This document shows, in pieces, positions 1 through 64,000 of a DNA stretch of 64,000 nucleotides (positions are counted from its first letter, which is position 1; every line of letters starts with the position of its first letter). This DNA is from Hyphomicrobiales bacterium (GTDB lineage Bacteria; Pseudomonadota; Alphaproteobacteria; Rhizobiales; Aestuariivirgaceae): assembly GCA_025359215.1 (NCBI GenBank), contig JANYHE010000024.1:1-64000 (forward strand). The letters run 5' to 3'. Position numbers and translations under genes: made by a program. Under the pieces are notes generated by a model, which had not been told where the DNA came from, did no database searches, and worked only from the letters and a program-made list of their open reading frames with translations.

Positions 1-86
1 ACCTGGCGAACGAATGGCTTCGGTCTTGCGGATTTCCTGTGACCAATCCTGCCGAAGCGCGGCTCGAAATCAAATTCATCTGACAT
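1..86 (-). CDS. N-terminus of a possible VirD2-like relaxase (partial, runs off the left edge)
   Basis: Reading the minus strand from an ATG at 86 gives an open frame to the window edge beginning MSDEFDFEPRFGRIG and continuing with a basic stretch. A GGAG Shine-Dalgarno (minus strand, 97-100) lies about 10 bases before the ATG, which supports it as a real start. Rhizobial relaxase/mobilization proteins of the VirD2/DUF3363 type typically begin with an acidic MSD-type segment followed by P-R-x-G-R-I and basic residues, and this matches; that comparison is from memory. Only 28 codons are visible and no catalytic motif is included, so the CDS call is firmer than the function. If correct, a conjugative or mobilizable element lies just left of the window. 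Confidence 0.45.
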   Translation of the reverse strand, partial: MSDEFDFEPRFGRIGHRKSARPKPFVRQ

Positions 87-743
87 GACAATCAAACTCC
101 AAATGGAGCGTCCCGCATTGTCAGATGTGGCTGACCTGCGAAATTGGCAAGGCGGTGTCAGCTGAAATAAATTGTTTCAATGGGTTACAGCGATGTTGTC
201 CACATTTTGCATTAACGGCCGAAAAGTGCTGGTATCGTATGTCATTCTATTACAATGCATTTCGGCAATCTTGGTACCACTCTGTCCACATTGCTTTAAT
301 CCTGCTTTCCTCTTCCACAATGATCCATGTACCAAATAAATCATCGGCCTTCACGCTTTTTCAAGTTCAGCTAAACGTTAGCTCGAAGTGTGCATGCCGT
401 AATCACATTAGAAAAATACAACATTTCGAGCTAACGTTTAGATGAAGTTGAAACAAAAAAATCTCACCGAATGATCAAAATGGGGAATGCAAAATAGAAA
501 ATTATATAGCTATAAACTATCAACGTAGAGCGAAAAAAAATTCGTTTTCACTTGAAAAAATTTGAACGCATTGATTGGAAATTGTTGCAAGAAAGGTAAT
601 TTTCTATTGCGGTTTCATGCAACAACTATTGAATTCTATCGTCGAAAAAATGTAACCAACAGACCAAAACGTAAGACGATCCAAGGATAACTTGGGCGGC
701 ACTGGAGTAGATTTTTAGATCAAATCTCCCAAGCTCAATAATA
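87..743. other. Gene-free AT-rich stretch upstream of the putative relaxase
   Basis: No convincing coding frame exists here on either strand; the open frames have no family resemblance and poor starts. It contains a nested inverted repeat at 77-127 (CATCTGACA/TGTCAGATG around CTCC/GGAG) that covers the relaxase start region, the 17-bp inverted repeat at 371-441, and an ATCCTGC hexamer-plus-one at 299-305 resembling the nick-site core of MOBP relaxases. The 450-660 part is very A/T-rich. It probably holds the promoter, and perhaps the transfer origin, of the element to the left; this is inference. Confidence 0.4.
371..441. repeat. Perfect 17-bp inverted repeat with 37-base spacer
   Basis: The 17 bases at 371-387 (CTAAACGTTAGCTCGAA) are repeated exactly as reverse complement at 425-441. 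Each arm contains a near-palindromic core, CTAAACGTTAG or its complement, with a central CG, 59 bp apart centre to centre. Such paired cores look like two operators for a dimeric repressor of LacI-like type, or like the stem of a transfer origin; it lacks the T-run of a terminator. The element is directly visible; its role is not. Confidence 0.6.
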
Positions 744-768
744 AACCCGCAGGAAAAACCTGCGGGTT
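736..768 (-). terminator. Rho-independent terminator of the phosphodiesterase operon
   Basis: AACCCGCAGG at 744-753 pairs with CCTGCGGGTT at 759-768 around a five-base loop. Read on the minus strand the second arm is followed by a T-rich tail (TTTATTATT). It lies 20 bases past the stop of the minus-strand gene that ends at 789, so it ends that operon. Confidence 0.85.
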
Positions 769-788
769 CAAGATTTAACAGTGTGCTA

Positions 789-2195
789 CTATTGTGACAG
801 TCCCGTTGTCGGCAGAACCAACGTGCCTTCCATTTTGACAGCCTGAAGTGCTCTTGGATCAAGTCCGAGAGCAACTAAAACTGTCGGGGCAATTTGCATT
901 GTGGTTACTGGATCACTCACTACAGATGTGCTGAGCGCTGGGTTAGAGATGATGATTGGAACATGTGTGTCCTGCTCACTAAAGCCACCATGTTCTGCAA
1001 TTTTAGTGGCTGTTGGCTTGGCATACATCACGCCATCCAGAGGCAAGATCACGATATCTGGAATGCGTGAGTCTTTGCTGGCATCTCCAAACATCGCCAT
1101 AACTTTTGCTGCATCATAGATTTCGGCAATGCCCGCTTCAGCCTTCTTCGCGTCAAGTGCCTTAATAACATCCGCAGTTTTGGTTTGTTCCGCGAGCCAC
1201 ACCAGCGAAATGCTGTCTTGCGTTATTTGTGAAGCCAAGTCTTTCTGAACGGCATTGACTAACCCTGGAATCATCTTCTTATCGACGATCTTGTGCAAAG
1301 CTGGGTTCATTGGTGCCTGAGCATGTTTGGCAGAAAGCACAACTAAGGTTTCTTTATCGAGGCCCTTGGCTTCAATTGCCGCCAGCATCTTGCCGATCGA
1401 TTCATCTGTATGCTTCAAGGCTTCAGCCAGATCTGGTGAAGGAGTACCTTTGTCATCAATATAGCCGGTCGTCTTTTCACCGACGCTTACTGCTTGAAAG
1501 TTCATGCCAAAGATTGCTGGAACACCAACACCATCTTTTCCGTCATGAGTCTTGCCGTCAATTTCATTGAGAATGGCTGCAACTTTTGTTTCGTCATAGA
1601 TCGCGGTGTTTGCAGCTTTGGCAGTTACATCATCGCTGTAGTTTATTTCAGGCACAAATAAATCATCTACACCCTTGCCTGATGGGCCATTCACAAGTTC
1701 ATAAGCAGTATGTTTGTCCGACCAAGCAGTTCGTAATCCTGCTGCCTTGGCCACTTCAAATATTGTATTCACCCGCAAGAATGAATGAGGATAAACGGGC
1801 TTGCAGCCATTGGCCCCATCGCGTGGCAATTTGGCTTCATCCATGCCGCCACCGCCGTCTGAAGCATCAGGGTTAAGGTCAATGGATTCATCGTAAACAA
1901 CTTCTGTACCTTTGACAGAGCAATCAGAACCAGGCGCAGAAAGAGCGCGGTCATAACTGTCATCATAATAAACGCCTGTGGACTTTGGGTTACATCCCGT
2001 AATGATTGCGAGGAGACCTGGGAATGAATCCGATGGTTTTGCCGAAGACGCCTTGCTGTAATGAATGCCATGGCCGACAAGCTTTGCCATCGCAGAATTC
2101 GCGTTGGCTGTTGCATAGGTAGTTAAATCAGAATCATGAAGTTCATCGACGCTGAGTAACAGGACATGTTTAATCTCCGGTAACCGCTTAATCAC
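789..2195 (-). CDS. Alkaline-phosphatase-superfamily phosphodiesterase/nucleotide pyrophosphatase-like protein
   Basis: A 468-aa protein of the type I phosphodiesterase/nucleotide pyrophosphatase family. Visible landmarks: the first metal-ligand aspartate in LLLSVDELHD (D17), the nucleophile segment PSDSFPG with Ser57 just before F-P as in NPP enzymes, SAKHAQAP near residue 290 where most relatives have S-D-H-G, and the late histidines in EHGGFSEQDTH. No signal peptide is evident, so it is probably cytoplasmic. It is the last gene of an operon encoding an AfuA-type ABC importer 82 bases upstream, suggesting it cleaves the imported phosphodiester or phosphonate-like substrate. The exact substrate cannot be read from sequence; phosphonoacetate hydrolase is an alternative member of the same superfamily. 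Confidence 0.8.
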   Translation of the reverse strand: MIKRLPEIKHVLLLSVDELHDSDLTTYATANANSAMAKLVGHGIHYSKASSAKPSDSFPGLLAIITGCNPKSTGVYYDDSYDRALSAPGSDCSVKGTEVVYDESIDLNPDASDGGGGMDEAKLPRDGANGCKPVYPHSFLRVNTIFEVAKAAGLRTAWSDKHTAYELVNGPSGKGVDDLFVPEINYSDDVTAKAANTAIYDETKVAAILNEIDGKTHDGKDGVGVPAIFGMNFQAVSVGEKTTGYIDDKGTPSPDLAEALKHTDESIGKMLAAIEAKGLDKETLVVLSAKHAQAPMNPALHKIVDKKMIPGLVNAVQKDLASQITQDSISLVWLAEQTKTADVIKALDAKKAEAGIAEIYDAAKVMAMFGDASKDSRIPDIVILPLDGVMYAKPTATKIAEHGGFSEQDTHVPIIISNPALSTSVVSDPVTTMQIAPTVLVALGLDPRALQAVKMEGTLVLPTTGLSQ

Positions 2196-2276
2196 GATAA
2201 ATACAGATCGAAGTTGGTTTGTGACAGTTAGACGAATGCAAGTCGAGATGGATAAGATTTAATTGATCTACGCAGA

Positions 2277-3335
2277 CTATGATGCCAAAAGCACAAGATC
2301 GTTCTGGTCAAAATTGATCTTTACCGTTGAACCTACAATGGGTGGTTTGCTTGTTGTTTGATTGAACATATCGAGCGAAATATTCTGGCTGCCGCATTGC
2401 ATTTTAACGCGCACGATGGAACCCAAGAAGTTCGTATCGGTCACAGTTGCGTTCAGTGTATTGGCACTGGGCTTCGCTTTACCCAAGCTTATTGCTTCTG
2501 GTCGCAAGGCAACCGAAACTTCATCGCCGGCTTTGCCATAAGGCGATAGTTTTGATGTGACCGGTTGATCGCCGATTGTGAGCGTGCGGGCCGCTGGGTC
2601 TACGATGGTCGCTTTCATAATCGTTAAGGTGCCAACGAAAGATGCAACAAAACGGGTGCGGGGCTGGTTATATATCTCGAGCGGAGTTCCTAATTGCTCA
2701 ACGCTTCCCTCATTCATCACCACTACACGATCTGACATGGACAATGCCTCTTCTTGATCATGGGTGACGAAGACTGTGGTAATGCCAAGCGCGCGCTGCA
2801 CATCACGAATTTCTTCGCGCAGCGACACGCGGATTTTGGCATCAAGTGCTGAGAGTGGCTCATCCAATAAGAGAATGCGGGGCTGATTGGCAAGGGCGCG
2901 AGCAAGGGCCACACGTTGTTGTTGACCGCCGGAAAGTTGAAAAGGGTAGCGACTGCCAAGATGCGGAAGCTTGATCAATGTTAGCATTTCTTCAACACGA
3001 GATTTTATTTCGCTTGTCAGTTTACCTGCAACTTTCAACCCGAAAGCCACGTTATCTGCCACTGTCATATTTGGGAACAGCGCATAGGCTTGAAAGACCA
3101 TGCCTATGCCGCGCTTGGCCGTGGCCACGCTGGTCATATCAACGCCTTCTACTTTAATCTGACCAGAACTTGGCAATTCGAAACCAGCAAGCATGCGCAG
3201 CACAGTGGTTTTGCCGCAACCCGACGGGCCGAGCAAAGAAATAAATTCGCCCTTCTCGATCTTAAGGCTCACATCTTTGACCACATGGTTTGGGCCGAAG
3301 TACTTATTCAGTTTTGAGATTTCAACGTAACTCAT
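2277..3335 (-). CDS. ABC transporter ATP-binding protein, AfuC/PotA-like
   Basis: A 352-aa ATPase of the iron/polyamine/2-aminoethylphosphonate import class. Walker A is GPSGCGKTT near residue 37, the Q-loop is VFQAYALFP, the signature is [14 protein letters not shown], Walker B is ILLLDEPLSALD, and the H-loop is FVTHDQEEA. About 110 C-terminal residues form a TOBE-type regulatory domain, normal for this class. Its start overlaps the end of the upstream permease gene (ATGA-type coupling), so the two are co-translated. It energizes the importer formed with the two permeases and the binding protein encoded upstream. Confidence 0.92.
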   Translation of the reverse strand: MSYVEISKLNKYFGPNHVVKDVSLKIEKGEFISLLGPSGCGKTTVLRMLAGFELPSSGQIKVEGVDMTSVATAKRGIGMVFQAYALFPNMTVADNVAFGLKVAGKLTSEIKSRVEEMLTLIKLPHLGSRYPFQLSGGQQQRVALARALANQPRILLLDEPLSALDAKIRVSLREEIRDVQRALGITTVFVTHDQEEALSMSDRVVVMNEGSVEQLGTPLEIYNQPRTRFVASFVGTLTIMKATIVDPAARTLTIGDQPVTSKLSPYGKAGDEVSVALRPEAISLGKAKPSANTLNATVTDTNFLGSIVRVKMQCGSQNISLDMFNQTTSKPPIVGSTVKINFDQNDLVLLAS

Positions 3336-4126
3336 GATTTATCTCCGGCAATTTTGCGGGTGTTGCCTGCGAGTTGGATTAACCCCATGCAGGCCCAAGT
3401 GATGAGGAAAGTGATGACTGCGAGTGCAGCAGGTTCATAAGCGCGCTTGGCTCCGATCAATTGCAGATAGGGGCCGAAGGTCGGGCGATTGAGAAGACTT
3501 GCAAAGGTGAACTCGCCAATCACTGTTGCGAAAGTGAGAAATGCTCCGCTTAGGATGGCGGATTTGATGTTGGGCAGAATAACTTTCCACATGGTCGTCA
3601 CCCAGCCTGCGCCTAAACTTTCGGAAGCTTCAGTGAGGGTTGCCACATCAATTGTGCGCAATCCCGTTTCAACGGCGCGGTACATATAAGGCAATGCAAG
3701 CGCCACATAGCCCAGCGACAAAAGAGTATCAGTGCCAATGGAAGTTTGAGTAAGCGGCAAAATAGATGATGTATTATACATGCGGATATAGCCGAAAACG
3801 ATGATGATGGCGGGGATGACCAACGGCAACAATGTTATGAACTCAACGATGGGACGCAATTTTGGCAGGCGCAACTGTACCCAGTAGGCAGTCGGCACCA
3901 CAATGAGGATTCCGATGACAATCGTGACGAATGCCAGCACCAAAGAATATAGAAACGCAGCTTGGAAGGTGGAATCTGCAAACACAATTCTATAAGCTTC
4001 AAAGCTATATTCGTTTCGTTTCAAGCGCAATGAAAACTCAAACGTGGCAATGAGCGGCAGCAGAAAATAGAGTGCGCCGAAGAGAAATGCGATCCAGCTT
4101 ACAATTTTCTTGGTCATTTCTGCCAT
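3332..4126 (-). CDS. ABC transporter permease 2, AfuB/PotC-like
   Basis: A 264-aa integral membrane protein with about six hydrophobic helices starting at residue 8. The cytoplasmic EAA loop is visible near residues 165-185 (ATLTEASESLGAGWVTTMWK), the site that contacts the ATPase. Its start overlaps the end of the upstream permease by 13 bases; an internal ATG at 4117 would give an ATGA overlap and is an alternative start. It forms the heteromeric channel of the organophosphate-type importer. Confidence 0.9.
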   Translation of the reverse strand: MAEMTKKIVSWIAFLFGALYFLLPLIATFEFSLRLKRNEYSFEAYRIVFADSTFQAAFLYSLVLAFVTIVIGILIVVPTAYWVQLRLPKLRPIVEFITLLPLVIPAIIIVFGYIRMYNTSSILPLTQTSIGTDTLLSLGYVALALPYMYRAVETGLRTIDVATLTEASESLGAGWVTTMWKVILPNIKSAILSGAFLTFATVIGEFTFASLLNRPTFGPYLQLIGAKRAYEPAALAVITFLITWACMGLIQLAGNTRKIAGDKS

Positions 4127-5010
4127 CTTTCGCCACGCGCACGCAGCATAATGTAAAGCACGTTTGAAAGGCCGGTGATCAGCACCATGCCAAGTGCTAG
4201 CGCATAACCTAAGTTTGGATCATGCAGAACGTCGCCGCGAATTTGTGCAAAAAGCAAAATAGGAACAATGTTGAGTGATGAGTTGGTGAGGGCAAATGCG
4301 GTGGCCACTGCGCCAAAAGCATTAGCAAAAAGCAAGAGTGTTGAGCCCGCAAGGCTCGGCCAGAGAACGGGAAGTGTGATGTATCGCCAGTGCTGCCACG
4401 TGCTGCTGCCCAATGTAGCTGAGGCTTCGCGCCATTCCTTTTTAAGGCCATCAATAGCGGGCGTGAGGATAAGAACCATTAATGGTATTTGGAAATATAA
4501 ATAGGTGAGCGTGAGGCCCCAAAAATCCAGCAAGTTGAAACCTGCACTATAGATATTGAAACCGAATATATTGTTGAGAAATACTGTCACCAAGCCGAGT
4601 CGACCTAAGGTGGCAATAAATGAAAATGCGAGCGGAACACCCGCAAAATTTGATGCCACACCACTGAATGTCATAAGAGTGGGGCGGATCCATTTGGGCA
4701 AGCCACCATTGATCGCAGCGTAGGCTAGTGCGAAACCAATAATAGCCCCGCCGATCGCTGATGCGGCACTGATTTTGATACTCAACCAGAAAGATTTGAT
4801 GATATCGGCACGGGCTAAATTCGCTATGTTCTGCAGAGTGAAGTGGCCATCAGAATTTTGAAAAGCGCCCACCAACAAAAGCCCGGTTGGCAAGACAAGA
4901 AACAAGGCAGCAAAAACGAAAAATGGCGCTACACCTAGCCATGGCCCTAGTTGCCGACCTAGACCTATTGATATTCGAGGAGAATTAGCAGTCACGCGTG
5001 GCGTCCACAT
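4114..5010 (-). CDS. ABC transporter permease 1, AfuB/PotB-like
   Basis: A 298-aa membrane protein with a roughly 25-residue hydrophilic N-terminus followed by about six transmembrane helices. The EAA-type motif is EWREASATLGSSTWQHWRYI near residues 195-215. It is paired with the second permease downstream and separated from the binding-protein gene by 50 bases that contain a strong hairpin. The fold and context support an importer subunit; the transported substrate is inferred only from the associated phosphodiesterase and PHO-like site. Confidence 0.9.
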   Translation of the reverse strand: MWTPRVTANSPRISIGLGRQLGPWLGVAPFFVFAALFLVLPTGLLLVGAFQNSDGHFTLQNIANLARADIIKSFWLSIKISAASAIGGAIIGFALAYAAINGGLPKWIRPTLMTFSGVASNFAGVPLAFSFIATLGRLGLVTVFLNNIFGFNIYSAGFNLLDFWGLTLTYLYFQIPLMVLILTPAIDGLKKEWREASATLGSSTWQHWRYITLPVLWPSLAGSTLLLFANAFGAVATAFALTNSSLNIVPILLFAQIRGDVLHDPNLGYALALGMVLITGLSNVLYIMLRARGERWQK

Positions 5011-5016
5011 TGGGAG

Positions 5017-5049
5017 ACGCGCTTCACAGCCATAGCCGGTGAAGCGCGT
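5017..5049 (-). other. Intercistronic hairpin after the substrate-binding-protein gene
   Basis: ACGCGCTTCAC at 5017-5027 and GTGAAGCGCGT at 5039-5049 form a perfect 11-bp stem with an 11-base loop. There is no T-run, so it is more likely an mRNA-stabilizing or attenuating element than a full terminator. It lies between the binding-protein gene and the first permease gene, where such elements allow the binding protein to be made in excess. Confidence 0.7.
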
Positions 5050-5060
5050 TAGGAGTTGAG

Positions 5061-6167
5061 TTACTTAGGAATAGTCACGCCAACAACGCTATCCCAATTC
5101 TTGGCAACGAATTCCTTCGCGGCGGCTTGCTCGTCCAGTGTTGGGAACACGGCTTTCGCATAGTTTTCAGCTGGTGGCAGCTTGGCCATAACTTCAGCAG
5201 AAATCTTGCCGTTCTTGGCGAGATCATTGAAGCGGATGGGGTGGCAATAGCCCTGCAACCACATGGTTTGACCTTCATCTGAATAGAGATATTCCATCCA
5301 AAGCTTGGCCGCCGATGGGTGTGGTGCAAATGCGCTAATAGCTTGTACATATACGCCAGCTAGAACGCCAGTCTTTGGCACGATCACCTCGATCTTTGGA
5401 TTGCCCTTCAGGCTATCACGAGCCGCCAAAGCATTATAATCCCACAATACAGTAATTGGGGTTGTGCCTTGTGCAAGCGAAGCCGATTGGCCAGCAACCG
5501 GAACGAAGTTGCCGCTCTTGTTCAAGTCTGAGAAGAACTTCAAACCTGCTTCAGCTGATTTGCTGGCGTCGCCGCCAGTTCTTGAAAGACCAGCGGCGTA
5601 AACTGTCTGCAAAGATTGGTTGCCACTGCGTGGATCACCTGAGAGAGCAACGGAATTTTTCAATTCTGGTGCTTGCAAATCGGCCCAATCGGCTGGCAAC
5701 TTCTTCACGATGTCTGCGTTTACAACGAACGAGAGAACACCATAATAATCTCCATACCAGAAGCCTTCGGCATCCTTGGCGCTTTCGGGGATCGAATCCC
5801 ATGTTAAAACTTTATACGGTTGGAACAGGCCTTCTTTTTTACCTTGTGGTCCAAATGACAGACCAACATCAACAACGTCTGGAGCCTGTGGGCCGGTGTT
5901 GCCCTTGTTTGCTTTGATAGCTTCAATTTCATCACCTGAACCACCGTCTGGGTTCAATTCATTGATGGTAATGCCATATTTCTTCTTGAAGCCATCAATC
6001 ACTGCGCCATAACCACACCAATCATGTGGCAAAGCGATTACGGTAAGTTGGCCTTCTTTCTTTGCAGCTGCCACCAGATCATCCATCATGGCCGCATTGG
6101 CAGCAGTAGTGGAAACCAGAAGCGTCAATGCCACCGTCGTATTGAGAAGTTTTTTTGAGAATTTCAT
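5061..6167 (-). CDS. Periplasmic substrate-binding protein, AfuA-like (ABC importer)
   Basis: A 368-aa protein with a Sec signal peptide (KKLLNTTVALTLLVSTTAANA, cleavage after ANAA near residue 25). The mature part starts LVAAAKKEGQLTVIALPHDW, typical of the AfuA/iron(III)/2-aminoethylphosphonate binding-protein superfamily (SBP_bac_8-like). Family members bind ferric iron, putrescine, phosphorylated sugars or other organophosphates. The phosphodiesterase in the same operon and the PHO-box-like repeat at 6244-6261 point to a phosphorylated ligand rather than iron. Gene order is binding protein, permease, permease, ATPase, phosphodiesterase. The ligand is inference. Confidence 0.88.
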   Translation of the reverse strand: MKFSKKLLNTTVALTLLVSTTAANAAMMDDLVAAAKKEGQLTVIALPHDWCGYGAVIDGFKKKYGITINELNPDGGSGDEIEAIKANKGNTGPQAPDVVDVGLSFGPQGKKEGLFQPYKVLTWDSIPESAKDAEGFWYGDYYGVLSFVVNADIVKKLPADWADLQAPELKNSVALSGDPRSGNQSLQTVYAAGLSRTGGDASKSAEAGLKFFSDLNKSGNFVPVAGQSASLAQGTTPITVLWDYNALAARDSLKGNPKIEVIVPKTGVLAGVYVQAISAFAPHPSAAKLWMEYLYSDEGQTMWLQGYCHPIRFNDLAKNGKISAEVMAKLPPAENYAKAVFPTLDEQAAAKEFVAKNWDSVVGVTIPK

Positions 6168-6243
6168 TGCCTGTTCCTTTTACTCTTATCGGGTCATTCG
6201 AATGGAGTGTTCATCGAATACAGGGACTGGCTAATCAGGTTCC

Positions 6244-6261
6244 ATGACAGAGCTATGTCGA
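6244..6261 (-). promoter_or_regulatory. PHO-box-like repeat upstream of the AfuA-type operon
   Basis: On the minus strand TCGACAT and CTGTCAT are separated by four bases, the 11-bp pitch of PhoB half-sites. The second repeat is a perfect half-site, the first matches four of seven. It lies 77 bases before the start codon at 6167. Confidence 0.5.
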
Positions 6262-6331
6262 TCAATTACGGCACAGAGCAAGCGGTTTGTCGCCCAACAA
6301 CGAAGCTCGAGGCTTCTCATTTGCATGTGCT

Positions 6332-6349
6332 ATGTCACAAAACTTTCGC
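6332..6349 (+). promoter_or_regulatory. PHO-box-like repeat upstream of the UDP-glucose dehydrogenase gene
   Basis: ATGTCAC and CTTTCGC are separated by AAAA, giving two PhoB-type half-sites at 11-bp pitch (6/7 and 5/7 matches to CTGTCAY). The end of the box is 24 bases before the ATG at 6374. Confidence 0.5.
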
Positions 6350-6373
6350 ACGTTGATCTTAGAAACTTGATGC

Positions 6374-7567
6374 ATGCTTCAAAAAGTCTCTCATCGAAAG
6401 AGCTACAAGGTTGCTGTTGCAGGGTGTGGCTATGTCGGTTTGTCTAATGCCGCACTGCTTTCAAAGTTTAATTCTGTAACGGTTGCAGACATTTCGGCAG
6501 ACCGCATTGAACTCGTAAATAATGGTTTTTCGCCGATTTCAGATTGCGACCTCGAGCGCTTTTTAGACCAAGGTCATAGTCTGTCGGCTACGACAGATCT
6601 GGCATCAGCATTTTCCGACGCAGAATTCATCATCATAGCAACGCCAACAAACTATGATCAGCAAACAAATTTTTTTGACACGTCGTCTGTGCTTTCTGTT
6701 GCAAAACTGGCGACAGCGGTCAATCCCAATGCAACGCTTGTTATTCGTTCGACAATTCCAGTAGGCTTCACCGAAAACTTAAAGAAGCAGCTGAGCTACC
6801 CCAACATCCTTTTCGTGCCGGAGTTTTTACGCGAAGGTTGCGCCTTGCACGACAATCTAAATCCAAGCCGTATTGTCATAGGCGGCAGTACCGGAACTGA
6901 AATTGAATTTGCCCGCCTCCTGCAAGACGCAGCCAACAGCCGAGACATTGAAGTCTTGTTCATGGGGTCAACTGAAGCCGAAGCAACCAAGTTATTTTCC
7001 AATACTTATTTGGCAATGCGTGTGGCTTTTTTTAACGAGCTTGACAGTTTTGCTCTCAGTCGCCACTTGGACCCAAGAAGCATCATCGACGGTGTCTGCT
7101 ACGACCCCCGCATTGGTCAGCATTATAATAATCCATCTTTTGGGTATGGCGGCTATTGCTTGCCGAAAGACACCAAGCAGCTGCTTGCGAACTATAGCGA
7201 GGTGCCGCAAAATTTGATTCAGGCAATTGTTCGATCGAACTCGACGCGTAAGGATTTCATCGCTGAATGCATTTTAAAAACCAACCCTGGAACGGTTGGT
7301 ATTTACCGATTGGCAATGAAAAAAAATTCGGACAATTTTAGGTCTTCCAGCATCCAAGGTATTATGAAGCGAATCAAAGCAAGGGGTGTCGAGGTTGTAG
7401 TTTACGAACCGAATTTGGATGAAGCCAAATTCTATAACTCTTCGGTCATCAAAGACATAAACACATTTAAAGCGATGGCCGACCTGATCGTAACAAATCG
7501 CATGACGGACGAGCTTCTTGACATAAAGGGAAAGGTTTTTACCCGAGACTTGTTTGGAAGCGATTGA
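6374..7567 (+). CDS. ugd: UDP-glucose 6-dehydrogenase
   Basis: A 397-aa enzyme oxidizing UDP-glucose to UDP-glucuronate with NAD. The Rossmann motif VAGCGYVGLS starts at about residue 15; the catalytic cysteine is Cys262 in GYGGYCLPKDTKQL; the C-terminal end TRDLFGSD matches the short enterobacterial-type Ugd subfamily (about 388 aa) rather than the longer rhizobial form. The visible start has no strong Shine-Dalgarno. With a PHO-like box upstream and a glycosyltransferase of the glucuronosyl/glucosyl-diacylglycerol type 18 kb away, it may supply UDP-glucuronate for phosphorus-free glycolipid made under phosphate limitation. That link is inference; a capsule or exopolysaccharide role is the alternative. 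Confidence 0.9.
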   Translation: MLQKVSHRKSYKVAVAGCGYVGLSNAALLSKFNSVTVADISADRIELVNNGFSPISDCDLERFLDQGHSLSATTDLASAFSDAEFIIIATPTNYDQQTNFFDTSSVLSVAKLATAVNPNATLVIRSTIPVGFTENLKKQLSYPNILFVPEFLREGCALHDNLNPSRIVIGGSTGTEIEFARLLQDAANSRDIEVLFMGSTEAEATKLFSNTYLAMRVAFFNELDSFALSRHLDPRSIIDGVCYDPRIGQHYNNPSFGYGGYCLPKDTKQLLANYSEVPQNLIQAIVRSNSTRKDFIAECILKTNPGTVGIYRLAMKKNSDNFRSSSIQGIMKRIKARGVEVVVYEPNLDEAKFYNSSVIKDINTFKAMADLIVTNRMTDELLDIKGKVFTRDLFGSD

Positions 7568-7606
7568 CACTGATCAAATTCTAGAAAATGCTCTTGTGGT
7601 CATCAA

Positions 7607-7624
7607 CTGTCACCTAATCTTCAA
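7607..7624 (+). promoter_or_regulatory. PHO-box-like repeat upstream of the phosphonate hexapeptide transferase
   Basis: A perfect half-site CTGTCAC is followed after four bases by the weaker TCTTCAA, 11-bp pitch. It ends about 50 bases before the likely ATG at 7673. Confidence 0.4.
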
Positions 7625-7672
7625 AAATATTTGACACTAGAGAGTGCTGTAAAAAGAGTTTTAATCTATTCG

Positions 7673-8284
7673 ATGCCCACTCTCTCTAAGTCGCCTTTTC
7701 TCCATCCCAACACAAATATTGTACGCAGCACTCTTGGTCAATTTATAGAAATTGGCGAGGGAACGCGTATCTTGGAAAGCACTCTTGGCGACTACAGCTA
7801 CGCGGATCGATTTGCCGATATTGCTTATTCTACACTTGGCAAGTTTGTGAATGTAGCCGCATTTTCTCGCATAAATCCCAGCGAACACCCCCATCAGCGC
7901 GCATCTCTTCATCATTTCATGTATCGTTCGAGCTATTACTGGGAAAACGAAAAAGATGAAGAAGCGCTATTTGAATGGCGGCGGTCGCGGCCCGTGAAAA
8001 TTGGGCATGACACTTGGATTGGGCATGCGGCTATCATTATGAAGGGTGTTACAATTGGCGATGGCGCTGTTGTTGCTTCACATTCTGTCGTCACCAAAGA
8101 TGTGCCACCTTATGCCATCGTGGGGGGCGTTCCGGCGAAATTCATAAAGTGGCGACACAGCGAGGTGGTCGCCCAGCGATTGATTAACTTGGCATGGTGG
8201 AATTGGGATCATGAAAAACTTCGGACGGCTCTACCAGATTTCAGGGCCTTGAATGTTGAAGCATTCTTCGAAAAATATGAGTGA
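7673..8284 (+). CDS. Phosphonate-cluster transferase, hexapeptide repeat family
   Basis: A 203-aa left-handed beta-helix acyltransferase. Imperfect hexapeptide repeats occupy residues about 10-60 ([32 protein letters not shown]) and resume at about 110-150 ([24 protein letters not shown]) ending in [17 protein letters not shown]. It resembles the family repeatedly found in C-P lyase clusters (TIGR03308-like). It may acetylate an aminoalkylphosphonate or protect a pathway intermediate, comparable to PhnO; the substrate is not established. A TTG at 7631 would extend it by 14 residues with no family support, so the ATG is preferred. It sits directly before phnG on the same strand. Confidence 0.8.
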
Positions 8285-8290
8285 TCTGCA

Positions 8291-8308
8291 TTGTCACAAA
8301 ACCGTTAA
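8291..8308 (+). promoter_or_regulatory. PHO-box-like repeat upstream of phnG
   Basis: TTGTCAC, four A residues, then CCGTTAA: two half-sites at 11-bp pitch. The layout closely resembles the first two units of the box before phnC. It ends 21 bases before the phnG start. Confidence 0.5.
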
Positions 8309-8329
8309 TCAGCACTGATTGAAGCAACT

Positions 8330-8779
8330 ATGGAATCTACTTCAAAGAATAGACAGGCTTGGATGCGATTGCTGGCGCTCTCCAAATGGGAGGACTTTAA
8401 AAAAGTCGCATCCTGTTTTGAGTTGATCACTTGCGAAGTTATACGTAAACCTGAAACAGGATTGGTGATGCTGCGTGGTCGCATGGGAGGCACGGGCTCT
8501 GCGTTTAATGTGGGCGAAGCCACGGTTACGCGTTGTGCAATCAAAACCTATACCGGGATTGAAGGTCATGCTTATGTGATGGGTCGCAGCGCCGAGCATG
8601 CAAAGTTTGCGGCAATTTGCGACGCATTGCTGCAAGACCAAAGCATGGTTGAGAAAATTGAACGCTTGGTTCTGCAACCTCTTCAAGGAATTTTAAGCGC
8701 GAGACGCGATCTCGCTTCGCGCAAGGCCGAAGCCACAAAAGTTGATTTCTTCACATTGATGCGCGGCGAAAATGATTGA
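8330..8779 (+). CDS. phnG: C-P lyase core subunit PhnG
   Basis: A 149-aa protein matching PhnG, a subunit of the PhnGHIJ core complex that converts alkylphosphonate and ATP to ribose 1-methylphosphonate 5-triphosphate. Recognizable segments are PETGLVMLRGRMGGTGSAFNVGEATVTRCAI and the C-terminal VDFFTLMRGEND. The start ATG is 21 bases past a PHO-like box. It overlaps phnH by eight bases, so translation is coupled, and leads the phnGHIJKL operon. Confidence 0.95.
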   Translation: MESTSKNRQAWMRLLALSKWEDFKKVASCFELITCEVIRKPETGLVMLRGRMGGTGSAFNVGEATVTRCAIKTYTGIEGHAYVMGRSAEHAKFAAICDALLQDQSMVEKIERLVLQPLQGILSARRDLASRKAEATKVDFFTLMRGEND

Positions 8780-9356
8780 AGTAGATTCGTCCGCACAAAA
8801 TCAGGCCAAGATTTTCAGATTGATTTTGGAGGCCATGTCGCATCCCGGTCGCATTGTCGATTTTAAGGTTCCATCACTCTGCCCACCATATGGACTTAGT
8901 GCGGAGATGGCAACCCTATTGATCACGCTTTGTGATTTTCAAACCTCCATATGGATGAAATCTAAAGCAGTCGGAATTGAAAAATTTCTTAGGTTTCACG
9001 CCGGTGCAACTTTCACCAACACAAAATCTGCAGCAACTTATGCCATTGTCAACGATCCAGAAAAGCTGTCGTCTCTTGAAGAATTTGCACAAGGTACGCA
9101 TGAATACCCCGATCGCTCAACGACCTTGGTGATTCAAGTCGATACAATGTCTAACGACGGAAGAATTTCTCTAGCGGGTCCTGGCATCGCCAACCAAACA
9201 CGCTTCAACGTCGAGAAATTAGGTGTGGTATTTTGGGCAAATGTTGCAGCCAATCATGCGCAATACCCCTTGGGTGTTGATCTCATCTTCGTGAGTAAGG
9301 GAAAGATCGCGGCGATTCCTCGCTCGACCCAAGTTCAAGTTCAGGGGCAAGACTGA
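8772..9356 (+). CDS. phnH: C-P lyase core subunit PhnH
   Basis: A 194-aa PhnH homologue of normal length. Typical sequence includes RLILEAMSHPGRIVDF at the N-terminus, the central LLITLCDFQTSIWM and the C-terminal HAQYPLGVDLIFVSKGKIAAIPRST. PhnH helps assemble the PhnGHI complex, which displaces adenine from ATP to load the phosphonate onto ribose. It overlaps phnG upstream and its stop overlaps the phnI start (TGATG), as expected for a stoichiometric complex. Confidence 0.95.
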   Translation: MIEVDSSAQNQAKIFRLILEAMSHPGRIVDFKVPSLCPPYGLSAEMATLLITLCDFQTSIWMKSKAVGIEKFLRFHAGATFTNTKSAATYAIVNDPEKLSSLEEFAQGTHEYPDRSTTLVIQVDTMSNDGRISLAGPGIANQTRFNVEKLGVVFWANVAANHAQYPLGVDLIFVSKGKIAAIPRSTQVQVQGQD

Positions 9357-10411
9357 TGTATGTGGCGGTGAAAGGTGGTGAGAAGGCCATTGACGCTGCG
9401 CATCAGTTGTTGGCAGAAGCGCGCCGTGGCGATGTTTCGGTGCCTGAAATTTCAATAAGACAAATTGAAGAACAATTGTCACTCGCGGTTGACCGCGTAA
9501 TGAACGAAGGCTCGCTCTATGATCGGGGTTTTGCGTCGCTGGCCATCAAACAATCGCGCGGTGATTTGATTGAAGCTATCTTCTTGGTACGCGCGGCCCG
9601 CACCACTTTGGCACGGTTTGGCTATGCTGAACCTCTCGACACCGCCAAGATGCAGACTCGCAGGCGCATTTCGGCGGCATTCAAAGATTTACCTGGCGGG
9701 CAGATACTGGGTCCAACTTTTGACTACACCCACCGCCTCCTCGAAGAGGTGATGCCACTTGAAGCCGCTCAGTTGGCAGATCAGCTGGTTGTTGAAAATA
9801 TGCCGAAGGTTTTAGGTTTATTGGGTGATGAAGGGTTGATTGAGCCCGCATTGCCTTCCGCTACAACTGTTGGCGATATCACCCAAGATCCACCCAGTTT
9901 TCCCATGCCGCGCGACGAGCGCTTGCAGAGTTTGGCGCGCGGTGATGAAGGGTTTCTTTTATCGCTCGCTTACTCTTCGCAACGTGGTTTTGGTCGCACC
10001 CATCCATTTGCAGGTGAAATTAGACTAGGCGAAATTGAGGTTTCCTTTGTTCCTGAAGAGCTGGGTTTCGAAATTGTGATTGGCGAAATCACCGTCACTG
10101 AGTGCGAAATGATAAACCAATTTAAGGGTTCAGCCGATGTGCCTCCACAGTTCACGCGTGGATATGGCCTGACTTTCGGCCATTGCGAACGTAAAGCTAT
10201 GTCGGTGGCTTTGGTCGACCGCGCTTTGCGATCAGCCGAACTGGGCGAAGAAGTGGGTTCACCTGTGCAAGACGAAGAATTCGTGATTTCACATTCCGAT
10301 AATGTGCAAGCCACGGGTTTTGTCGAGCATCTAAAACTGCCGCATTATGTTGATTTCCAATCCGAACTTATTTTGCTGCGAAACTTACGAAAAGAAAAGG
10401 CAGCAGAATGA
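9356..10411 (+). CDS. phnI: C-P lyase core subunit PhnI (nucleosidase)
   Basis: A 351-aa PhnI, the core subunit with nucleosidase activity that attaches phosphonate to C1 of ribose triphosphate. It starts MYVAVKGGEKAIDAAHQLL, a conserved opening for the family, and contains AYSSQRGFGRTHPFAGEIRLGE and the late GYGLTFGHCERKAMSVALVDRALR block. It is coupled to phnH by TGATG overlap and overlaps phnJ by four bases. Confidence 0.96.
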   Translation: MYVAVKGGEKAIDAAHQLLAEARRGDVSVPEISIRQIEEQLSLAVDRVMNEGSLYDRGFASLAIKQSRGDLIEAIFLVRAARTTLARFGYAEPLDTAKMQTRRRISAAFKDLPGGQILGPTFDYTHRLLEEVMPLEAAQLADQLVVENMPKVLGLLGDEGLIEPALPSATTVGDITQDPPSFPMPRDERLQSLARGDEGFLLSLAYSSQRGFGRTHPFAGEIRLGEIEVSFVPEELGFEIVIGEITVTECEMINQFKGSADVPPQFTRGYGLTFGHCERKAMSVALVDRALRSAELGEEVGSPVQDEEFVISHSDNVQATGFVEHLKLPHYVDFQSELILLRNLRKEKAAE

Positions 10412-11244
10412 GCGGCCCTGTTTACAATTTTGCTTATCTCAATGAGCAGACCAAACGCATGATACGCCGTGCCATTCTCAAGGCTGTGGCGATACCTGGC
10501 TATCAAGTTCCATTCGCGGCACGCGAAATGCCCATGCCACTTGGATGGGGAACGGGTGGTGTGCAAGTGACTGCTGCTTGCCTAACTCAAGATGATATTT
10601 TGAAAGTGATCGACCAAGGCGCTGATGACACAACCAACGCTGTGAGCATTCGCAAGTTTTTTGTGAAGACCGCTGGCATTGCTACAACGGATGTGACCGA
10701 TGACGCGACCATCATTCAAACGCGTCACCGCATCCCGGAAACCCCACTCAATGAAAATCAAATCCTTGTCTATCAAGTTCCCATTCCGGAGCCGTTGCGC
10801 TTCTTGGAGCCGCGTGAAACCGAAACGCGCAAGATGCATGCACTGGAAGAGTATGGCGTGATGCATGTGAAGCTCTACGAAGACATTGCGCGCTTTGGCG
10901 AGATCGCGACTGCCTATGATTATCCAGCATTGGTGAATGACCGCTATGTGTTTGATCCTTCGCCCATTCCAAAATTCGACAATCCGAAGCTGAATAACTC
11001 GGCCGCGCTGCAATTGTTTGGCGCAGGTCGGGAAAAGCGGATTTATGCCATCCCGCCTCATACTAAAGTTAAGAGCCTCGATTTTGAAGACTTTCCTTTC
11101 AGTTTACCAAAATGGGATAAGCCTTGTGCGATTTGCGGTTCGCAGACGAGCTATCTCGATGAGATTGTGATGGATGATCAAGGTGGGCGCATGTTTGTGT
11201 GCTCTGATACCGATCATTGCCGCAAAACACAGGCATTGAAATGA
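10408..11244 (+). CDS. phnJ: Alpha-D-ribose 1-methylphosphonate 5-phosphate C-P lyase PhnJ
   Basis: A 278-aa radical-SAM enzyme that cleaves the carbon-phosphorus bond. The four cluster-region cysteines are intact at about residues 240, 243, 265 and 271 (CAIC ... CSDTDHC), the same spacing as in the E. coli enzyme, so it should be active. The N-terminal half carries the conserved YLNEQTKRMIRRAILKAVAIPGYQ and GWGTGGVQVTA. It overlaps phnI and phnK by ATGA junctions within the operon. Confidence 0.97.
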   Translation: MSGPVYNFAYLNEQTKRMIRRAILKAVAIPGYQVPFAAREMPMPLGWGTGGVQVTAACLTQDDILKVIDQGADDTTNAVSIRKFFVKTAGIATTDVTDDATIIQTRHRIPETPLNENQILVYQVPIPEPLRFLEPRETETRKMHALEEYGVMHVKLYEDIARFGEIATAYDYPALVNDRYVFDPSPIPKFDNPKLNNSAALQLFGAGREKRIYAIPPHTKVKSLDFEDFPFSLPKWDKPCAICGSQTSYLDEIVMDDQGGRMFVCSDTDHCRKTQALK

Positions 11245-12011
11245 ACTCGCTTTTGTCTGTCAGCAACATTGCGAAAAATTATGGCGATCGCGTAGGCTGC
11301 CATGCCACAAGTTTCGATCTCTGGCCCGGCGAAGTGATGGCAATTGTGGGTGAATCGGGTTCGGGCAAAACCACATTGCTCAAATGCATCTCTGGCCAGA
11401 TGGAGGCAAGTTCAGGCACTCTGGGTTATACCAAGCGGGACGGTAGTATAGTGGTGTTGCAAGAATTGAGCGAAGCCGAACGCCGCTTTCTGATGCGCAC
11501 CGATTGGGGCTTTGTGCATCAAGATGCGCGCGATGGTTTGCGCATGGGCGTTTCAGCGGGGGCCAATTTGGGTGAGCGTTTGATGGCCTTGGGCGGACGC
11601 CACTACGGCCGTATTCGTTCTTCAGCTGAGGATTGGTTGCAGCGCGTGGAAATCAGCACTGATCGGATTGATGATAGTCCTTGGTCTTATTCGGGGGGCA
11701 TGCGGCAACGTTTACAAATTGCCCGCAATCTCGTCACCGCGCCGCGCATAATATTCATGGACGAACCAACGGGCGGGCTTGATGTTTCTGTGCAAGCAAG
11801 ATTGCTCGACCTCATGCGCGGACTTGTGCGCAACCTTGGATTGGCTGCGGTGATTGTGACACATGATCTGGCAGTCGCACGATTATTATCTACGCGTATG
11901 ATGGTGATGCAAGGTGGCAACGTTGTTGAAACCGGCCTCACTGATCAAATTCTTGAAGATCCGCAAGCGCCTTACACGCAACTTCTTGTCTCATCAATTT
12001 TGCTGGTGTGA
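11241..12011 (+). CDS. phnK: C-P lyase-associated ABC protein PhnK
   Basis: A 256-aa ABC ATPase that binds the PhnJ face of the C-P lyase core rather than a membrane permease. Walker A is GESGSGKTT, the signature is YSGGMRQRLQIARN, Walker B is IIFMDEPTGGLD and the H-loop VIVTHDLAVA. The start ATG overlaps the phnJ stop; an upstream in-frame start at 11217 inside phnJ is less likely because MNSLLSVSNIAKNYGD is the family-type beginning. Confidence 0.95.
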   Translation: MNSLLSVSNIAKNYGDRVGCHATSFDLWPGEVMAIVGESGSGKTTLLKCISGQMEASSGTLGYTKRDGSIVVLQELSEAERRFLMRTDWGFVHQDARDGLRMGVSAGANLGERLMALGGRHYGRIRSSAEDWLQRVEISTDRIDDSPWSYSGGMRQRLQIARNLVTAPRIIFMDEPTGGLDVSVQARLLDLMRGLVRNLGLAAVIVTHDLAVARLLSTRMMVMQGGNVVETGLTDQILEDPQAPYTQLLVSSILLV

Positions 12012-12015
12012 TGCC

Positions 12016-12684
12016 ATGTTGAATGTCGAAAATCTTTCGAAGCAATTCACATTACATCAGCAGGGTGGCGTGCAAATTCCGGTGATCCAAAATCTCAGCT
12101 TTAGTGTTGATCACGGCGAAACCGTCGCAATCACGGGTCCATCAGGCCGCGGGAAAAGTTCGCTGTTAAAGTTGATCTATGGATCTTACATTGCCACTTC
12201 GGGATCAATTCAAATTCTGCATGAACCCGATTGGTTGGAGGCAACACAATTGGCACCGCGCCAGATGATGGAAGTGCGCAACAAAACTATTGGCTATGTG
12301 ACACAGTTCTTGCGCGTGATTCCGCGTATTCCAACATTGGATATCGTCGCCGAGCCTTTGATTAATCGTGGAGTTAATGTTTCTGATGCGCTTTTGCGCG
12401 CGCAGCATTTATTAACAAAACTTAATGTTCCAGAAAAACTTTGGTCCCTTTCCCCCATGACATTTTCCGGTGGAGAACAACAGCGTGTTAATATTGCTCG
12501 TGGTTTTGCCGCGCATCACCCACTTTTGCTTCTGGATGAGCCGACAGCCGCACTCGACGCCGAAAATCGCAGCCGTGTCATGGGGTTGATTAGAGAGGCC
12601 CGCGCTAATGGCAGCGCTATTCTAGCCGTGTTTCACAATGAAGAAGAACGCCACCAAGTCTGCGATCGCGACATCGCCCTCTGA
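12016..12684 (+). CDS. phnL: C-P lyase-associated ABC protein PhnL
   Basis: A 222-aa ABC ATPase, partner of PhnK on the C-P lyase complex. Walker A is GPSGRGKSS, the signature FSGGEQQRVNIARG, Walker B LLLLDEPTAALD, and the end RDIAL is typical of PhnL. The ATG at 12016 lies five bases after the phnK stop and gives the usual length; an upstream start inside phnK adds 34 unrelated residues and was rejected. It closes the phnGHIJKL unit; a new promoter region with a PHO box follows. Confidence 0.94.
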   Translation: MLNVENLSKQFTLHQQGGVQIPVIQNLSFSVDHGETVAITGPSGRGKSSLLKLIYGSYIATSGSIQILHEPDWLEATQLAPRQMMEVRNKTIGYVTQFLRVIPRIPTLDIVAEPLINRGVNVSDALLRAQHLLTKLNVPEKLWSLSPMTFSGGEQQRVNIARGFAAHHPLLLLDEPTAALDAENRSRVMGLIREARANGSAILAVFHNEEERHQVCDRDIAL

Positions 12685-12706
12685 GCAGAAGTGGATTGTA
12701 AGAAAC

Positions 12707-12735
12707 CTGTCATAAATCCGTTAGCCGAGTGTCAT
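12707..12735 (+). promoter_or_regulatory. Triple PHO-box-like repeat upstream of phnCDE
   Basis: Three 7-bp units at exact 11-bp pitch: CTGTCAT at 12707, CCGTTAG at 12718 and GTGTCAT at 12729. The outer units match the PhoB half-site 7/7 and 6/7, the middle 4/7. It is the best-formed PHO box in the window and sits 44 bases before the phnC start. Confidence 0.7.
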
Positions 12736-12778
12736 TTTGAATCGATACGAACTCCTTCAGTCATTGAGGAGTCGAGCT

Positions 12779-13597
12779 TTGTCCAACATTCAGATCGCAT
12801 CTCTCAGTAAGACATTTGCCAATGGCACAAAAGCTCTGAACGGACTTGATCTCAACATTCGCTCTGGCGAAATGGTGGCGTTGATTGGAGCGTCGGGTTC
12901 CGGAAAGTCAACCTTGGTACGCCATATTGCGGGTTTGATTGGATCAGATGTCAATGCGGGTACCTCAATCAATGTTGATGGTCGCATCGTGCAGGCCAAA
13001 GGCCGTATTGCCGCCGATATCCGAAATATTCGCCGCAACATCGGCGTTGTATTCCAACAGTTCAATTTGGTCGGCAGGCTTTCTGTTTTGACCAACGTGC
13101 TCACAGGTAAACTTGGACAAATGCCACTGCTTGCAGGTGCTCTCGGGAATTTCTCCCTTGCCGATCAGCAAGTCGCCATGCAAGCCCTTGAGCGCGTTGG
13201 CATTGCTGCAACAGCACGCCAACGCGCTTCAACTCTTTCTGGCGGTCAACAACAGCGCGCAGCTATTGCCCGCGCCCTTGTGCAGGGTGCCAAGGTCTTG
13301 ATCGCAGATGAACCCATCGCTTCGCTTGACCCTGCCTCAGCGCGCCGCGTGATGGAAACACTGGTTGGCATTAATCGCGAAGATGGCATTACTATTATCG
13401 TATCATTGCATCAGGTTGAATATGCGCGGCGCTTCTGCCCACGCACCATTGCCATGCAAGCTGGGCGCATTGTGTTTGATGGGCCTAGTGTGGCCCTCAC
13501 CAATGAGCGCCTGACAGAAATCTACGGCTCGGCCAGCGAAGAACTTGTGTTGCCCGATGCTGCTGATCTCAACAGTCTAAAGGCCGTTGCAGCTTAA
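12779..13597 (+). CDS. phnC: Phosphonate ABC transporter ATP-binding protein PhnC
   Basis: A 272-aa ATPase of the phosphonate importer. Walker A is GASGSGKST, the Q-loop VFQQFNLV, the signature [15 protein letters not shown], Walker [13 protein letters not shown] and the H-loop VSLHQVEYA. The start is taken as TTG at 12779 because a perfect GAGGAG Shine-Dalgarno (12766-12771) precedes it by seven bases; the frame extends to another TTG at 12737 without such support. It is 95 bases after phnL behind a PHO box, so phnCDE probably forms its own promoter unit. Confidence 0.94.
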
Positions 13598-13622
13598 GTT
13601 CAACTTAAACCAGGAGGCAGAT

Positions 13623-14624
13623 ATGAAGACTTTTATGAAAGGCCTTGCCGTTGTAGCATTTATGGCACTCGCCGTAATGCCAGCCCGTGCAGAAACCACT
13701 GAAATCAATTTCGGCTTTGTATCCAGCGAAAGCCAACAAGCGCTGAAAGATAAATACACACCATTCATCAATGAAATGGAAAAGCAAACCGGCTTGAAAA
13801 TTAATCCGTTCTTTGCAGCAGATTATGCTGGTGTGATTGAAGGTATGAAATTCAACAAGGTGCAAGTTGCAGCTTACGGCAACAAGTCTGCCATGGAAGC
13901 TGTTGATCGTTCGGAAGGCCAAGTCTTTGCCCACACGGTAAACAAAGATGGCACAGAGGGTTATTACGGCCTGCTGCTGGCCAACAAAGAAAACACTGCG
14001 TTGAACAGTGTTGACGATATCAAGAAGTGCGACAAGTCATTGGCTTTCGGCAATGGCGATCCAAACTCGACATCGGGCTTCCTTGTTCCTTCGACATTCA
14101 TTTTCTCCGCAATGAACATTGATGTGAAGACCTGCTACAAAGCAGTAACCAATGCCAACCATGAATCAAACGCCATGGCCGTTGCCAACAAGCAAGTTGA
14201 TTTTGCCACCAACAACACAGAAAATATGGCGACCCTTGAAAAGAAGGATCCTGAAGCCTTCAAAAAAATCAAGATCATCTGGAAGTCTCCTTTGATTCCG
14301 GCAGATCCATTTGTATGGCGCAAAGATTTGGATGCCAACACCAAGGGCAAGATCATGAATTTCTTTATGTCATATGGTCGTCAAGGCACCGTTGAAGAAG
14401 TGAAGGCTGCGCGCGATTTGCTCGCTGGCCTCGGCTGGTCAACATTCAAGCCATCATCTGATGCACAGCTTTACCCAATCCGTATTATGGAAGTGACAAA
14501 AGCTGCCAACAAAGTGATGGGCGATGCAGCCATGTCACAAGCTGATAAAGATGCAAAAATCAAGGAATTGATGGCGAAGAAGTCAGAATTTGAAAAACTG
14601 ATGGACACGCAGCCAAATACTTAA
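13623..14624 (+). CDS. phnD: Phosphonate ABC transporter substrate-binding protein PhnD
   Basis: A 333-aa periplasmic protein with signal peptide (MKTFMKGLAVVAFMALAVMPARA, cleavage near residue 23). The mature part shows the PhnD pattern INFGFVSSESQQALKDKYTPF and ADYAGVIEGMKFNKVQVAAYG, with ligand-loop FGNGDPNSTSGFLVPS. A strong GGAGG Shine-Dalgarno precedes the ATG. It lies 25 bases after phnC and is followed by a terminator-like hairpin before phnE, which would make PhnD more abundant than the permease. Confidence 0.95.
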   Translation: MKTFMKGLAVVAFMALAVMPARAETTEINFGFVSSESQQALKDKYTPFINEMEKQTGLKINPFFAADYAGVIEGMKFNKVQVAAYGNKSAMEAVDRSEGQVFAHTVNKDGTEGYYGLLLANKENTALNSVDDIKKCDKSLAFGNGDPNSTSGFLVPSTFIFSAMNIDVKTCYKAVTNANHESNAMAVANKQVDFATNNTENMATLEKKDPEAFKKIKIIWKSPLIPADPFVWRKDLDANTKGKIMNFFMSYGRQGTVEEVKAARDLLAGLGWSTFKPSSDAQLYPIRIMEVTKAANKVMGDAAMSQADKDAKIKELMAKKSEFEKLMDTQPNT

Positions 14625-14640
14625 AATTGCTGGGGGCATT

Positions 14641-14667
14641 TGGGCGGGAGAAATCCCGCCCATTTTT
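14641..14667 (+). terminator. Terminator-like hairpin between phnD and phnE
   Basis: TGGGCGGGA (14641-14649) pairs with TCCCGCCCA (14654-14662) across a GAAA loop, followed by TTTTT. This has all features of an intrinsic terminator, yet phnE lies just downstream in the same direction, so it probably acts as a partial terminator or 3'-end stabilizer. Confidence 0.8.
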
Positions 14668-14683
14668 CTATCGAGGCTTCACA

Positions 14684-15484
14684 TTGACCGCATCACCGAC
14701 TGACATCTCTATTCCTCCAGTTCCAGCCCGTGAGCGGTGGAGCAAGTATATCTTTTGGATGGTCATGGCTACATTGCTCGCTTGGAGTTTTGGGCCTTCA
14801 GAAATGTACAAGGCCACAGGTTTGATAACTTACGGCGGAAATATGGGCAAATATGCCAGTGGGTTTTTGGCACCAAATTTTCATGATTGGAAATATTATC
14901 TAGAAGAAATGTTGGTAACGGTGCAGACAGCGCTATGGGGCACGTTCCTCGCCGCAATTTTCGGAATGCCCATTTCGCTTTTGTGTTCAAATAACCTCGC
15001 GCCAATTTGGGTTGTTCAACCTGTGCGCCGTTTGATGGATGCGGCACGCTCGATCAATGAGTTGGTATGGGCCGTGTTCTTTGTGGTGGCTGTCGGCCTT
15101 GGCCCCTTTGCCGGAGTCATGGCAATTTTTGTGAACACATTGGGCGTATTCGGAAAGCTCTACTCCGAAGCCGTCGAAGCTTCAGACCCCCGCCCCGTTG
15201 AAGGCATTCGTGCCACGGGCGCATCAAAGATTCATGAAATCCTCTATGGTATTATTCCGCAAGTTATGCCGCTGTGGATCTCTTATACACTCTATCGGTT
15301 CGAAGCGAATGTGCGAGGAGCCACAATTCTCGGAATAGTTGGTGCTGGTGGAATTGGCCAAGTGTTGTTCGAAAATGTACGTGGTTTTTATTATGCTGAA
15401 ACTGCGGCCCTCATGTTGATGATGATCGCCACCGTCGCCATTGTTGACATCATATCGCAACAGCTTCGCCGCATCATGGTGTGA
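14684..15484 (+). CDS. phnE: Phosphonate ABC transporter permease PhnE
   Basis: A 266-aa membrane protein with about six helices and the cytoplasmic contact loop EAVEASDPRPVEGIRATGAS near residue 165. A TTG at 14684 with GAGGC just upstream is chosen as start; a longer frame from 14627 would read through the terminator hairpin and is unlikely. A single PhnE is present, so the channel is presumably a homodimer. The stop overlaps the DUF1045 gene start (TGATG). Confidence 0.92.
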   Translation: MTASPTDISIPPVPARERWSKYIFWMVMATLLAWSFGPSEMYKATGLITYGGNMGKYASGFLAPNFHDWKYYLEEMLVTVQTALWGTFLAAIFGMPISLLCSNNLAPIWVVQPVRRLMDAARSINELVWAVFFVVAVGLGPFAGVMAIFVNTLGVFGKLYSEAVEASDPRPVEGIRATGASKIHEILYGIIPQVMPLWISYTLYRFEANVRGATILGIVGAGGIGQVLFENVRGFYYAETAALMLMMIATVAIVDIISQQLRRIMV

Positions 15485-16182
15485 TGATGCGTTATGCAAT
15501 TTACTACGCTCCCGCTCGTGATAGCTTGCTGCATCGTCTAGGTTCAAGCTGGCTTGGCCGTGACGCATATACTGGGGAAAAGTTAAAACAGCCAGATATC
15601 GTTGGCATAAAGACAATTACTTCGGAGGCTGCGCATTATGGGTTGCATGCGACGCTAAAAGCTCCTTTCTCTTTGGGAGATGGTTTGCATGCTACAGCAT
15701 TGCAAGAGGCCGTAAGAACTTTCTCCTTGGTTCAGTCATCTGTCAAAGTACCCAATTTACTATTGACTGCAGAGAATGGCTTTCTGGCATTGGTTCCACA
15801 TAAAACGCAAGCGCCACTCTATCATTTGGCCGAAAATTGCGTGCGCAATTTTGATCAATATCGTGCACCTCTTACCAGTAACGAAATTGTACGCCGCCAA
15901 AATGTAGGCTTGACGCCTCAACAAAACCAACACCTCTTGGCCTTTGGTTACCCTTATGTGCTCGATGAATTCAAATTTCACATCACACTAACGAATCAAC
16001 TACCCACAAAGAAAATCGATTGGCTTATGTCACGCGCGCACCAGTATTTTGCGCCCGTTATAGGGCTAAGCGTAACCATAGATTGTCTCAGCATCTTTGA
16101 AGAAATTGAGTCAGCGCTGCCAATGACAATCACCAAACAGTTCCCTCTCGTTTTACCGCAATTCGCAAAGGCTGCCTCATGA
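15484..16182 (+). CDS. DUF1045 2H-phosphoesterase-like phosphonate metabolism protein
   Basis: A 232-aa protein of the DUF1045 family often seen in rhizobial phn clusters (TIGR03223-like). Two H-x-T-like motifs of the 2H phosphoesterase fold are visible: GLHATLKAPF near residue 58 and FHITLTNQ near 160. No phnP is present in the window although PhnP would be needed to open ribosyl 1,2-cyclic phosphate; the 2H fold acts on cyclic phosphodiesters, so this protein is a good candidate substitute. That role is inference. The gene is translationally coupled to phnE before it and overlaps phnM by four bases. Confidence 0.85.
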   Translation: MMRYAIYYAPARDSLLHRLGSSWLGRDAYTGEKLKQPDIVGIKTITSEAAHYGLHATLKAPFSLGDGLHATALQEAVRTFSLVQSSVKVPNLLLTAENGFLALVPHKTQAPLYHLAENCVRNFDQYRAPLTSNEIVRRQNVGLTPQQNQHLLAFGYPYVLDEFKFHITLTNQLPTKKIDWLMSRAHQYFAPVIGLSVTIDCLSIFEEIESALPMTITKQFPLVLPQFAKAAS

Positions 16183-17315
16183 CTGAAATTGCTTTCACCA
16201 ATGCACGCATCATTTTGTCCGATGAGGTTGTGAACGGTTCACTTTTCACTTTCGGGGGCAAAATTTCGGCGTTTGATCACGGTGCAACTAAAATCGCAGA
16301 AGACCTTGACGGCGATTATCTCCTCCCAGGTCTGGTCGAACTTCACACTGATCATTTGGAGAGCCATTTCCAGCCGCGCCCAGGTGTTGAATGGCCAGCC
16401 CATTTCGCCATCATCGCCCATGATGCGCAAATTGCGGCAGCTGGCATTACCACAGTTTTTGATGCATTACGTGCGGGTTCATTTGATCCCAGCGATATTT
16501 CTGCGCGGCAAGGAGAACATTTGGCCGCCGCCATTCATGCGGCAGAAGAAAGGGAACATTTACGTGCGGACCATTTCATCCATGTTCGTTGTGAGCTGCC
16601 TTGCCCCGACACAATTGAGGTTTTGCAAAACACGCTGGAGCAAGGCGGAACGCGCCTTATCTCTGTGATGGATCACACGCCAGGATGGCGGCAATTTACC
16701 AGCATGGATAAATTCAAAGAATATTATCTCGGAAAGAAGTTGATCCTTCCTGAAAAATTAGATGGCTACATTGCCGAAAAATTGGAAATGCAGAAGCTCT
16801 ATGCCGATAAAAACAAAGTCAAGATTCTAAAAATAGCGAGGCAACTCAATATCAGAATTGCAAGCCATGATGATGCAACGATCGCTCATGTGGAGGAAGC
16901 TCTGGGTGATGGCGCTGTGATAGCTGAATTTCCAACTTCTGCCGCATCCGCAAAGGCGGCACATGAAAAAGGGTTGGCTGTTCTGATGGGTGCGCCCAAT
17001 GTAGTGCGCGGCGGTTCGCATTCCGGAAATATTTCAGCACTGGATGTTGCCGCGTCTGGCCATCTGGATATTCTCTCTTCAGATTACGTGCCGTCTAGCC
17101 TTCTGCAAGGCGCTTTTACATTGGCCGAACGTGTCGAAGCCATCACGTTACCCAAAGCGATTTACTATGTCACTGAAGGCCCAGCCAAAGCCGCTGGTCT
17201 TGATGATCGTGGCGTCATCCAAATTGGTAAACGCGCCGACTTGATTCAAGTAAGCGTCAAATCTGGCCAACCGCTTTTGAAAAAAATGTGGCGTGAAGGC
17301 CAGCGGGTATTGTGA
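16179..17315 (+). CDS. phnM: Alpha-D-ribose 1-methylphosphonate 5-triphosphate diphosphatase PhnM
   Basis: A 378-aa amidohydrolase-fold enzyme that removes pyrophosphate from ribose 1-methylphosphonate 5-triphosphate before C-P cleavage. Metal ligands are visible in ELHTDHLESH near residue 54 and in later histidines (ISVMDHTPGWRQF, IRIASHDDAT, VRGGSHSGNIS). The C-terminus is the usual composite-domain strand, GKRADLIQVSV. Overlaps with the genes on both sides place it in one transcript with phnE, the DUF1045 gene and phnN. Confidence 0.95.
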   Translation: MTEIAFTNARIILSDEVVNGSLFTFGGKISAFDHGATKIAEDLDGDYLLPGLVELHTDHLESHFQPRPGVEWPAHFAIIAHDAQIAAAGITTVFDALRAGSFDPSDISARQGEHLAAAIHAAEEREHLRADHFIHVRCELPCPDTIEVLQNTLEQGGTRLISVMDHTPGWRQFTSMDKFKEYYLGKKLILPEKLDGYIAEKLEMQKLYADKNKVKILKIARQLNIRIASHDDATIAHVEEALGDGAVIAEFPTSAASAKAAHEKGLAVLMGAPNVVRGGSHSGNISALDVAASGHLDILSSDYVPSSLLQGAFTLAERVEAITLPKAIYYVTEGPAKAAGLDDRGVIQIGKRADLIQVSVKSGQPLLKKMWREGQRVL

Positions 17316-17866
17316 GCGGCAAACTGATTTTGGTGGTTGGCCCCAGTGGGGCGGGCAAAGATAGTGTTATTCGGTATGCCATGGAAAAATTCAAAGGTGA
17401 TCCGCAATTTTCTTTTCCGCGTCGTGTCATAACGCGGCAAGCCGATGTTACAGCTGAAGATCATGATTCAATTGAGGTGCCTGTTTTTTTGGAGCTCAAG
17501 TCGCAAGGCGGTTTGGCCCTAAGCTGGCAGGCGCATGATTTACACTATGGCGTGCCAGCCCAAATCAATAATGACCTAGCGGTAGGCAAGCACTTGATCG
17601 TCAACGTATCACGTACCATTTTGCCCGACATACCGAAGCTTTATCCCAATTATATGGTGGTTGAAATTACGGCCTCACCCGAAATTCTCGAAGCGCGAAT
17701 TTTAGAGCGCGGTCGTGCTACAGATGGTAACGTCTTTAAGCGCGCCACCCGTAAAGTCAGCGCACCGTCCTTAGATCCACGTCATTTTGTCATTCGCAAT
17801 GAGACCAGCTTGCGTGAAGCGGGCGAAGAGTTCTGTGCACTGGTGATAACTAACGCACAGAGTTAG
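17312..17866 (+). CDS. phnN: Ribose 1,5-bisphosphate phosphokinase PhnN
   Basis: A 184-aa guanylate-kinase-like enzyme that phosphorylates ribose 1,5-bisphosphate to PRPP, returning the ribose from C-P lyase to nucleotide metabolism. The P-loop is VVGPSGAGKDSVI at residues 8-20, followed by FSFPRRVITRQ, the phosphate-acceptor region of this family. It overlaps phnM by four bases (ATGA-type, GTG start) and ends the C-P lyase cluster, four bases from the convergent isomerase gene. Confidence 0.94.
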   Translation: MSGKLILVVGPSGAGKDSVIRYAMEKFKGDPQFSFPRRVITRQADVTAEDHDSIEVPVFLELKSQGGLALSWQAHDLHYGVPAQINNDLAVGKHLIVNVSRTILPDIPKLYPNYMVVEITASPEILEARILERGRATDGNVFKRATRKVSAPSLDPRHFVIRNETSLREAGEEFCALVITNAQS

Positions 17867-17870
17867 ATCT

Positions 17871-18806
17871 CTATTCTGCTGCTTGAGCCAGAGCCAATGT
17901 TTTCGCGTGCTTCGCCATAGCCTTCACCCAGTCAACACAGACGCTCGCTTCATACCAATAACGTTGCTGCAATTCGATATTGAACACGACACCGCGCGGG
18001 AACACACAAGCTTTCATGATCTCGTCCCAAGGAATGTCGCCCCATCCGACAGGCAAGTGCAGATCACCATGGCCATAGGCCAAGCGCTCACCTTCGGTGA
18101 ACATCCAAATATCATCTTGTCGGCCAAAACTGTCATGCAGATGCAAGTGCTTCGCATAAGGCGCCAGGGCAGCAATTTCCGAAATGAAATCTGCGCGACG
18201 ACCATCAAAATCCAATTTGATATAGGCATGGCTGAAGTCGATTGTTGCCATCACATTTGAATGGTTGATGATCGACAACTCTTGGGCCAAGCGCTTGGGT
18301 GATGCCGTTTGGATGCTGCCATTTTCGGCGAACAGCGTTTCAACGCAAAGTACCAGCCCCACTGATTTTGCATAGTCACCACCACGGATCAGCCATTCGC
18401 GCTGGCGGTCATAGGTTGCTTCGATGCCTGCCGCTTGTTGGTTTGGAACCATACCTGCGTGGATCACATAGTTGGTTTGAGATACTTCCGCTGCCACATC
18501 AAGCGATGCTTTGAGCACATCAAAGTGGCGCGGCAAACGATAAGCCTCGTCCATGAAGTTGATCGACAACGGACCATGCACGGTGAATGAAACATCACGG
18601 TTGGAACACGCTTTTTTCAAACGCGCTAACTGGTCTTGTCTGATCTTGCAGCCCACAACAATATCCATATCATAAGTTGGAAGCTCGACGGTTTCGACCC
18701 CAAGTTGATCAATCATATCGAGCTCCTCAGCAAAGTCTGAGAGATCATTAGCGCGCTTATGTGCTGAAATTCCGGTTCCAAAAACGCCATTCGAAAGCAT
18801 GGTCAA
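17871..18806 (-). CDS. Sugar phosphate isomerase/epimerase-like TIM-barrel protein
   Basis: A 311-aa protein of the xylose isomerase-like TIM-barrel superfamily (AP endonuclease family 2 fold). Candidate metal ligands are the glutamate in LCVETLF near residue 156, the DFSH near 193, HLHLHDS near 220 and the late FNIELQQRY glutamate. It has no signal peptide. It converges with phnN and diverges from a small secreted-protein gene with a PHO box. An isomerase acting on a sugar or phosphosugar released by phosphonate or organophosphate breakdown is plausible but unproven. Confidence 0.75.
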   Translation of the reverse strand: MTMLSNGVFGTGISAHKRANDLSDFAEELDMIDQLGVETVELPTYDMDIVVGCKIRQDQLARLKKACSNRDVSFTVHGPLSINFMDEAYRLPRHFDVLKASLDVAAEVSQTNYVIHAGMVPNQQAAGIEATYDRQREWLIRGGDYAKSVGLVLCVETLFAENGSIQTASPKRLAQELSIINHSNVMATIDFSHAYIKLDFDGRRADFISEIAALAPYAKHLHLHDSFGRQDDIWMFTEGERLAYGHGDLHLPVGWGDIPWDEIMKACVFPRGVVFNIELQQRYWYEASVCVDWVKAMAKHAKTLALAQAAE

Positions 18807-18907
18807 CTCCTTCTTGTTGAGATGTCTGTTCTAGAAATAGGTAAGCGCGGTGAAGTTCGTGCAACAGTTTCTTTGCAGATCAAAGACAGTCTGGATTATG
18901 ACAGTGA

Positions 18908-18925
18908 TTGTCGTCAAACTGTAAC
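18908..18925 (+). promoter_or_regulatory. PHO-box-like repeat upstream of the small secreted protein
   Basis: TTGTCGT and CTGTAAC are separated by CAAA, giving 11-bp pitch (5/7 and 6/7 matches). An additional inverted half-site, ATGACAG, at 18898-18904 points toward the divergent isomerase gene. The box ends 27 bases before the chosen ATG at 18953. Confidence 0.5.
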
Positions 18926-18952
18926 AGATTTATGTCTTGCAGGATGACTCAC

Positions 18953-19312
18953 ATGCGCGAAATCATATTTATGTTTCTGATTTTTATCTCAAAATCGACA
19001 ATGGCTGATGATCTGAGCGCGACTCAGATAGATGACAAAATTGTCGGCCAATCCATCGCTTGGTGGGATAGCACCGGCTGGATGGGTGGAAATTTGCAGT
19101 TATTGCCTGGCGGAAAGGCCATTATCAATGTGGAAACGCCCCGTCCCTCGCGCGACTCAGGCAGCTGGTCAATCAGCGGTAATCAAGTTTGCACGTTCTG
19201 GAAATCACTGCGTCAAGGCCAAGAGAAATGCTATTCACTCAAAGAGATTGAACCGGGCCATTTTGTAACGAGCGGTGGCAATGAATTCAAAATTCAGAGC
19301 GCTGGCGTTTGA
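18953..19312 (+). CDS. Small secreted protein of unknown function (DUF995-like)
   Basis: A 119-aa protein with a short signal peptide (MREIIFMFLIFISKSTMADD; cleavage near residue 17). The mature part has a beta-rich pattern GNLQLLPGGKAIINVETP ... GSWSISGNQVCTFW ... GQEKCYSL with two cysteines, which resembles the DUF995-type rhizobial secreted proteins; this assignment is from pattern memory. AGGA at 18941-18944 sets the start at 18953 rather than upstream ATGs. It sits between the phn cluster and ugpB with its own PHO-like box, so a periplasmic role in phosphate limitation is possible. Confidence 0.6.
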   Translation: MREIIFMFLIFISKSTMADDLSATQIDDKIVGQSIAWWDSTGWMGGNLQLLPGGKAIINVETPRPSRDSGSWSISGNQVCTFWKSLRQGQEKCYSLKEIEPGHFVTSGGNEFKIQSAGV

Positions 19313-19314
19313 AG

Positions 19315-19354
19315 CCGTCATAGTCTGTTCACTGAGCCGAGCAATTTCTGTCAT
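19315..19354 (+). promoter_or_regulatory. Phased PHO-box-like repeats upstream of ugpB
   Basis: CCGTCAT at 19315 and TGTTCAC at 19326 form one box at 11-bp pitch; a perfect CTGTCAT follows at 19348, exactly 33 bp (three pitches) from the first, with the degenerate CCGAGCA between. All units are on the same helical register. It begins two bases after the preceding gene and ends 59 bases before ugpB. Confidence 0.6.
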
Positions 19355-19413
19355 TAACTTTCTCTAAGATACATTTGGGCGGGGAAGCTCATCATCAAAC
19401 ATCGGAGAGTGCC

Positions 19414-20751
19414 ATGACAAATTTTAGCTTCAGCAAGCTTGCATTTGCAACTTTGTTACTCGGTACAACATCTGCGCATGCCGCAGATAAAATTAAATTT
19501 GATTTCTGGTATGGCAACACTGGCAAAATCGGTGAAGTTGTTCAAAAGCATTGCGACCTCTTCAATGCATCGCAGGACAAGTATCAAGCCGTATGCACCG
19601 GCCAAGGCGGCTACGATAAGGCGGAGCAAAATACGATTGCAGCCTACCGCGCCAAACACCAGCCTACTGTTGTGCAAATCTATGATGCGGGCACTGTGAA
19701 TTTCATGTTGTCAGGCGCTGTGATTCCAGCGGTTCAATTCGCCAAGAATAACGGCATTGAAGTTGATTGGGCCTCCTATTTCGGTGGCATCAAGAATTAT
19801 TATGCCACGTCAAAAGGCGAAATGTGGTCCTTCCCCTACAACTCTTCAACAGCTGTGATGTACTGGAACAAAGATGCCTGGGCCAAGATCGGCAAAACCG
19901 AAGCTCCAAAAACCTGGAACGAATATGAAGCTGACTTGAAGGCCATGAAAGAAAAAGGCGTCGCATGCGGCGTTGCCTATGATTACGACACGTGGATGAA
20001 TTTGGAGCAGTTCTCTGCTGCCAATGATCTTCCAATTGCAACCATGAACAATGGCTATGATGGCTTGGGTGCAGAACTCGTCTTCAACAAGACAGCTTTC
20101 GTTGATCACATGAAGAAGTATAAGGAATGGACAGATCTTGGTTATGCCAAGCTGCAAACAGAAGCACTGGGCAAAGATATAGATCAAAGCTTTGGCGAGG
20201 GCGCTTGCGCTTCGATCATTGAATCGATTGCTGACTACAAAACCTTCAAGCAAACAGCCACGACTTTCAAATGGGGCGTAACCATGATCCCATTGCTGGA
20301 TGGTGTGTCGCGCAAAAACACATTGGTTGGCGGTGCTTCGCTCTGGGTGATGCAGGGTAAATCGAAGGAAGAATATGAAGCAGCTGCTGCCTTCCTGAAA
20401 TATGTAACCTCACCTGAAACCGGCCAAAAATACATCGTCGAGAACACTGGCTATATTCCAGTGCGCGCAGATGGTTTGGACCTGCTCAACAAAGCTAAAT
20501 TCTATGAAGATCCAAACAATGCAGGCCGTGAAGTGGCCATTCAATCCCTCACCGCTTCGAACGGCACGCCCGTCACACGCGGTGTGCGCTTAGGTAACTT
20601 CACATCCATCCGAAAAGCCTTGCGTTCTGAGTTGGAAGCTGCATTTGCGGGTCAAAAGGATATGCAAGTTGCAATTGATGATGCTGTAAAGCAAGGCAAC
20701 GATATTCTGCGCCGTTACGAACAAACTTTCAAAGGCTCGCAACTCCCATAA
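19414..20751 (+). CDS. ugpB: Glycerol-3-phosphate ABC transporter substrate-binding protein UgpB
   Basis: A 445-aa periplasmic protein with a signal peptide ending in TTSAHA near residue 24. The mature start IKFDFWYGNTGKIGEVVQKHCDLFNASQ and the conserved GQGGYDKAEQNTIAAYRAK, IYDAGTVNFML and WSFPYNSSTAVMYWNKDAW identify UgpB, the sn-glycerol-3-phosphate and glycerophosphodiester receptor. The ATG at 19414 with GGAGAG upstream is the start; the frame extends 13 codons further back without signal-peptide logic. First gene of ugpBAEC, with PHO-like repeats upstream, consistent with the known Pho control of ugp in other bacteria. Confidence 0.96.
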   Translation: MTNFSFSKLAFATLLLGTTSAHAADKIKFDFWYGNTGKIGEVVQKHCDLFNASQDKYQAVCTGQGGYDKAEQNTIAAYRAKHQPTVVQIYDAGTVNFMLSGAVIPAVQFAKNNGIEVDWASYFGGIKNYYATSKGEMWSFPYNSSTAVMYWNKDAWAKIGKTEAPKTWNEYEADLKAMKEKGVACGVAYDYDTWMNLEQFSAANDLPIATMNNGYDGLGAELVFNKTAFVDHMKKYKEWTDLGYAKLQTEALGKDIDQSFGEGACASIIESIADYKTFKQTATTFKWGVTMIPLLDGVSRKNTLVGGASLWVMQGKSKEEYEAAAAFLKYVTSPETGQKYIVENTGYIPVRADGLDLLNKAKFYEDPNNAGREVAIQSLTASNGTPVTRGVRLGNFTSIRKALRSELEAAFAGQKDMQVAIDDAVKQGNDILRRYEQTFKGSQLP

Positions 20752-20763
20752 ATCAGAGAAGTT

Positions 20764-20800
20764 GGGTGCAACCGTCGAAGTTGCACCCTTTATTTTTATT
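20764..20800 (+). terminator. Terminator-like hairpin between ugpB and ugpA
   Basis: GGGTGCAAC (20764-20772) pairs with GTTGCACCC (20780-20788), followed by TTTATTTTTATT. It lies 13 bases after the ugpB stop and 20 bases before ugpA in the same operon, so it probably lowers expression of the membrane genes relative to UgpB. Confidence 0.8.
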
Positions 20801-20819
20801 ATAGTTTGGGAGTTACGAC

Positions 20820-21704
20820 GTGGATAAACACGCGACCTTCTCCAACACTTGGCTTGCGACGGCCCTTATCATCCCACAGCTTTTGTTGGTTTTTGTTTTT
20901 TTCTATTGGCCAACTGCTGAGGCCGTCTATTGGGCCTTTACATTGGAGCAGCCGTTCGGCGGTAGCAACCAATGGGTTGGCATGCAGAATTTCCAAACAG
21001 TGTTCAACGACTCCAAATATTGGAACTCTGTGATTGTTTCGATCATCTTCGCTTTGGCTACAACAGCGCTGTCACTTATCATATCTCTTGGCCTTGCACT
21101 TCTTGTTGATCGCCGCTTGCCAGGCCATCAGCTTTTTTCATTTGCCTATTTTATTCCTTATGCCATGGCAGCCCCTGCGGCGGGATTGGCATTCAGGTTT
21201 ATCTTTGCCCCTAGTGCTGGCTTCATGGCAGCCATCAATGAGTGGTATCCAAATCTGTGGAACCCCGCGACCAATGGAAGCCATGCCTTGCTTCTGATCA
21301 TTCTCTGTCAGTCCTGGCAGTCCATAGGCTATAACTTTGTTTTCTTCTTGGCCGCTTTGCAATCCATCCCACGAACACTGACCGAAGCAGGTGCGATGGA
21401 TGGCGCCAGTGTGTTGCGCCGTATGGCCGACATCCAAATTCCTTTGGTTGCCCCCACACTATTTTTTCTCATCATCATCAATCTCACAGATAGCTTTGTG
21501 AATAGCTTTGGCATTGTCGACATTACCACCCATGGTGGTCCCGCACGCGCCACAGACTTGATGGTTTATAAAATCTATTTTGATGGGTTTAAAGCGCAGG
21601 ATTATTCGCTCGCCGCTGCTGAATCCATTGTGCTGATGTTGCTTGTCATTGCGCTCACCTTTTTCCAGTTCCGCTTCGTCGAGCGGCGCGTTCATTACAA
21701 TTGA
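20820..21704 (+). CDS. ugpA: Glycerol-3-phosphate ABC transporter permease UgpA
   Basis: A 294-aa MalF-type permease with about six helices; the EAA loop ALQSIPRTLTEAGAMDGASV near residues 180-200 is intact. The start is GTG at 20820, with GGGAG (20808-20812) seven bases upstream. It follows the hairpin after ugpB and is nine bases from ugpE. UgpA and UgpE form the channel for glycerol-3-phosphate uptake. Confidence 0.95.
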   Translation: MDKHATFSNTWLATALIIPQLLLVFVFFYWPTAEAVYWAFTLEQPFGGSNQWVGMQNFQTVFNDSKYWNSVIVSIIFALATTALSLIISLGLALLVDRRLPGHQLFSFAYFIPYAMAAPAAGLAFRFIFAPSAGFMAAINEWYPNLWNPATNGSHALLLIILCQSWQSIGYNFVFFLAALQSIPRTLTEAGAMDGASVLRRMADIQIPLVAPTLFFLIIINLTDSFVNSFGIVDITTHGGPARATDLMVYKIYFDGFKAQDYSLAAAESIVLMLLVIALTFFQFRFVERRVHYN

Positions 21705-21713
21705 GAAAACCAA

Positions 21714-22607
21714 ATGATTGAGCGCACACCAATTTTGAACTTAGTGAGCCAAGCGATTTTATGTATCGCCTTCGTTGCTATTCTCTCGCCGTTCTACATT
21801 GTCTTTGCCGCCGCCAGCCATGATTTTGTAACCGTTAACAAAGTGCCCATGCCGTTATTACCGGGCGGGCATTTGTGGGAAAATTTGAGCGAGGTCTGGG
21901 TCAAAGCCAATTTTGGCCAAGCCATGCGGAATTCTTTGATCTCCGCTGTCGCAGTGACTGTTGGCAAAATTTCATTGGCTTCGATCTCAGCCTTTTCGAT
22001 CGTGTTCTTTAATTATCGCGCACGCATGCTGGTATTCTGGCTGATCTTCATCACGCTGATGTTGCCGCTCGAAGTGCGAATTGTGCCAACTTATGCCGTA
22101 GCAGCCAATGTGTTGAGCCCGCTGAAATCAATGTTAAGTTTTCTTGGATTAAGCATCACCTTACCCGAATGGAACTTGCTCAATACTTATCCGGGCTTGG
22201 TTTTGCCACTGATCGCCACCGCGACTGGCACGTTTTTATACCGCCAATTTTTTATGACCATCCCCAATGAATTGGCCGAAGCTGCAAAGATGGATGGCGC
22301 TGGCCCAATCAGATTTTTTTGGCAGATTTTGATGCCACTTTCAAAAAGCAATATGGCAGCGCTTGCCGCCATCATGTTTGTCTATTCTTGGAATCAATAT
22401 CTCTGGCCATTGCTCGTGGTTACCGACCAACAAAATTATGCGACAGCCACGATGCAATTACAAAAACTGGTGCCCAGCGGTCAGGCCGAACCTCCTGTTT
22501 GGAATACAGCCATGGCTGCCAATCTCATTGTATTGCTTCCCCCTGCTTTGGTTTCAATTTTGCTTCAGCGCTTCATCGTGCGCGGCCTCATCTCAACTGA
22601 AAAGTGA
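21714..22607 (+). CDS. ugpE: Glycerol-3-phosphate ABC transporter permease UgpE
   Basis: A 297-aa MalG-type permease with about six transmembrane helices. The conserved loop PNELAEAAKMDGAGPIRFFW lies near residue 185-205, and RIVPTYAVAANV and SWNQYLWPLLV are typical of UgpE. Spacing to ugpA is nine bases and to ugpC six bases, so the three are in one operon. Confidence 0.95.
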   Translation: MIERTPILNLVSQAILCIAFVAILSPFYIVFAAASHDFVTVNKVPMPLLPGGHLWENLSEVWVKANFGQAMRNSLISAVAVTVGKISLASISAFSIVFFNYRARMLVFWLIFITLMLPLEVRIVPTYAVAANVLSPLKSMLSFLGLSITLPEWNLLNTYPGLVLPLIATATGTFLYRQFFMTIPNELAEAAKMDGAGPIRFFWQILMPLSKSNMAALAAIMFVYSWNQYLWPLLVVTDQQNYATATMQLQKLVPSGQAEPPVWNTAMAANLIVLLPPALVSILLQRFIVRGLISTEK

Positions 22608-22613
22608 AAACAC

Positions 22614-23735
22614 ATGTCTAACATTAGCATTCGCAAAGTTCGAAAAACTTATGACAAAAACGAAGTTGTTCATGGCGTTGATCTTGAGGTGGCGGCGGGA
22701 GAGTTTGTTGTGCTGCTCGGGCCTTCAGGTTGTGGTAAATCAACTCTTCTTCGCATGGTGGCAGGGCTTGAGGCCATTACCTCTGGTGAGATTGCCATTG
22801 GTAACAAAATCGTCAACAAGCTTGAGCCGCGAGAACGCGGCTGTGCCATGGTGTTTCAGAACTACGCACTCTATCCACACATGTCAGTTGCCGAAAATAT
22901 TGGCTATGCTTTGAAAATTGCACGTGTGCCGAAAGTTGAACGGAACGAGAAAATCAGGTCTGTGGCTGAAACATTGAACATCGCCGATTTTCTAGACCGT
23001 AAGCCGGCCCAACTCTCGGGCGGCCAACGCCAACGTGTGGCTATGGGTCGCGCCATGATCCGCGAGCCGAAAATATTTTTGTATGACGAACCTCTTTCAA
23101 ATCTTGATGCCAAATTGCGTGTGGCAATGCGTTTGGAAATTCGCAAACTCCACCAACGCTTGGGCACCACCACCTTGTTCGTGACCCATGATCAAGTCGA
23201 AGCCATGACTTTGGCAGACCGGATTGTGGTCATGAATAAAGGCATCATTGAACAAGTCGGTACACCGCTTGAAATTTATTCAAGGCCCGCTTCAGCCTAT
23301 GTCGCAGGCTTCATCGGCTCGCCCAGTCTCAACATGATCAAAGGCGTACTGAACCCTGAAACAGCGACAATTACATTGAACGATGGGCAGGCTCTCCAAT
23401 ATGACCTTAAGCGCTGGCCCAACTTGCATGCGGGTGAAATTATTGCCGGATTTAGAGCGGAAGCCGTTTCGCTTTGCAATTCATCAAAGAGCCTCACCCT
23501 TAATCCTCAATTTATTGAAGAACTCGGCGTATCCCGCCAACTGCATTGTGAATTGGCAGGCGAGCAAATTATAGTAACATCACAATCAGATCATGATGTG
23601 AAAGCTGGGATCCCGCTCCACGTCACAATCGAACCGGGACAAATTCAACTTTTTAATGCTCAAACTGGTGTTCGTCTGGAAACTGAAGTTTATGACGTAG
23701 ATGCTTCCGTCACTCAAATCCGAAAAGCGAGTTAG
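22614..23735 (+). CDS. ugpC: Glycerol-3-phosphate ABC transporter ATP-binding protein UgpC
   Basis: A 373-aa ATPase of the MalK/UgpC class. Walker A is GPSGCGKST near residue 36, the Q-loop [11 protein letters not shown], the signature [15 protein letters not shown], Walker [13 protein letters not shown] and the H-loop [11 protein letters not shown]. The C-terminal roughly 130 residues form the regulatory TOBE/MalK-like domain (GFRAEAVSL). It closes the ugpBAEC operon. No obvious terminator follows. Confidence 0.95.
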
Positions 23736-23840
23736 CTTAATTATCCGTGGGAAGATGCCTTGTCAGCCTCCGCTGTTATTAAGATCGTCTAAGATTTTCG
23801 TTAGGACTGTTCGTATTCCTTTAGAAGGTTCGTGTTGATT

Positions 23841-23869
23841 GTGACAGTTTGATTATATAACCGTGACAG
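23841..23869 (-). promoter_or_regulatory. PHO-box-like repeats, reverse orientation, upstream of the 131-aa gene
   Basis: GTGACAG occurs at 23841 and again at 23863, exactly 22 bp apart, i.e. perfect CTGTCAC half-sites on the minus strand separated by two pitches, with ATATAAT between. The only gene start nearby is at 23907 on the plus strand, so the box is inverted relative to it. Confidence 0.45.
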
Positions 23870-23906
23870 GCGTAGGTTTATTTACAAACTGTTAAGTTGT
23901 GAGAAA

Positions 23907-24302
23907 ATGATTATGTCTCAAGATAATAAAAGCGAAGTTGTTGTTCCCACTGTTTCCAAAAGCGGTAGTAAGAAGAAGTCTGAAGCTCAAAAGCTCTACC
24001 CTAAGAAATTGGACAAGAAGACAAAAGTTTCAGGGAACAAATTTGAATTTACAGGCCGCATTGACACTATCAATGTAAAAGGTTCTGGCGTTAATGGTAA
24101 TCACTTCCAATTCAGTTTGATCGACAAAAAGGGAGCACAAAAATCCTATTTGCTCGATCCAGCAGAGCCATTGCATTTTGCGACCATGGCAAACCTCTTA
24201 ACAGCAGCCACTGGTGCTGGTGCAAAAGTAAAAATTCGGTCAGTGCTGAATCCAGATGGATCCAGCTTTGCAAGCGAACTTGAAGTGCGCATAAAAAATT
24301 AA
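23907..24302 (+). CDS. Unknown 131-aa lysine-rich protein
   Basis: No family is recognized. Residues 1-45 are hydrophilic and lysine-rich (SGSKKKSEAQKLYPKKLDKKTK), likely disordered; residues about 46-131 look like a compact beta-rich domain (KFEFTGRIDTINVKG, HFQFSLIDKKG, AKVKIRSVLNP, ELEVRIKN), reminiscent of an OB-fold but this is only an impression. There is no signal peptide or membrane segment. GTGAGA precedes the first ATG; a second ATG at 23913 is possible. It lies alone between ugpC and the convergent glycosyltransferase gene, behind inverted PHO-like repeats. Its place in the phosphate island is the only functional hint. Confidence 0.7.
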   Translation: MIMSQDNKSEVVVPTVSKSGSKKKSEAQKLYPKKLDKKTKVSGNKFEFTGRIDTINVKGSGVNGNHFQFSLIDKKGAQKSYLLDPAEPLHFATMANLLTAATGAGAKVKIRSVLNPDGSSFASELEVRIKN

Positions 24303-24365
24303 ATTCTTATGGTCTTTGATCTTGGAGTTTAGAAGGTGTCGTCTCTGTGCCAATACTGGCCAGAT

Positions 24366-25421
24366 TTATCGGCTGTGTATAAAATTCGAGACTGGCTTTA
24401 GGTGTTCAGATTCTGCTCGTTGAGTTGGCACAAGCCAATTTGCGAACATCTCAGCGGTGCGCCGCCACGTAAATTTTTGTGCCGCGGCATGCACGGTGTC
24501 ACGATCTAATTTTAATGCTCGCGTTATAGCTGCTCCTAGATTGGCGTCCATACAGCCTGTAACACCTTCTTCGATGACGTCGATCGGACTTGGTACATTG
24601 AATGCAGCCACAGGTGTGCCGCACGCCATTGCTTCGATCATCACCAAACCAAATGTGTCCGTCAGACTTGGAAAGACAAAGCAATCTGCGCTCGCGAGTG
24701 CGTGTGCATATGGCTTTTCAAAAAGGAATCCTGTAAAAATTGCTTCCGGATATTTGCTTTCCATTGCCTTGCGATCTGGTCCATCGCCAACGATCACTTT
24801 TGTACCTGGAAGTTTTGTATCCAAAAACGCCTCAATATTCTTGTCAATAATAACACGCCCAGACAGAACCATGATCGGGCGAGGCAGATCAAAGTAATCG
24901 CGTACCATTGGCTTAAACACATCGTGATCAACGCCGCGGGTCCAGGTCTTCACATTGATAAAGCCTTTGGCTTCGAGGAGTTTTGATATGGTGAGCGACG
25001 GTGTCATCACCGCGCCCGCTGGCCCATGAAAGGATCTCAGAACTGACCAGAAGAATTGATTAATACCAGGCAAAGGAATGCGCGCTTGCGCATATTCTGC
25101 AAATCGAGTGTGAAAGCTTGTGCTGAACGGAAGGTTCCGGCGCAAACAGGCCCGGCGTGCGGCCCAGCCCAATGGCCCCTCAGTTGCTATGTGAATGGCA
25201 TCGGGCTGGATCTGGTCAATTTCAGCACCAATTGTTTTTGCGCCCACAAGGCTAAGCTCAATCTCCCTGTAGGATGGAACTTTCCAATGTTTCCTGCCCT
25301 TAGGCGTTATATATTTCACCTCATGACCAATTTTGCGAAGCTCAACACCCACCGTTTGCAGCGTGCGCACAACGCCATTAACTTGCGGTGGCCAAGCGTC
25401 GGTTACGATCAGGATGCGCAT
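24366..25421 (-). CDS. GT4 glycosyltransferase, Agt/diacylglycerol glycosyltransferase-like
   Basis: A 351-aa GT-B family 4 enzyme. The N-terminus ILIVTDAWPPQVNGVVRTL and the GPLGWAARRAC block bind the acceptor; the nucleotide-sugar E-x7-E motif is in TDTFGLVMIEAMACGTPVA near residue 265-283. The best functional match by context is Agt, which makes glucosyl- and glucuronosyl-diacylglycerol in phosphate-starved Agrobacterium and is encoded next to plcP. Here its start overlaps the end of the PlcP-like gene by 44 bases, so the two are co-expressed behind a PHO-like box. A mannosyltransferase of another pathway is the alternative. Confidence 0.78.
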   Translation of the reverse strand: MRILIVTDAWPPQVNGVVRTLQTVGVELRKIGHEVKYITPKGRKHWKVPSYREIELSLVGAKTIGAEIDQIQPDAIHIATEGPLGWAARRACLRRNLPFSTSFHTRFAEYAQARIPLPGINQFFWSVLRSFHGPAGAVMTPSLTISKLLEAKGFINVKTWTRGVDHDVFKPMVRDYFDLPRPIMVLSGRVIIDKNIEAFLDTKLPGTKVIVGDGPDRKAMESKYPEAIFTGFLFEKPYAHALASADCFVFPSLTDTFGLVMIEAMACGTPVAAFNVPSPIDVIEEGVTGCMDANLGAAITRALKLDRDTVHAAAQKFTWRRTAEMFANWLVPTQRAESEHLKPVSNFIHSR

Positions 25422-26202
25422 TGCTCAGCTCTTCCAGTTGTGGTTGGTAGTGTTTCTTCCAGTCGATTATTTCAAATTGACCATCATGATGTTCGACCAG
25501 CGCTGTGCAGCTTTCTACCCAATCGCCGTCATTCAAGTAATGGATACCATCAATCATCCGATTATCAGGCGTATGGATATGCCCACAAATTACGCCCTCA
25601 CACTTCTGTAGCCGCGCTTCACGAACAATGACTTCTTCAAACCGCGAGATAAATTCCACGGCCTTCTTCACTTTGAATTTCAAATAGGCCGAGAGTGACC
25701 AATGACCGAGCCCAAAGAAGCGACGCACCGCCATGACAACAATGTTGAGATCCATCAACCGCTCGTAAGCCCAGTCGCCAAGCTTTGCGAGCCAGGGGGC
25801 AAAGTAGATAACATTGTCGAATTTATCACCATGGAGAACCAGATAGCGTTTACCCGTCACCGTCTTGTGAACCGTTTCACGCAAAACTGCGACCCGACCA
25901 AACCGGTGCCCCGCAATGTCTCTAAAGTTTTCATCGTGGTTGCCTGGGATATAAATTACGCGCGTTCCTTTGCGCGCTTTGCGCAACAGCTTTTGCAGCA
26001 CGTCATTTTGCTTCTGATCCCAGTACCAATGTTTCTTCAGTGACCAAGAGTCAATCAGATCACCAACCAAGTAGAGATAGTCACTCTCGGTTTCACGCAA
26101 AAAATCGAGCAGCGCATCACACTGCGCACGGCGTGTGCCAAGATGCATATCGGAAATGAAGATTGCTCTGAATCGCTTGGCAGAAGAAACGTTGGCTTTC
26201 AT
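25378..26202 (-). CDS. plcP: PlcP-like metallophosphoesterase (phospholipase C)
   Basis: A 274-aa calcineurin-type phosphoesterase. All metal motifs are present: ISDMHLG (residues 16-22), GDLID near 47, GNHDE near 89, HGDKFD near 123 and GHIH near 210. It lacks a signal peptide. The sequence and neighbourhood match rhizobial PlcP, which splits phosphatidylcholine and related lipids to diacylglycerol and a phosphoalcohol under phosphate starvation; the diacylglycerol then feeds glycolipid and betaine-lipid synthesis. UDP-2,3-diacylglucosamine hydrolase is a related but less likely assignment. The gene is divergent from btaA, with a PHO-like box at 26248-26265. Confidence 0.82.
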   Translation of the reverse strand: MKANVSSAKRFRAIFISDMHLGTRRAQCDALLDFLRETESDYLYLVGDLIDSWSLKKHWYWDQKQNDVLQKLLRKARKGTRVIYIPGNHDENFRDIAGHRFGRVAVLRETVHKTVTGKRYLVLHGDKFDNVIYFAPWLAKLGDWAYERLMDLNIVVMAVRRFFGLGHWSLSAYLKFKVKKAVEFISRFEEVIVREARLQKCEGVICGHIHTPDNRMIDGIHYLNDGDWVESCTALVEHHDGQFEIIDWKKHYQPQLEELSNAHPDRNRRLATAS

Positions 26203-26247
26203 GATTCGTCATAGTGTTGATTGTTTACTCTTTATGAGACGTGCAGT

Positions 26248-26265
26248 GTGAAGACCTTATGACAT
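26248..26265 (-). promoter_or_regulatory. PHO-box-like repeat upstream of plcP-glycosyltransferase
   Basis: On the minus strand ATGTCAT is followed after four bases by TCTTCAC, an 11-bp pitch (6/7 and 4/7 matches). It lies 46 bases before the plcP start. Confidence 0.55.
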
Positions 26266-26278
26266 TTGTTTTTTTGTC

Positions 26279-26296
26279 TCGTAATTGAGTTGTCAC
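26279..26296 (+). promoter_or_regulatory. Weak PHO-box-like repeat upstream of btaAB
   Basis: TCGTAAT and TTGTCAC are separated by four bases (4/7 and 6/7 matches). It ends 57 bases before the btaA start. Together with the oppositely oriented box at 26248 it would make this a bidirectional PhoB-controlled region. Confidence 0.35.
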
Positions 26297-26353
26297 AATG
26301 GCGCCGTACCAGTTTGGCTAAGTTATCACTGATTTGTTTTGAGGAAAACGCGG

Positions 26354-27589
26354 ATGACGCTTGATGCGGCATTAGAAAACTCCACTGGGACTCTGGTTAA
26401 ATCTGCAGTTCTCCGCAATCGATTTTTAAGTGTTGATGGTTTTCTAGAGCGAGTTTTTTCATTTGCATTTCGCGGCTTAGTCTATCCCCAAATTTGGGAA
26501 GACCCTGCCGTTGATTTAGCAGCAATGGAAATTGGACCTCATCATCACATAGTTACCATTGCATCTGGTGGGTGTAATGTTCTAAGTTATTTAACAGCTT
26601 CACCTGCGAAGATTACGGCGGTTGATTTGAACCGTGCCCATGTTGCTTTAACCAAACTAAAATTAGCCGGGTTACAAAAATTACCCGGTTGGAATGCGTT
26701 TTACCGATTTTTTGGCGAGGCCGATGAATGCCAAAATATCTGTGACTACAAGCTTTTCTTGCAATCCTCTTTGGATTCGGAAACGCGCAACTATTGGGAA
26801 GGTCGCGGCCTCACAGGTTCGAGGCGTTTAAAAAAATTTCAAAAGAACATATATAAGCATGGCCTGCTCGGCCGCTTCATTGGTGTTGGCCATCGTCTCG
26901 CGAAATTTTACGGTCGCAATTTGAATGAATTCCTTGAGTGCACGACTGTTCAAGAACAGCGCAGTTACTTCGAATCTGAAATCGCCCCCTTGTTTCAAAA
27001 GCGTTTCGTGAAATGGCTGACCAACCAGAAAGTATCGCTATACGGCCTTGGTATACCGCCCGCACAATATGAAGCTTTGGCTGGCACTTCAACAATGGCC
27101 GATGTCCTCTATCAGCGCCTTGAAAAACTGACCTGTGACTTCTCGCTCAGGGATAATTATTTTGCTTGGCAGGCTTTTGGTCGCGGTTATGAGCCCGGCG
27201 CTGCAGGCTCGTTGCCGCTCTATTTGCAAACTAAAAATTTTGATCGCCTAAAGGAAAATGCATCTCGTGTTAATGTTAACCAAATCAACATGACAGCCGC
27301 GTTGCGCGCTATGCCAGCTAGCAGTGTTGATCGTATCGTTCTGCTTGATGCCCAAGACTGGATGACTGACACGCAATTGAATGATCTATGGGATGCAATA
27401 TCTCATGCCTCAGCTCCTAGGGCACGTGTTATTTTTCGTACGGCGGGTGAACCAACTATTTTGCCGGGTCGCGTTGCTGAAGCCGTGCTTAACCGCTGGA
27501 CATACTTAAAGGAGCGTTCTGCCGAACTTGGTCTTCAAGATCGTTCTTCAATTTACGGTGGATTTCATATTTATGAACTCACACATTAA
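26354..27589 (+). CDS. btaA: BtaA, SAM:diacylglycerol 3-amino-3-carboxypropyltransferase
   Basis: A 411-aa protein of the DUF3419/BtaA family, which transfers the aminocarboxypropyl group of SAM to diacylglycerol, giving diacylglyceryl homoserine, first step to the betaine lipid DGTS. Recognizable blocks are RGLVYPQIWEDPAVDLAAM, the SAM-site-like IASGGCNVLSYL ... ITAVDLNRAH, and the late VLLDAQDWM. GAGGA (26341-26345) eight bases before the ATG at 26354 sets the start; an upstream TTG is rejected. Its end overlaps btaB. Confidence 0.93.
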   Translation: MTLDAALENSTGTLVKSAVLRNRFLSVDGFLERVFSFAFRGLVYPQIWEDPAVDLAAMEIGPHHHIVTIASGGCNVLSYLTASPAKITAVDLNRAHVALTKLKLAGLQKLPGWNAFYRFFGEADECQNICDYKLFLQSSLDSETRNYWEGRGLTGSRRLKKFQKNIYKHGLLGRFIGVGHRLAKFYGRNLNEFLECTTVQEQRSYFESEIAPLFQKRFVKWLTNQKVSLYGLGIPPAQYEALAGTSTMADVLYQRLEKLTCDFSLRDNYFAWQAFGRGYEPGAAGSLPLYLQTKNFDRLKENASRVNVNQINMTAALRAMPASSVDRIVLLDAQDWMTDTQLNDLWDAISHASAPRARVIFRTAGEPTILPGRVAEAVLNRWTYLKERSAELGLQDRSSIYGGFHIYELTH

Positions 27590-28265
27590 CACAGTTACAA
27601 GCCATAGCGCTGCCATGAACCGCATGTATCGTTTGCAACGCCATATCTATGATTTGACGCGGCGCTATTATCTGCTCGGTCGCGACCGTATGTTGGACGA
27701 ATTGAAAGCTTCACCCCAGCAGTCCATTCTGGAGATAGGATGTGGCACGGGACGAAATTTGATAGGTGCCGCTAAGCGTTATCCGTTGTGCCACTATTTT
27801 GGCGTCGACATTTCAAATGAAATGTTGAAGTCCGCTGAAAAATCTTTGGCCTTAGCAGGGCTTCTTCCTAAAACGGTCTTGGCACAAGGTGACGCTACAA
27901 ATTTTGATGCTGATATAGGGCTCGGTAGAAAAACATTTAATCGCATATATTTTTCCTACACACTCTCAATGGTGCCGCACTGGCAAATGGCTCTCCGGCA
28001 TTCGACTACGCTATTGGCGGAGGATGGCGAACTTCATATCGTTGATTTCGGCCAATGCGAAAGATGGCCTTCGCCTTTCAAGAAATTGCTTTTCAAGTGG
28101 CTTGATCTCTTCCACGTTTTTCCACGCTCAGAATTACCTGCTATATTGATGAAGCTGGCTGATGAACTTAACCTTGATCTTATCAGCAAAAAAGATTTTG
28201 GTGGCTACGTGTGCCGATTCAAAATGCGCCGCCGCCAGTTAATCATCAACCCGAAATCAATTTGA
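27573..28265 (+). CDS. btaB: BtaB, diacylglyceryl homoserine N-methyltransferase
   Basis: A 230-aa class I SAM methyltransferase that trimethylates diacylglyceryl homoserine to DGTS. Motif I is ILEIGCGTGRNL, preceded by the BtaB-typical MNRMYRLQRHIYDLTRRYYLLGRDRML; post-I and motif II are FGVDIS and IYFSYTLSMVP. The start at 27573, inside the end of btaA with GGTGGA upstream, gives translational coupling; a start at 27615 is an alternative. With BtaA it allows replacement of phosphatidylcholine-type lipids by a phosphorus-free zwitterionic lipid. Confidence 0.92.
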   Translation: MNSHINTVTSHSAAMNRMYRLQRHIYDLTRRYYLLGRDRMLDELKASPQQSILEIGCGTGRNLIGAAKRYPLCHYFGVDISNEMLKSAEKSLALAGLLPKTVLAQGDATNFDADIGLGRKTFNRIYFSYTLSMVPHWQMALRHSTTLLAEDGELHIVDFGQCERWPSPFKKLLFKWLDLFHVFPRSELPAILMKLADELNLDLISKKDFGGYVCRFKMRRRQLIINPKSI

Positions 28266-28304
28266 TAAACGATTATCCTGATCCGCTTCTATCGTGATTT
28301 CCGA

Positions 28305-28322
28305 TCGTCACATATTTGTCAT
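28305..28322 (+). promoter_or_regulatory. PHO-box-like repeat upstream of the aquaporin-arsC pair
   Basis: TCGTCAC and TTGTCAT are separated by ATAT: two good half-sites (5/7 and 6/7) at 11-bp pitch, 41 bases before the start at 28364. No ArsR gene or other regulator lies nearby. Confidence 0.6.
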
Positions 28323-28363
28323 GTTTGGTACGATATGAAATTAAAAAAGTTTTTTGAGCTTAG

Positions 28364-29029
28364 ATGTCTAACGCAACAACAAACCGAATTTACGTAGCTG
28401 AAACTCTAGGAACCGCAATTCTGCTGGCGAATGTCGTGGGTTCAGGAATAATGGCTGAAAAGCTTTCTGGGGGGAATGTTGCCATTGCTTTGCTTGGTAA
28501 CACCATTCCCACCGGGGCCATTCTGGTGGTCTTAATCACAATATTCGGACCAACTTCTGGAGCGCATTTCAATCCAGCCGTCTCACTTGCAATGTGTAGC
28601 GTTGGTCGCATGCCGTGGTCACGTTTTGCGCCCTATGTTGGATGTCAAATTTTTGGCGCTATGCTAGGAGTTTGGATTGCGCACGCGATGTTTGATCTGC
28701 CCATCTTTGAAGTTTCAGATAAATTGCGTTGGGGTAGAGGTCAATGGGCTGCTGAAGCTGTTGCGAGTTTTGGATTGTTGGTTACTATTTTTGGTAGCCT
28801 TCGGCATAACGCCGCCGCTGTTCCAATGTCAGTTGGGCTTTATATCTCCGCTGCCTATTGGTTTACTGCCTCGACATCATTTGCAAATCCGGCTGTCACT
28901 ATCGCGCGCGGCCTGACCGATAGTTTTTCTGGAATCTCGCCAAGTTGTGTTTTGCCTTTTATCGGTGCACAGATTGCTGGAACATTACTTGCTGTCATTT
29001 TATGCCGTTGGCTTTTTATTGAAGAGTAG
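28364..29029 (+). CDS. aqpS: MIP-family aquaporin/aquaglyceroporin, AqpS-like
   Basis: A 221-aa six-helix channel. Both half-helix motifs are present: HFNPAVS near residue 69 and FANPAVTIARGLTDSFSGI near 182. Because arsC follows three bases after its stop, it most resembles AqpS of the Sinorhizobium meliloti ars operon, which lets arsenite leave the cell down its gradient after reduction of arsenate. The gene order aqpS-arsC matches that operon, but arsR and arsH are absent here. A plain water or glycerol channel cannot be excluded. Confidence 0.85.
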   Translation: MSNATTNRIYVAETLGTAILLANVVGSGIMAEKLSGGNVAIALLGNTIPTGAILVVLITIFGPTSGAHFNPAVSLAMCSVGRMPWSRFAPYVGCQIFGAMLGVWIAHAMFDLPIFEVSDKLRWGRGQWAAEAVASFGLLVTIFGSLRHNAAAVPMSVGLYISAAYWFTASTSFANPAVTIARGLTDSFSGISPSCVLPFIGAQIAGTLLAVILCRWLFIEE

Positions 29030-29032
29030 AAG

Positions 29033-29440
29033 ATGGATATTGTAATTCATCATAACCCCGATTGCGAGACATCGCGCAATGTGCTCGCCTTCATAAAAGC
29101 AGCGGGTTACCAGCCTACGGTGATTGAGTATCTCAAAACAGGCTGGAGGAAAGAACAACTTTTAGGCTTGTTTGCCGCAGCGGGTCTTTCACCCAAATCA
29201 GCATTGCTCGAGACAAAATCTCCAACGCGAGAGCTTGGCTTGCTGGAAAAGGATGTCACCTCCGATACTATTCTTGAAGCCATGATTAAACATCCTGTAT
29301 TGGTTAACAGACCCATCGTTTACACAGGACGAGGTGTCAAACTCTGCCGACCCAGTGAAGCGGTCATTGAACTGCTCGATCAACTGCCTAATGTACCATT
29401 TCGTAAAGAGGATGGTAAGTTAGTTGAATTCAAGTCTTAA
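29033..29440 (+). CDS. arsC: Arsenate reductase, glutaredoxin-dependent
   Basis: A 135-aa ArsC of the glutaredoxin-coupled family, reducing arsenate to arsenite. The catalytic cysteine is Cys11 in HHNPDCETSRN; the arginines of the anion site lie in TKSPTRELGL, LVNRPIV and LCRPSEAV. It is co-transcribed with the aquaporin channel. Because arsenate enters through phosphate uptake systems, expression from a PHO-like box would prepare the cell for the arsenate influx that comes with high-affinity phosphate uptake. Confidence 0.93.
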   Translation: MDIVIHHNPDCETSRNVLAFIKAAGYQPTVIEYLKTGWRKEQLLGLFAAAGLSPKSALLETKSPTRELGLLEKDVTSDTILEAMIKHPVLVNRPIVYTGRGVKLCRPSEAVIELLDQLPNVPFRKEDGKLVEFKS

Positions 29441-29772
29441 ATAATGAAAGTCGATATTTCTAAACAATTTGGCGCCCGATCTGACTTTCAATCTACAGGC
29501 AGGGCAAATGCCGGACTATTGCAATAGATTCGATGTGGGTTGGCATTTCGGTCAGACGCTTTCACCTAGGGAATTGTATAGTTGAGAGCGCCATTTCTCA
29601 AATGCTGCAATGATTCACTATTGCTGGCTGTTTCTATCAAAGGCAAAAATTCTACGGGTAAAACCCAAATACCTATTCCCCGGCTTATGGTCACCATGTG
29701 GTCACCGGAACTAAAAAAGCCATCAGCCTGTAATTTTGAACTTCCGTAAGTTCTTAATTACACTAACAAAAC
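29441..29772. other. Gene-free stretch between arsC and tRNA-Gly
   Basis: No supported gene is visible. On the minus strand, directly beyond the 3' end of the tRNA, a 43-codon open frame starts at an ATG around 29697 near a GGTGACC direct repeat, but it matches nothing I recognize. The flank of a tRNA 3' end is a common integration site, and this could be a remnant of one; the sequence does not prove it. Confidence 0.3.
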
Positions 29773-29847
<75 letters not shown>

Positions 29848-29960
29848 TTGAGCGATTGAGACGGGTGCAGGTGTCTCAATGGCCGCGTTATTGCCTAAGA
29901 TCGATTGAAATGCAATAGCATCTTGAAAACTCTGTTCAACCTCTCAAACGGTCCCTTAAA

Positions 29961-30464
29961 ATGCCAGCCAGCCGCACCGAACTCATGTCTTTCCTTGAAA
30001 ATTTAGGCATTTCCACTCAAACTGTCGAACACCAGGCGGTTTTTACCGTTGAAGAAGCGCAGAAAGTACATGGTGATATTCCCGGTGGTCACTGCAAAAA
30101 CTTGTTTTGTAAGGACGAAAAAGGGGTGCTCTGGCTCATTGTGGCGCTGGAAGATGCCCGAATTGATCTTAAAGCAGCCAAAGACAAAATCGGTTCAAAG
30201 CGTCTCACATTCGGCAAACCAGAGCTTTTGTTGGAGGTTTTGGGCATTGAACCTGGATCTGTGACCCCCTTTAGCCTCATTAATGATAAAAAGGTTCGCA
30301 CCAACGTGATTCTGGATGAGGCGATGATGAAATTGGAAAAGCTTAACTTTCATCCTTTGAAAAATGATGCAACTACCACCATTTCAAGTGCTGATCTTGT
30401 CACCTTCATCAAAGCCTGCGGCCATTCCCCTCGTATTGTGGCCGTCAGCGACGCATTACTATAA
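29961..30464 (+). CDS. Prolyl-tRNA editing-domain protein (YbaK/ProX type)
   Basis: A 167-aa freestanding editing domain that hydrolyses mischarged Ala- or Cys-tRNA(Pro). Typical features are the N-terminal TVEHQAVFTVEEAQKVHGDIPGGHCKNLFCKDEKG, the lysine in CKNLF near residue 48 that positions the tRNA 3' end, and GIEPGSVTPFSLINDK. It resembles the PrdX/ProXp-ala branch common in alphaproteobacteria. It is 23 bases before the thioredoxin-like gene and probably in the same unit. Confidence 0.9.
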   Translation: MPASRTELMSFLENLGISTQTVEHQAVFTVEEAQKVHGDIPGGHCKNLFCKDEKGVLWLIVALEDARIDLKAAKDKIGSKRLTFGKPELLLEVLGIEPGSVTPFSLINDKKVRTNVILDEAMMKLEKLNFHPLKNDATTTISSADLVTFIKACGHSPRIVAVSDALL

Positions 30465-30486
30465 TCATACGAAATAAGGTTTGCTC

Positions 30487-31395
30487 ATGGATAATCTGCT
30501 CATTAACACTTCCACCACAGATGCAAGTCTCATCAAAGACAGCAGCACAAGCGGCTTTATGGCCGATGTGGTTGAGGCGTCGAAATCAGTGCCTGTTTTG
30601 GTCGACTTTTGGGCCCCGTGGTGTGGCCCTTGCAAAACCCTTGGGCCAATGTTGGAAAAAGTTGTCCGCGAGGCCAAAGGCAAAATCAAACTGGTCAAAA
30701 TTGATATTGATCAAAATGCTGATGTTGCCACTCAAATGCGGGTAAAATCAATTCCAGCTGTTTTCGCTTTTGTCGATGGTCGCCCGGTGGATGGTTTTAT
30801 GGGGGCGTTGCCAGAATCGCAGATTCGACAATTCATCGAAAAATTAGGCAAGTTGGGAAGCCGCGCCGAGCAAGTGGCAGAAGCTGTGTCCATGGCCAAT
30901 GAATCTCTGGCCATCAATGATTTTGCAGGAGCAATCGACATCGCAACGCAGGTTATTATGGCTGAACCCTCCCACGCTGAGGCCTATGCCATTAAGGCGC
31001 GTGCTGAAATGGGATTAGGTCTTATTGAGGCGGCGAGTGCCACGTTGGCCAGCGTGCCAGAGAGCAAATTAACGGATGCCCACGTGATCAGCGCTAAGGC
31101 CGCTTTGGATTTGGTTCTTAATCCAGTGGACACTTCCGCCCTTTCAAAACTTCAAGCCACCATCGATGCCAATCCAAAGGACTATGCCGCACGTTCAGAG
31201 CTTGCTAATATACTAAATGGATCAGGAGAGCGTGAGGCGGCAACGGACCAGCTCATTTTCATAATTCGCCATGACCGCACATGGAATGAAGATGGCGGTC
31301 GAAAACAACTTGTTTCATTCTTTGAAGCTTGGGGTCCAAAAGATGAGGCAACTTTGGCAGGCCGCCGCAAGCTTTCTGCTGTACTCTTTTCATAA
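30487..31395 (+). CDS. cnoX: Thioredoxin-TPR co-chaperone CnoX (YbbN)
   Basis: A 302-aa fusion of a thioredoxin domain (about 20-125) and a TPR-like C-terminal half. The redox motif is complete, WAPWCGPCK with cysteines 46 and 49, followed by the cis-proline loop SIPAVFAF; so unlike the E. coli protein it should be an active thioredoxin. CnoX holds chlorine- or oxidation-damaged proteins for GroEL/DnaK and reduces mixed disulfides. The ATG at 30487 with AAGG upstream is used; a TTG two codons earlier is not needed. Confidence 0.9.
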   Translation: MDNLLINTSTTDASLIKDSSTSGFMADVVEASKSVPVLVDFWAPWCGPCKTLGPMLEKVVREAKGKIKLVKIDIDQNADVATQMRVKSIPAVFAFVDGRPVDGFMGALPESQIRQFIEKLGKLGSRAEQVAEAVSMANESLAINDFAGAIDIATQVIMAEPSHAEAYAIKARAEMGLGLIEAASATLASVPESKLTDAHVISAKAALDLVLNPVDTSALSKLQATIDANPKDYAARSELANILNGSGEREAATDQLIFIIRHDRTWNEDGGRKQLVSFFEAWGPKDEATLAGRRKLSAVLFS

Positions 31396-31404
31396 GGTGA
31401 ACCC

Positions 31405-32073
31405 ATGTCTTCGCTCATGAACCGCTACCGCAAACCAACAGATTTACCGAAAGTCATTCCCGTCTTTCCATTGTCTGGTGCTTTGCTCTTGCCCCGCACA
31501 GATTTGCCCTTGAGCATCTTTGAACCACGCTATTTGGCGATGGTTGAAGATGCTATGGTCACTGACCGCATCATTGGTATTATTCAGCCCTTGGAAAATG
31601 ACGATGCTGATAAGCCCAAATTGGAAACAGTAGGCTGTGCTGGCCGCATCACGTCTTATTCTGAAACCGATGATGGCCGCTTATTGATTACAATCACGGG
31701 TGTGTGCCGTTTCACTGTGAAGAAAGAAATGAAATCCGAAGCGCCTTATCGCCAAGTGGCCGTTGATTACAAATCTTACGCGATTGATTTTGTAAATGAG
31801 ACCGGGGCCCGCAGTGTGAACCGTGATCAACTCATCACTGCGTTTCGGCAATATCTTGAAGCCAATAATATGAGTGCCGATTGGCAGGAAGTGCAATCGG
31901 TTTCGACCGAAGTCCTCGTGAACACGCTTTCTTTGCTCGCACCCTATCCACCGCGTGAAAAGCAAGCCTTGCTTGAGGCGCCAGATTTAAAATCACGGGC
32001 TGATGTTTTGGTTGCTCTCACAGAAATAGCACTGGCCAAATCAGCGACCGGCAAATCTCAGAGACTGCAATAA
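31405..32073 (+). CDS. Lon-substrate-binding (LAN) domain protein
   Basis: A 222-aa protein consisting of the N-terminal domain of Lon protease without ATPase or protease parts. It begins with the domain's characteristic [35 protein letters not shown] and continues with [27 protein letters not shown]. Its exact role is unknown; it probably recognizes unfolded or specific proteins. It lies in a tight plus-strand run after cnoX and overlaps the Trm112 gene start, an arrangement common in Rhizobiales. Confidence 0.9.
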
Positions 32074-32258
32074 TGGACGCCCGCAAACCTGATCCGAAAC
32101 TTCTCGAAATTTTAGTGTGCCCCATCACGAAGACTCGCCTTGAATATGACGCAGAAAATGCAGAGCTGATTTCAAAAGTGGCAGGGCTTGCCTATCCCAT
32201 CCGCGATGGCATCCCCATCATGCTGGCTGGCGAGGCGCGTGAAATTCACCGTGACTGA
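32073..32258 (+). CDS. Trm112 family zinc-ribbon-like protein
   Basis: A 61-aa member of the Trm112/YcaR family. It has the pattern [14 protein letters not shown] near the N-terminus and [20 protein letters not shown] at the end. In eukaryotes and archaea Trm112 activates methyltransferases; bacterial members are usually of unknown partner. It starts on the last base of the preceding gene and overlaps the DUF971 gene. Confidence 0.88.
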
Positions 32259-32604
32259 TATGTGGCCAACGGCCCTTCGCATAAAGGACAAAGGTGCTAA
32301 ACTGACAATCGCATTTGACTCAGGCGAAAGTCATGATCTGAGTGCAGAATATTTACGCGTAGAAAGCCCCAGTGCTGAAGTGAAGGGTCATGGCCCTGGG
32401 CAAGAACAATTGGTGTGGGGCAAACGCTTTGTAACAATCAGCAAAGCTGAGCCCGTAGGCAGTTATGCCGTGCGCCTGATTTTCAGCGATGGCCATTCAA
32501 CGGGTTTATTTACTTGGAATTACCTTGCAAAGCTTGGTCGCGAGCATGATGATATTTGGAAAGCCTACGAGGCAAAACTGGTAGCTGAAAGCAAATCTCG
32601 TTAA
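32251..32604 (+). CDS. DUF971 (gamma-butyrobetaine hydroxylase-like N-terminal domain) protein
   Basis: A 117-aa protein beginning [20 protein letters not shown] from a GTG at 32251; an ATG at 32260 is equally possible. The pattern [22 protein letters not shown] and [23 protein letters not shown] is that of DUF971, thought to be linked to iron-sulfur or metal handling. It overlaps the Trm112 stop and converges with the hydroxylase gene, overlapping its end by four bases. Confidence 0.88.
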
Positions 32605-33839
32605 GCAGCAAGCCCACGCATCAAACGCGGCAAATCTCCAGTTTGTCCGGCTGCTTCTTTCATGAATAGATTTTTCATCGGCTTAGATGCGCCGACCATT
32701 TTCAAACCTAAATCCCGTACGAATTTTAGCCCCGAGACATCATTGGCAAATAGGCGGTTGAGCGCGTCCAGCATATAGGCCGTGAACACCGTATCAAAGC
32801 GCCGCCAACTGGCATAACGTTCCAAAACAGCAACACCACCAATGTCTTGTCCTAAGGCCACAGCATCCATCACACATTCAGCCAATGCAGCCACATCTTT
32901 AAAGCCAAGATTAAGCCCAAGGCCGGCAAGCGGATGGATCACATGTGAAGCATCGCCGATGAGAGCCAAGCGCTGCGAGATCATCTGCTCAGAAATCATC
33001 ATGGACAGCGGATAAACATGGCGTGGGCTTGCCAAACTGAGTACACCCCGATGAGCGCCGAAACGCTGCGAAAGCACATTCAGAAAATCAACATCATCTA
33101 ACTGGGAAATACGGTTGGCTTCTGCATGATTTTCAGTCCAAACTAAAGATGAGCGATTGCCATGCAGAGGCAAAATTGCAAAAACGCCCGTTGGCGTAAA
33201 ATGTTCTTCGGCCACGCCATCATGCGGCAACGCGTGCGCCACAGTCAGTGTAATGGCTGATTGTTTGTAAGCCCAGCCTTCGAGTTTTAAGCAGGCTGCT
33301 TCCCGTGTTTTAGAAGCTCGACCATCAGCGCCGATCACCAATGCAGATTTTATTTCTGTCCCATCATCAAGAGTGACGCACGCCAAGCCCGGCCCAAAAC
33401 TGATGCCGTGCAAACTGTGCCCCGTGAGCAAAGTAATAAGGGGCGAATTTTTGATCTCGGACAAAACACTTGCAAATAAATGATGATTTTCAACCATCGC
33501 GGCTGCCGGTCTTTCACCATCTTCGCCAACAAACGAGAGCAGCGCAGGGCGATCCTCTGCCGTGTGACCTGCATCCGTGACCACGATTTTTGTCATGTCT
33601 TGCGCTTGTGCTTTAACACTGTCCCACAGGCCAAGAGTGGCAAACATAGTCTGTGTGGCCGACGTGAGTGCGGAAGCGCGAGAATCATAACTGGAAGACG
33701 CAAAACGTTGCGGATCGGCACGATCAATCACAACAACATTCAAAGGCCGCGAGGCATATCTGCCGCCCAAGGCCAAAGCCGCCACCAGTCCATTCAGTCC
33801 GGCGCCAATTATTGCGATATCATATTTTTGCATTTCCAC
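32601..33839 (-). CDS. UbiH/UbiF/COQ6-type FAD-dependent ring hydroxylase
   Basis: A 412-aa flavoprotein monooxygenase for ubiquinone biosynthesis. The FAD dinucleotide motif is IAIIGAGLNGLVAALAL (residues 7-23), the second motif ALVIGADGRASKTRE lies near 170 and the ribityl-binding LIGDASHVIHPLAGLGLNLGFKDVAAL near 285-311. Which ring position it hydroxylates cannot be read from sequence; alphaproteobacteria use UbiL/UbiM-type enzymes of broad range. A start at the second ATG (33833) is possible. Confidence 0.88.
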   Translation of the reverse strand: MEMQKYDIAIIGAGLNGLVAALALGGRYASRPLNVVVIDRADPQRFASSSYDSRASALTSATQTMFATLGLWDSVKAQAQDMTKIVVTDAGHTAEDRPALLSFVGEDGERPAAAMVENHHLFASVLSEIKNSPLITLLTGHSLHGISFGPGLACVTLDDGTEIKSALVIGADGRASKTREAACLKLEGWAYKQSAITLTVAHALPHDGVAEEHFTPTGVFAILPLHGNRSSLVWTENHAEANRISQLDDVDFLNVLSQRFGAHRGVLSLASPRHVYPLSMMISEQMISQRLALIGDASHVIHPLAGLGLNLGFKDVAALAECVMDAVALGQDIGGVAVLERYASWRRFDTVFTAYMLDALNRLFANDVSGLKFVRDLGLKMVGASKPMKNLFMKEAAGQTGDLPRLMRGLAA

Positions 33840-33998
33840 AATTTAGCAGATTTTTCAAAACGAAACAGCAAAACCATCTGATTAAAAAATGTGCAAATGC
33901 AAAAAAATGCCTGAATATTAGCCACAATTCGTTCAATTCAAATCGCGTAAGATTCAAAAAGCTTCCTAATTTCATAAGCTTATCTTCAATTTCGAATC

Positions 33999-34014
33999 TG
34001 GCATGCAACTTGTT
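33999..34014 (+). promoter_or_regulatory. Sigma-54-type promoter upstream of glnK
   Basis: TGGCATG, four bases, then TTGTT matches the -24/-12 pattern TGGCACG-N4-TTGCW with two differences and correct spacing. It lies about 33 bases before the glnK ATG. Nitrogen control of glnK-amtB by NtrC and sigma-54 is usual in proteobacteria. No clear NtrC dyad was found upstream. Confidence 0.6.
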
Positions 34015-34046
34015 AGTCAAACCTCAAACAGGAGAGAGGTTTGTCT

Positions 34047-34385
34047 ATGAAATATATCATTGCTGTCATTAAACCCTTTAAATTGGAGGAAATTCGTGAA
34101 GCACTCAGCGCCATTGGCGTTCAAGGCATCACAGTGACTGAGGTTAAAGGTCACGGTCGTCAGCGTGGCCACACTGAATTTTATCGCGGCGCCGAATATG
34201 CCGTCAGTTTTGTGCCCAAACTGAAAATCGAAGTCGCTGTTGAATCTTCACTTGCTGCCAAAGTCGTTGAAGCCATTCAAACCGCCGGCAAAACCGGACA
34301 AATTGGCGACGGCAAAATTTTCGTGCTGCCGCTTGAAAGCGCAACCCGCGTGCGCACCGGTGAAACCGGCGCTGCTGCCCTTTAA
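34047..34385 (+). CDS. glnK: Nitrogen regulatory PII protein GlnK
   Basis: A 112-aa PII signal protein sensing ATP/ADP and 2-oxoglutarate. The T-loop with the uridylylation site Tyr51 is intact (TEFYRGAEYAVSF), and the ATP-site segment TGQIGDGKIFVLPLESATRVRTGE is complete. AGGAGAGAGG precedes the ATG at 34047. Its position just before amtB identifies it as GlnK rather than GlnB; it blocks the ammonium channel when nitrogen is plentiful. Confidence 0.95.
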   Translation: MKYIIAVIKPFKLEEIREALSAIGVQGITVTEVKGHGRQRGHTEFYRGAEYAVSFVPKLKIEVAVESSLAAKVVEAIQTAGKTGQIGDGKIFVLPLESATRVRTGETGAAAL

Positions 34386-34410
34386 TTTCAAACTTTAAAA
34401 AGAGGAAAAA

Positions 34411-35952
34411 ATGATGATGAGTTTGGCCCATCTCCCAAAACGCCTGATGGCATTAGGAACCGGCTTGGGGCTTGCAGCACTATTGCCAGCAACCCAAGCC
34501 TTCGCTGCTGCGAGCGTGAATAAAGGCGACACCGCCTGGATGATCACCGCAACAGCACTTGTTGTATTGATGACATTGCCAGGCCTTGCCTTGTTCTATG
34601 GCGGTTTGGTTCGTTCTAAAAACGTTTTGTCAGTTCTGATGCAAGTAACAATCTGCTTCTGCCTAATTTCAATTCTCTGGGTATTTTATGGCTACTCTGT
34701 GGCCTTCACCAATGGCTCAGGCGCAACCGCAGGCTTCTTCGGCGGCTTCTCAAAGCTCATGCTGTCAGGCGTAACCACTGGTACCATGGCAGCCACATTC
34801 TCCAAGGAAACTTACATTCCTGAATATGCTTATGTGATCTTCCAGCTCACATTCGCTGCCATCACGCCAGCTCTCATCGTCGGCGCATTTGCTGAACGCA
34901 TGAAGTTCTCAGCTGTTGTGTTGTTCCTCGTCATCTGGTTCACATTCTCCTACCTGCCAATGGCTCACATGGTGTGGTGGTGGGCAGGCCCAGACGCCTA
35001 CACTTTAAGCGCTGCAAACATTGACGTGGTTAAAGCTGCTGTGGGTGATACTGCCGCTGCTGATTTCCTTGCCAAATTGGCAGCTGCAACAACCGACGCC
35101 GATAAAGCAACAATACTCTCAGCTTACGGCGATGCTGTGAATGCTGCCAACGGCTTCTTGTTCAACAAGGGCGCTATCGATTTTGCTGGTGGTTCCGTTG
35201 TGCATATCAATGCGGGTGTTGCTGGCCTTGTCTGCGCCATCATGCTGGGTAAGCGAGTGGGCCTCAACAAAGAACCAATGGCACCACACAACCTCACAGT
35301 ATGCTTGATCGGTACAGGTTTGCTCATGTTCGGTTGGTTCGGCTTTAACGCCGGTTCAAACCTTGAATCAAATGGCCTCACAGCCATGGCGTTGCTGAAC
35401 TCCATTCTGGGTGCAGCTGGTGCAATGCTGGCTTGGACAACGGGTGAATATTTCCTGCGTGGCCACGCAAGCTTGCTCGGTGGAGCATCGGGCGTAGTTG
35501 CTGGTCTTGTGGCCATCACACCAGCATGTGGCTTCGTTGGCCCTGCTGCTGCAATTGTGATCGGCCTTGCTGCAGGCATCATCTGCTTGCTCGCCGTGAT
35601 CTGGCTCAAAGCCAAGATCGGTTATGACGACGCATTGGATGTCTTCGGCGTTCACGGCATTGGCGGCATTCTCGGAGCCTTGCTCACCGGTGTGTTCGTT
35701 AACGTGAATACAGGCGGCCAAGGTGTGGTCAACTATCTGGCCACCGACACCACATCGTCAACCGTCGATTATTCCTTTGTCGGGCAGATGACATCCCAAA
35801 TCTGGGCCATTGCTGTGGCGTGTGTTCTCTCGGCCGTTGTCAGCGTAATCGCTTTGACAATCTGCAAATACACAGTTGGATTGCGTGTGACTGAGCAGGA
35901 AGAACGCGAAGGTTTGGATATTTCAAGCCACGGCGAACGCGCCTACTCATAA
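34411..35952 (+). CDS. amtB: Ammonium transporter AmtB
   Basis: A 513-aa Amt/Rh-family channel with an N-terminal signal sequence (cleavage near AFAA, residue 33) and 11 helices. Signature pieces include LPGLALFYGGLVRSKNVLSVLMQ, FAERMKFSAVVLF, the pore histidine regions VVHINAGVAGLV and DVFGVHGIGGILGALLTGVF. A hydrophilic insert of about 55 residues near 200-250 makes it longer than the E. coli protein, as in other alphaproteobacterial Amt proteins. It follows glnK by 25 bases and ends in a strong terminator. Confidence 0.96.
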   Translation: MMMSLAHLPKRLMALGTGLGLAALLPATQAFAAASVNKGDTAWMITATALVVLMTLPGLALFYGGLVRSKNVLSVLMQVTICFCLISILWVFYGYSVAFTNGSGATAGFFGGFSKLMLSGVTTGTMAATFSKETYIPEYAYVIFQLTFAAITPALIVGAFAERMKFSAVVLFLVIWFTFSYLPMAHMVWWWAGPDAYTLSAANIDVVKAAVGDTAAADFLAKLAAATTDADKATILSAYGDAVNAANGFLFNKGAIDFAGGSVVHINAGVAGLVCAIMLGKRVGLNKEPMAPHNLTVCLIGTGLLMFGWFGFNAGSNLESNGLTAMALLNSILGAAGAMLAWTTGEYFLRGHASLLGGASGVVAGLVAITPACGFVGPAAAIVIGLAAGIICLLAVIWLKAKIGYDDALDVFGVHGIGGILGALLTGVFVNVNTGGQGVVNYLATDTTSSTVDYSFVGQMTSQIWAIAVACVLSAVVSVIALTICKYTVGLRVTEQEEREGLDISSHGERAYS

Positions 35953-35975
35953 GTCTGAATTCTTCCCAAAACTTA

Positions 35976-36007
35976 AGGCGCATCCCAGCACTGGGGTGCG
36001 CCTTTTT
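35976..36007 (+). terminator. Rho-independent terminator of glnK-amtB
   Basis: AGGCGCATCCCAG (35976-35988) pairs with CTGGGGTGCGCCT (35991-36003) over a two-base loop with one wobble pair, followed by a T-run. It is 23 bases after the amtB stop. Confidence 0.92.
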
Positions 36008-36045
36008 CATTGTTAAATCGCAGTTAAATTTACCCGACTTTAACC

Positions 36046-38631
36046 ATGAGCCGCCAGACTGCCGTTAACCTTTTATTAGAGCCCTCTGAGAAGATGGGTT
36101 TTGCGGAGAATGCAATGGCACTGAATCACTCACTGGATACCGATGAAGGCACAATCCCTGCGGCATTACGCAGATTTATGCGCCGTCGGATTTATGAGCT
36201 GTCGGGCCTCATTCTGTTATCACTCGTCATTCTTGCAAGTCTGGCTTTGGCCTCATGGTCACCAGCAGACCCCTCTTACAACCATGCCACTGGCGGAAAG
36301 CCGCTAAATTGGTTGGGCACCCCCGGAGCCATTATCGCTGATCAATTGATGCAGCTTTTTGGGCTAGGCGTGTTGGCCTTTTTGTTTATTCCTTTGAGTT
36401 GGGTGCTTCGCTTTTTTCGCCATGAATTTCCCGAAAATTCGAAACTTGTAATCGCTTGCTGGATTGGAGCTACAGTGGCATTCAGCTGTCTTCTTGGTAC
36501 AGTCCCGGTTTTTGGCCATTGGGCTTTGGCCAGTGGTTTTGGCGGCAATATTGGCGACGTCATTACGGGTGGCTTAATGTCTGTGCTCTCGATTGGCATC
36601 AAAGGGTTTGTCGCACAAACCATTGTGATCGTGTTGGCCTTGTTTGCAACTTGGTGGACCGGAAAACGCGCCTTGAACATTTCAACCATCGCGCTCTTTG
36701 AAAATGCGCCCGCACCGCGCAGGTCGCAAAACCAACGCGAGCCATCATTGATCGCAAAATCGATGGGTAACGCTTGGCAATCTCTATTAAATTTGAAAAT
36801 GAAGCGCAGCGTTCCCCTGCCACGCGGTAAGCTTGCAAAGTCATCAAGCAAAACTGACGAAGTGATTGGGCGCTTTGCTCCCCTTAATCTGGGCAAGAAA
36901 GCCAAGGGCCGTATTGAGCCTGCACTGTCCGGTGAGGCGCCAACAGGAGAGCCACTGCTCCATATTCCGGCCTACGAAGAGGACTATGAGGAAGACACCG
37001 CAATTTATGACGAACCCGAACTTCAGGACGAGTTTGAAGTTGAGGAAGAAGAAGCGCCTATTGTCAGGCCTGCGGCAAAGCTTTCCAACCCATCAAAGAC
37101 AAAATCCAAAAGACCCAGCTTTGAATTGCCTTCGCTTGAGTTGCTCAGCGAGCCGAAAAAAGCCGGGCGATTGCCTGAGTTCTCGCCTGAGTTTTTAGCT
37201 GAAAATGCCCGTCGTTTAGAAGGAGTGCTTGAGGATTTCGGTGTGCGCGGCCAAATCATCAATGTGCGCCCCGGCCCCGTAGTTACACTTTATGAATTAG
37301 AGCCAGCCCCCGGCATTAAATCATCACGCGTCATTTCACTGGCTGATGATATTGCACGCTCCATGAGCGCCATTTCAGCGCGTGTTGCTGTCGTATCAGG
37401 GCGCAATGCCATCGGCATCGAATTGCCAAACCCAAAGCGTGAAACTGTTTACTTGCGCGAATTGATGCAAGGCGATGCCTTCATTAAAAACAACACCACG
37501 CTTTCGCTCGCACTCGGCAAAAACATTGGCGGTGAACCGATTTTCGCTGATCTAGCGCGCATGCCGCATCTGCTCATTGCTGGCACCACAGGTTCCGGCA
37601 AATCCGTTGGTATCAACACCATGATTTTGTCGCTCCTCTACCGGTTGCCGCCTGATAAATGCAAACTCATTATGATTGATCCAAAGATGCTGGAGCTTTC
37701 AGTTTATGAAGGCATTCCCCATTTGCTGGCTCCTGTGGTTACCGATCCGCGCAAAGCTGTGGTTGCTCTCAAATGGGCCGTTCGCGAAATGGAAGAGCGC
37801 TACAAGAAAATGTCCAAAACCGGGGTTCGCAATGTTGATGGCTATAATGCCAAACTTGCAACCATGGTGGCCAAAGGCGAAAAAATGTCGCGCACTGTGC
37901 AAACCGGATTTGATCCTGCATCGGGTGCTCCAATATTTGAGCAAGAAGATATGGACATGCAACCCATGCCTTACATCGTGGTCATCATCGACGAGATGGC
38001 CGACCTTATGATGGTAGCCGGCAAAGATATTGAAGGCGCTGTGCAGCGCTTGGCCCAAATGGCGCGTGCCGCTGGCATTCATGTGGTTATGGCCACGCAG
38101 CGTCCGTCTGTAGATGTGATCACTGGAACGATTAAAGCCAACTTCCCAACCCGCATTTCATTCCAAGTGACCTCAAAAATTGACAGTCGGACAATTCTGG
38201 GTGAGCAGGGGGCTGAACAGTTGTTGGGCCAAGGTGACATGCTTTATATGGCGGGAGGTGGCCGCATCTCGCGGCTTCACGCACCATTTGTAACTGACAG
38301 TGAAGTTGAAAACATCGTCAACCATTTGAAAGCCCAAGGGGCTCCTGAATATGTGGAAGCCGTAACTGAAGAACAGGATGATGACGACCAAGCGAGCTCA
38401 CCCTTGCCAGGAGGCGAGGGAGGATCGGGCGATGAACTTTATGACCAAGCCGTGGCCGTCGTCTTGCGCGACAAGAAGGTCTCAACCAGTTATGTTCAGC
38501 GCCGTTTACAAGTGGGTTACAACAAGGCTGCAAGCCTCATCGAGCGCATGGAAAAAGAGGGGCTCATTTCTGCGGCCAACGCCACCGGAAAACGTGAAAT
38601 ATTGGTGCCAGGTGACAGTGCCCGGATTTAG
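36046..38631 (+). CDS. ftsK: DNA translocase FtsK
   Basis: An 861-aa divisome ATPase that pumps DNA at the septum and helps dimer resolution. Four hydrophobic helices span about residues 50-210, followed by an acidic and proline-poor linker ([26 protein letters not shown]), the translocase core with Walker A GTTGSGKS at 513-520 and Walker [12 protein letters not shown], and a C-terminal winged-helix gamma domain ([31 protein letters not shown]) that reads KOPS sequences. ATGs at 36094 and 36115 (GGAGA upstream) are alternative starts. Confidence 0.95.
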
Positions 38632-38711
38632 CCTCAAATTGGCCCGCTTGTATGTATAGAGCGTTATACTCTAAATTCACGTCACCTTAAAATCGAGATT
38701 CGGATAGTAGA

Positions 38712-39356
38712 ATGATTAAATTCCTGAAAGCCTTTGTACCAGTATTCTTTGCTCTTACCTGTCTGTTGGTGCCACAATTGCAAGCAGCCAACAAAATTCC
38801 TTCAATTCAATTGACAGCGGAACAACAACAGTCAGTCAACAGGATCAGCGACTACATCAATAGTTTTCAGACTTTGCGCAGTGATTTCACCCAAATAAGT
38901 CCAAAGGGCACGGCGTCGCGCGGTGTGCTTTTGATCAGCAAGCCCGGTAAATTGCGTTTTGAATATGCAGCCCCCAATCCACTCCTCATCGTGTCTGATG
39001 GTAAATGGCTGACGATTAAAGACCGGGTCCGTGAAAAGGGCGATCAGTTCCCACTCTCGGCTACCCCACTGCGTCTTGTGGTTTCACCAAAGATTGATCT
39101 TCTAGCGGAAACCAACGTTATTGCTTTCGAATCAAATGGAGGTGTTACCAGTGTGTCATTGGCTGACCGCAAAGACAGTTTGGGTGGTTACATCACAATG
39201 ATTTACGACGAGCAGGCCAACCAATTGCAGCAATGGGTGATTGTCGATGGCAAAGGTCGCAGAACCACGGTGCAACTGGCCAATATCGAAATTGGTGGCA
39301 AGTTTGACCCCAAGCTATTTGTAGGTGTTATCAATCGCCCCGAAAAAAGCAATTAG
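38712..39356 (+). CDS. lolA: Outer-membrane lipoprotein carrier protein LolA
   Basis: A 214-aa periplasmic chaperone with a signal peptide (cleavage after LQAA near residue 25). LolA features are visible: INSFQTLRSDFTQISPKG, GVLLISKPGKLRFEYAAPNPLLIVSDGKWL and the late DGKGRRTTVQLANIE. It carries lipoproteins from the inner to the outer membrane. It follows ftsK by 80 bases, the usual alphaproteobacterial order ftsK-lolA-xthA. Confidence 0.92.
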   Translation: MIKFLKAFVPVFFALTCLLVPQLQAANKIPSIQLTAEQQQSVNRISDYINSFQTLRSDFTQISPKGTASRGVLLISKPGKLRFEYAAPNPLLIVSDGKWLTIKDRVREKGDQFPLSATPLRLVVSPKIDLLAETNVIAFESNGGVTSVSLADRKDSLGGYITMIYDEQANQLQQWVIVDGKGRRTTVQLANIEIGGKFDPKLFVGVINRPEKSN

Positions 39357-39394
39357 ACCTCCCTAAGGTTTTTAATAACCTCTTGCCGAGTTTC

Positions 39395-39427
39395 AAAACC
39401 CATGCGATGTGAGTGGCATGGGTTTTT
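39395..39427 (+). terminator. Terminator-like hairpin of lolA overlapping the xthA start
   Basis: AAAACCCATGC (39395-39405) pairs perfectly with GCATGGGTTTT (39416-39426) over a ten-base loop; a run of five T follows the GGG. The second arm contains the probable xthA ATG at 39418. Confidence 0.65.
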
Positions 39428-40233
39428 CACTAGCGACTTGGAATATTAATTCTGTCCGTTTGCGTATCGGATTAGTGGAGCGTCTCCTCAAAGAGAACGC
39501 GCCAGATGTATTATGTCTGCAAGAAACCAAGTGTCCGCAAGGCCAATTCCCGACTGCCCCTCTCAAAGCATTGGGGTATGAGCACATCGCAGAGTTTGGC
39601 CAGAAAGGCTATCATGGTGTTGCCATCGTCTCACGCATTCCATTTCATGCCCAGCACAGCCGCGATTTTTGCAAAAAAGGTGACTCACGCCACGTGAGTG
39701 TGAGCTTCGGAGGCGACATGCCTTTTGCGCTGCATAATCTCTATGTGCCAGCGGGTGGCGATGAACCTGATCGGGAAATCAACGAGAAATTTGGTCACAA
39801 ATTAGATTTTCTAGCTGAAATGGAAGAGTGGTCGAAAATTGATGCAGCGCCCAAAGGTTATGGTGCCATAACCGTAGGCGATCTCAATATTGCGCCCCAT
39901 GAAAACGACGTGTGGTCGCACCGCGAACTGTTAAAAGTAGTATCACACACCCCAATTGAAGTAGAAAATTTCGCCCGCATTCAAGCCGCTGGCGGTTGGG
40001 TGGATGTGATGCGAAATCACGTTCCCATGTCAAAGAAACTTTACACATGGTGGAGCTACCGCGCTAAAGATTGGAGCGTTGCTGACAAGGGTCGCAGATT
40101 AGATCATGTTTGGGCCACGGATGAACTTGCTAAAAAATGTACTGGCATTGAAGTGCTGCGCAATGTGCGCAACTGGACCCAACCTTCCGATCATGTGCCG
40201 GTGATTGCAAAGTTTGATTTTAACGCAAGTTAA
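39418..40233 (+). CDS. xthA: Exodeoxyribonuclease III
   Basis: A 271-aa AP endonuclease/3'-exonuclease of the ExoIII family. Catalytic motifs are LATWNINSVR, LCLQETKC (metal glutamate), YHGVAIVSR, VGDLNIAPHENDVW, DHVWATDEL and the final SDHVPVIAKF histidine. Start ATG 39418 lies inside the hairpin arm; a GTG at 39409 in its loop is the alternative. It repairs abasic sites and oxidative breaks. It converges with the cyclic-nucleotide-binding gene, sharing four bases. Confidence 0.94.
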   Translation: MGFSLATWNINSVRLRIGLVERLLKENAPDVLCLQETKCPQGQFPTAPLKALGYEHIAEFGQKGYHGVAIVSRIPFHAQHSRDFCKKGDSRHVSVSFGGDMPFALHNLYVPAGGDEPDREINEKFGHKLDFLAEMEEWSKIDAAPKGYGAITVGDLNIAPHENDVWSHRELLKVVSHTPIEVENFARIQAAGGWVDVMRNHVPMSKKLYTWWSYRAKDWSVADKGRRLDHVWATDELAKKCTGIEVLRNVRNWTQPSDHVPVIAKFDFNAS

Positions 40234-40700
40234 AGATCAGAAAATTTTCGGGCCTTGTTGAGAAGAACCCGAACACTATCAAAATCTCTCACACTGGCTT
40301 CCAGCTTGTCAGATAAATTGCGTAAAACCGTTGCGCCAAATTCAGGATATTCTTTAGCCACTTTCAAAAACAACTCGTGGCTAATCCGAGCGGTTGATAC
40401 GATATCGCGTGCTGTGCCCGAAAGGGAATAAGTGCCACCGCCAATCATCGCCACTTCGCCGAGCAGTGCCCCAGGCTCAGCCATGCCGATATCTTGACCA
40501 TTGGATCGCAGTGTCACTAAACCATTGAGGATGAAGAATGCGGCACGAGCCTTCTTGCCTTGAGCAATGATATCTTCACCGATGGAAAACTCTTGGCGCT
40601 CGGCGGCAAAGGCCATGATTTGCAGCGGCACAGAATCGCAGCCGCGAAAAATCGCAACTTGACGAAACGTTTCAGCCTCGGCCCTTACACTCAAAGTCAA
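40230..40700 (-). CDS. Cyclic-nucleotide-binding domain protein without DNA-binding domain
   Basis: A 156-aa protein comprising a single cNMP-binding beta-roll (FRQVAIFRGC ... IIAQGKKARAAFFILNGLVTLRSNG ... GALLGEVAMIGGG) and a C-terminal helix. The phosphate-binding cassette reads GALLGEVAMIGGGTYSLSGTA, close to the classical form but without the usual R-x-A-T/S ending. No helix-turn-helix is present. Its effector partner is unknown; it lies 54 bases downstream of the response-regulator gene on the same strand and may share its transcript. Confidence 0.85.
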   Translation of the reverse strand: MTLSVRAEAETFRQVAIFRGCDSVPLQIMAFAAERQEFSIGEDIIAQGKKARAAFFILNGLVTLRSNGQDIGMAEPGALLGEVAMIGGGTYSLSGTARDIVSTARISHELFLKVAKEYPEFGATVLRNLSDKLEASVRDFDSVRVLLNKARKFSDL

Positions 40701-40754
40701 TGTGTCCTTAAAAAACGAATCATCACACCGTTTGACTGCGAAAAGCCTCCCGAA

Positions 40755-41441
40755 TCAAGGGACCAACTTATATCCCCCACCCTCGGTCACCAAGATTTCT
40801 GCGTGGGCTGGGTCGCGTTCAATTTTCTGGCGCAGGCGGTAAATATGAGTTTCGAGCGTGTGGGTGGAAACGCCTGCATTATAACCCCAGACATCTTGCA
40901 GCAGAGTTTCGCGGGAAATGCTTTGTTCGCCAGCACGGTAAAGAAATTTAATGATCGACGTTTCTTTCTCCGTCAGGCGCACTTTTTTGTTGTCGTCCCG
41001 CACTAAAACTTTCGATGCAGGCTTGAAAGAATAAGGCCCGATTTGAAAAATTGCATCCTCGCTATGCTCATGTTGGCGCAAGTGCGAGCGCAGGCGCGCC
41101 AGCAAAACCGCAAATCGAAAAGGTTTCGTCACGTAATCGTTTGCACCAGAATCAAGGCCAAGAATTGTATCTGAATCCGACCCTTGTGCTGTGAGCATGA
41201 TAATAGGGCCTTTAAACCCGTTGCGACGCATGATTTTGCAGGCTTCGCGGCCATCCATATCGGGCAAGTTCACATCCAACAAAACAATATCGGCATGATC
41301 GGCTTTGAGCATTTTCACCCCAGCCGTAGCTGTAGATGCGTCCACCACGCTAAATTCATCATGCAGACCAAATTGCTCCTTTAGTGTTTCACGGAGGGTA
41401 TCATCATCATCAACAATCAGTAGTTTTTTAGTGCTAGACAT
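40755..41441 (-). CDS. OmpR-family response regulator (CenR-like)
   Basis: A 228-aa regulator with a receiver domain and a winged-helix DNA-binding domain. The acidic pocket is D11-D12-D13, the phosphoacceptor Asp56 in VLLDVNLPDMDG, and the conserved lysine in YVTKPF. The effector domain shows VRLTEKETSIIKFLYRA ... VSTHTLETHIYRLRQKIERDP and ends in EGGGYKLVP. Sequence and neighbourhood resemble the CenR group of alphaproteobacterial cell-envelope regulators; the name is not certain. The ATG at 41441 is preferred to one six codons upstream. No kinase gene adjoins it. Confidence 0.88.
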   Translation of the reverse strand: MSSTKKLLIVDDDDTLRETLKEQFGLHDEFSVVDASTATAGVKMLKADHADIVLLDVNLPDMDGREACKIMRRNGFKGPIIMLTAQGSDSDTILGLDSGANDYVTKPFRFAVLLARLRSHLRQHEHSEDAIFQIGPYSFKPASKVLVRDDNKKVRLTEKETSIIKFLYRAGEQSISRETLLQDVWGYNAGVSTHTLETHIYRLRQKIERDPAHAEILVTEGGGYKLVP

Positions 41442-41514
41442 GAGGCTCAATACTCGCAATTATTTGTAAGTTCAGTGATGATCGATTTGACGGAAACGGG
41501 CAACACAACTCACC

Positions 41515-42039
41515 GTGAGCACTTCTATAACATATCTTCACGTTTACGCGAGAAACTCGTGTTCAAGCCATGGAGTATTGAAAATTGGTCACACCACATT
41601 TCCTTGCCTGCTAGGCAAATCCGGCCGCCGCTTTGCCAAGCGCGAAGGCGATGCGGCAAGCCCAATAGGCATATGGAAACTCGAAAAGCTCTACTATCGG
41701 CCAGATAGAATGTGCAAGCCTCGGACATCAATCCAAACCAACGCGATGAAATCCAACGATGGCTGGTGTGACGCAAAATTTGACGGTGCCTATAATCGGC
41801 CTGTAGCCCTACCCATAAAAGCCAGCCACGAAAACCTGTGGCGTGAGGATGACGCCTATGATCTGATGGTCACCACCAACCACAATCAGCGCCCGCGCAT
41901 ACAAAATCATGGCAGCGCAATTTTTCTCCATTTGATTAGGGCCTATGCCAGCGGAACCGAAGGCTGCATCGCTTTGTCTGAAAAGCATCTGCGCAACGTG
42001 TTATCGCGCTGCACAAGGCACACCTATTTGGTGATTTGA
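41515..42039 (+). CDS. L,D-transpeptidase (YkuD-fold) family protein
   Basis: A 174-aa protein with the L,D-transpeptidase catalytic motif: a histidine in NHGSAIFLHL and, 17-20 residues on, the nucleophile cysteine in TEGCIALS. Earlier segments GKSGRRFAKREGDAASPIGIWKL are typical of this short cytosolic-looking subfamily; no signal peptide is evident from the GTG start at 41515. The role is presumably cell-wall cross-link formation or cleavage. It diverges from the response regulator gene and its end overlaps the YggS-like gene by 16 bases. Confidence 0.82.
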   Translation: MSTSITYLHVYARNSCSSHGVLKIGHTTFPCLLGKSGRRFAKREGDAASPIGIWKLEKLYYRPDRMCKPRTSIQTNAMKSNDGWCDAKFDGAYNRPVALPIKASHENLWREDDAYDLMVTTNHNQRPRIQNHGSAIFLHLIRAYASGTEGCIALSEKHLRNVLSRCTRHTYLVI

Positions 42040-42659
42040 CGCGAACCAAATATTGCAGAGCCAACACGAACCACAGTGGCACCTGCACCAATTGCGATTT
42101 CGAAATCTGAACTCATGCCCATAGACAGCTCTGCCAAACTATTGCGTTTTGCGATTTGAGCCAACATCTTGAAATGCGGTACTGGGTTCTCATTAACGGG
42201 TGGAATACACATCAGCCCTACTACGTTTAGGCCATACTTTTCTTTACAGTCTATAATAAATTGATCAGCGGCTTCTGGTAAGATACCCGCCTTTTGAGGC
42301 TCCGAACCAGTGTTCACTTGAATATAAAATTGTAAATCACGCTTTTGTTTTTTAGTCTCTTTGGCCAAAGCTTCGGCAATCTTGGTGCGATCGACGGTTT
42401 GAATCACATCAAAAAGTGCCACGGCGTCGGCGGCTTTATTGCTCTGCAATGGCCCGATCAAATGTAATTTCACGTCCGGATATTCATGCTTCAACGCTGG
42501 CCATTTTTCCTGGGCTTCCTGCACACGGTTTTCACCAAACACCCGCTGTCCGGCTTCCAGTACAGGGCGAATATCGACTGCAAAATAGGTTTTGCTCACA
42601 GCCACCAAAGTGACAGGGGCTGCAACACGATTTTTAACATTGAAATAAGCTTGGGTCAT
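42024..42659 (-). CDS. YggS family pyridoxal-phosphate homeostasis protein
   Basis: A 211-aa PLP-binding TIM-barrel protein. The PLP lysine is in LVAVSKTY near residue 24, followed by [25 protein letters not shown], the C-terminal [29 protein letters not shown]. Members keep cellular PLP and amino-acid pools balanced. It diverges from leuS; the frame of leuS continues into this gene on the other strand but is not coding there. Confidence 0.93.
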
Positions 42660-42743
42660 AGCTTCGCTTTAAGCCAAGCTTGCGAGGGATTTCAAGGACT
42701 GGTACGTGAGGAGCTGAATTCGATTTGTTTAAAGGATATTGGC

Positions 42744-45338
42744 GTGGCCGCTGAACGTTACAATCACCGCGAAACTGAGCCCAAATGGCAAAGCTATTGG
42801 ACTGAAAACCACAGCTTTGAAGCCAAAGAAGACTATTCAAAGCCCAAATATTACGTGCTCGAAATGTTTCCCTATCCATCTGGCCGCATCCACATGGGCC
42901 ATGTGCGCAATTACACCATGGGTGATGTGATCGCCCGCTTCAGGCGCGCTTGTGGGTTTAATGTGCTGCATCCCATGGGTTGGGATGCCTTTGGCATGCC
43001 TGCCGAAAACGCCGCCATTGAGCGCGGCATTCATCCCAAAACGTGGACTTATGAAAACATCGCCACCATGCGGCGTCAGCTGAAATCTATGGGGCTTGCG
43101 ATTGATTGGTCGCGCGAATTTGCCACGTGTGACCCAACTTATTATCGCCATGAGCAGGCCATGTTCATTGATTTCATTGAAGCAGGCTTGGTTGAGCGCC
43201 GCGTTTCGATGGTGAATTGGGACCCTGTTGACCAAACTGTTCTGGCCAACGAACAAGTGATCGATGGCAAGGGCTGGCGTTCAGGGGCCGTTGTTGAAAA
43301 GCGTGAGTTGGCGCAGTGGTTCTTAAAAATCACCGACTATGCCGAAGACTTGCTCAAAGCCTTGGATGGTCTGACCACGTGGCCCGAGAAAGTGCGCCTG
43401 ATGCAGAAAAACTGGATTGGTCGCTCTGAAGGCATGACATTCACATTTGAACTGGAGGATGCCAACGGTCAGAAACTCGAAGATGGGCTCACCGTCTATA
43501 CCACGCGTCATGATACAATTTTCGGCGCAAGTTTTTGTGCCGTATCAGCTGATCATCCTTTATCGCAGCGCTTAAGCAAAACTAATCTAGCGCTTGAGAC
43601 CTTCCGTAAAGAAGTGGCGGCTCTGGGCACCAGCGAAGAAAATATTGAGCGCGCCGAAAAGAAGGGCTGCCCGCTGGGCGTATTTGCGCGTCATCCTTTC
43701 CGCAAAGATGTGAAGCTCCCTGTCTATGCGGCAAACTTTGTGTTGATGGGCTATGGTGAAGGTGCGTTGTTTGGCTGCCCCGCCCATGATCAACGCGATA
43801 TTGATTTTGCCAATAAATATAGCTTGCCAATTTTACCCGTAGTGGCACCGCGCGGCACTGATGCCGCTATTTTCAAAATCACCACTGAACCCTATTTGGA
43901 AAAGGACGGCGACGAAGCCGTTTTAATCAATTCAGATTTTCTTGATGGCATGTCTGTGCCTGAAGCCAAGGAAGAAATTGCCGCCCGCTTTGAAGCGACA
44001 GGCATTGGCAAACGCACGGTGAATTACCGTCTGCGGGATTGGGGTGTTTCTCGCCAACGGTATTGGGGCTGCCCTATCCCGGTGGTTCATTGCGCGGATT
44101 GCGGCATTGTTCCGGTGCCGAAATCAGAGCTGCCCGTTCAACTCCCAGAAGATGTGAAATTTGATAAGCCGGGCAACCCATTGGCACATCACCCCACTTG
44201 GAAACATGTGGCTTGTCCGAATTGCAATCAACCCGCCACGCGCGAGACTGATACGTTTGATACCTTCATCGACTCGTCTTGGTACTTTGCGAGGTTCACT
44301 TCGCCCCACGATGAAAACCCGGTGAATGCCGAGGCTGCTAAATATTGGCTTCCAGTGGATCAATATATTGGCGGTGTTGAACACGCTATTCTTCATCTGC
44401 TTTATTCCCGTTTCTATGCCCGTGCCATGCACAAGACAGGGCACATGAATGCTGATGAGCCATTTGCCAGCCTTTTCACGCAAGGCATGGTCATTCATGA
44501 AACGTTCAAAACCGCATCCGGAGAATGGGTTTTGCCTTCCGATGCCATTCATAAGGATGGCGCTTGGATTCATGCCAACACCGGCGAGCCTTTGGTTGTC
44601 GGCGGCGTTGAGAAAATGTCCAAGTCTAAGCGCAATGTGGTTGATCCTGATACGATTATAGCATCTTACGGCGCTGATACTGCGCGCTGGTTTATGCTTT
44701 CGGATACGCCCCCAGAGCGCGATATTGAATGGACTGAGGCAGGAGCCGAAGGTTCTTGGAAATTCACGCAAAAAATCTGGCGGATCGTCAATGAAATTGC
44801 GGAATTCCCGAATGCTGATGCGACGATGGGAGCCGACGGTTTGGCGCTGCGAAGGGTAACGCATCGCAGCATCGCCGCCATCACTGATGACCTGAATAAT
44901 TTGAGGTTCAATCGTTCGATTGCTCGTATTTATGAGTTATCAAATGCGATGGCGTCAGCTTTGCAAATTCAAAATAAGTCAACCGATTTGATTGGTGCAT
45001 TACACGAAGCAGCGAATTTTTTGATCATCGCAATGGCACCCATGATGCCGCATTTGGCAGAAGAATGCTGGAGTGTGATCGGGCACAGCACCACTGCTGT
45101 GAACACAAGTTGGCCCCAGACTATTGGCGCGTTGGTTAATGTTGATGAAGTGACGATTGCGATTCAAGTGAATGGCAAGCGCCGTGATGAAATTTTGGTT
45201 GCTAAAGGCGGTGACCGTGACATTCTGGAAGCAAGAGTGCTAAGTATGGAGAGCATAAAGCGTCTCATTGGGGGCAAAACTGTGAAAAAAATTATCATCG
45301 TGCCTGACCGTATTGTCAATATTGTTGTGGCGGAGTGA
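42744..45338 (+). CDS. leuS: Leucyl-tRNA synthetase
   Basis: An 864-aa class I synthetase. The HIGH-type motif is [11 protein letters not shown] near residue 48, the editing domain contains [15 protein letters not shown] near 250, and the KMSKS motif is complete near residue 625 (EKMSKSKRN). The start is GTG at 42744, with AAAGGA seven bases upstream; the open frame extends 86 codons further back through yggS, which is not coding. It overlaps lptE by four bases and leads a leuS-lptE-holA unit, the usual alphaproteobacterial order. Confidence 0.96.
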
Positions 45339-45340
45339 TC

Positions 45341-45835
45341 ATGCGCAACATTTTTTCAGTGCTCGTTTTTTGTTTATTTCTGACAGGGTGTTCTGGCTAT
45401 CGCCCGCTTTATGGCACCGCTCCGGATGGGAAGAATGTGGCTGTAAGCCTTTCGGCAATTTCAGTGCCAGAGCAGCGTACACGCACTGGACAGCTGTTGC
45501 GCAATGAAATTTTATCAGGATTTGGAAGCCCAATCGCAAGTCAATATCAACTGCGGATGACGATTACGGAGTTCACAGGCGCAGTTTCAGCGACCCCCGG
45601 CACCGTGGTGACCCGTAAGCGCTTCAATTTGACGGTGCGTTATGAATTGGTTGAGCTTTCTTCTGGAAAATCACTGACAACGGGAAGCAGTTTTGCCAAT
45701 GTTTCCTATGACACAGTGCGTGAACCGATTGCTGATCTGCAGTCAGCAGAAAATGCACGATTGCGGTCAACAACCGAAGTTGGCCAAGATATCAGGCAGC
45801 GCGTCGCGGCATTTATGGCCACTCGAACGACTTAA
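45341..45835 (+). CDS. lptE: LPS-assembly lipoprotein LptE
   Basis: A 164-aa lipoprotein with a short signal peptide and lipobox LTGCSGYRPLYG, cysteine near residue 17. Length, lipobox and position between leuS and holA identify LptE, the plug of the LptD outer-membrane LPS translocon. The remaining sequence is weakly conserved, as usual for this family. The ATG at 45341 is used; a GTG two codons upstream overlaps the leuS stop. Confidence 0.88.
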   Translation: MRNIFSVLVFCLFLTGCSGYRPLYGTAPDGKNVAVSLSAISVPEQRTRTGQLLRNEILSGFGSPIASQYQLRMTITEFTGAVSATPGTVVTRKRFNLTVRYELVELSSGKSLTTGSSFANVSYDTVREPIADLQSAENARLRSTTEVGQDIRQRVAAFMATRTT

Positions 45836-45840
45836 AATAT

Positions 45841-46857
45841 ATGGCCGTTTTGCGTGAAGATGAATTCGAATCCTTCGTTCACCGTCGAAGTGCTACGATG
45901 AACGGTATTCTGATTCATGGATCAGATCTTTCGGCTGTCAGTGCACTGGGTCGCAAAGTTAATTTGCAGGCCAATTCCGGCGCCCCGATGAGAATTGATC
46001 CGGCAAGTCTCAAAGAAAACCCGGGGCGACTGAGTGATGAATTTCGTTCAATATCGCTTTTAGGCGACAGGCAGATTTTGCTGGTTGATGGCGTGGATGA
46101 TAGTCATCTTAAGTTCTTGAGCTCTGTCTTATCTGAACTCAAGCTTGCCAATTTTGTTGTTCTGTTAGGCGATGCTCTGGGTAAAACTTCGAAGTTGCGG
46201 CTCGCTTGTGAGGCGTCTGAGAAGTTTGCAAGTTTAGCCATCTATGAGGAAGATGCAGCGGCACTTGCCGTGAGGATTCGTAAACAGCTGGGTTCTGATC
46301 AGCTGTCGTGGTCTTCTGAAGTGGAAGCCATTTTTTTTGATTTGGTCGGAACAGATCGTTCAACAGCAACGCAGGAAGCTGCAAAGTTGTCTCTGTATTG
46401 TTTGGGTCAGAGGCAAGTGTCCATCTCTGATGTAGAGGCGGTTTGTGGTGACACAGCAGACTTCGGCGCGGATCAATTGATCGATGCTGTTTTAGGCGGC
46501 GATATGAATACAACGGACCGGATGGGCGCAAATCTTGATGCAGATTCTGCTGGCACGCGCGGTATTCTTTCGGTCTTTATGTTCCATCTGACCCGGCTTC
46601 AATCGTTGAAAATGGACATGGAGCGAGGGCAGACTGCGGAGATGGTAGTGCGCAACACTAAGCCTACCATATTTTTCAAGCGGAAAAGCGCGTTTATGGC
46701 GCAGTTGCGAAACTTTGAACTTCAAGAACTTATAGACATGCAGCAGATGATCTCTGTCGCAATGCTACAAACGAGAAAGCAGCCCGATCTATTTGAAGCA
46801 CTTGTCAGCAGAACACTTTTGTCATTGGCCCGCTCAGCGCGCGCTAAATTAAATTGA
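45841..46857 (+). CDS. holA: DNA polymerase III delta subunit
   Basis: A 338-aa clamp-loader delta subunit that opens the beta sliding clamp. Typical pieces are GILIHGSDLSAVSALGRKV near residue 22, SISLLGDRQILLVDGVDD near 62 and the C-terminal helical domain with KPTIFFKRKSAFMAQLRNF. It lies five bases after lptE and converges with parB, overlapping its end by nine bases. Confidence 0.92.
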   Translation: MAVLREDEFESFVHRRSATMNGILIHGSDLSAVSALGRKVNLQANSGAPMRIDPASLKENPGRLSDEFRSISLLGDRQILLVDGVDDSHLKFLSSVLSELKLANFVVLLGDALGKTSKLRLACEASEKFASLAIYEEDAAALAVRIRKQLGSDQLSWSSEVEAIFFDLVGTDRSTATQEAAKLSLYCLGQRQVSISDVEAVCGDTADFGADQLIDAVLGGDMNTTDRMGANLDADSAGTRGILSVFMFHLTRLQSLKMDMERGQTAEMVVRNTKPTIFFKRKSAFMAQLRNFELQELIDMQQMISVAMLQTRKQPDLFEALVSRTLLSLARSARAKLN

Positions 46858-47715
46858 TACTCCTGTCAGGCGTCTGGCAATTTCGTCCAATTGTTCGAGT
46901 GTTTTATATTGAATATTGACGGCTCCGCCTGAAAGTCCTTTGTGGCTCACAGTAACGCCAAGACCTAAAGCCTCAGTCAAGTTTTTTTCGAGTGCCCGCG
47001 TATCTGCATCTTTCTCGATTTTAATCTTAGCAGTCTTTGCAGGCTGGCCGCGAACCAAGTCCTCAGTTTCGCGGACTGTGAGTTTTAGCTTTATAATTTT
47101 GTCAGCCAAATCCTCCGGTGTTTCAGTGGCCACTAAGGAACGCGCGTGGCCCGCTGTGAGAGAGCCATCCTCAATCTGCTTTTGAATAGATTCAGGCAGG
47201 CTCATCAACCGCATGGTATTGGCAATGTGGCTTCGGCTCTTGCCGATGGCATCGGCCAGTTGTTGTTGTGTGTAACCATATTGTTCAAGCAGTTGACGGT
47301 AGGCCCGGGCTTCTTCAAGGGCATTCAAATCACTGCGCTGAATATTCTCGATGAGAGCAATTTCGAGAGTTTCTTTATCGTCGAGATCGCGAATGAGCAC
47401 AGGCACATCATGAATGCCAGCCCTTTGGCAGGCGCGCCAGCGGCGTTCGCCTGCAACAATTTCAAAGCTTCCATCAGCACGGGGCCGCACTACGAGAGGC
47501 TGCAGCAGACCTTTATCCCGGAGTGATTTAGCAAGACTTTCTAAGTCTTCCTCGGCAAAATGTTTGCGTGGATTATCGGGGTTTGGATGGAGCATTTCCA
47601 CAGGCACATGACGCAGACTGCGAATATCTTGCACAACCGATTCTTCTGAGGTGTCATCGCCGATGAGCGCTGCCAAGCCCCGTCCAAGTCTACGTTTTTG
47701 TACCTGTGTCATCAA
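46849..47715 (-). CDS. parB: Chromosome partitioning protein ParB
   Basis: A 288-aa parS-binding CTPase clamp. The N-terminal KRRLGRGLAALIGD is the ParA-stimulating segment; the CTP motifs are PDNPRKHF and GERRWRA near residue 90; the helix-turn-helix YTQQQLADAIGKSRSHIANTMRL lies near 145-167; a dimerization domain ends the protein. It follows parA in the minus-strand operon, with three parS-like sites 1.4-3.4 kb upstream, and is encoded near the likely origin. Confidence 0.96.
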   Translation of the reverse strand: MMTQVQKRRLGRGLAALIGDDTSEESVVQDIRSLRHVPVEMLHPNPDNPRKHFAEEDLESLAKSLRDKGLLQPLVVRPRADGSFEIVAGERRWRACQRAGIHDVPVLIRDLDDKETLEIALIENIQRSDLNALEEARAYRQLLEQYGYTQQQLADAIGKSRSHIANTMRLMSLPESIQKQIEDGSLTAGHARSLVATETPEDLADKIIKLKLTVRETEDLVRGQPAKTAKIKIEKDADTRALEKNLTEALGLGVTVSHKGLSGGAVNIQYKTLEQLDEIARRLTGVSI

Positions 47716-47752
47716 TGTTATCCTAGAATATTATATTTCGGTTCCGAATCTA

Positions 47753-48559
47753 TCAGGCTGCTCGCAGCTCGCGTTCACGCTTAATCACTTCAGAGGCCAG
47801 CTTTATGTAGGCTTGCGACCCAACGCAAGTATGGTCGTAAAGTAATACCGGTTTTCCATAGGATGGCGCTTCGGATATGCGAACATTTCTAGGTATGACT
47901 GTTTGGTAGACTTTTTCACCGAGTACTTCGCGCACATCAGCTGCCACTTGTTCAGAAAGGCTGTTGCGCTTGTCGAACATAGTGAGCACCACACCTTGAA
48001 TGATCAGGCGTGGATTTAACGTAGTCCGCACCCGTTCGACTGTCTTTAGTAACTGGCTCAGCCCTTCCAGTGCGAAAAACTCGCATTGCAACGGCACCAA
48101 AATTGCGTCGGCTGCGGTCAATGAGTTGATTGTCAGCAAGTTCAATGAAGGCGGGCAATCGATGAGAATGTAGGAATAGGTGCGGTGTTGAATGAGCTTT
48201 GCGATGGCATCCGCCAGTCGATGGGTTTTTCGGTCCAAATCTGAAAGTTCAATTTCAGCGCCGAGCAAATCAATCGTCGCTGGTGAACAATCCAAGCGTG
48301 GTATGGCCGATTCAATAATCACATCATTCAAATCTGCCTCACCTATCAGAACATGATAAGACGATTTCTGATGGGCTTTGCGAGTAATGCCAAGTCCTGT
48401 GGACGCATTGCCTTGCGGGTCAAGATCAATCACCAAGACTGTCTCACCCACCGCAGCCAATGCAGTTCCCAGATTAATGGCGGTTGTAGTTTTGCCCACG
48501 CCCCCTTTTTGATTAGCGACAGCCAAAATGCGCGGTGGCAATGCTTCACGGTTGAACAT
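47753..48559 (-). CDS. parA: Chromosome partitioning ATPase ParA
   Basis: A 268-aa deviant-Walker ATPase. The P-loop is ANQKGGVGKTTTAINLG near residues 17-33, Walker A' region LVIDLDPQGNASTGLG and IDCPPSLNLLTINSL follow, all diagnostic of chromosomal ParA/Soj. It binds the nucleoid and moves ParB-parS complexes. It overlaps rsmG by 14 bases and lies 37 bases before parB. Confidence 0.97.
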   Translation of the reverse strand: MFNREALPPRILAVANQKGGVGKTTTAINLGTALAAVGETVLVIDLDPQGNASTGLGITRKAHQKSSYHVLIGEADLNDVIIESAIPRLDCSPATIDLLGAEIELSDLDRKTHRLADAIAKLIQHRTYSYILIDCPPSLNLLTINSLTAADAILVPLQCEFFALEGLSQLLKTVERVRTTLNPRLIIQGVVLTMFDKRNSLSEQVAADVREVLGEKVYQTVIPRNVRISEAPSYGKPVLLYDHTCVGSQAYIKLASEVIKRERELRAA

Positions 48560-49175
48560 GGGTTAACTCCTTCACCGAAAGAATAACGGATTGAGAATCA
48601 GTCACACTCGGAATCTTACTATAGCTTAGAGTCCAAGCTGTAGCAGCTTCATCAAGCTCGTGGTCAACATCTTGGCCCTTGTGGAAAAGCCCCTCAGCAC
48701 CTTGGCGCATGAAGGGTTCGGCAAGGCTCAACAGTAAGGGCAGCGGGGCAAAGGCCCGGGCTGTCACCAATTGAACTTTGGGCATTTTTAGAGGCGCTTG
48801 TAAGGGTTCCAATCGTTCGCGGTGCACCACACCGCCGCACTTCATTTGGCGGAGAGCTTCACTGAGGAACGCTGCTTTTTTGGAGTTCGCCTCATACATA
48901 TGAACTGTAGCCGCCTGTGTTGCAGCCAGAACCAATCCTGGAAAGCCCGCGCCAGAACCGAGATCGGCAATAGCCGTTACGGTTGGTGGAATGAGAGGTA
49001 TGAGCTGCACACTATCCAGAATATGACGTTTCCATAATTCTGGAATTGTAGCGGCAGAGATGAGATTAATATGTTTTTGCCACTCCAATATCAGTTTTGC
49101 TAATATTTGAAGTCTATCAAAAGATTCACGTGAAACATTGAATCTTGCAAGTTCATCGAAATTTGGCGGCTGCAT
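48546..49175 (-). CDS. rsmG: 16S rRNA (guanine-527-N7)-methyltransferase RsmG
   Basis: A 209-aa SAM methyltransferase (GidB). It contains LILEWQKHINLISAATIPELWKRHILDSVQL, motif I IADLGSGAGFPGLVLA and VTARAFAPLPLLLSL. The ATG at 49175 overlaps the mnmG stop as TGATG, so translation is coupled; an in-frame ATG 16 codons upstream within mnmG is rejected. A parS-like site (49122-49137) lies inside its 5' end, constraining the encoded sequence. Confidence 0.95.
   Translation of the reverse strand: MQPPNFDELARFNVSRESFDRLQILAKLILEWQKHINLISAATIPELWKRHILDSVQLIPLIPPTVTAIADLGSGAGFPGLVLAATQAATVHMYEANSKKAAFLSEALRQMKCGGVVHRERLEPLQAPLKMPKVQLVTARAFAPLPLLLSLAEPFMRQGAEGLFHKGQDVDHELDEAATAWTLSYSKIPSVTDSQSVILSVKELTHVQP
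49122..49137. other. parS-like ParB-binding site 1
   Basis: AGATTCACGTGAAACA matches the parS consensus TGTTTCACGTGAAACA at 14 of 16 positions, with the central TCACGTGA intact. It lies inside rsmG near its start. Confidence 0.8.
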
Positions 49176-51031
49176 CAGGCCACTCGCTGCGTGCTTGGCT
49201 TCTTGATAGAACCCAGCAGACAAGCAAGTCCTACCGGCGTCATGCCGTCAATGCGCTGCGCCTGACCCAGTGTCGAGGGCTTTGTGCGCGCCAATTTCTG
49301 ACGCAACTCCATTGAAAGACTTGGAATGGCGAAGTAGTCTATATCAGTGGGCAGGATCATGCTTTCTTCGCGTCTCAAACCTTCGATTTCCACAAGTTGG
49401 CGCTCCATATATCCTGAATAGAGAGCATCGGCCTCCAGCGCCTCTTGGGCAAATGCGGGCAGTGCGGCAATCTCTGGCCATAGCTCGCACACTTTCGCAA
49501 GGCCCACATCGGGCATAGCTATCAAATCAAGTGCGCTGCGTGATTTTCCATCTTGGTTGACGCGCAATCCCAGTTTTGCCGCAGCCGAAGACGTAACAGA
49601 CAGTTCAGTGGCCGCACGGCGGGCATTTTCAAGAATCGCCAACTTAGTATTGAATTTGGATTCACGTGAAACATTCACCAGACCAAGGGCAACCCCTTGA
49701 GGCGTTAATCGTTGATCGGCATTATCAGCGCGCAAAGCCAAACGGTATTCAGCGCGCGATGTAAACATACGGTAGGGCTCTGCCACACCGCGCATCACCA
49801 GATCATCGATCATCACACCAACATAGCCTGTGGCACGATCAAACGTCACACCGTCTTGGCCAGCGGCCCTACGAGCGGCATTCAGCCCTGCCACCAAGCC
49901 TTGGGCCGCTGCTTCTTCATAGCCTGTGGTGCCGTTGATTTGTCCCGCCAGATAAAGACCAGGCAAGCGCTTGACTTCCAAACTGTGGGAAAGTTCACGC
50001 GGGTCCACATAATCATATTCGATGGCATAGCCGGGCCTGATAATTCGAACCTTTTCAAGACCCACCATAGAATGGATAAAGGCTTCCTGCACATCTTCAG
50101 GCAGTGATGTTGAAATGCCATTGGGATAAACGGTGTCATCATCGAGGCCTTCAGGCTCCAAAAACACTTGGTGCGCCAATTTTTCCTTGAAACGATGAAT
50201 TTTGTCTTCAATGGAAGGGCAATAGCGGGGGCCAGTTCCCGTAATTTGGCCCGAGTACAGCGGTGAACGTGAAATATTGTCGGCAATGATCTGATGTGTT
50301 TTGGCGTTCGTGCCGGTTATGTAGCACGAGATCTGCGGTGAGGTTATCGCGTTGGTCAAAAACGAGAATGGCACGGGGGGCTCATCACCCTTCTGTTCTT
50401 CCAAGATTTTCCAATTAATGGTTTTTCCATCAAGTCGAGCGGGCGTGCCTGTTTTGAGACGACCCAAAACGACTCCAGAATTCTTTAACTGCTCCGACAA
50501 ACCGCGCGCCGGAGGTTCACCCACACGACCGGCCGCGATTTGTTTTTCGCCAATGTGAATCAATCCGTTCAAAAATGTGCCTGTCGTTAAAACAACCGAC
50601 GCTGCTCGAAGCTCTCGACCATCTTCGGTACGAACACCACAGACGCGATTCTCTTCAATGATCAGAGAAAACGCAGCACCTTCAATAATGTCCAAATTTT
50701 CTTGCTCGGCCAAAACCCGCTGCATGGCATTGCGGTAGAGTTTGCGGTCAGCTTGTGCACGGGGGCCTCGAACGGCCGGACCTTTTGATCTGTTGAGGAG
50801 CCGAAACTGAATTCCCGCCTCATCAGCAACGCGCCCCATCAAACCATCGAGAGCATCAATCTCACGAACCAAATGCCCTTTGCCCAAACCACCAATCGCT
50901 GGGTTGCATGACATTTCGCCGATCGTTGAATGTTTATGTGTAAGCAAAGCTGTTCGCGCGCCAACCCGCGCTGATGCCGCAGCCGCTTCGCAGCCTGCAT
51001 GTCCACCACCCACGACAATCACATCAAACAC
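49175..51031 (-). CDS. mnmG: tRNA uridine-34 modification enzyme MnmG (GidA)
   Basis: A 618-aa FAD enzyme that, with MnmE, adds carboxymethylaminomethyl to wobble uridine. The FAD motif [21 protein letters not shown] starts at residue 4; GidA signature blocks [31 protein letters not shown] and [17 protein letters not shown] are present. It is in the conserved mnmE-mnmG-rsmG-parA-parB run and carries a parS-like site at 49658-49673. Confidence 0.97.
49658..49673. other. parS-like ParB-binding site 2
   Basis: GGATTCACGTGAAACA matches parS at 14 of 16 positions with the core TCACGTGA intact. It lies inside mnmG and differs from site 1 only in the first base. Confidence 0.8.
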
Positions 51032-51097
51032 AATTTTAATCTTTCATTAACGCTTGAGCCATTTAGTCCGTTCACGGACGAAGGTCAAAGGCGGATT

Positions 51098-51113
51098 CGT
51101 TTCACGTGAAACA
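51098..51113. other. parS-like ParB-binding site 3
   Basis: CGTTTCACGTGAAACA matches parS at 15 of 16 positions and is a near-perfect palindrome. It is in the gap between mnmG and mnmE, right next to the mnmE stop codon. It is the best of the three sites. Confidence 0.88.
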
Positions 51114-52424
51114 TTACTTGCCAATACAGAATTCTGAAAAAATCTTCCCCAGCAAATCTTCAACATCAATGCGGCCTGTGATCGAAGAAATTGCACGCGT
51201 TGCCTTGCGTAAATCTTCAGCGATCAATTCCAGCGGACGTTTCTCATCTTCAAGTGAATCATTAAGCAACCGAATCGTTTCTTTAACTGCAGCCACATGA
51301 CGATCTCGCACCACGATAGCATTGTTTGCCACAGCAGAGCGGGCTTGAATCAAATTCTTCAAAACCTCAGTTAACTGATTCAAACCTTGAACGTTCTTAA
51401 CAGACACAGCGATAGATTCATCGTTTCGTATCCGACTCGAATCTAAATCACTCTTGTTGATGACCTTAACATCAGGTGCTCGACTTGGCCCTACGTCTGC
51501 AATCACATCAGGAGCAGTAACCCAAACAAGTATGTCCGCGTCGCGCACTTCACTCTTGGCGCGGTCGATCCCCACAGCTTCAATTAAGTCGGTGGTGTCG
51601 GCTCGAATGCCTGCCGTATCACTCACCAGCAATTGTGCGCCATGAAAATCAATCACCCGTTCCACCACATCACGTGTCGTTCCGGCAATCGGAGAAACAA
51701 TAGCAGCCTCGCGTCCTACCAACCAATTCATCAGAGATGATTTTCCAGCATTCGGTGGGCCAGCAATAACCAGCTTCAATCCGTCACGAACCGCACCAGC
51801 CTTGACCGAAAGTTCGACTGCACGAAGAAGCTCCGTCCGAAGTTTTTCAACATTCGGGCGAACATGATTCCAAGCATCTTGAACCACATCATCTTCGTCA
51901 ACAAAATCAATGGCCGCCTCTAGCATGGCCAAAGCAGCTGTGAGTTGCCCACGCCAACTTTCATAAACAGCGCTGGCCTCACCCATGAACTGTCGCATCG
52001 CTACCCGCCGCTGCGACTCAGTCTGTGATCCCAAAAGATCGGCCAAACCTTCAACCTCAACCAAATCCAAGCGACCATTTTCAAACGCACGCCGCGTAAA
52101 AGCTCCCGCATCAGCGGGCACCACATTTTTGAATTGAGTAAATTCAGAAAAAAGCTTGGCAACCACCGAAGGGCTGCCGTGAACATGAAACTCAGCCATG
52201 TCCTCACCCGTCACAGTATAAGGGCCAGGAAACCATATGACCAAAGCTTGATCAATCAATCCATCAGCAGATTTCAAATTGCGTAGCGACGCAAGCCGGG
52301 GCTGAGGAAGCTCGCCGGATAATTTGGAAAGCACGTCTCCAGCTCTAGGCCCAGAAACCCGAATAACGGCAATACCAGCCCTACCTTGCCCGCTGGACAA
52401 GGCATAAATGGTCGATTGCTCAAT
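51114..52424 (-). CDS. mnmE: tRNA modification GTPase MnmE
   Basis: A 436-aa GTPase, partner of MnmG. The N-terminal tetrahydrofolate domain starts STIYALSSGQGRAGIAVIRVSG; G1 is GPPNAGKSSLMN, G2-G3 IAGTTRDV and VSDTAGIR, and the C-terminus ends in the essential CIGK. The ATG at 52424 is preferred; 11 more codons upstream are open but match nothing. It lies 42 bases after rho on the same strand. Confidence 0.95.
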   Translation of the reverse strand: MEQSTIYALSSGQGRAGIAVIRVSGPRAGDVLSKLSGELPQPRLASLRNLKSADGLIDQALVIWFPGPYTVTGEDMAEFHVHGSPSVVAKLFSEFTQFKNVVPADAGAFTRRAFENGRLDLVEVEGLADLLGSQTESQRRVAMRQFMGEASAVYESWRGQLTAALAMLEAAIDFVDEDDVVQDAWNHVRPNVEKLRTELLRAVELSVKAGAVRDGLKLVIAGPPNAGKSSLMNWLVGREAAIVSPIAGTTRDVVERVIDFHGAQLLVSDTAGIRADTTDLIEAVGIDRAKSEVRDADILVWVTAPDVIADVGPSRAPDVKVINKSDLDSSRIRNDESIAVSVKNVQGLNQLTEVLKNLIQARSAVANNAIVVRDRHVAAVKETIRLLNDSLEDEKRPLELIAEDLRKATRAISSITGRIDVEDLLGKIFSEFCIGK

Positions 52425-52466
52425 CATTTCGGATTCGAATCGATACCATTTCGGCACCCTTAGGTT

Positions 52467-53750
52467 TTAGGCATTCATTGAATCGAAGAAATCGCTGTTG
52501 CCCTTCGTTTGGCGCATTTTATCAACCAGAAACTCGATCGCATCCACAGTGCCCATCGGATTGAGAATACGACGTAGCACATAAGTTTTCTTGAGAACGT
52601 CAGCTTTCACCAACAGTTCTTCCTTACGTGTGCCAGAGCGCAGAATATCAATCGACGGGAATACGCGTTTATCGGCAACCTTACGGTCCAAGATAATTTC
52701 TGAGTTACCCGTACCTTTGAACTCTTCAAAAATCACTTCGTCCATGCGGCTACCGGTATCGATCAGGGCTGTCGCAATGATTGTCAGCGACCCGCCATGT
52801 TCAATATTTCGCGCCGCACCAAAGAAACGCTTAGGGCGTTGCAGAGCGTTAGCATCCACACCGCCTGTCAGAACCTTGCCGGAGGAAGGCACGACCGTAT
52901 TGTAAGCACGACCTAAGCGCGTGATCGAATCCAGCAAGATGACGACGTCCCGGCCATGCTCAACCAAACGCTTAGCCTTCTCAATCACCATTTCAGCAAC
53001 CGCAACGTGGCGAGTAGCCGGTTCGTCAAACGTCGATGAAATCACTTCACCCTTCACAGAGCGCTGCATGTCGGTAACTTCCTCGGGCCGCTCGTCGATC
53101 AACAGAACGATCAAATAACATTCAGGATGATTAGTTGTAATTGAATGGGCAATGTTTTGCAGAAGCACAGTCTTACCAGTGCGCGGTGGTGCCACGATCA
53201 ACCCGCGTTGACCTTTGCCAATCGGTGCGACGATATCAATAATCCGCGCGGAATAGTCTTTGCGCGTTGGATCGGCAATTTCCATCTCCAATCTTTGATC
53301 TGGATAAAGCGGCGTCAAGTTATCAAAATTGACTTTGTGCTTAGCTTTTTCTGGATCCTCAAAATTCACCGTGTTAGGCTTCACCAAAGCAAAATAACGC
53401 TCGCCGTCTTTAGGACCCTTCACCGGGCCTTCAACAGTATCGCCTGTGCGCAAGGTGTATTTGCGGATTTGATTGGTGCTAATATAAATATCATTCGGAC
53501 CAGCCAGATAATTGGCGTCCGCAGAACGCAAGAAGCCAAAGCCATCTTGCATAACTTCAATAACACCCTCGCCAATAATCTCAACATTACGAGCGGCCAA
53601 GTTTTTCAAAATTGCAAACATCAACTCCTGTTTGCGAAGCGCGCTGGCGGTCTCAACCTCCAACTCCTCGGCCAAGCTCAATAGCTCAGCAGGGGACTTA
53701 CGTTTGAGTTCGGAAAGCTTGATCTCTTTGAGATCGGCAAGATCAGTCAT
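52467..53750 (-). CDS. rho: Transcription termination factor Rho
   Basis: A 427-aa hexameric RNA helicase. The N-terminal Rho domain ([24 protein letters not shown]) is followed by the cold-shock-like RNA-binding fold ([30 protein letters not shown]), the P-loop [18 protein letters not shown], Walker [17 protein letters not shown] and the R-loop [16 protein letters not shown]. Length and motifs are standard. A stem (53774-53781 with 53799-53806) lies in its leader. Confidence 0.97.
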
Positions 53751-53773
53751 TTTAAATATCTTTTTGAAATTTC

Positions 53774-53806
53774 GATCGGGCAGGACGCGCGACCAGAAGC
53801 CCGATC
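53774..53806 (-). other. Stem-loop in the rho leader
   Basis: GATCGGGC (53774-53781) and GCCCGATC (53799-53806) form an 8-bp stem with a 17-base loop in the 108-base gap between hemJ and rho, ending 24 bases before the rho start. It could end hemJ transcription or take part in rho autoregulation. Confidence 0.4.
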
Positions 53807-53858
53807 AGATCGAGCGATAACGCCCGTTAGCACAAATCCCAAAGCAAGGCAAAGCCAT

Positions 53859-54287
53859 TTAAGCAAAGGGCTTAACCACAACCATAATGACAATCCAAAT
53901 CAACAAAACTGTAGGCACTTCGTTCAAAACTCTAAAGTAGCGTTCGCTGCGACCACGCCAACCCTGTGCAAACTTTGCCCGGTAACTCTCCATCATTCCG
54001 TGATACCCCAGCAAAGCTAAAACCCCCAAAAGCTTCAAAGATAACCAATGATCGCTCCAAGCAAAACCAGAAGCTGAAACCAAATAACCACCCGCAAGAA
54101 CCGCCACCAACAGTGCTGGCCGCATAATCGCCTTCAACAACATTTTTTCCATGTGCATGAACAAAACATCACTGTCAGAGCCAACCGCCAACCGTGTGTG
54201 ATAAACATAGAGTCGCGGCAGATAGAAAAGCCCAGCCATCCAAGCTATGACAGCCACGATATGCAGCGCCTTAATCCAAAGGACCAT
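53859..54287 (-). CDS. hemJ: Protoporphyrinogen oxidase HemJ
   Basis: A 142-aa four-helix membrane protein (UPF0093/CopD-like). The conserved N-terminal histidine is in WIKALHIVAVIAWMAGLFYLPRL, with RPALLVAVLAGG and SLKLLGVLALLGYHG further on, and ENEVPTVLL-like NEVPTVLLIW near the end. It oxidizes protoporphyrinogen IX in heme synthesis. The ATG overlaps the hemE stop (TGATG), pairing consecutive steps of the pathway. Confidence 0.92.
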   Translation of the reverse strand: MVLWIKALHIVAVIAWMAGLFYLPRLYVYHTRLAVGSDSDVLFMHMEKMLLKAIMRPALLVAVLAGGYLVSASGFAWSDHWLSLKLLGVLALLGYHGMMESYRAKFAQGWRGRSERYFRVLNEVPTVLLIWIVIMVVVKPFA

Positions 54288-55321
54288 CACAAATGCCCTG
54301 AATCAAAATCGCGAACCGCTTTCACCAACTCAGAAACCATCTCCGGATTCACCTGCGGTGTGATCCCATGCCCTAAGTTGAAAATATGCCGCCCCATTGG
54401 AACGCCGTTCAAAACCGCCGCAACGCCCCGCCGCAAGCCATCCCTGTCACCTAACAGCAGGCCAGGCGCCAAATTCCCTTGCACCGCCACAGAGCTTGGC
54501 AACGTCGGCAAAACGTCCGAAAGCTTACAATCTTCCTCAACACCAATCGCATTTGCGCTGGTGCCCCCAGCAATCGAGGCATGTTGTTCACCTACTCCCC
54601 GAGCAAAAACAATAATTGGAAAGTTCGTGTGAACCGCTCTCACGCCGTCCACAATCCGCTTTACTGGCTCAACCACCAAACGCTGCAACCACACCGGCGG
54701 CAAATCACCAGCCCAGCTATCAAAGATCTGAACTGTTTCAGCTCCAGCCCTAATTTGACCGAGTAGATAAACAATAGAACATTCAACAACTTTATCTATC
54801 AGCGCGCCGTACCAACTGGGTTGTTCCATAGCAACAGCCAAGGCGCGCTTTCTGTCAGAGCTACCACCCTCAATCATATAACTCACCACAGTCCAAGGCG
54901 CCCCACAAAACCCTATCAAAGTTGTGTCGGCATCCAATTGTGACTTCGCCAGTCCAACGGTTTCCCAAACTTTTTCAAATTCGGTAAAAGATCCCGATGA
55001 CCGCAATTTTGCAACATCAGTACTGCTGCTCACTGTCTGAAGAATTGGTCCCTCACCCTCTTTAAAATCCAAAGCCAGTCCCATCGCTTGCGGAACAACC
55101 AGAATGTCTGAAAAAAGAATGGCGGCGTCAAAATCATAGCGCCGTAAGGGTTGCAACGTCACTTCACAAGCCAGCTCAGGATTATAGCAAAGCTTTAAAA
55201 AACTCCCCGCCTTTTCTCTCACAGCGCGGTACTCAGGTAAATAACGACCCGCTTGCCTCATCACCCACATGGGTCTTCTATGAGGTTCTCGATTTTCTAA
55301 AACGTTGAGTAAAGCTTTCAA
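54287..55321 (-). CDS. hemE: Uroporphyrinogen decarboxylase
   Basis: A 344-aa enzyme decarboxylating uroporphyrinogen III to coproporphyrinogen III. The UroD signatures RRPMWVMRQAGRYLPEYR (residues 16-33) and FCGAPWTVVSYMIEGGSS are complete. It is the first minus-strand gene left of the likely origin and is translationally coupled to hemJ. HemE bordering the origin is also the arrangement in Caulobacter. Confidence 0.96.
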   Translation of the reverse strand: MKALLNVLENREPHRRPMWVMRQAGRYLPEYRAVREKAGSFLKLCYNPELACEVTLQPLRRYDFDAAILFSDILVVPQAMGLALDFKEGEGPILQTVSSSTDVAKLRSSGSFTEFEKVWETVGLAKSQLDADTTLIGFCGAPWTVVSYMIEGGSSDRKRALAVAMEQPSWYGALIDKVVECSIVYLLGQIRAGAETVQIFDSWAGDLPPVWLQRLVVEPVKRIVDGVRAVHTNFPIIVFARGVGEQHASIAGGTSANAIGVEEDCKLSDVLPTLPSSVAVQGNLAPGLLLGDRDGLRRGVAAVLNGVPMGRHIFNLGHGITPQVNPEMVSELVKAVRDFDSGHL

Positions 55322-55647
55322 ATCCGTCTCACTTAAACAAAATAGTTATATCTATAGATTGTAGATTCTGTTGGGCCGTGATTAACGGTTTAAACACAAT
55401 CCGGTGCCGCCTATATTGGAAAAGCTGTGCACAATTTTTAACAATGCCCAAGAATTCCGATAAAAATCAAACAAATCAATTCATTAAAGTTATAAATAAA
55501 TTTGTCTCACATTCCACACATAAATTTTCAAACCGTACGATCAAAGTCCAATTGTTAATAAGTCCTAAACTTGTCAGTTCACAATGAAACACATGAACAC
55601 CAAAATGAAACTTATCCACATTTAATCCCAAGGCTCAACCCCTGCTT
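55322..55647. other. Probable chromosomal replication origin (oriC) between hemE and maf
   Basis: This AT-rich 326-base gap separates divergent hemE and maf, with genes on both sides pointing away from it. It has a perfect DnaA box TTATCCACA at 55612-55620 and an 8/9 box TTGTGCACA on the minus strand at 55426-55434. ATGAAAC recurs at 55584 and 55605 with ATGAAC at 55593 between. A CtrA-like TTAA-N7-TAAA occurs at 55555-55569. parAB and parS lie 4-9 kb away. The Caulobacter origin also adjoins hemE. Strand switch, boxes and neighbourhood together make this an origin; the boundaries are approximate. Confidence 0.75.
55612..55620 (+). promoter_or_regulatory. Perfect DnaA box
   Basis: TTATCCACA matches the high-affinity DnaA consensus exactly, 28 bases before the maf start, in the putative oriC. 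Confidence 0.75.
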
Positions 55648-56238
55648 ATGCATTCCCCAAAACTCATATTGGCCTCAACCAGTCGAACGCGGCAGCGCAT
55701 TCTACAGAAAGCAGGGCTCTCCTTTGAAGCGTGCCCACCAGAACTAGACGAGGAGGCCGCTAAATCTCTCCTCTCCAATTTGCCCCCGCGTGATATAGCA
55801 CTCTCTTTGGCCAGCCAAAAAGCTTTAAGTTTATCACTAGGACCCGACCTCGTCCTTGGTGCGGATCAAACGCTATCCTGTCAAGGTCAGCTACACAATA
55901 AGCCTTGTTCTATGAAAGAAGCAGAAGAACAGCTCTTAAGCCTGCGAGGACAACGCCACGTTTTACATTCAGCCTTGTGTGTCGCGCAAAACGGACAAAT
56001 CATTTGGAGGGTATGTGAAGACGCCGTTTTGACGATGCGGCACTTCAGTGATTCCTTTTCCAAATCATATATAGAAACTTGCGGTGCTGAATTGCTGAAC
56101 ACAGTGGGTAGCTATCAGCTCGAAGGTCATGGAGCTCAATTGTTTGAAAAAATCGAAGGCGATTATTTTACAATCCTCGGTATGCCGCTGCTGCCGTGCC
56201 TTGCCTTTTTGCGCAACATCAAGTTTATAACCTCATGA
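55648..56238 (+). CDS. Maf family nucleotide pyrophosphatase
   Basis: A 196-aa Maf/YceF-type house-cleaning pyrophosphatase hydrolysing non-canonical or dTTP/UTP-type nucleotides. The signature LILASTSRTRQRILQKAGLSFE starts at residue 5; VLGADQTLSCQGQLHNKP and GSYQLEGHGAQLFEKIEGDYFTILGMPL follow. In the origin context it is the alphaproteobacterial Maf that precedes aroE. Its stop overlaps the aroE start (ATGA). Confidence 0.9.
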   Translation: MHSPKLILASTSRTRQRILQKAGLSFEACPPELDEEAAKSLLSNLPPRDIALSLASQKALSLSLGPDLVLGADQTLSCQGQLHNKPCSMKEAEEQLLSLRGQRHVLHSALCVAQNGQIIWRVCEDAVLTMRHFSDSFSKSYIETCGAELLNTVGSYQLEGHGAQLFEKIEGDYFTILGMPLLPCLAFLRNIKFITS

Positions 56239-57068
56239 TAAAAGCTTGCGTCATTGGATCGCCTATTGCCCATTCACGTTCTCCGCTCATCCATAACTAT
56301 TGGTTGAAAAAACTGGGCATGAACGGTAGCTATGACCGGGTGCTGGTGGAGCCTGAAGAACTAAAAAACTTTCTGGCACACCTTGAAGCAAAGGGTTATG
56401 CGGGCTGCAATGTCACTCTGCCCCACAAGGAAACTGCTCTTCAATATATAGACATTGTCGATGAAAGCGTCAGAACCATCGGGGCCTTAAACACAGTCTA
56501 TCTGAAAAACTCAAAAACTCATGCCACCTCAACTGATGGCGAAGGCTTCCTCCAGAATTTGCTAGCCACCATTCCTGGCTTTGATGTGTCTGAAAAACAT
56601 ATCGTACTGTTGGGTGCGGGAGGCTCAGCCAAAGCCATTATTGAAAGATTGCTGCGCGCCAATGTTGCATCCATTACGGTAGCGAATCGAACTCTTGATC
56701 GCGCTAAAGTATTGAAACAAACATTTGGCGCGAAGATTATCCCCATTCAACCCCCTGCTTTAAATTTGAAATACTGCGACATTCTCATTAACACAACATC
56801 TCAAGGCATGACTGGACAGTCCCCGCTCACAATAGAATTGTCTGAATTGCCAGCCCATGCGGTGGTGGCTGATATTGTGTATGTCCCCCTAAAAACGGAA
56901 CTCCTTCAGCGCGCTGAAGCTTTAAATCTACGCACTGTTCCTGGCCTTGGTATGTTACTTCATCAAGCGGTGCGCGGGTTTGAGCTTTGGTTTGGGGCCA
57001 AACCGATTGTAACACCCGAACTCTATGACTTGATCGCCCACGATATCGATCCGGATTTTAAATCATGA
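56235..57068 (+). CDS. aroE: Shikimate dehydrogenase
   Basis: A 277-aa NADPH enzyme reducing 3-dehydroshikimate. The substrate site is GSPIAHSRSPLIHNYW (residues 7-22) and GCNVTLPHKE with the catalytic lysine near 67; the nucleotide site is VLLGAGGSAKAI; VADIVYVPLKTELL and PGLGMLLHQA complete the family pattern. The ATG at 56235 is chosen over an earlier start inside maf. It overlaps coaE by four bases. Confidence 0.95.
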   Translation: MIKACVIGSPIAHSRSPLIHNYWLKKLGMNGSYDRVLVEPEELKNFLAHLEAKGYAGCNVTLPHKETALQYIDIVDESVRTIGALNTVYLKNSKTHATSTDGEGFLQNLLATIPGFDVSEKHIVLLGAGGSAKAIIERLLRANVASITVANRTLDRAKVLKQTFGAKIIPIQPPALNLKYCDILINTTSQGMTGQSPLTIELSELPAHAVVADIVYVPLKTELLQRAEALNLRTVPGLGMLLHQAVRGFELWFGAKPIVTPELYDLIAHDIDPDFKS

Positions 57069-57658
57069 TACTAATCGGCCTAACAGGGTCCATCGCCATG
57101 GGAAAATCAGAAGTCGCGCGAATATTACGGGCCATGAATATGCCAGTGTTCGACGCTGATGCAGCCGTCCACGAAATTTATGAAAACGGGACTGCCGCAA
57201 AAGTTTTGGGCAAACTTTGCCCTGAAGCAATTAACGGCGATACAGTTGACCGAAAAATTCTCTCACAAACGATTGCCAAGAACCCAGACCTTCTAAAATC
57301 GATTACAGCCATTATTCACCCTTTGGTCCATCGAGCGGAACACGAATTTTTACAAAAGCAAAATAGCGATATCGCCGTAATTGATTCACCGCTTATTCTT
57401 GAAGGGGGTCGGGCGCGTGAGATGGATTTAGTCATTGTTGTTTCTGCTACACCGGAAATTCAACAAGCGCGCGCCCTTGCCCGCCCCGGAATGACTGAAA
57501 CAAAATTTGAAATGATCAAATCTAAACAAATGCCAGACAGTGAAAAACGCCTTTGGGCAGATTTTGTGATTGAAAATAATGGTAGAGTGGAAGAGCTCGA
57601 AAACACCACGAAAGCCTTGATCGAACATATCAGGTCTCAGGAAAAACCAAATGCGTGA
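57065..57658 (+). CDS. coaE: Dephospho-CoA kinase
   Basis: A 197-aa P-loop kinase for the last step of coenzyme A synthesis. The P-loop is [17 protein letters not shown] at residues 4-20; [14 protein letters not shown] and [13 protein letters not shown] are CoaE markers. It is coupled to aroE before it and dnaQ after it by short overlaps. Confidence 0.95.
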
Positions 57659-58340
57659 AATTATTCTCGATACTGAAACCACCGGGTTGTCACCAATCAC
57701 TGGAGACCGAATTGTTGAGATTGGTGCCATCGAGCTGATCAACCACATTCCATCCGGTAAGACTTATCACGTTTATCTCAACCCCGAACGCGACATGCCC
57801 AAAGAAGCAGAGGCTGTGCACGGGCTATCTTTGGCCTTTCTGAAGGATAAACCGCTGTTTAAAACAGTTGTCGACGAGTTTCTCGAATTTGTTGGCGACG
57901 CTCCGCTCATTATTCATAATGCCAGTTTTGATATGGGCTTTATTAACTCGGAACTCGGTGCCCTCGGACGCAGTGCCATCCCACCTTCGCAAGTGATTGA
58001 CACGCTGCAAATGGCCAGGCGTTCGCATCCCATGGGTCCCAACAGTCTGGATGCGCTGTGCCGGCGCTATGGCATAGATAATTCCAAACGCACCAAACAC
58101 GGCGCCCTGTTAGATGCTGAATTGCTGGCTGATGTCTATTTAGAATTGATCGGCGGCAGACAAACGGCACTCATATTACAGGCCCAGTCGAACACGCAAA
58201 AAACCGCGTTTCAATCAACCCGCCAAAATACAAGGGTGCGGCTGGAAGCTTTGAGCCCGCGCCTCACCCAAGAAGAAAGCGCTCTTCACCGAGCTCGCAT
58301 TGCTGAGCTGGGTGAGAAAGCGCTTTGGAATCAAGATTGA
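57651..58340 (+). CDS. dnaQ: DNA polymerase III epsilon subunit (proofreading exonuclease)
   Basis: A 229-aa DEDDh 3'-5' exonuclease. Exo I is [24 protein letters not shown], Exo [15 protein letters not shown]-type [13 protein letters not shown] near residue 90, and Exo [24 protein letters not shown] near 148. The C-terminal tail holds the polymerase-binding segment. It overlaps coaE by eight bases and converges with secB, three bases away. Confidence 0.96.
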
Positions 58341-58343
58341 GAT

Positions 58344-58946
58344 TTAAGCTTGGGCTGAACCTTGTTGCTGCATGCGCTTTTGATACATGGTGGCAAAATC
58401 AATCGGGTCCAGCATCAAAGGTGGAAAGCCGCCATTGCGCGTGGCATCGGCCAGAATTTGCCTTGCAAACGGAAATAACATGCGGGGGCACTCGATCAGC
58501 ACAGCGGGATGCAAAAGATTGGCCGGGAAGTTTTCCAAACGGAACATGCCAGCATAAAGAAGGTCAGCCGCAAAAATAACTTTGCCTTCTGATGTAGCCT
58601 TTGCATCTAAATGCAACTCAACTTCAAAATCTGATGGGCCCAAATTGCGCGCATTCACATTTACAGAAATATTGATATCAGGCTGGCTCTGCTGTGGCGC
58701 AAGCGACAAAGGAGCATTGGGATTTTCAAAACTGAGATCCTTTAAATACTGTCCCAGAATTTTGAGTGAAGGTTGTGCGCCGGGTTGTGGCTCAGGCGCA
58801 GTCAAATTTGCTGGTGAAGCTGTAGCGCGAATGGTCGCAGGCTTTGCTTCGGCCACTGGGATTGGCTTGCGGGTTGCCCCATTCGCAGGTTTCGCAGCCA
58901 CTTTTACAGGCGCTTTGCGTGGAGCTGTCTTGATTGTTTTTGCCAT
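58344..58946 (-). CDS. secB: Protein-export chaperone SecB with an N-terminal extension
   Basis: A 200-aa SecB, about 40 residues longer than usual. The core from about residue 58 ([21 protein letters not shown]) through [39 protein letters not shown] and [39 protein letters not shown] is standard. Residues 1-57 are lysine-, alanine- and proline-rich, low-complexity and probably disordered. SecB tetramers deliver unfolded preproteins to SecA. Its place opposite dnaQ at the origin is typical of Rhizobiales. Confidence 0.94.
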
Positions 58947-59097
58947 TTTTGCCTCTTAAGATGAGCCTTCCCGCCGAAGGCCGAATTGAAAATCTTCGCT
59001 ATCATGAAGCCAACTGAGCCGCAAGGTGGGCTAGAGATTGGTTTTGCCAATTTTCTCTCTATATAGAGTTCTACACCAAGCATAAGGACACCAGCGT

Positions 59098-59751
59098 TTG
59101 TTATCAGATCCGCTCAATATTATTTTACTGGCCGCAGCCATCATCATTTTCTGGAAGCTGAAATCAGTTCTGGGGCAGCGCACCGGCTTGGAGCGTCCAC
59201 CTGTTGTAACGCCCACAAAACCGCAGCCAGAATTGCGCATCATTGAAAACCCTGAATATATCCCGCCAAATCCGGTGTGGCAGGGCCATGCCGAGGAGGG
59301 GTCTGATCTGGCTAAAACATTAGAGGCGATTGGCAAGCAACAGCGCGATTTCAGCGTCACCAGTTTTATAGCCGGTGCAAAAGCGGCCCATGAGATGATT
59401 CTGGAAGCCTTTGCCAAAGGTGACAAAGCAGCGCTTAGACCATTGTTGTCAAAGGCAGTGTATGAAAGCTTTTCAACAGTCATTGATCAAAATCAAAAAT
59501 TGGGACACAGCAAGGTTTTCCAATTTGTAGGTGCAGTTTCAACCAATTTAGAATCGGCCATCATTGACGGTAGCAAAGCCAGCATCAGTGTTAAATTCGT
59601 GACCGAAATGATCAACGCAACAATCGATAAAACCGGTGCCACTGTGAATGGAGACGCGAAGGCTGTCCTTGAAGATACTGACCTCTGGACCTTTGAGCGT
59701 GATCTTACTTCGCGTGATCCCAATTGGCTGCTGACAGCAACAGGCGAATGA
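59098..59751 (+). CDS. Tim44-domain membrane-anchored protein
   Basis: A 217-aa protein with an N-terminal membrane anchor (LNIILLAAAIIIFWKLKSVLGQRTG) and a Tim44/calcium-channel-like domain (FIAGAKAAHEMILEAFAKGDKAALRPLLSKAVYESFSTVI ... WTFERDLTSRDPNWLLTATGE). The start is a TTG at 59098 with AAGGA nine bases upstream. The bacterial homologue is an adaptor of unknown client; it is regularly encoded between secB and mltA in alphaproteobacteria. Its stop overlaps mltA. Confidence 0.9.
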   Translation: MLSDPLNIILLAAAIIIFWKLKSVLGQRTGLERPPVVTPTKPQPELRIIENPEYIPPNPVWQGHAEEGSDLAKTLEAIGKQQRDFSVTSFIAGAKAAHEMILEAFAKGDKAALRPLLSKAVYESFSTVIDQNQKLGHSKVFQFVGAVSTNLESAIIDGSKASISVKFVTEMINATIDKTGATVNGDAKAVLEDTDLWTFERDLTSRDPNWLLTATGE

Positions 59752-60890
59752 GATTAGTTATATGCAGTCTAATATTTCTATTGAATATATCGTCTTTGCA
59801 TGCGGCACCCAAAATGCTTGAACCTGTAAAAATTGAAACTCTCGCGGGTTGGGCAAAAGACGACCACACCAAAGCGCTGCAAACATTTCAGCGCTCGTGT
59901 CAGGAAATTCTAACCACCGCGCATGGTTTCAAACGCGCTGCAGCCTTTGGCGGAGAATTGAGCGATTGGACAATTCTATGCCAAAGCGCGCTTGCAGCAA
60001 CCAACGGCAAACAGTTTTTTGAAGCAAACTTCGCGGCTTATAAAGTGAATGATCCGAAACGCCCGCAAGGGCTCTACACCGGTTATTATGAGCCCGAAGC
60101 TGAAGGCAGCCTCGTTAAGACCAGCGAATATCCAGTGCCGGTCTATAATAAACCAGCTGATCTCAAAGCCCTCGACGAGCAGGGCCAACAGCAGACAGGT
60201 CTCGCTTACGGCCGCATCGTGAACGGCAAGGCTGAAGCTTATGCAACGCGCAAAGAGATTGAGCAGGGCGCTCTCGAAGGCAAAGGCCTTGCGATTTGCT
60301 ATCTCAAAAGCTGGGTTGATGCGTTCTTCATTCATATTCAAGGCTCTGGTCGTGTGAAACTGCCGGATGGAAAAATCATCCGCTTGGCCTATGCCGCAAA
60401 AACGGGGCAACCTTACACTGGCATTGGTCATGTGCTTTTAGAAAAAGGCATTGGCAGCACAGATACGATGTCGATGGAGTTCTTGCGCGGTTGGATGAGT
60501 GATCACCCATCGGAAGCGCGCGAGTTGATGTGGAAGAATAAATCCTACATTTTCTTTCGCCAAATTGATGTCCCATCAAATGACCTTGGCGCCTTGGGCG
60601 CCCAACAAGTGAACCTCACGCCACTGCGCAGCCTAGCGGTGGATCGCTCCATTTGGATGTTTGGAACCCCAATCTGGATTGACACGACAACACCGCCCGA
60701 AGCGGGTTCAAAACCCTTCCAACATCTCATGGTGGCCCAAGACACTGGCACCGCCATCAAGGGCCATGTGCGGGGTGATGTTTATTGGGGTTGGGGCGAA
60801 GATGCGGCATTTAATGCGGGCCACATGAAAAGTGCAGGTTCTATGGTGGTGTTGCTTCCTAAGTTGGTGGCAGCGCGTTTAAAATTATGA
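59748..60890 (+). CDS. mltA: Membrane-bound lytic murein transglycosylase A
   Basis: A 380-aa peptidoglycan lytic transglycosylase. A signal peptide (LVICSLIFLLNISSLHAAP) is followed by the MltA domain with LYTGYYEPEAEGS and FIHIQGSGRVKLPDGK, and the C-terminal 3D domain whose catalytic aspartate is in AQDTGTAIKGHVRGDVYWG. There is no lipobox, unlike the E. coli protein. The ATG at 59748 overlaps the Tim44-gene stop; its own stop overlaps the Smr gene. Confidence 0.94.
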   Translation: MRLVICSLIFLLNISSLHAAPKMLEPVKIETLAGWAKDDHTKALQTFQRSCQEILTTAHGFKRAAAFGGELSDWTILCQSALAATNGKQFFEANFAAYKVNDPKRPQGLYTGYYEPEAEGSLVKTSEYPVPVYNKPADLKALDEQGQQQTGLAYGRIVNGKAEAYATRKEIEQGALEGKGLAICYLKSWVDAFFIHIQGSGRVKLPDGKIIRLAYAAKTGQPYTGIGHVLLEKGIGSTDTMSMEFLRGWMSDHPSEARELMWKNKSYIFFRQIDVPSNDLGALGAQQVNLTPLRSLAVDRSIWMFGTPIWIDTTTPPEAGSKPFQHLMVAQDTGTAIKGHVRGDVYWGWGEDAAFNAGHMKSAGSMVVLLPKLVAARLKL

Positions 60891-61468
60891 GCCGCAAGAA
60901 CTTCGAAGTGCCCGATCATGGCTTATGGGATGAGGTGAAACGCGCCATTCAACCCTTGTCCATTCGCAAGCAGTTGAAGGCCCGATCTAAAATCAAAGGT
61001 ATTATCTTGCAGCCGCAACTGTTGGTGCAATCCATTGAACCTGTGCTCAATCGAAAAGCCTTAAGAAATGAACCACCCGCCATTGCCAGCTTTGATCGTC
61101 GTACCACGCAAAAGCTGGGCCGGGGAAATGCCGACCCTGAAGCGCGGTTGGATTTGCACGGCGAAAATTTAGAAACAGCGCGGATGCAATTGTTGAACTT
61201 CATCAGCATCCAGCGCCACCGCGGCGTAAGGCTTGTCTTGGTTATCACGGGCAAGGGGGCATCGCCTTATGCGCGCCACACACTGCATGGCCACAGCCAT
61301 TTCCACACGCCAGAGCGCGAAGGTAAGCTCCGCCGCGAAGTGCCGCTCATGTTTCACGAGGCGATATTCCGCGCTCATATTGTCGGCTTCCAGCCAGCCC
61401 ACCCCAAACATGGCGGGGGTGGCGCGTTTTATGTGAGGCTCAGAAAACGCGAAGGCGAACAGCATTGA
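60887..61468 (+). CDS. Smr/MutS2-domain protein
   Basis: A 193-aa protein with a C-terminal Smr domain. The key LDLHGENLETARMQLLNFI motif lies near residue 88 and VLVITGKG near 117, with the typical HGGGGAFYVRLRK near the end. Standalone Smr proteins are nucleases acting on RNA or branched DNA (SmrA/SmrB in E. coli). It sits between mltA and the XRE regulator with overlapping starts and stops, a conserved alphaproteobacterial trio. Confidence 0.9.
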   Translation: MSRKNFEVPDHGLWDEVKRAIQPLSIRKQLKARSKIKGIILQPQLLVQSIEPVLNRKALRNEPPAIASFDRRTTQKLGRGNADPEARLDLHGENLETARMQLLNFISIQRHRGVRLVLVITGKGASPYARHTLHGHSHFHTPEREGKLRREVPLMFHEAIFRAHIVGFQPAHPKHGGGGAFYVRLRKREGEQH

Positions 61469-61818
61469 CACCCTTTGGCGCCAAACTCCGCGAGTTGCGC
61501 GCTGATCGTGGGCTTACGCTGGCCAATATGGCCAGCGCCATCAATGTCTCCAGCGCCTACCTTTCAGCTTTAGAACACGGCAAACGTGGGCGGCCCAGCT
61601 GGCACGTGGTGCAAAGCATCATCGCCTATTTGAACATCATCTGGGACGAAGCCGAAGAGCTGGTCAAGCTTTCAAGGCTCTCACATCCCCGCATCACTAT
61701 AGACACAGCAGGCCTAGACCCCGAAGCCACCGAACTGGCCAATCGCTTGTCCAAGAGCATCGCAAAGTTGGACAAGGCCACGGTGAAAGAGATGCTGGAG
61801 CGATTGAAGGAGAAATGA
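61465..61818 (+). CDS. Small XRE-family helix-turn-helix protein
   Basis: A 117-aa protein. The HTH occupies residues about 5-60 (LRELRADRGLTLANMASAINVSSAYLSALEHGKRGRPS); the remaining part is a helical tail (LANRLSKSIAKLDKATVKEMLERLKEK), likely for dimerization. The start TTG overlaps the Smr-gene stop. Its targets are unknown; the gene lies directly before ahcY with a 16-bp palindrome between them, but no evidence shows it binds there. Confidence 0.85.
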   Translation: MTPFGAKLRELRADRGLTLANMASAINVSSAYLSALEHGKRGRPSWHVVQSIIAYLNIIWDEAEELVKLSRLSHPRITIDTAGLDPEATELANRLSKSIAKLDKATVKEMLERLKEK

Positions 61819-61842
61819 ATTGACCCCAATCTCCTTAACCAC

Positions 61843-61858
61843 ATAAAGATATCTTTAT
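61843..61858. promoter_or_regulatory. 16-bp perfect palindrome upstream of ahcY
   Basis: ATAAAGATATCTTTAT is a perfect palindrome, 64 bases before the ahcY start and 24 after the preceding stop. It looks like an operator for a dimeric repressor. I recall this kind of AAAGATATCTTT site in front of methionine-cycle genes in Rhizobiales, attributed to an ArsR-family regulator; that link is from memory. Confidence 0.65.
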
Positions 61859-61922
61859 ATAGATATTGCACACCGTCCTTTCCCATGCTATCGGCTGGCC
61901 AACAATCATCAGGAGTCTACCC

Positions 61923-63329
61923 ATGTCCGAATTCAAAGATTATTACGTCGCCGATATCAAGCTTGCCGATTGGGGCCGCAAAGAATTGGATATGGCTGAA
62001 ATTGAAATGCCGGGCCTCATGTCCACCCGTGCAGAATATGCTGCAGCCCAACCTTTGAAGGGCGCGCGCATTTCTGGTTCATTGCACATGACCATTCAAA
62101 CAGCTGTGCTGATCGAAACATTGAAAGCCTTGGGTGCTGACATTCGCTGGGCGTCATGCAACATCTATTCAACGCAAGACCACGCCGCCGCCGCCATTGC
62201 TGCAGCGGGCATTCCTGTTTTTGCCTTCAAAGGCGAAAACTTGAAAGAATATTGGGCTTTCACTGCGAAGATTTTCGAATGGGATAACAACCAAGTCACC
62301 AACATGATCTTGGATGATGGTGGCGATGCCACACTTTATATTCTGCTGGGCGCTCGCGCCGAAAAGGATCCAACTCTCATCGCTCATCCAAAGAGCGAAG
62401 AAGAAGAATGCCTCTATGCTGAAATTGCCAAGCGCATCAAGAATCAGCCAGGCTGGTTTGACAAGGTGAAGGCCTCTATCATTGGTGTTTCCGAAGAAAC
62501 CACCACAGGCGTTCATCGGTTGTATGAAATGCAGAAGAAGGGCGAATTGCCATTCCCTGCGATCAATGTGAACGATTCCGTGACCAAGTCCAAATTTGAC
62601 AACAAATATGGCTGCCGTGAATCACTGGTAGATGCGATCCGTCGCGGCACCGATGTGATGATGGCAGGCAAAGTGGCTGTTGTTTTGGGTTACGGCGATG
62701 TGGGAAAAGGATCGGCATTGTCTCTGCGCGGTTCAGGCGCGCGTGTGATTGTCACTGAAGTTGATCCAATTTGTGCTCTTCAAGCGGCTATGGATGGATA
62801 TTCAGTTCAAACCTTGGCTGACGTTGTGAGCACGGCAGATATTTTCGTTACAGCAACCGGCAACAAAGATGTGATCACCATCGATGACATGAAGCAGATG
62901 AAAGATATGGCCATTGTCTGCAACATCGGTCACTTCGACAATGAAATCCAAGTTGCAGAACTCAAGAACTTCAAGTGGACCAACATCAAGCCACAAGTTG
63001 ATATTGTAAACTTCCCGAAGGGCAACCGTATGATCCTGTTGTCGGAAGGCCGCCTTGTAAACTTGGGCAATGCCACGGGCCATCCAAGCTTCGTGATGTC
63101 AGCTTCATTTACCAACCAAACGCTGGCACAAATCGAACTTTTCACCAATGCTAAGACCGGCAAATATAAGAATGAAGTTTATGTTCTGCCCAAGCACTTG
63201 GATGAAAAAGTTGCAACCTTGCATCTTGAAAAACTAGGCGTGAAATTGACTAAGCTCAGCAATGAGCAGGCTGCCTATATTGGCGTGGATCAAAAAGGCC
63301 CATTCAAGCCAGAATATTACCGCTACTAA
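61923..63329 (+). CDS. ahcY: Adenosylhomocysteinase (SAH hydrolase)
   Basis: A 468-aa NAD-dependent enzyme splitting S-adenosylhomocysteine to adenosine and homocysteine. Landmarks: [28 protein letters not shown], the bacterial insert near residues 145-190, [19 protein letters not shown] and the NAD motif [12 protein letters not shown]; it ends in the conserved KPEYYRY. The ATG at 61923 with AGGAG upstream is the start. BtaAB-dependent lipid methylation makes large amounts of SAH, so demand for AhcY would rise when that pathway is active. Confidence 0.97.
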
Positions 63330-63380
63330 TTTTAGCCAATTCCCGAAGCAGGGATTTTACGGCTATACGTTGGCAGGGCA

Positions 63381-63402
63381 GGGTTGTGATTCGTCACAAC
63401 CC
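63381..63402. other. Nine-base-pair stem with TTCG loop after ahcY
   Basis: GGGTTGTGA (63381-63389) pairs perfectly with TCACAACCC (63394-63402) around TTCG, a very stable tetraloop. No T-run follows on either strand. It lies between ahcY and the next gene, 24 bases before the latter's start, and may stabilize the ahcY 3' end or affect translation of the next gene. Confidence 0.6.
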
Positions 63403-63425
63403 AAACGGCTGGCGGAGAAAGAACA

Positions 63426-64000
63426 TTGCAATTGAGAGGCAAAAAAATCAGTACTGCGTTTAAGCACGCTGCGCTGTTAAGTTTGTCTCCTTTTTTATGG
63501 GTAGAACCCGCTAATGCCCTAAGCTTGCCCACTGAATCTGGTAGTATGTTAGGAATTGTAGGCCTTCTCCTATCAGGAGGCATTCTGGCCGCAGCAATTT
63601 ACCGAACCCGCAAACTTTACACTTCTGAATTTAGGGCCAGAGCCCGCGTTGGCGAACTGGAACATCTTCTGAATGAAGCTGACGCCACAATTTATTCAGA
63701 ACCACAATTGATAATCACATGGCGCGGTTTAGGTGATGTTCCCGCTCGTCTCACCGGCACCATGCATGGTTCCGTGAAAATGCCCAGTACTTTGGCGGAG
63801 CTTATAAAGTTTGATTTGTGGTTGGAACGAGATTCTGCAGCTATTTTATCAGACAGCCTTAAAGTACTCCGCCAATCTGGGAACCCTTTTAACCTTGGTG
63901 TAAAAACCAAATCAGGCGATCTTCTCGAAGCTGATGGAAGGGCTGCTGGCGGTCTTGCTATATTGAGGTTCAGGCCCTTGGCAGGTGAGCGCCGTCAAGC
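63426..64000 (+). CDS. N-terminus of a membrane protein, probably a PAS-domain sensor kinase (partial)
   Basis: From a TTG at 63426, with GGAGA (63414-63418) seven bases upstream, a frame stays open for 191 codons to the window edge. Residues 1-30 look like a signal or first helix (STAFKHAALLSLSPFLW), a second helix follows at about 40-60 (SGSMLGIVGLLLSGGILAAAIY), then a cytoplasmic part (RARVGELEHLLNEADATIYSEPQLIITWRGLG) that resembles the PAS-like entry of large rhizobial histidine kinases encoded next to ahcY. No kinase motif is reached, so the type is a context-based guess. Confidence 0.6.
   Translation, partial: MQLRGKKISTAFKHAALLSLSPFLWVEPANALSLPTESGSMLGIVGLLLSGGILAAAIYRTRKLYTSEFRARARVGELEHLLNEADATIYSEPQLIITWRGLGDVPARLTGTMHGSVKMPSTLAELIKFDLWLERDSAAILSDSLKVLRQSGNPFNLGVKTKSGDLLEADGRAAGGLAILRFRPLAGERRQ

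Follow-up and report, generated by a model that had tools for sequence, protein, structure and literature searches.

An aqpS-arsC pair without arsR, probably under phosphate control, at the end of a phosphate-starvation island in a Hyphomicrobiales bacterium

The usual assumption about a resistance gene is that its poison induces it, and this locus raises the question of which signal governs an arsenic gene pair that has no arsR beside it. In the window, which is the whole stretch of 64,000 nucleotides analysed here, aqpS and arsC adjoin, as an earlier note made from the sequence had described; they lie on the forward strand with 3 bases between them. The same note had proposed that phosphate, not arsenic, controls the pair, and several lines point the same way: a PHO matrix trained independently of the site, the phosphate-starvation (Pho) island around the genes, the PHO boxes before ArsR-less aqpS operons in relatives, and the fact that neither an ArsR of arsenic type nor its operator could be recognised. 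The pair is probably an arsenate-detoxification unit of the Pho regulon, which would be driven by PhoB without an arsenic sensor. The features at its centre are:

28305-28322, forward strand: PHO box of aqpS, TCGTCAC-ATAT-TTGTCAT, third-ranking site of the window (13.1 bits)
28329-28334, forward strand: possible -10 element TACGAT, 6 bases past the box, proposed from reading the sequence
28364-29029, forward strand: aqpS, aquaglyceroporin-like channel of 221 aa with two NPA motifs
29033-29440, forward strand: arsC, glutaredoxin-type arsenate reductase of 135 aa

AqpS matches the MIP profile PF00230 with 74.7 bits (cut-off 25, E 1.2e-20) and scores 73.3 with the NCBIfam MIP model TIGR00861, under its cut-off of 171.25. 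The MIP profile, the two NPA motifs (NPAVS and NPAVT) and the linkage to an ars gene, which together define an AqpS-type channel, are all present. ArsC scores 55.4 with PF03960, above the gathering cut-off of 24, 101.4 with TIGR00014, just under the cut-off of 106.05, and 121.7 with NF007456, under the cut-off of 242, and its PDB matches are the arsenate reductases 1sk0 and 1i9d at 3e-32 to 4e-32. In an alignment with relatives the protein retains Cys11, Arg93 and Arg106, and its residue 59 is Leu, at a position where all 22 comparable relatives have Arg and one further row is gapped. We take the roles of the catalytic cysteine and of three arginines from E. coli R773 ArsC, with Leu59 placed at the equivalent of Arg60; mutants of the plasmid R773 enzyme at this site reportedly keep some activity. 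The activity of ArsC is unsure, because Leu59 replaces an otherwise invariant Arg; this could be a real change or adaptation, or it could reflect decay of the gene or an error in the sequence. Downstream of arsC a tRNA-Gly lies on the opposite strand (29773-29847).

The 18-bp PHO-like box that had been reported before aqpS is confirmed as the direct repeat TCGTCACATATTTGTCAT, which lies 41 bases 5' of the aqpS ATG. It was scored with a PHO matrix trained without the window, on both strands of the plcP-btaA intergenic regions of 14 further genomes from the genus; the fit started from the PhoB consensus, and the fitted consensus is CCGTCACACAGCCGTCAT. The aqpS site, which is not in the training set, ranks 3rd among about 128,000 window positions, and rank 4 when the spacer columns are masked. 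By matrix score and by its distance from the ATG, aqpS thus has the PHO box at promoter position that marks a member of the Pho regulon. In the gap that separates btaB from aqpS, the consensus scan listed no promoter of sigma-70 type. Two simpler detectors were replaced by the trained matrix. The plain consensus CTGTCATN4CTGTCAT gave 7 matches in the window at up to 3 mismatches against 5.65 expected, which is not above chance, and the aqpS box was not among them; with 10 of 14 matching positions, it would have been missed by the plain consensus alone. A hand-made pattern gave 80 matches against 79.9 expected; the aqpS site and one other were a single mismatch away from it.

In first-order random sequence (30 runs), 1.2 sites of at least 13.1 bits are expected by chance per 64 kb on both strands, and the window has 3, so the chance of such a site in a given gap of about 100 bp is about 0.002. 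Sites of at least 10 bits number 17 against 6.4 expected, 13 of them in positions 1-29440 and 4 in the rest of the window. A box that is a functionless chance match before a constitutive pair is unlikely: one site or so of this score is expected in any 64 kb, and PhoB of E. coli reportedly has many inert intragenic sites (excerpts of PMC10294691), but the position, the orientation, the island context and the recurrence of the box argue against chance. In 49 kb of other loci of the same genome, two sites are as strong as the aqpS box. The own pstS promoter reaches only 5.9 bits with the matrix. One of the two strong sites, with 19.7 bits, lies inside a gene that looks GST-like (L043 7635-7652, G000:C114 from 13634); either it counsels care with the matrix or PhoB has a site within this gene. 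Within the window, PHO-like sites outside the Pho island are found at 58766-58783 (reverse strand, rank 2) and 39142-39159 (forward strand, rank 5).

The core pattern YGTCAYN5YKTCAY has 20 perfect matches in the 3.02-Mb genome against 7 for a reversed control, a count that is only supporting because the pattern was partly chosen and loosened after the aqpS site had been seen. Four of the 20 lie outside ORFs of at least 70 aa and have an ORF in the same direction starting no more than 200 bases further on. Two of these ORFs are plcP and aqpS, a third encodes a member of the PhoX family (PF05787), and the product of the fourth resembles, by eye, the binding protein of a transporter. The genome encodes one PhoB protein (326.4 bits, over the cut-off of 296.2), and another of its loci reads phoR-pstSCAB-phoU, with the PBP assigned by family match and the other names by eye.

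The pair forms the end of an island with phn, ugp, agt, plcP and btaAB genes, which are of types typical of phosphate starvation. The names btaA, btaB, plcP and agt are our assumption for these genes, and the phn genes other than PhnJ and the ugp subunits other than UgpC are presumed largely from position. The features of the island are:

6332-6349: PHO-like site before the UDP-glucose dehydrogenase gene, rank 4
6374-7567, forward strand: UDP-glucose dehydrogenase family gene, by family match
8330-17866, forward strand: phosphonate (phn) cluster, PhnJ by family match PF06007
12718-12735: PHO-like site before phnC, rank 10
19315-19332: PHO-like site before ugpB, rank 6
19375-23735, forward strand: ugpBAEC glycerol-3-phosphate transporter, UgpC over cut-off
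24366-25421, reverse strand: agt-like glycosyltransferase, by profile search
25378-26202, reverse strand: plcP-like metallophosphoesterase, PF00149, divergent from btaA in relatives
26248-26265, reverse strand: PHO box of plcP, 15.0 bits, rank 1 in the window
26279-26296, forward strand: PHO box of btaA, 10.6 bits, rank 13
26339-27589, forward strand: btaA-like gene (DUF3419) of betaine lipid synthesis, PF11899, 364.8 bits
27528-28265, forward strand: btaB-like methyltransferase, by profile search, beside btaA in relatives' loci

The gene aqpS starts 98 bases past the end of btaB and runs in its direction, and the scan lists no terminator-like site in this gap. The pair could then be the tail of the btaAB operon, reached by read-through, with no PhoB site of its own and an incidental box. 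We consider this improbable in view of the score and position of the box, and of relatives in which ArsR-less aqpS operons that do not stand behind btaAB still carry one. Even read-through alone would leave aqpS-arsC under Pho control, by way of btaA.

The junction of btaAB with aqpS is seen only in the window's genome. Among the 37 genomes of the genus, btaA is present in 16 and a close AqpS in 12, and no aqpS lies near btaA in the fetched stretches (up to 20 kb) of the 15 other genomes that have btaA. In G003, which has the third-best btaA match with the own genome included, an opposite-strand gene directly follows btaB. A second arsenic-phosphate junction in the genus is phnN-arsC-aqpS of G017 (L055 9399-11084), where an LMW-type arsC and aqpS stand directly behind phnN and no arsR was found. 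Outside the genus, a betaproteobacterial MAG has agt-, btaB- and btaA-like genes adjoining an arsR-LMW arsC-aqpS operon (L133 3224-8663). The aqpS of marine Rhodobacteraceae was dropped as a member of a pst operon, pstA and pstC lying about 6 kb off on the other strand.

The aqpS operons of relatives were collected from a search of the genus and order, which gave an AqpS match in 46 of 61 genomes, and from named loci. Only the 22 genomes with strong AqpS loci were used, weaker AqpS matches being treated as other MIP channels and left out; of the named loci the best 80 of 113 were kept, and L052, on the same contig as L066, was dropped. The PHO score is the best forward score from 200 bases before to 60 bases after the start of the first gene, and 884 control promoters from the same loci as the 101 aqpS operons served for comparison. 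Near-identical loci are present (for example L108 and L113, L088 and L104, L099 and L100), so the operon counts are not independent. The contigs of L027, L047 and L053 end near the operon.

A PHO score of at least 12 bits is found in 22 of the 101 aqpS operons against 7 of the 884 controls, and is distributed over 14 of 57 ArsR-less operons and 8 of 44 with an upstream arsR. At 14 bits or more the counts are 9/57 and 8/44 against 5/884, and at 16 bits or more 5/57 and 4/44 against 4/884. Matrices with permuted columns (200 trials, 12 bits) gave a mean of 0.56 operons and at most 4, and the opposite strand gave 1; the plain consensus with at least 12 of 14 matches is found before 8 of 101 aqpS operons and 4 of 884 controls. 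Control of aqpS-arsC by PhoB is, judging from these promoters, likely to be recurrent among relatives. One cultured carrier with the box is Alsobacter metallidurans (L076), whose aqpS operon has a PHO score of 14.2 bits and in which no ArsR was found.

In the genus, all 8 ArsR-less aqpS operons reach 12 bits against 1 of 4 with arsR, a split with a one-sided Fisher probability of about 0.018 at a cut-off that was not preset, the 12-bit line having been chosen with the window's own score (12.8 in the operon scan) in view. The split becomes 5/8 against 1/4 at 13 bits and 4/8 against 1/4 at 14 bits, and two of the eight sites are weak as promoters, that of G034 lying at -170 inside an ORF and that of G017 within the last part of phnN. 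Beyond the genus, 12 bits are reached by 6 of 49 ArsR-less operons and by 7 of 40 with arsR. A general difference in PHO score between operons with and without arsR was rejected (Mann-Whitney p 0.51 over the 101 operons), because several arsR operons carry the box too; the separation holds only in the genus. A test of independent pairs on the AqpS tree, with 7 pairs on well-supported branches, was not significant. The AqpS genes of the genus occupy several places in this tree and are not one lineage, and 45 of its 98 inner branches are weak. The ArsR-less set of 57 includes 9 operons for which an ArsR does occur within 2.5 kb, either divergent or at a greater distance, all with PHO scores of 0.8 or less. 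ArsR was identified with a home-made profile, which other ArsR types could escape.

In 44 of the 101 aqpS operons arsR lies upstream on the same strand, often with an LMW-type arsC behind it. The arsR operons yield the palindrome ATATTTC-N10-GAAATAT, often at -22 from arsR, which as an ArsR operator of at least 12 bits is found in 34 of the 44 (leave-one-out) against 13 of the 884 controls. Among the ArsR-less operons it occurs in 1 of 57, which is L073 with a divergent arsR, and in none of the 15 with a PHO score of at least 11. Among arsR operons with a PHO score of at least 11, the operator is also present in 7 of 9, the exceptions being L059 and L083. In these composite promoters the operator starts between a 1-base overlap with the PHO box and 14 bases past it, and this layout of box then operator would suit an activator that binds at -35 together with a repressor that covers -10. 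A cultured carrier of the composite type is Silicimonas algicola (L117), with 11.4 bits for the PHO box and 32.5 for the ArsR operator. The sequence before aqpS in the window has no such operator, the best score being 0.6 bits. A perfect ATATTTC-N10-GAAATAT palindrome does occur in the own genome inside an ORF (G000:C118:47888-47911; L178 1501-1524).

Taken over these loci, aqpS-type arsenate detoxification may well be a recurrent and authentic output of the Pho regulon, mainly in Alpha- and Betaproteobacteria. Its promoters would form a series from ArsR operator only, through a PhoB-and-ArsR composite of AND type in which an ArsR operator directly follows the PHO box, to PHO box only, where the repressor gene has gone as well as its operator. 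The window's genome would belong to the last kind: its arsenic resistance would not respond to arsenic at all, and phosphate hunger would switch it on beforehand.

The absence of arsR near aqpS, which the earlier note had reported for the window, holds: neither an arsR in or beside the operon nor an ArsR operator in the promoter, the two marks of a classical ars operon, is found at aqpS-arsC. That note had also advised a search elsewhere in the genome, which is 99.2% complete, and six ArsR-family (HTH_5) proteins were found, none of them an obvious arsenic sensor. One of the six might act on aqpS from a distance. The protein on contig C51 (L038 2896-3211) has an ArsR-type operator at its own start and an aldehyde dehydrogenase-like neighbour; it contains no cysteine, and with this neighbourhood it was dropped as the lost partner of aqpS. 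By eye the others are metF-linked, a sulfide regulator (which we take to be BigR-like), MarR-like or SRPBCC-linked, that is, regulators that do not look arsenic-related. BLAST shows neither aqpS nor arsC in the stretches around the six genes, and an ArsR query from the genus gives only weak matches in the own genome (best E 1.9e-6, to a protein without cysteine). With the operator maximum of 0.6 bits before aqpS, a distant ArsR acting in trans is very unlikely, even though six candidates exist and one has a matching operator. ArsB, Acr3 and a second glutaredoxin-type ArsC were not recognised in the own genome, and one LMW phosphatase-family protein is encoded elsewhere in it.

MIP channels can carry glycerol, and AqpS could serve the phosphate-starvation programme itself, for example by glycerol passage in lipid remodelling, with arsenic secondary and ArsC perhaps decaying. 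The neighbouring lipid-remodelling genes and Leu59 of ArsC would fit this, as would the 27 of 101 operons in which neither an arsC-type gene nor arsR was typed beside aqpS. We hold it to be quite unlikely, given the arsC partner here and the arsC-type or arsR partner typed beside aqpS in 74 of 101 operons, the own one included.

For an arsenate-detoxification pair driven by PhoB, the expected course is as follows. Under phosphate limitation, phosphorylated PhoB would bind the box at 28305-28322 in place of a -35 element, and transcription of aqpS-arsC would start. The btaAB operon just upstream consists of phosphate-starvation lipid genes and would itself be PHO-driven, so that read-through from this second PHO promoter may contribute as well. 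Arsenate is a phosphate look-alike and enters cells as such, and high-affinity phosphate uptake would also bring more of it in. ArsC would then reduce arsenate to arsenite, and AqpS, with its predicted conduction, would let arsenite out down its gradient. No arsenic sensor would take part in this loop, the arsR gene and its operator having presumably been lost or never having come along.

The gene order of the Sinorhizobium meliloti operon is reportedly arsR-aqpS-arsC-arsH (Yang, 2005). In that operon AqpS replaces ArsB and the arsenite made by ArsC leaves by the channel (excerpts of PMC6205960 and PMC4435449), which is the arrangement expected here, but the window pair has no arsR, ArsR operator or adjoining arsH, and has instead a PHO box and a Pho island. 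A partial precedent for a phosphate-linked pair is Pelagibacter HTCC7211, whose LMWPc_ArsC-AqpS pair comprises the only arsenic genes that its authors found, and whose reductase is raised 2.3-fold in phosphate starvation and not by DMA (excerpts of PMC6426599); it differs from the window pair in that its reductase is of LMW type and weakly induced. The terms 'PhoB' and 'Pho regulon' are absent from the main text of that paper.

A Pho box on another arsenic gene is described in excerpts of PMC7533571, where PhoB binds such a box at the arsenite oxidase genes aioBA of Halomonas HAL1. The aioBA genes of Halomonas HAL1 and Agrobacterium resemble the window pair in having PhoB and a Pho box on an arsenic gene, but they serve arsenite oxidation and not an arsC-efflux pair, and arsenic sensors are also involved in Agrobacterium. 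Arsenic islands carry pst and phn genes (excerpts of PMC3834237) and share with the window the neighbourhood of arsenic and phosphate genes; their core is made up of aio genes and of ars operons, arsRCB for example, whereas in the window a Pho and lipid island ends in a small arsenic tail. In Agrobacterium 5A, ArsR1 represses phoB1 and pstS1 (excerpts of PMC7965956). In the open-access literature, partly in excerpt, related claims were found and no report of PHO boxes replacing ArsR at aqpS/arsC operons, nor was a paper found there that treats aqpS, arsC and PhoB together; the main text of a paper on phosphate stress in Sinorhizobium (PMC5127829) has no mention of aqpS or of arsenate. The outline is thus of a kind already known; what looks new is the recurrence of the switch, together with the composite promoters.

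The likely signal at this locus is a nutrient whose uptake admits the poison. Such phosphate wiring could help to account for the association of arsenate reductase genes with low phosphate in the sea, and it would caution against deducing exposure to arsenic from the presence of ars genes. Promoters that combine PHO box and ArsR operator offer a directly testable model for the rewiring of a toxin response to a nutrient signal.

The island also contains a 131-aa protein at 23907-24302, which has no NCBIfam or Pfam match. Homologues with 36-48% identity stand convergently against the 3' end of btaB in four genomes of the genus (G005, G010, G027 and G017), and it is possibly a Pho-linked protein of a new type.
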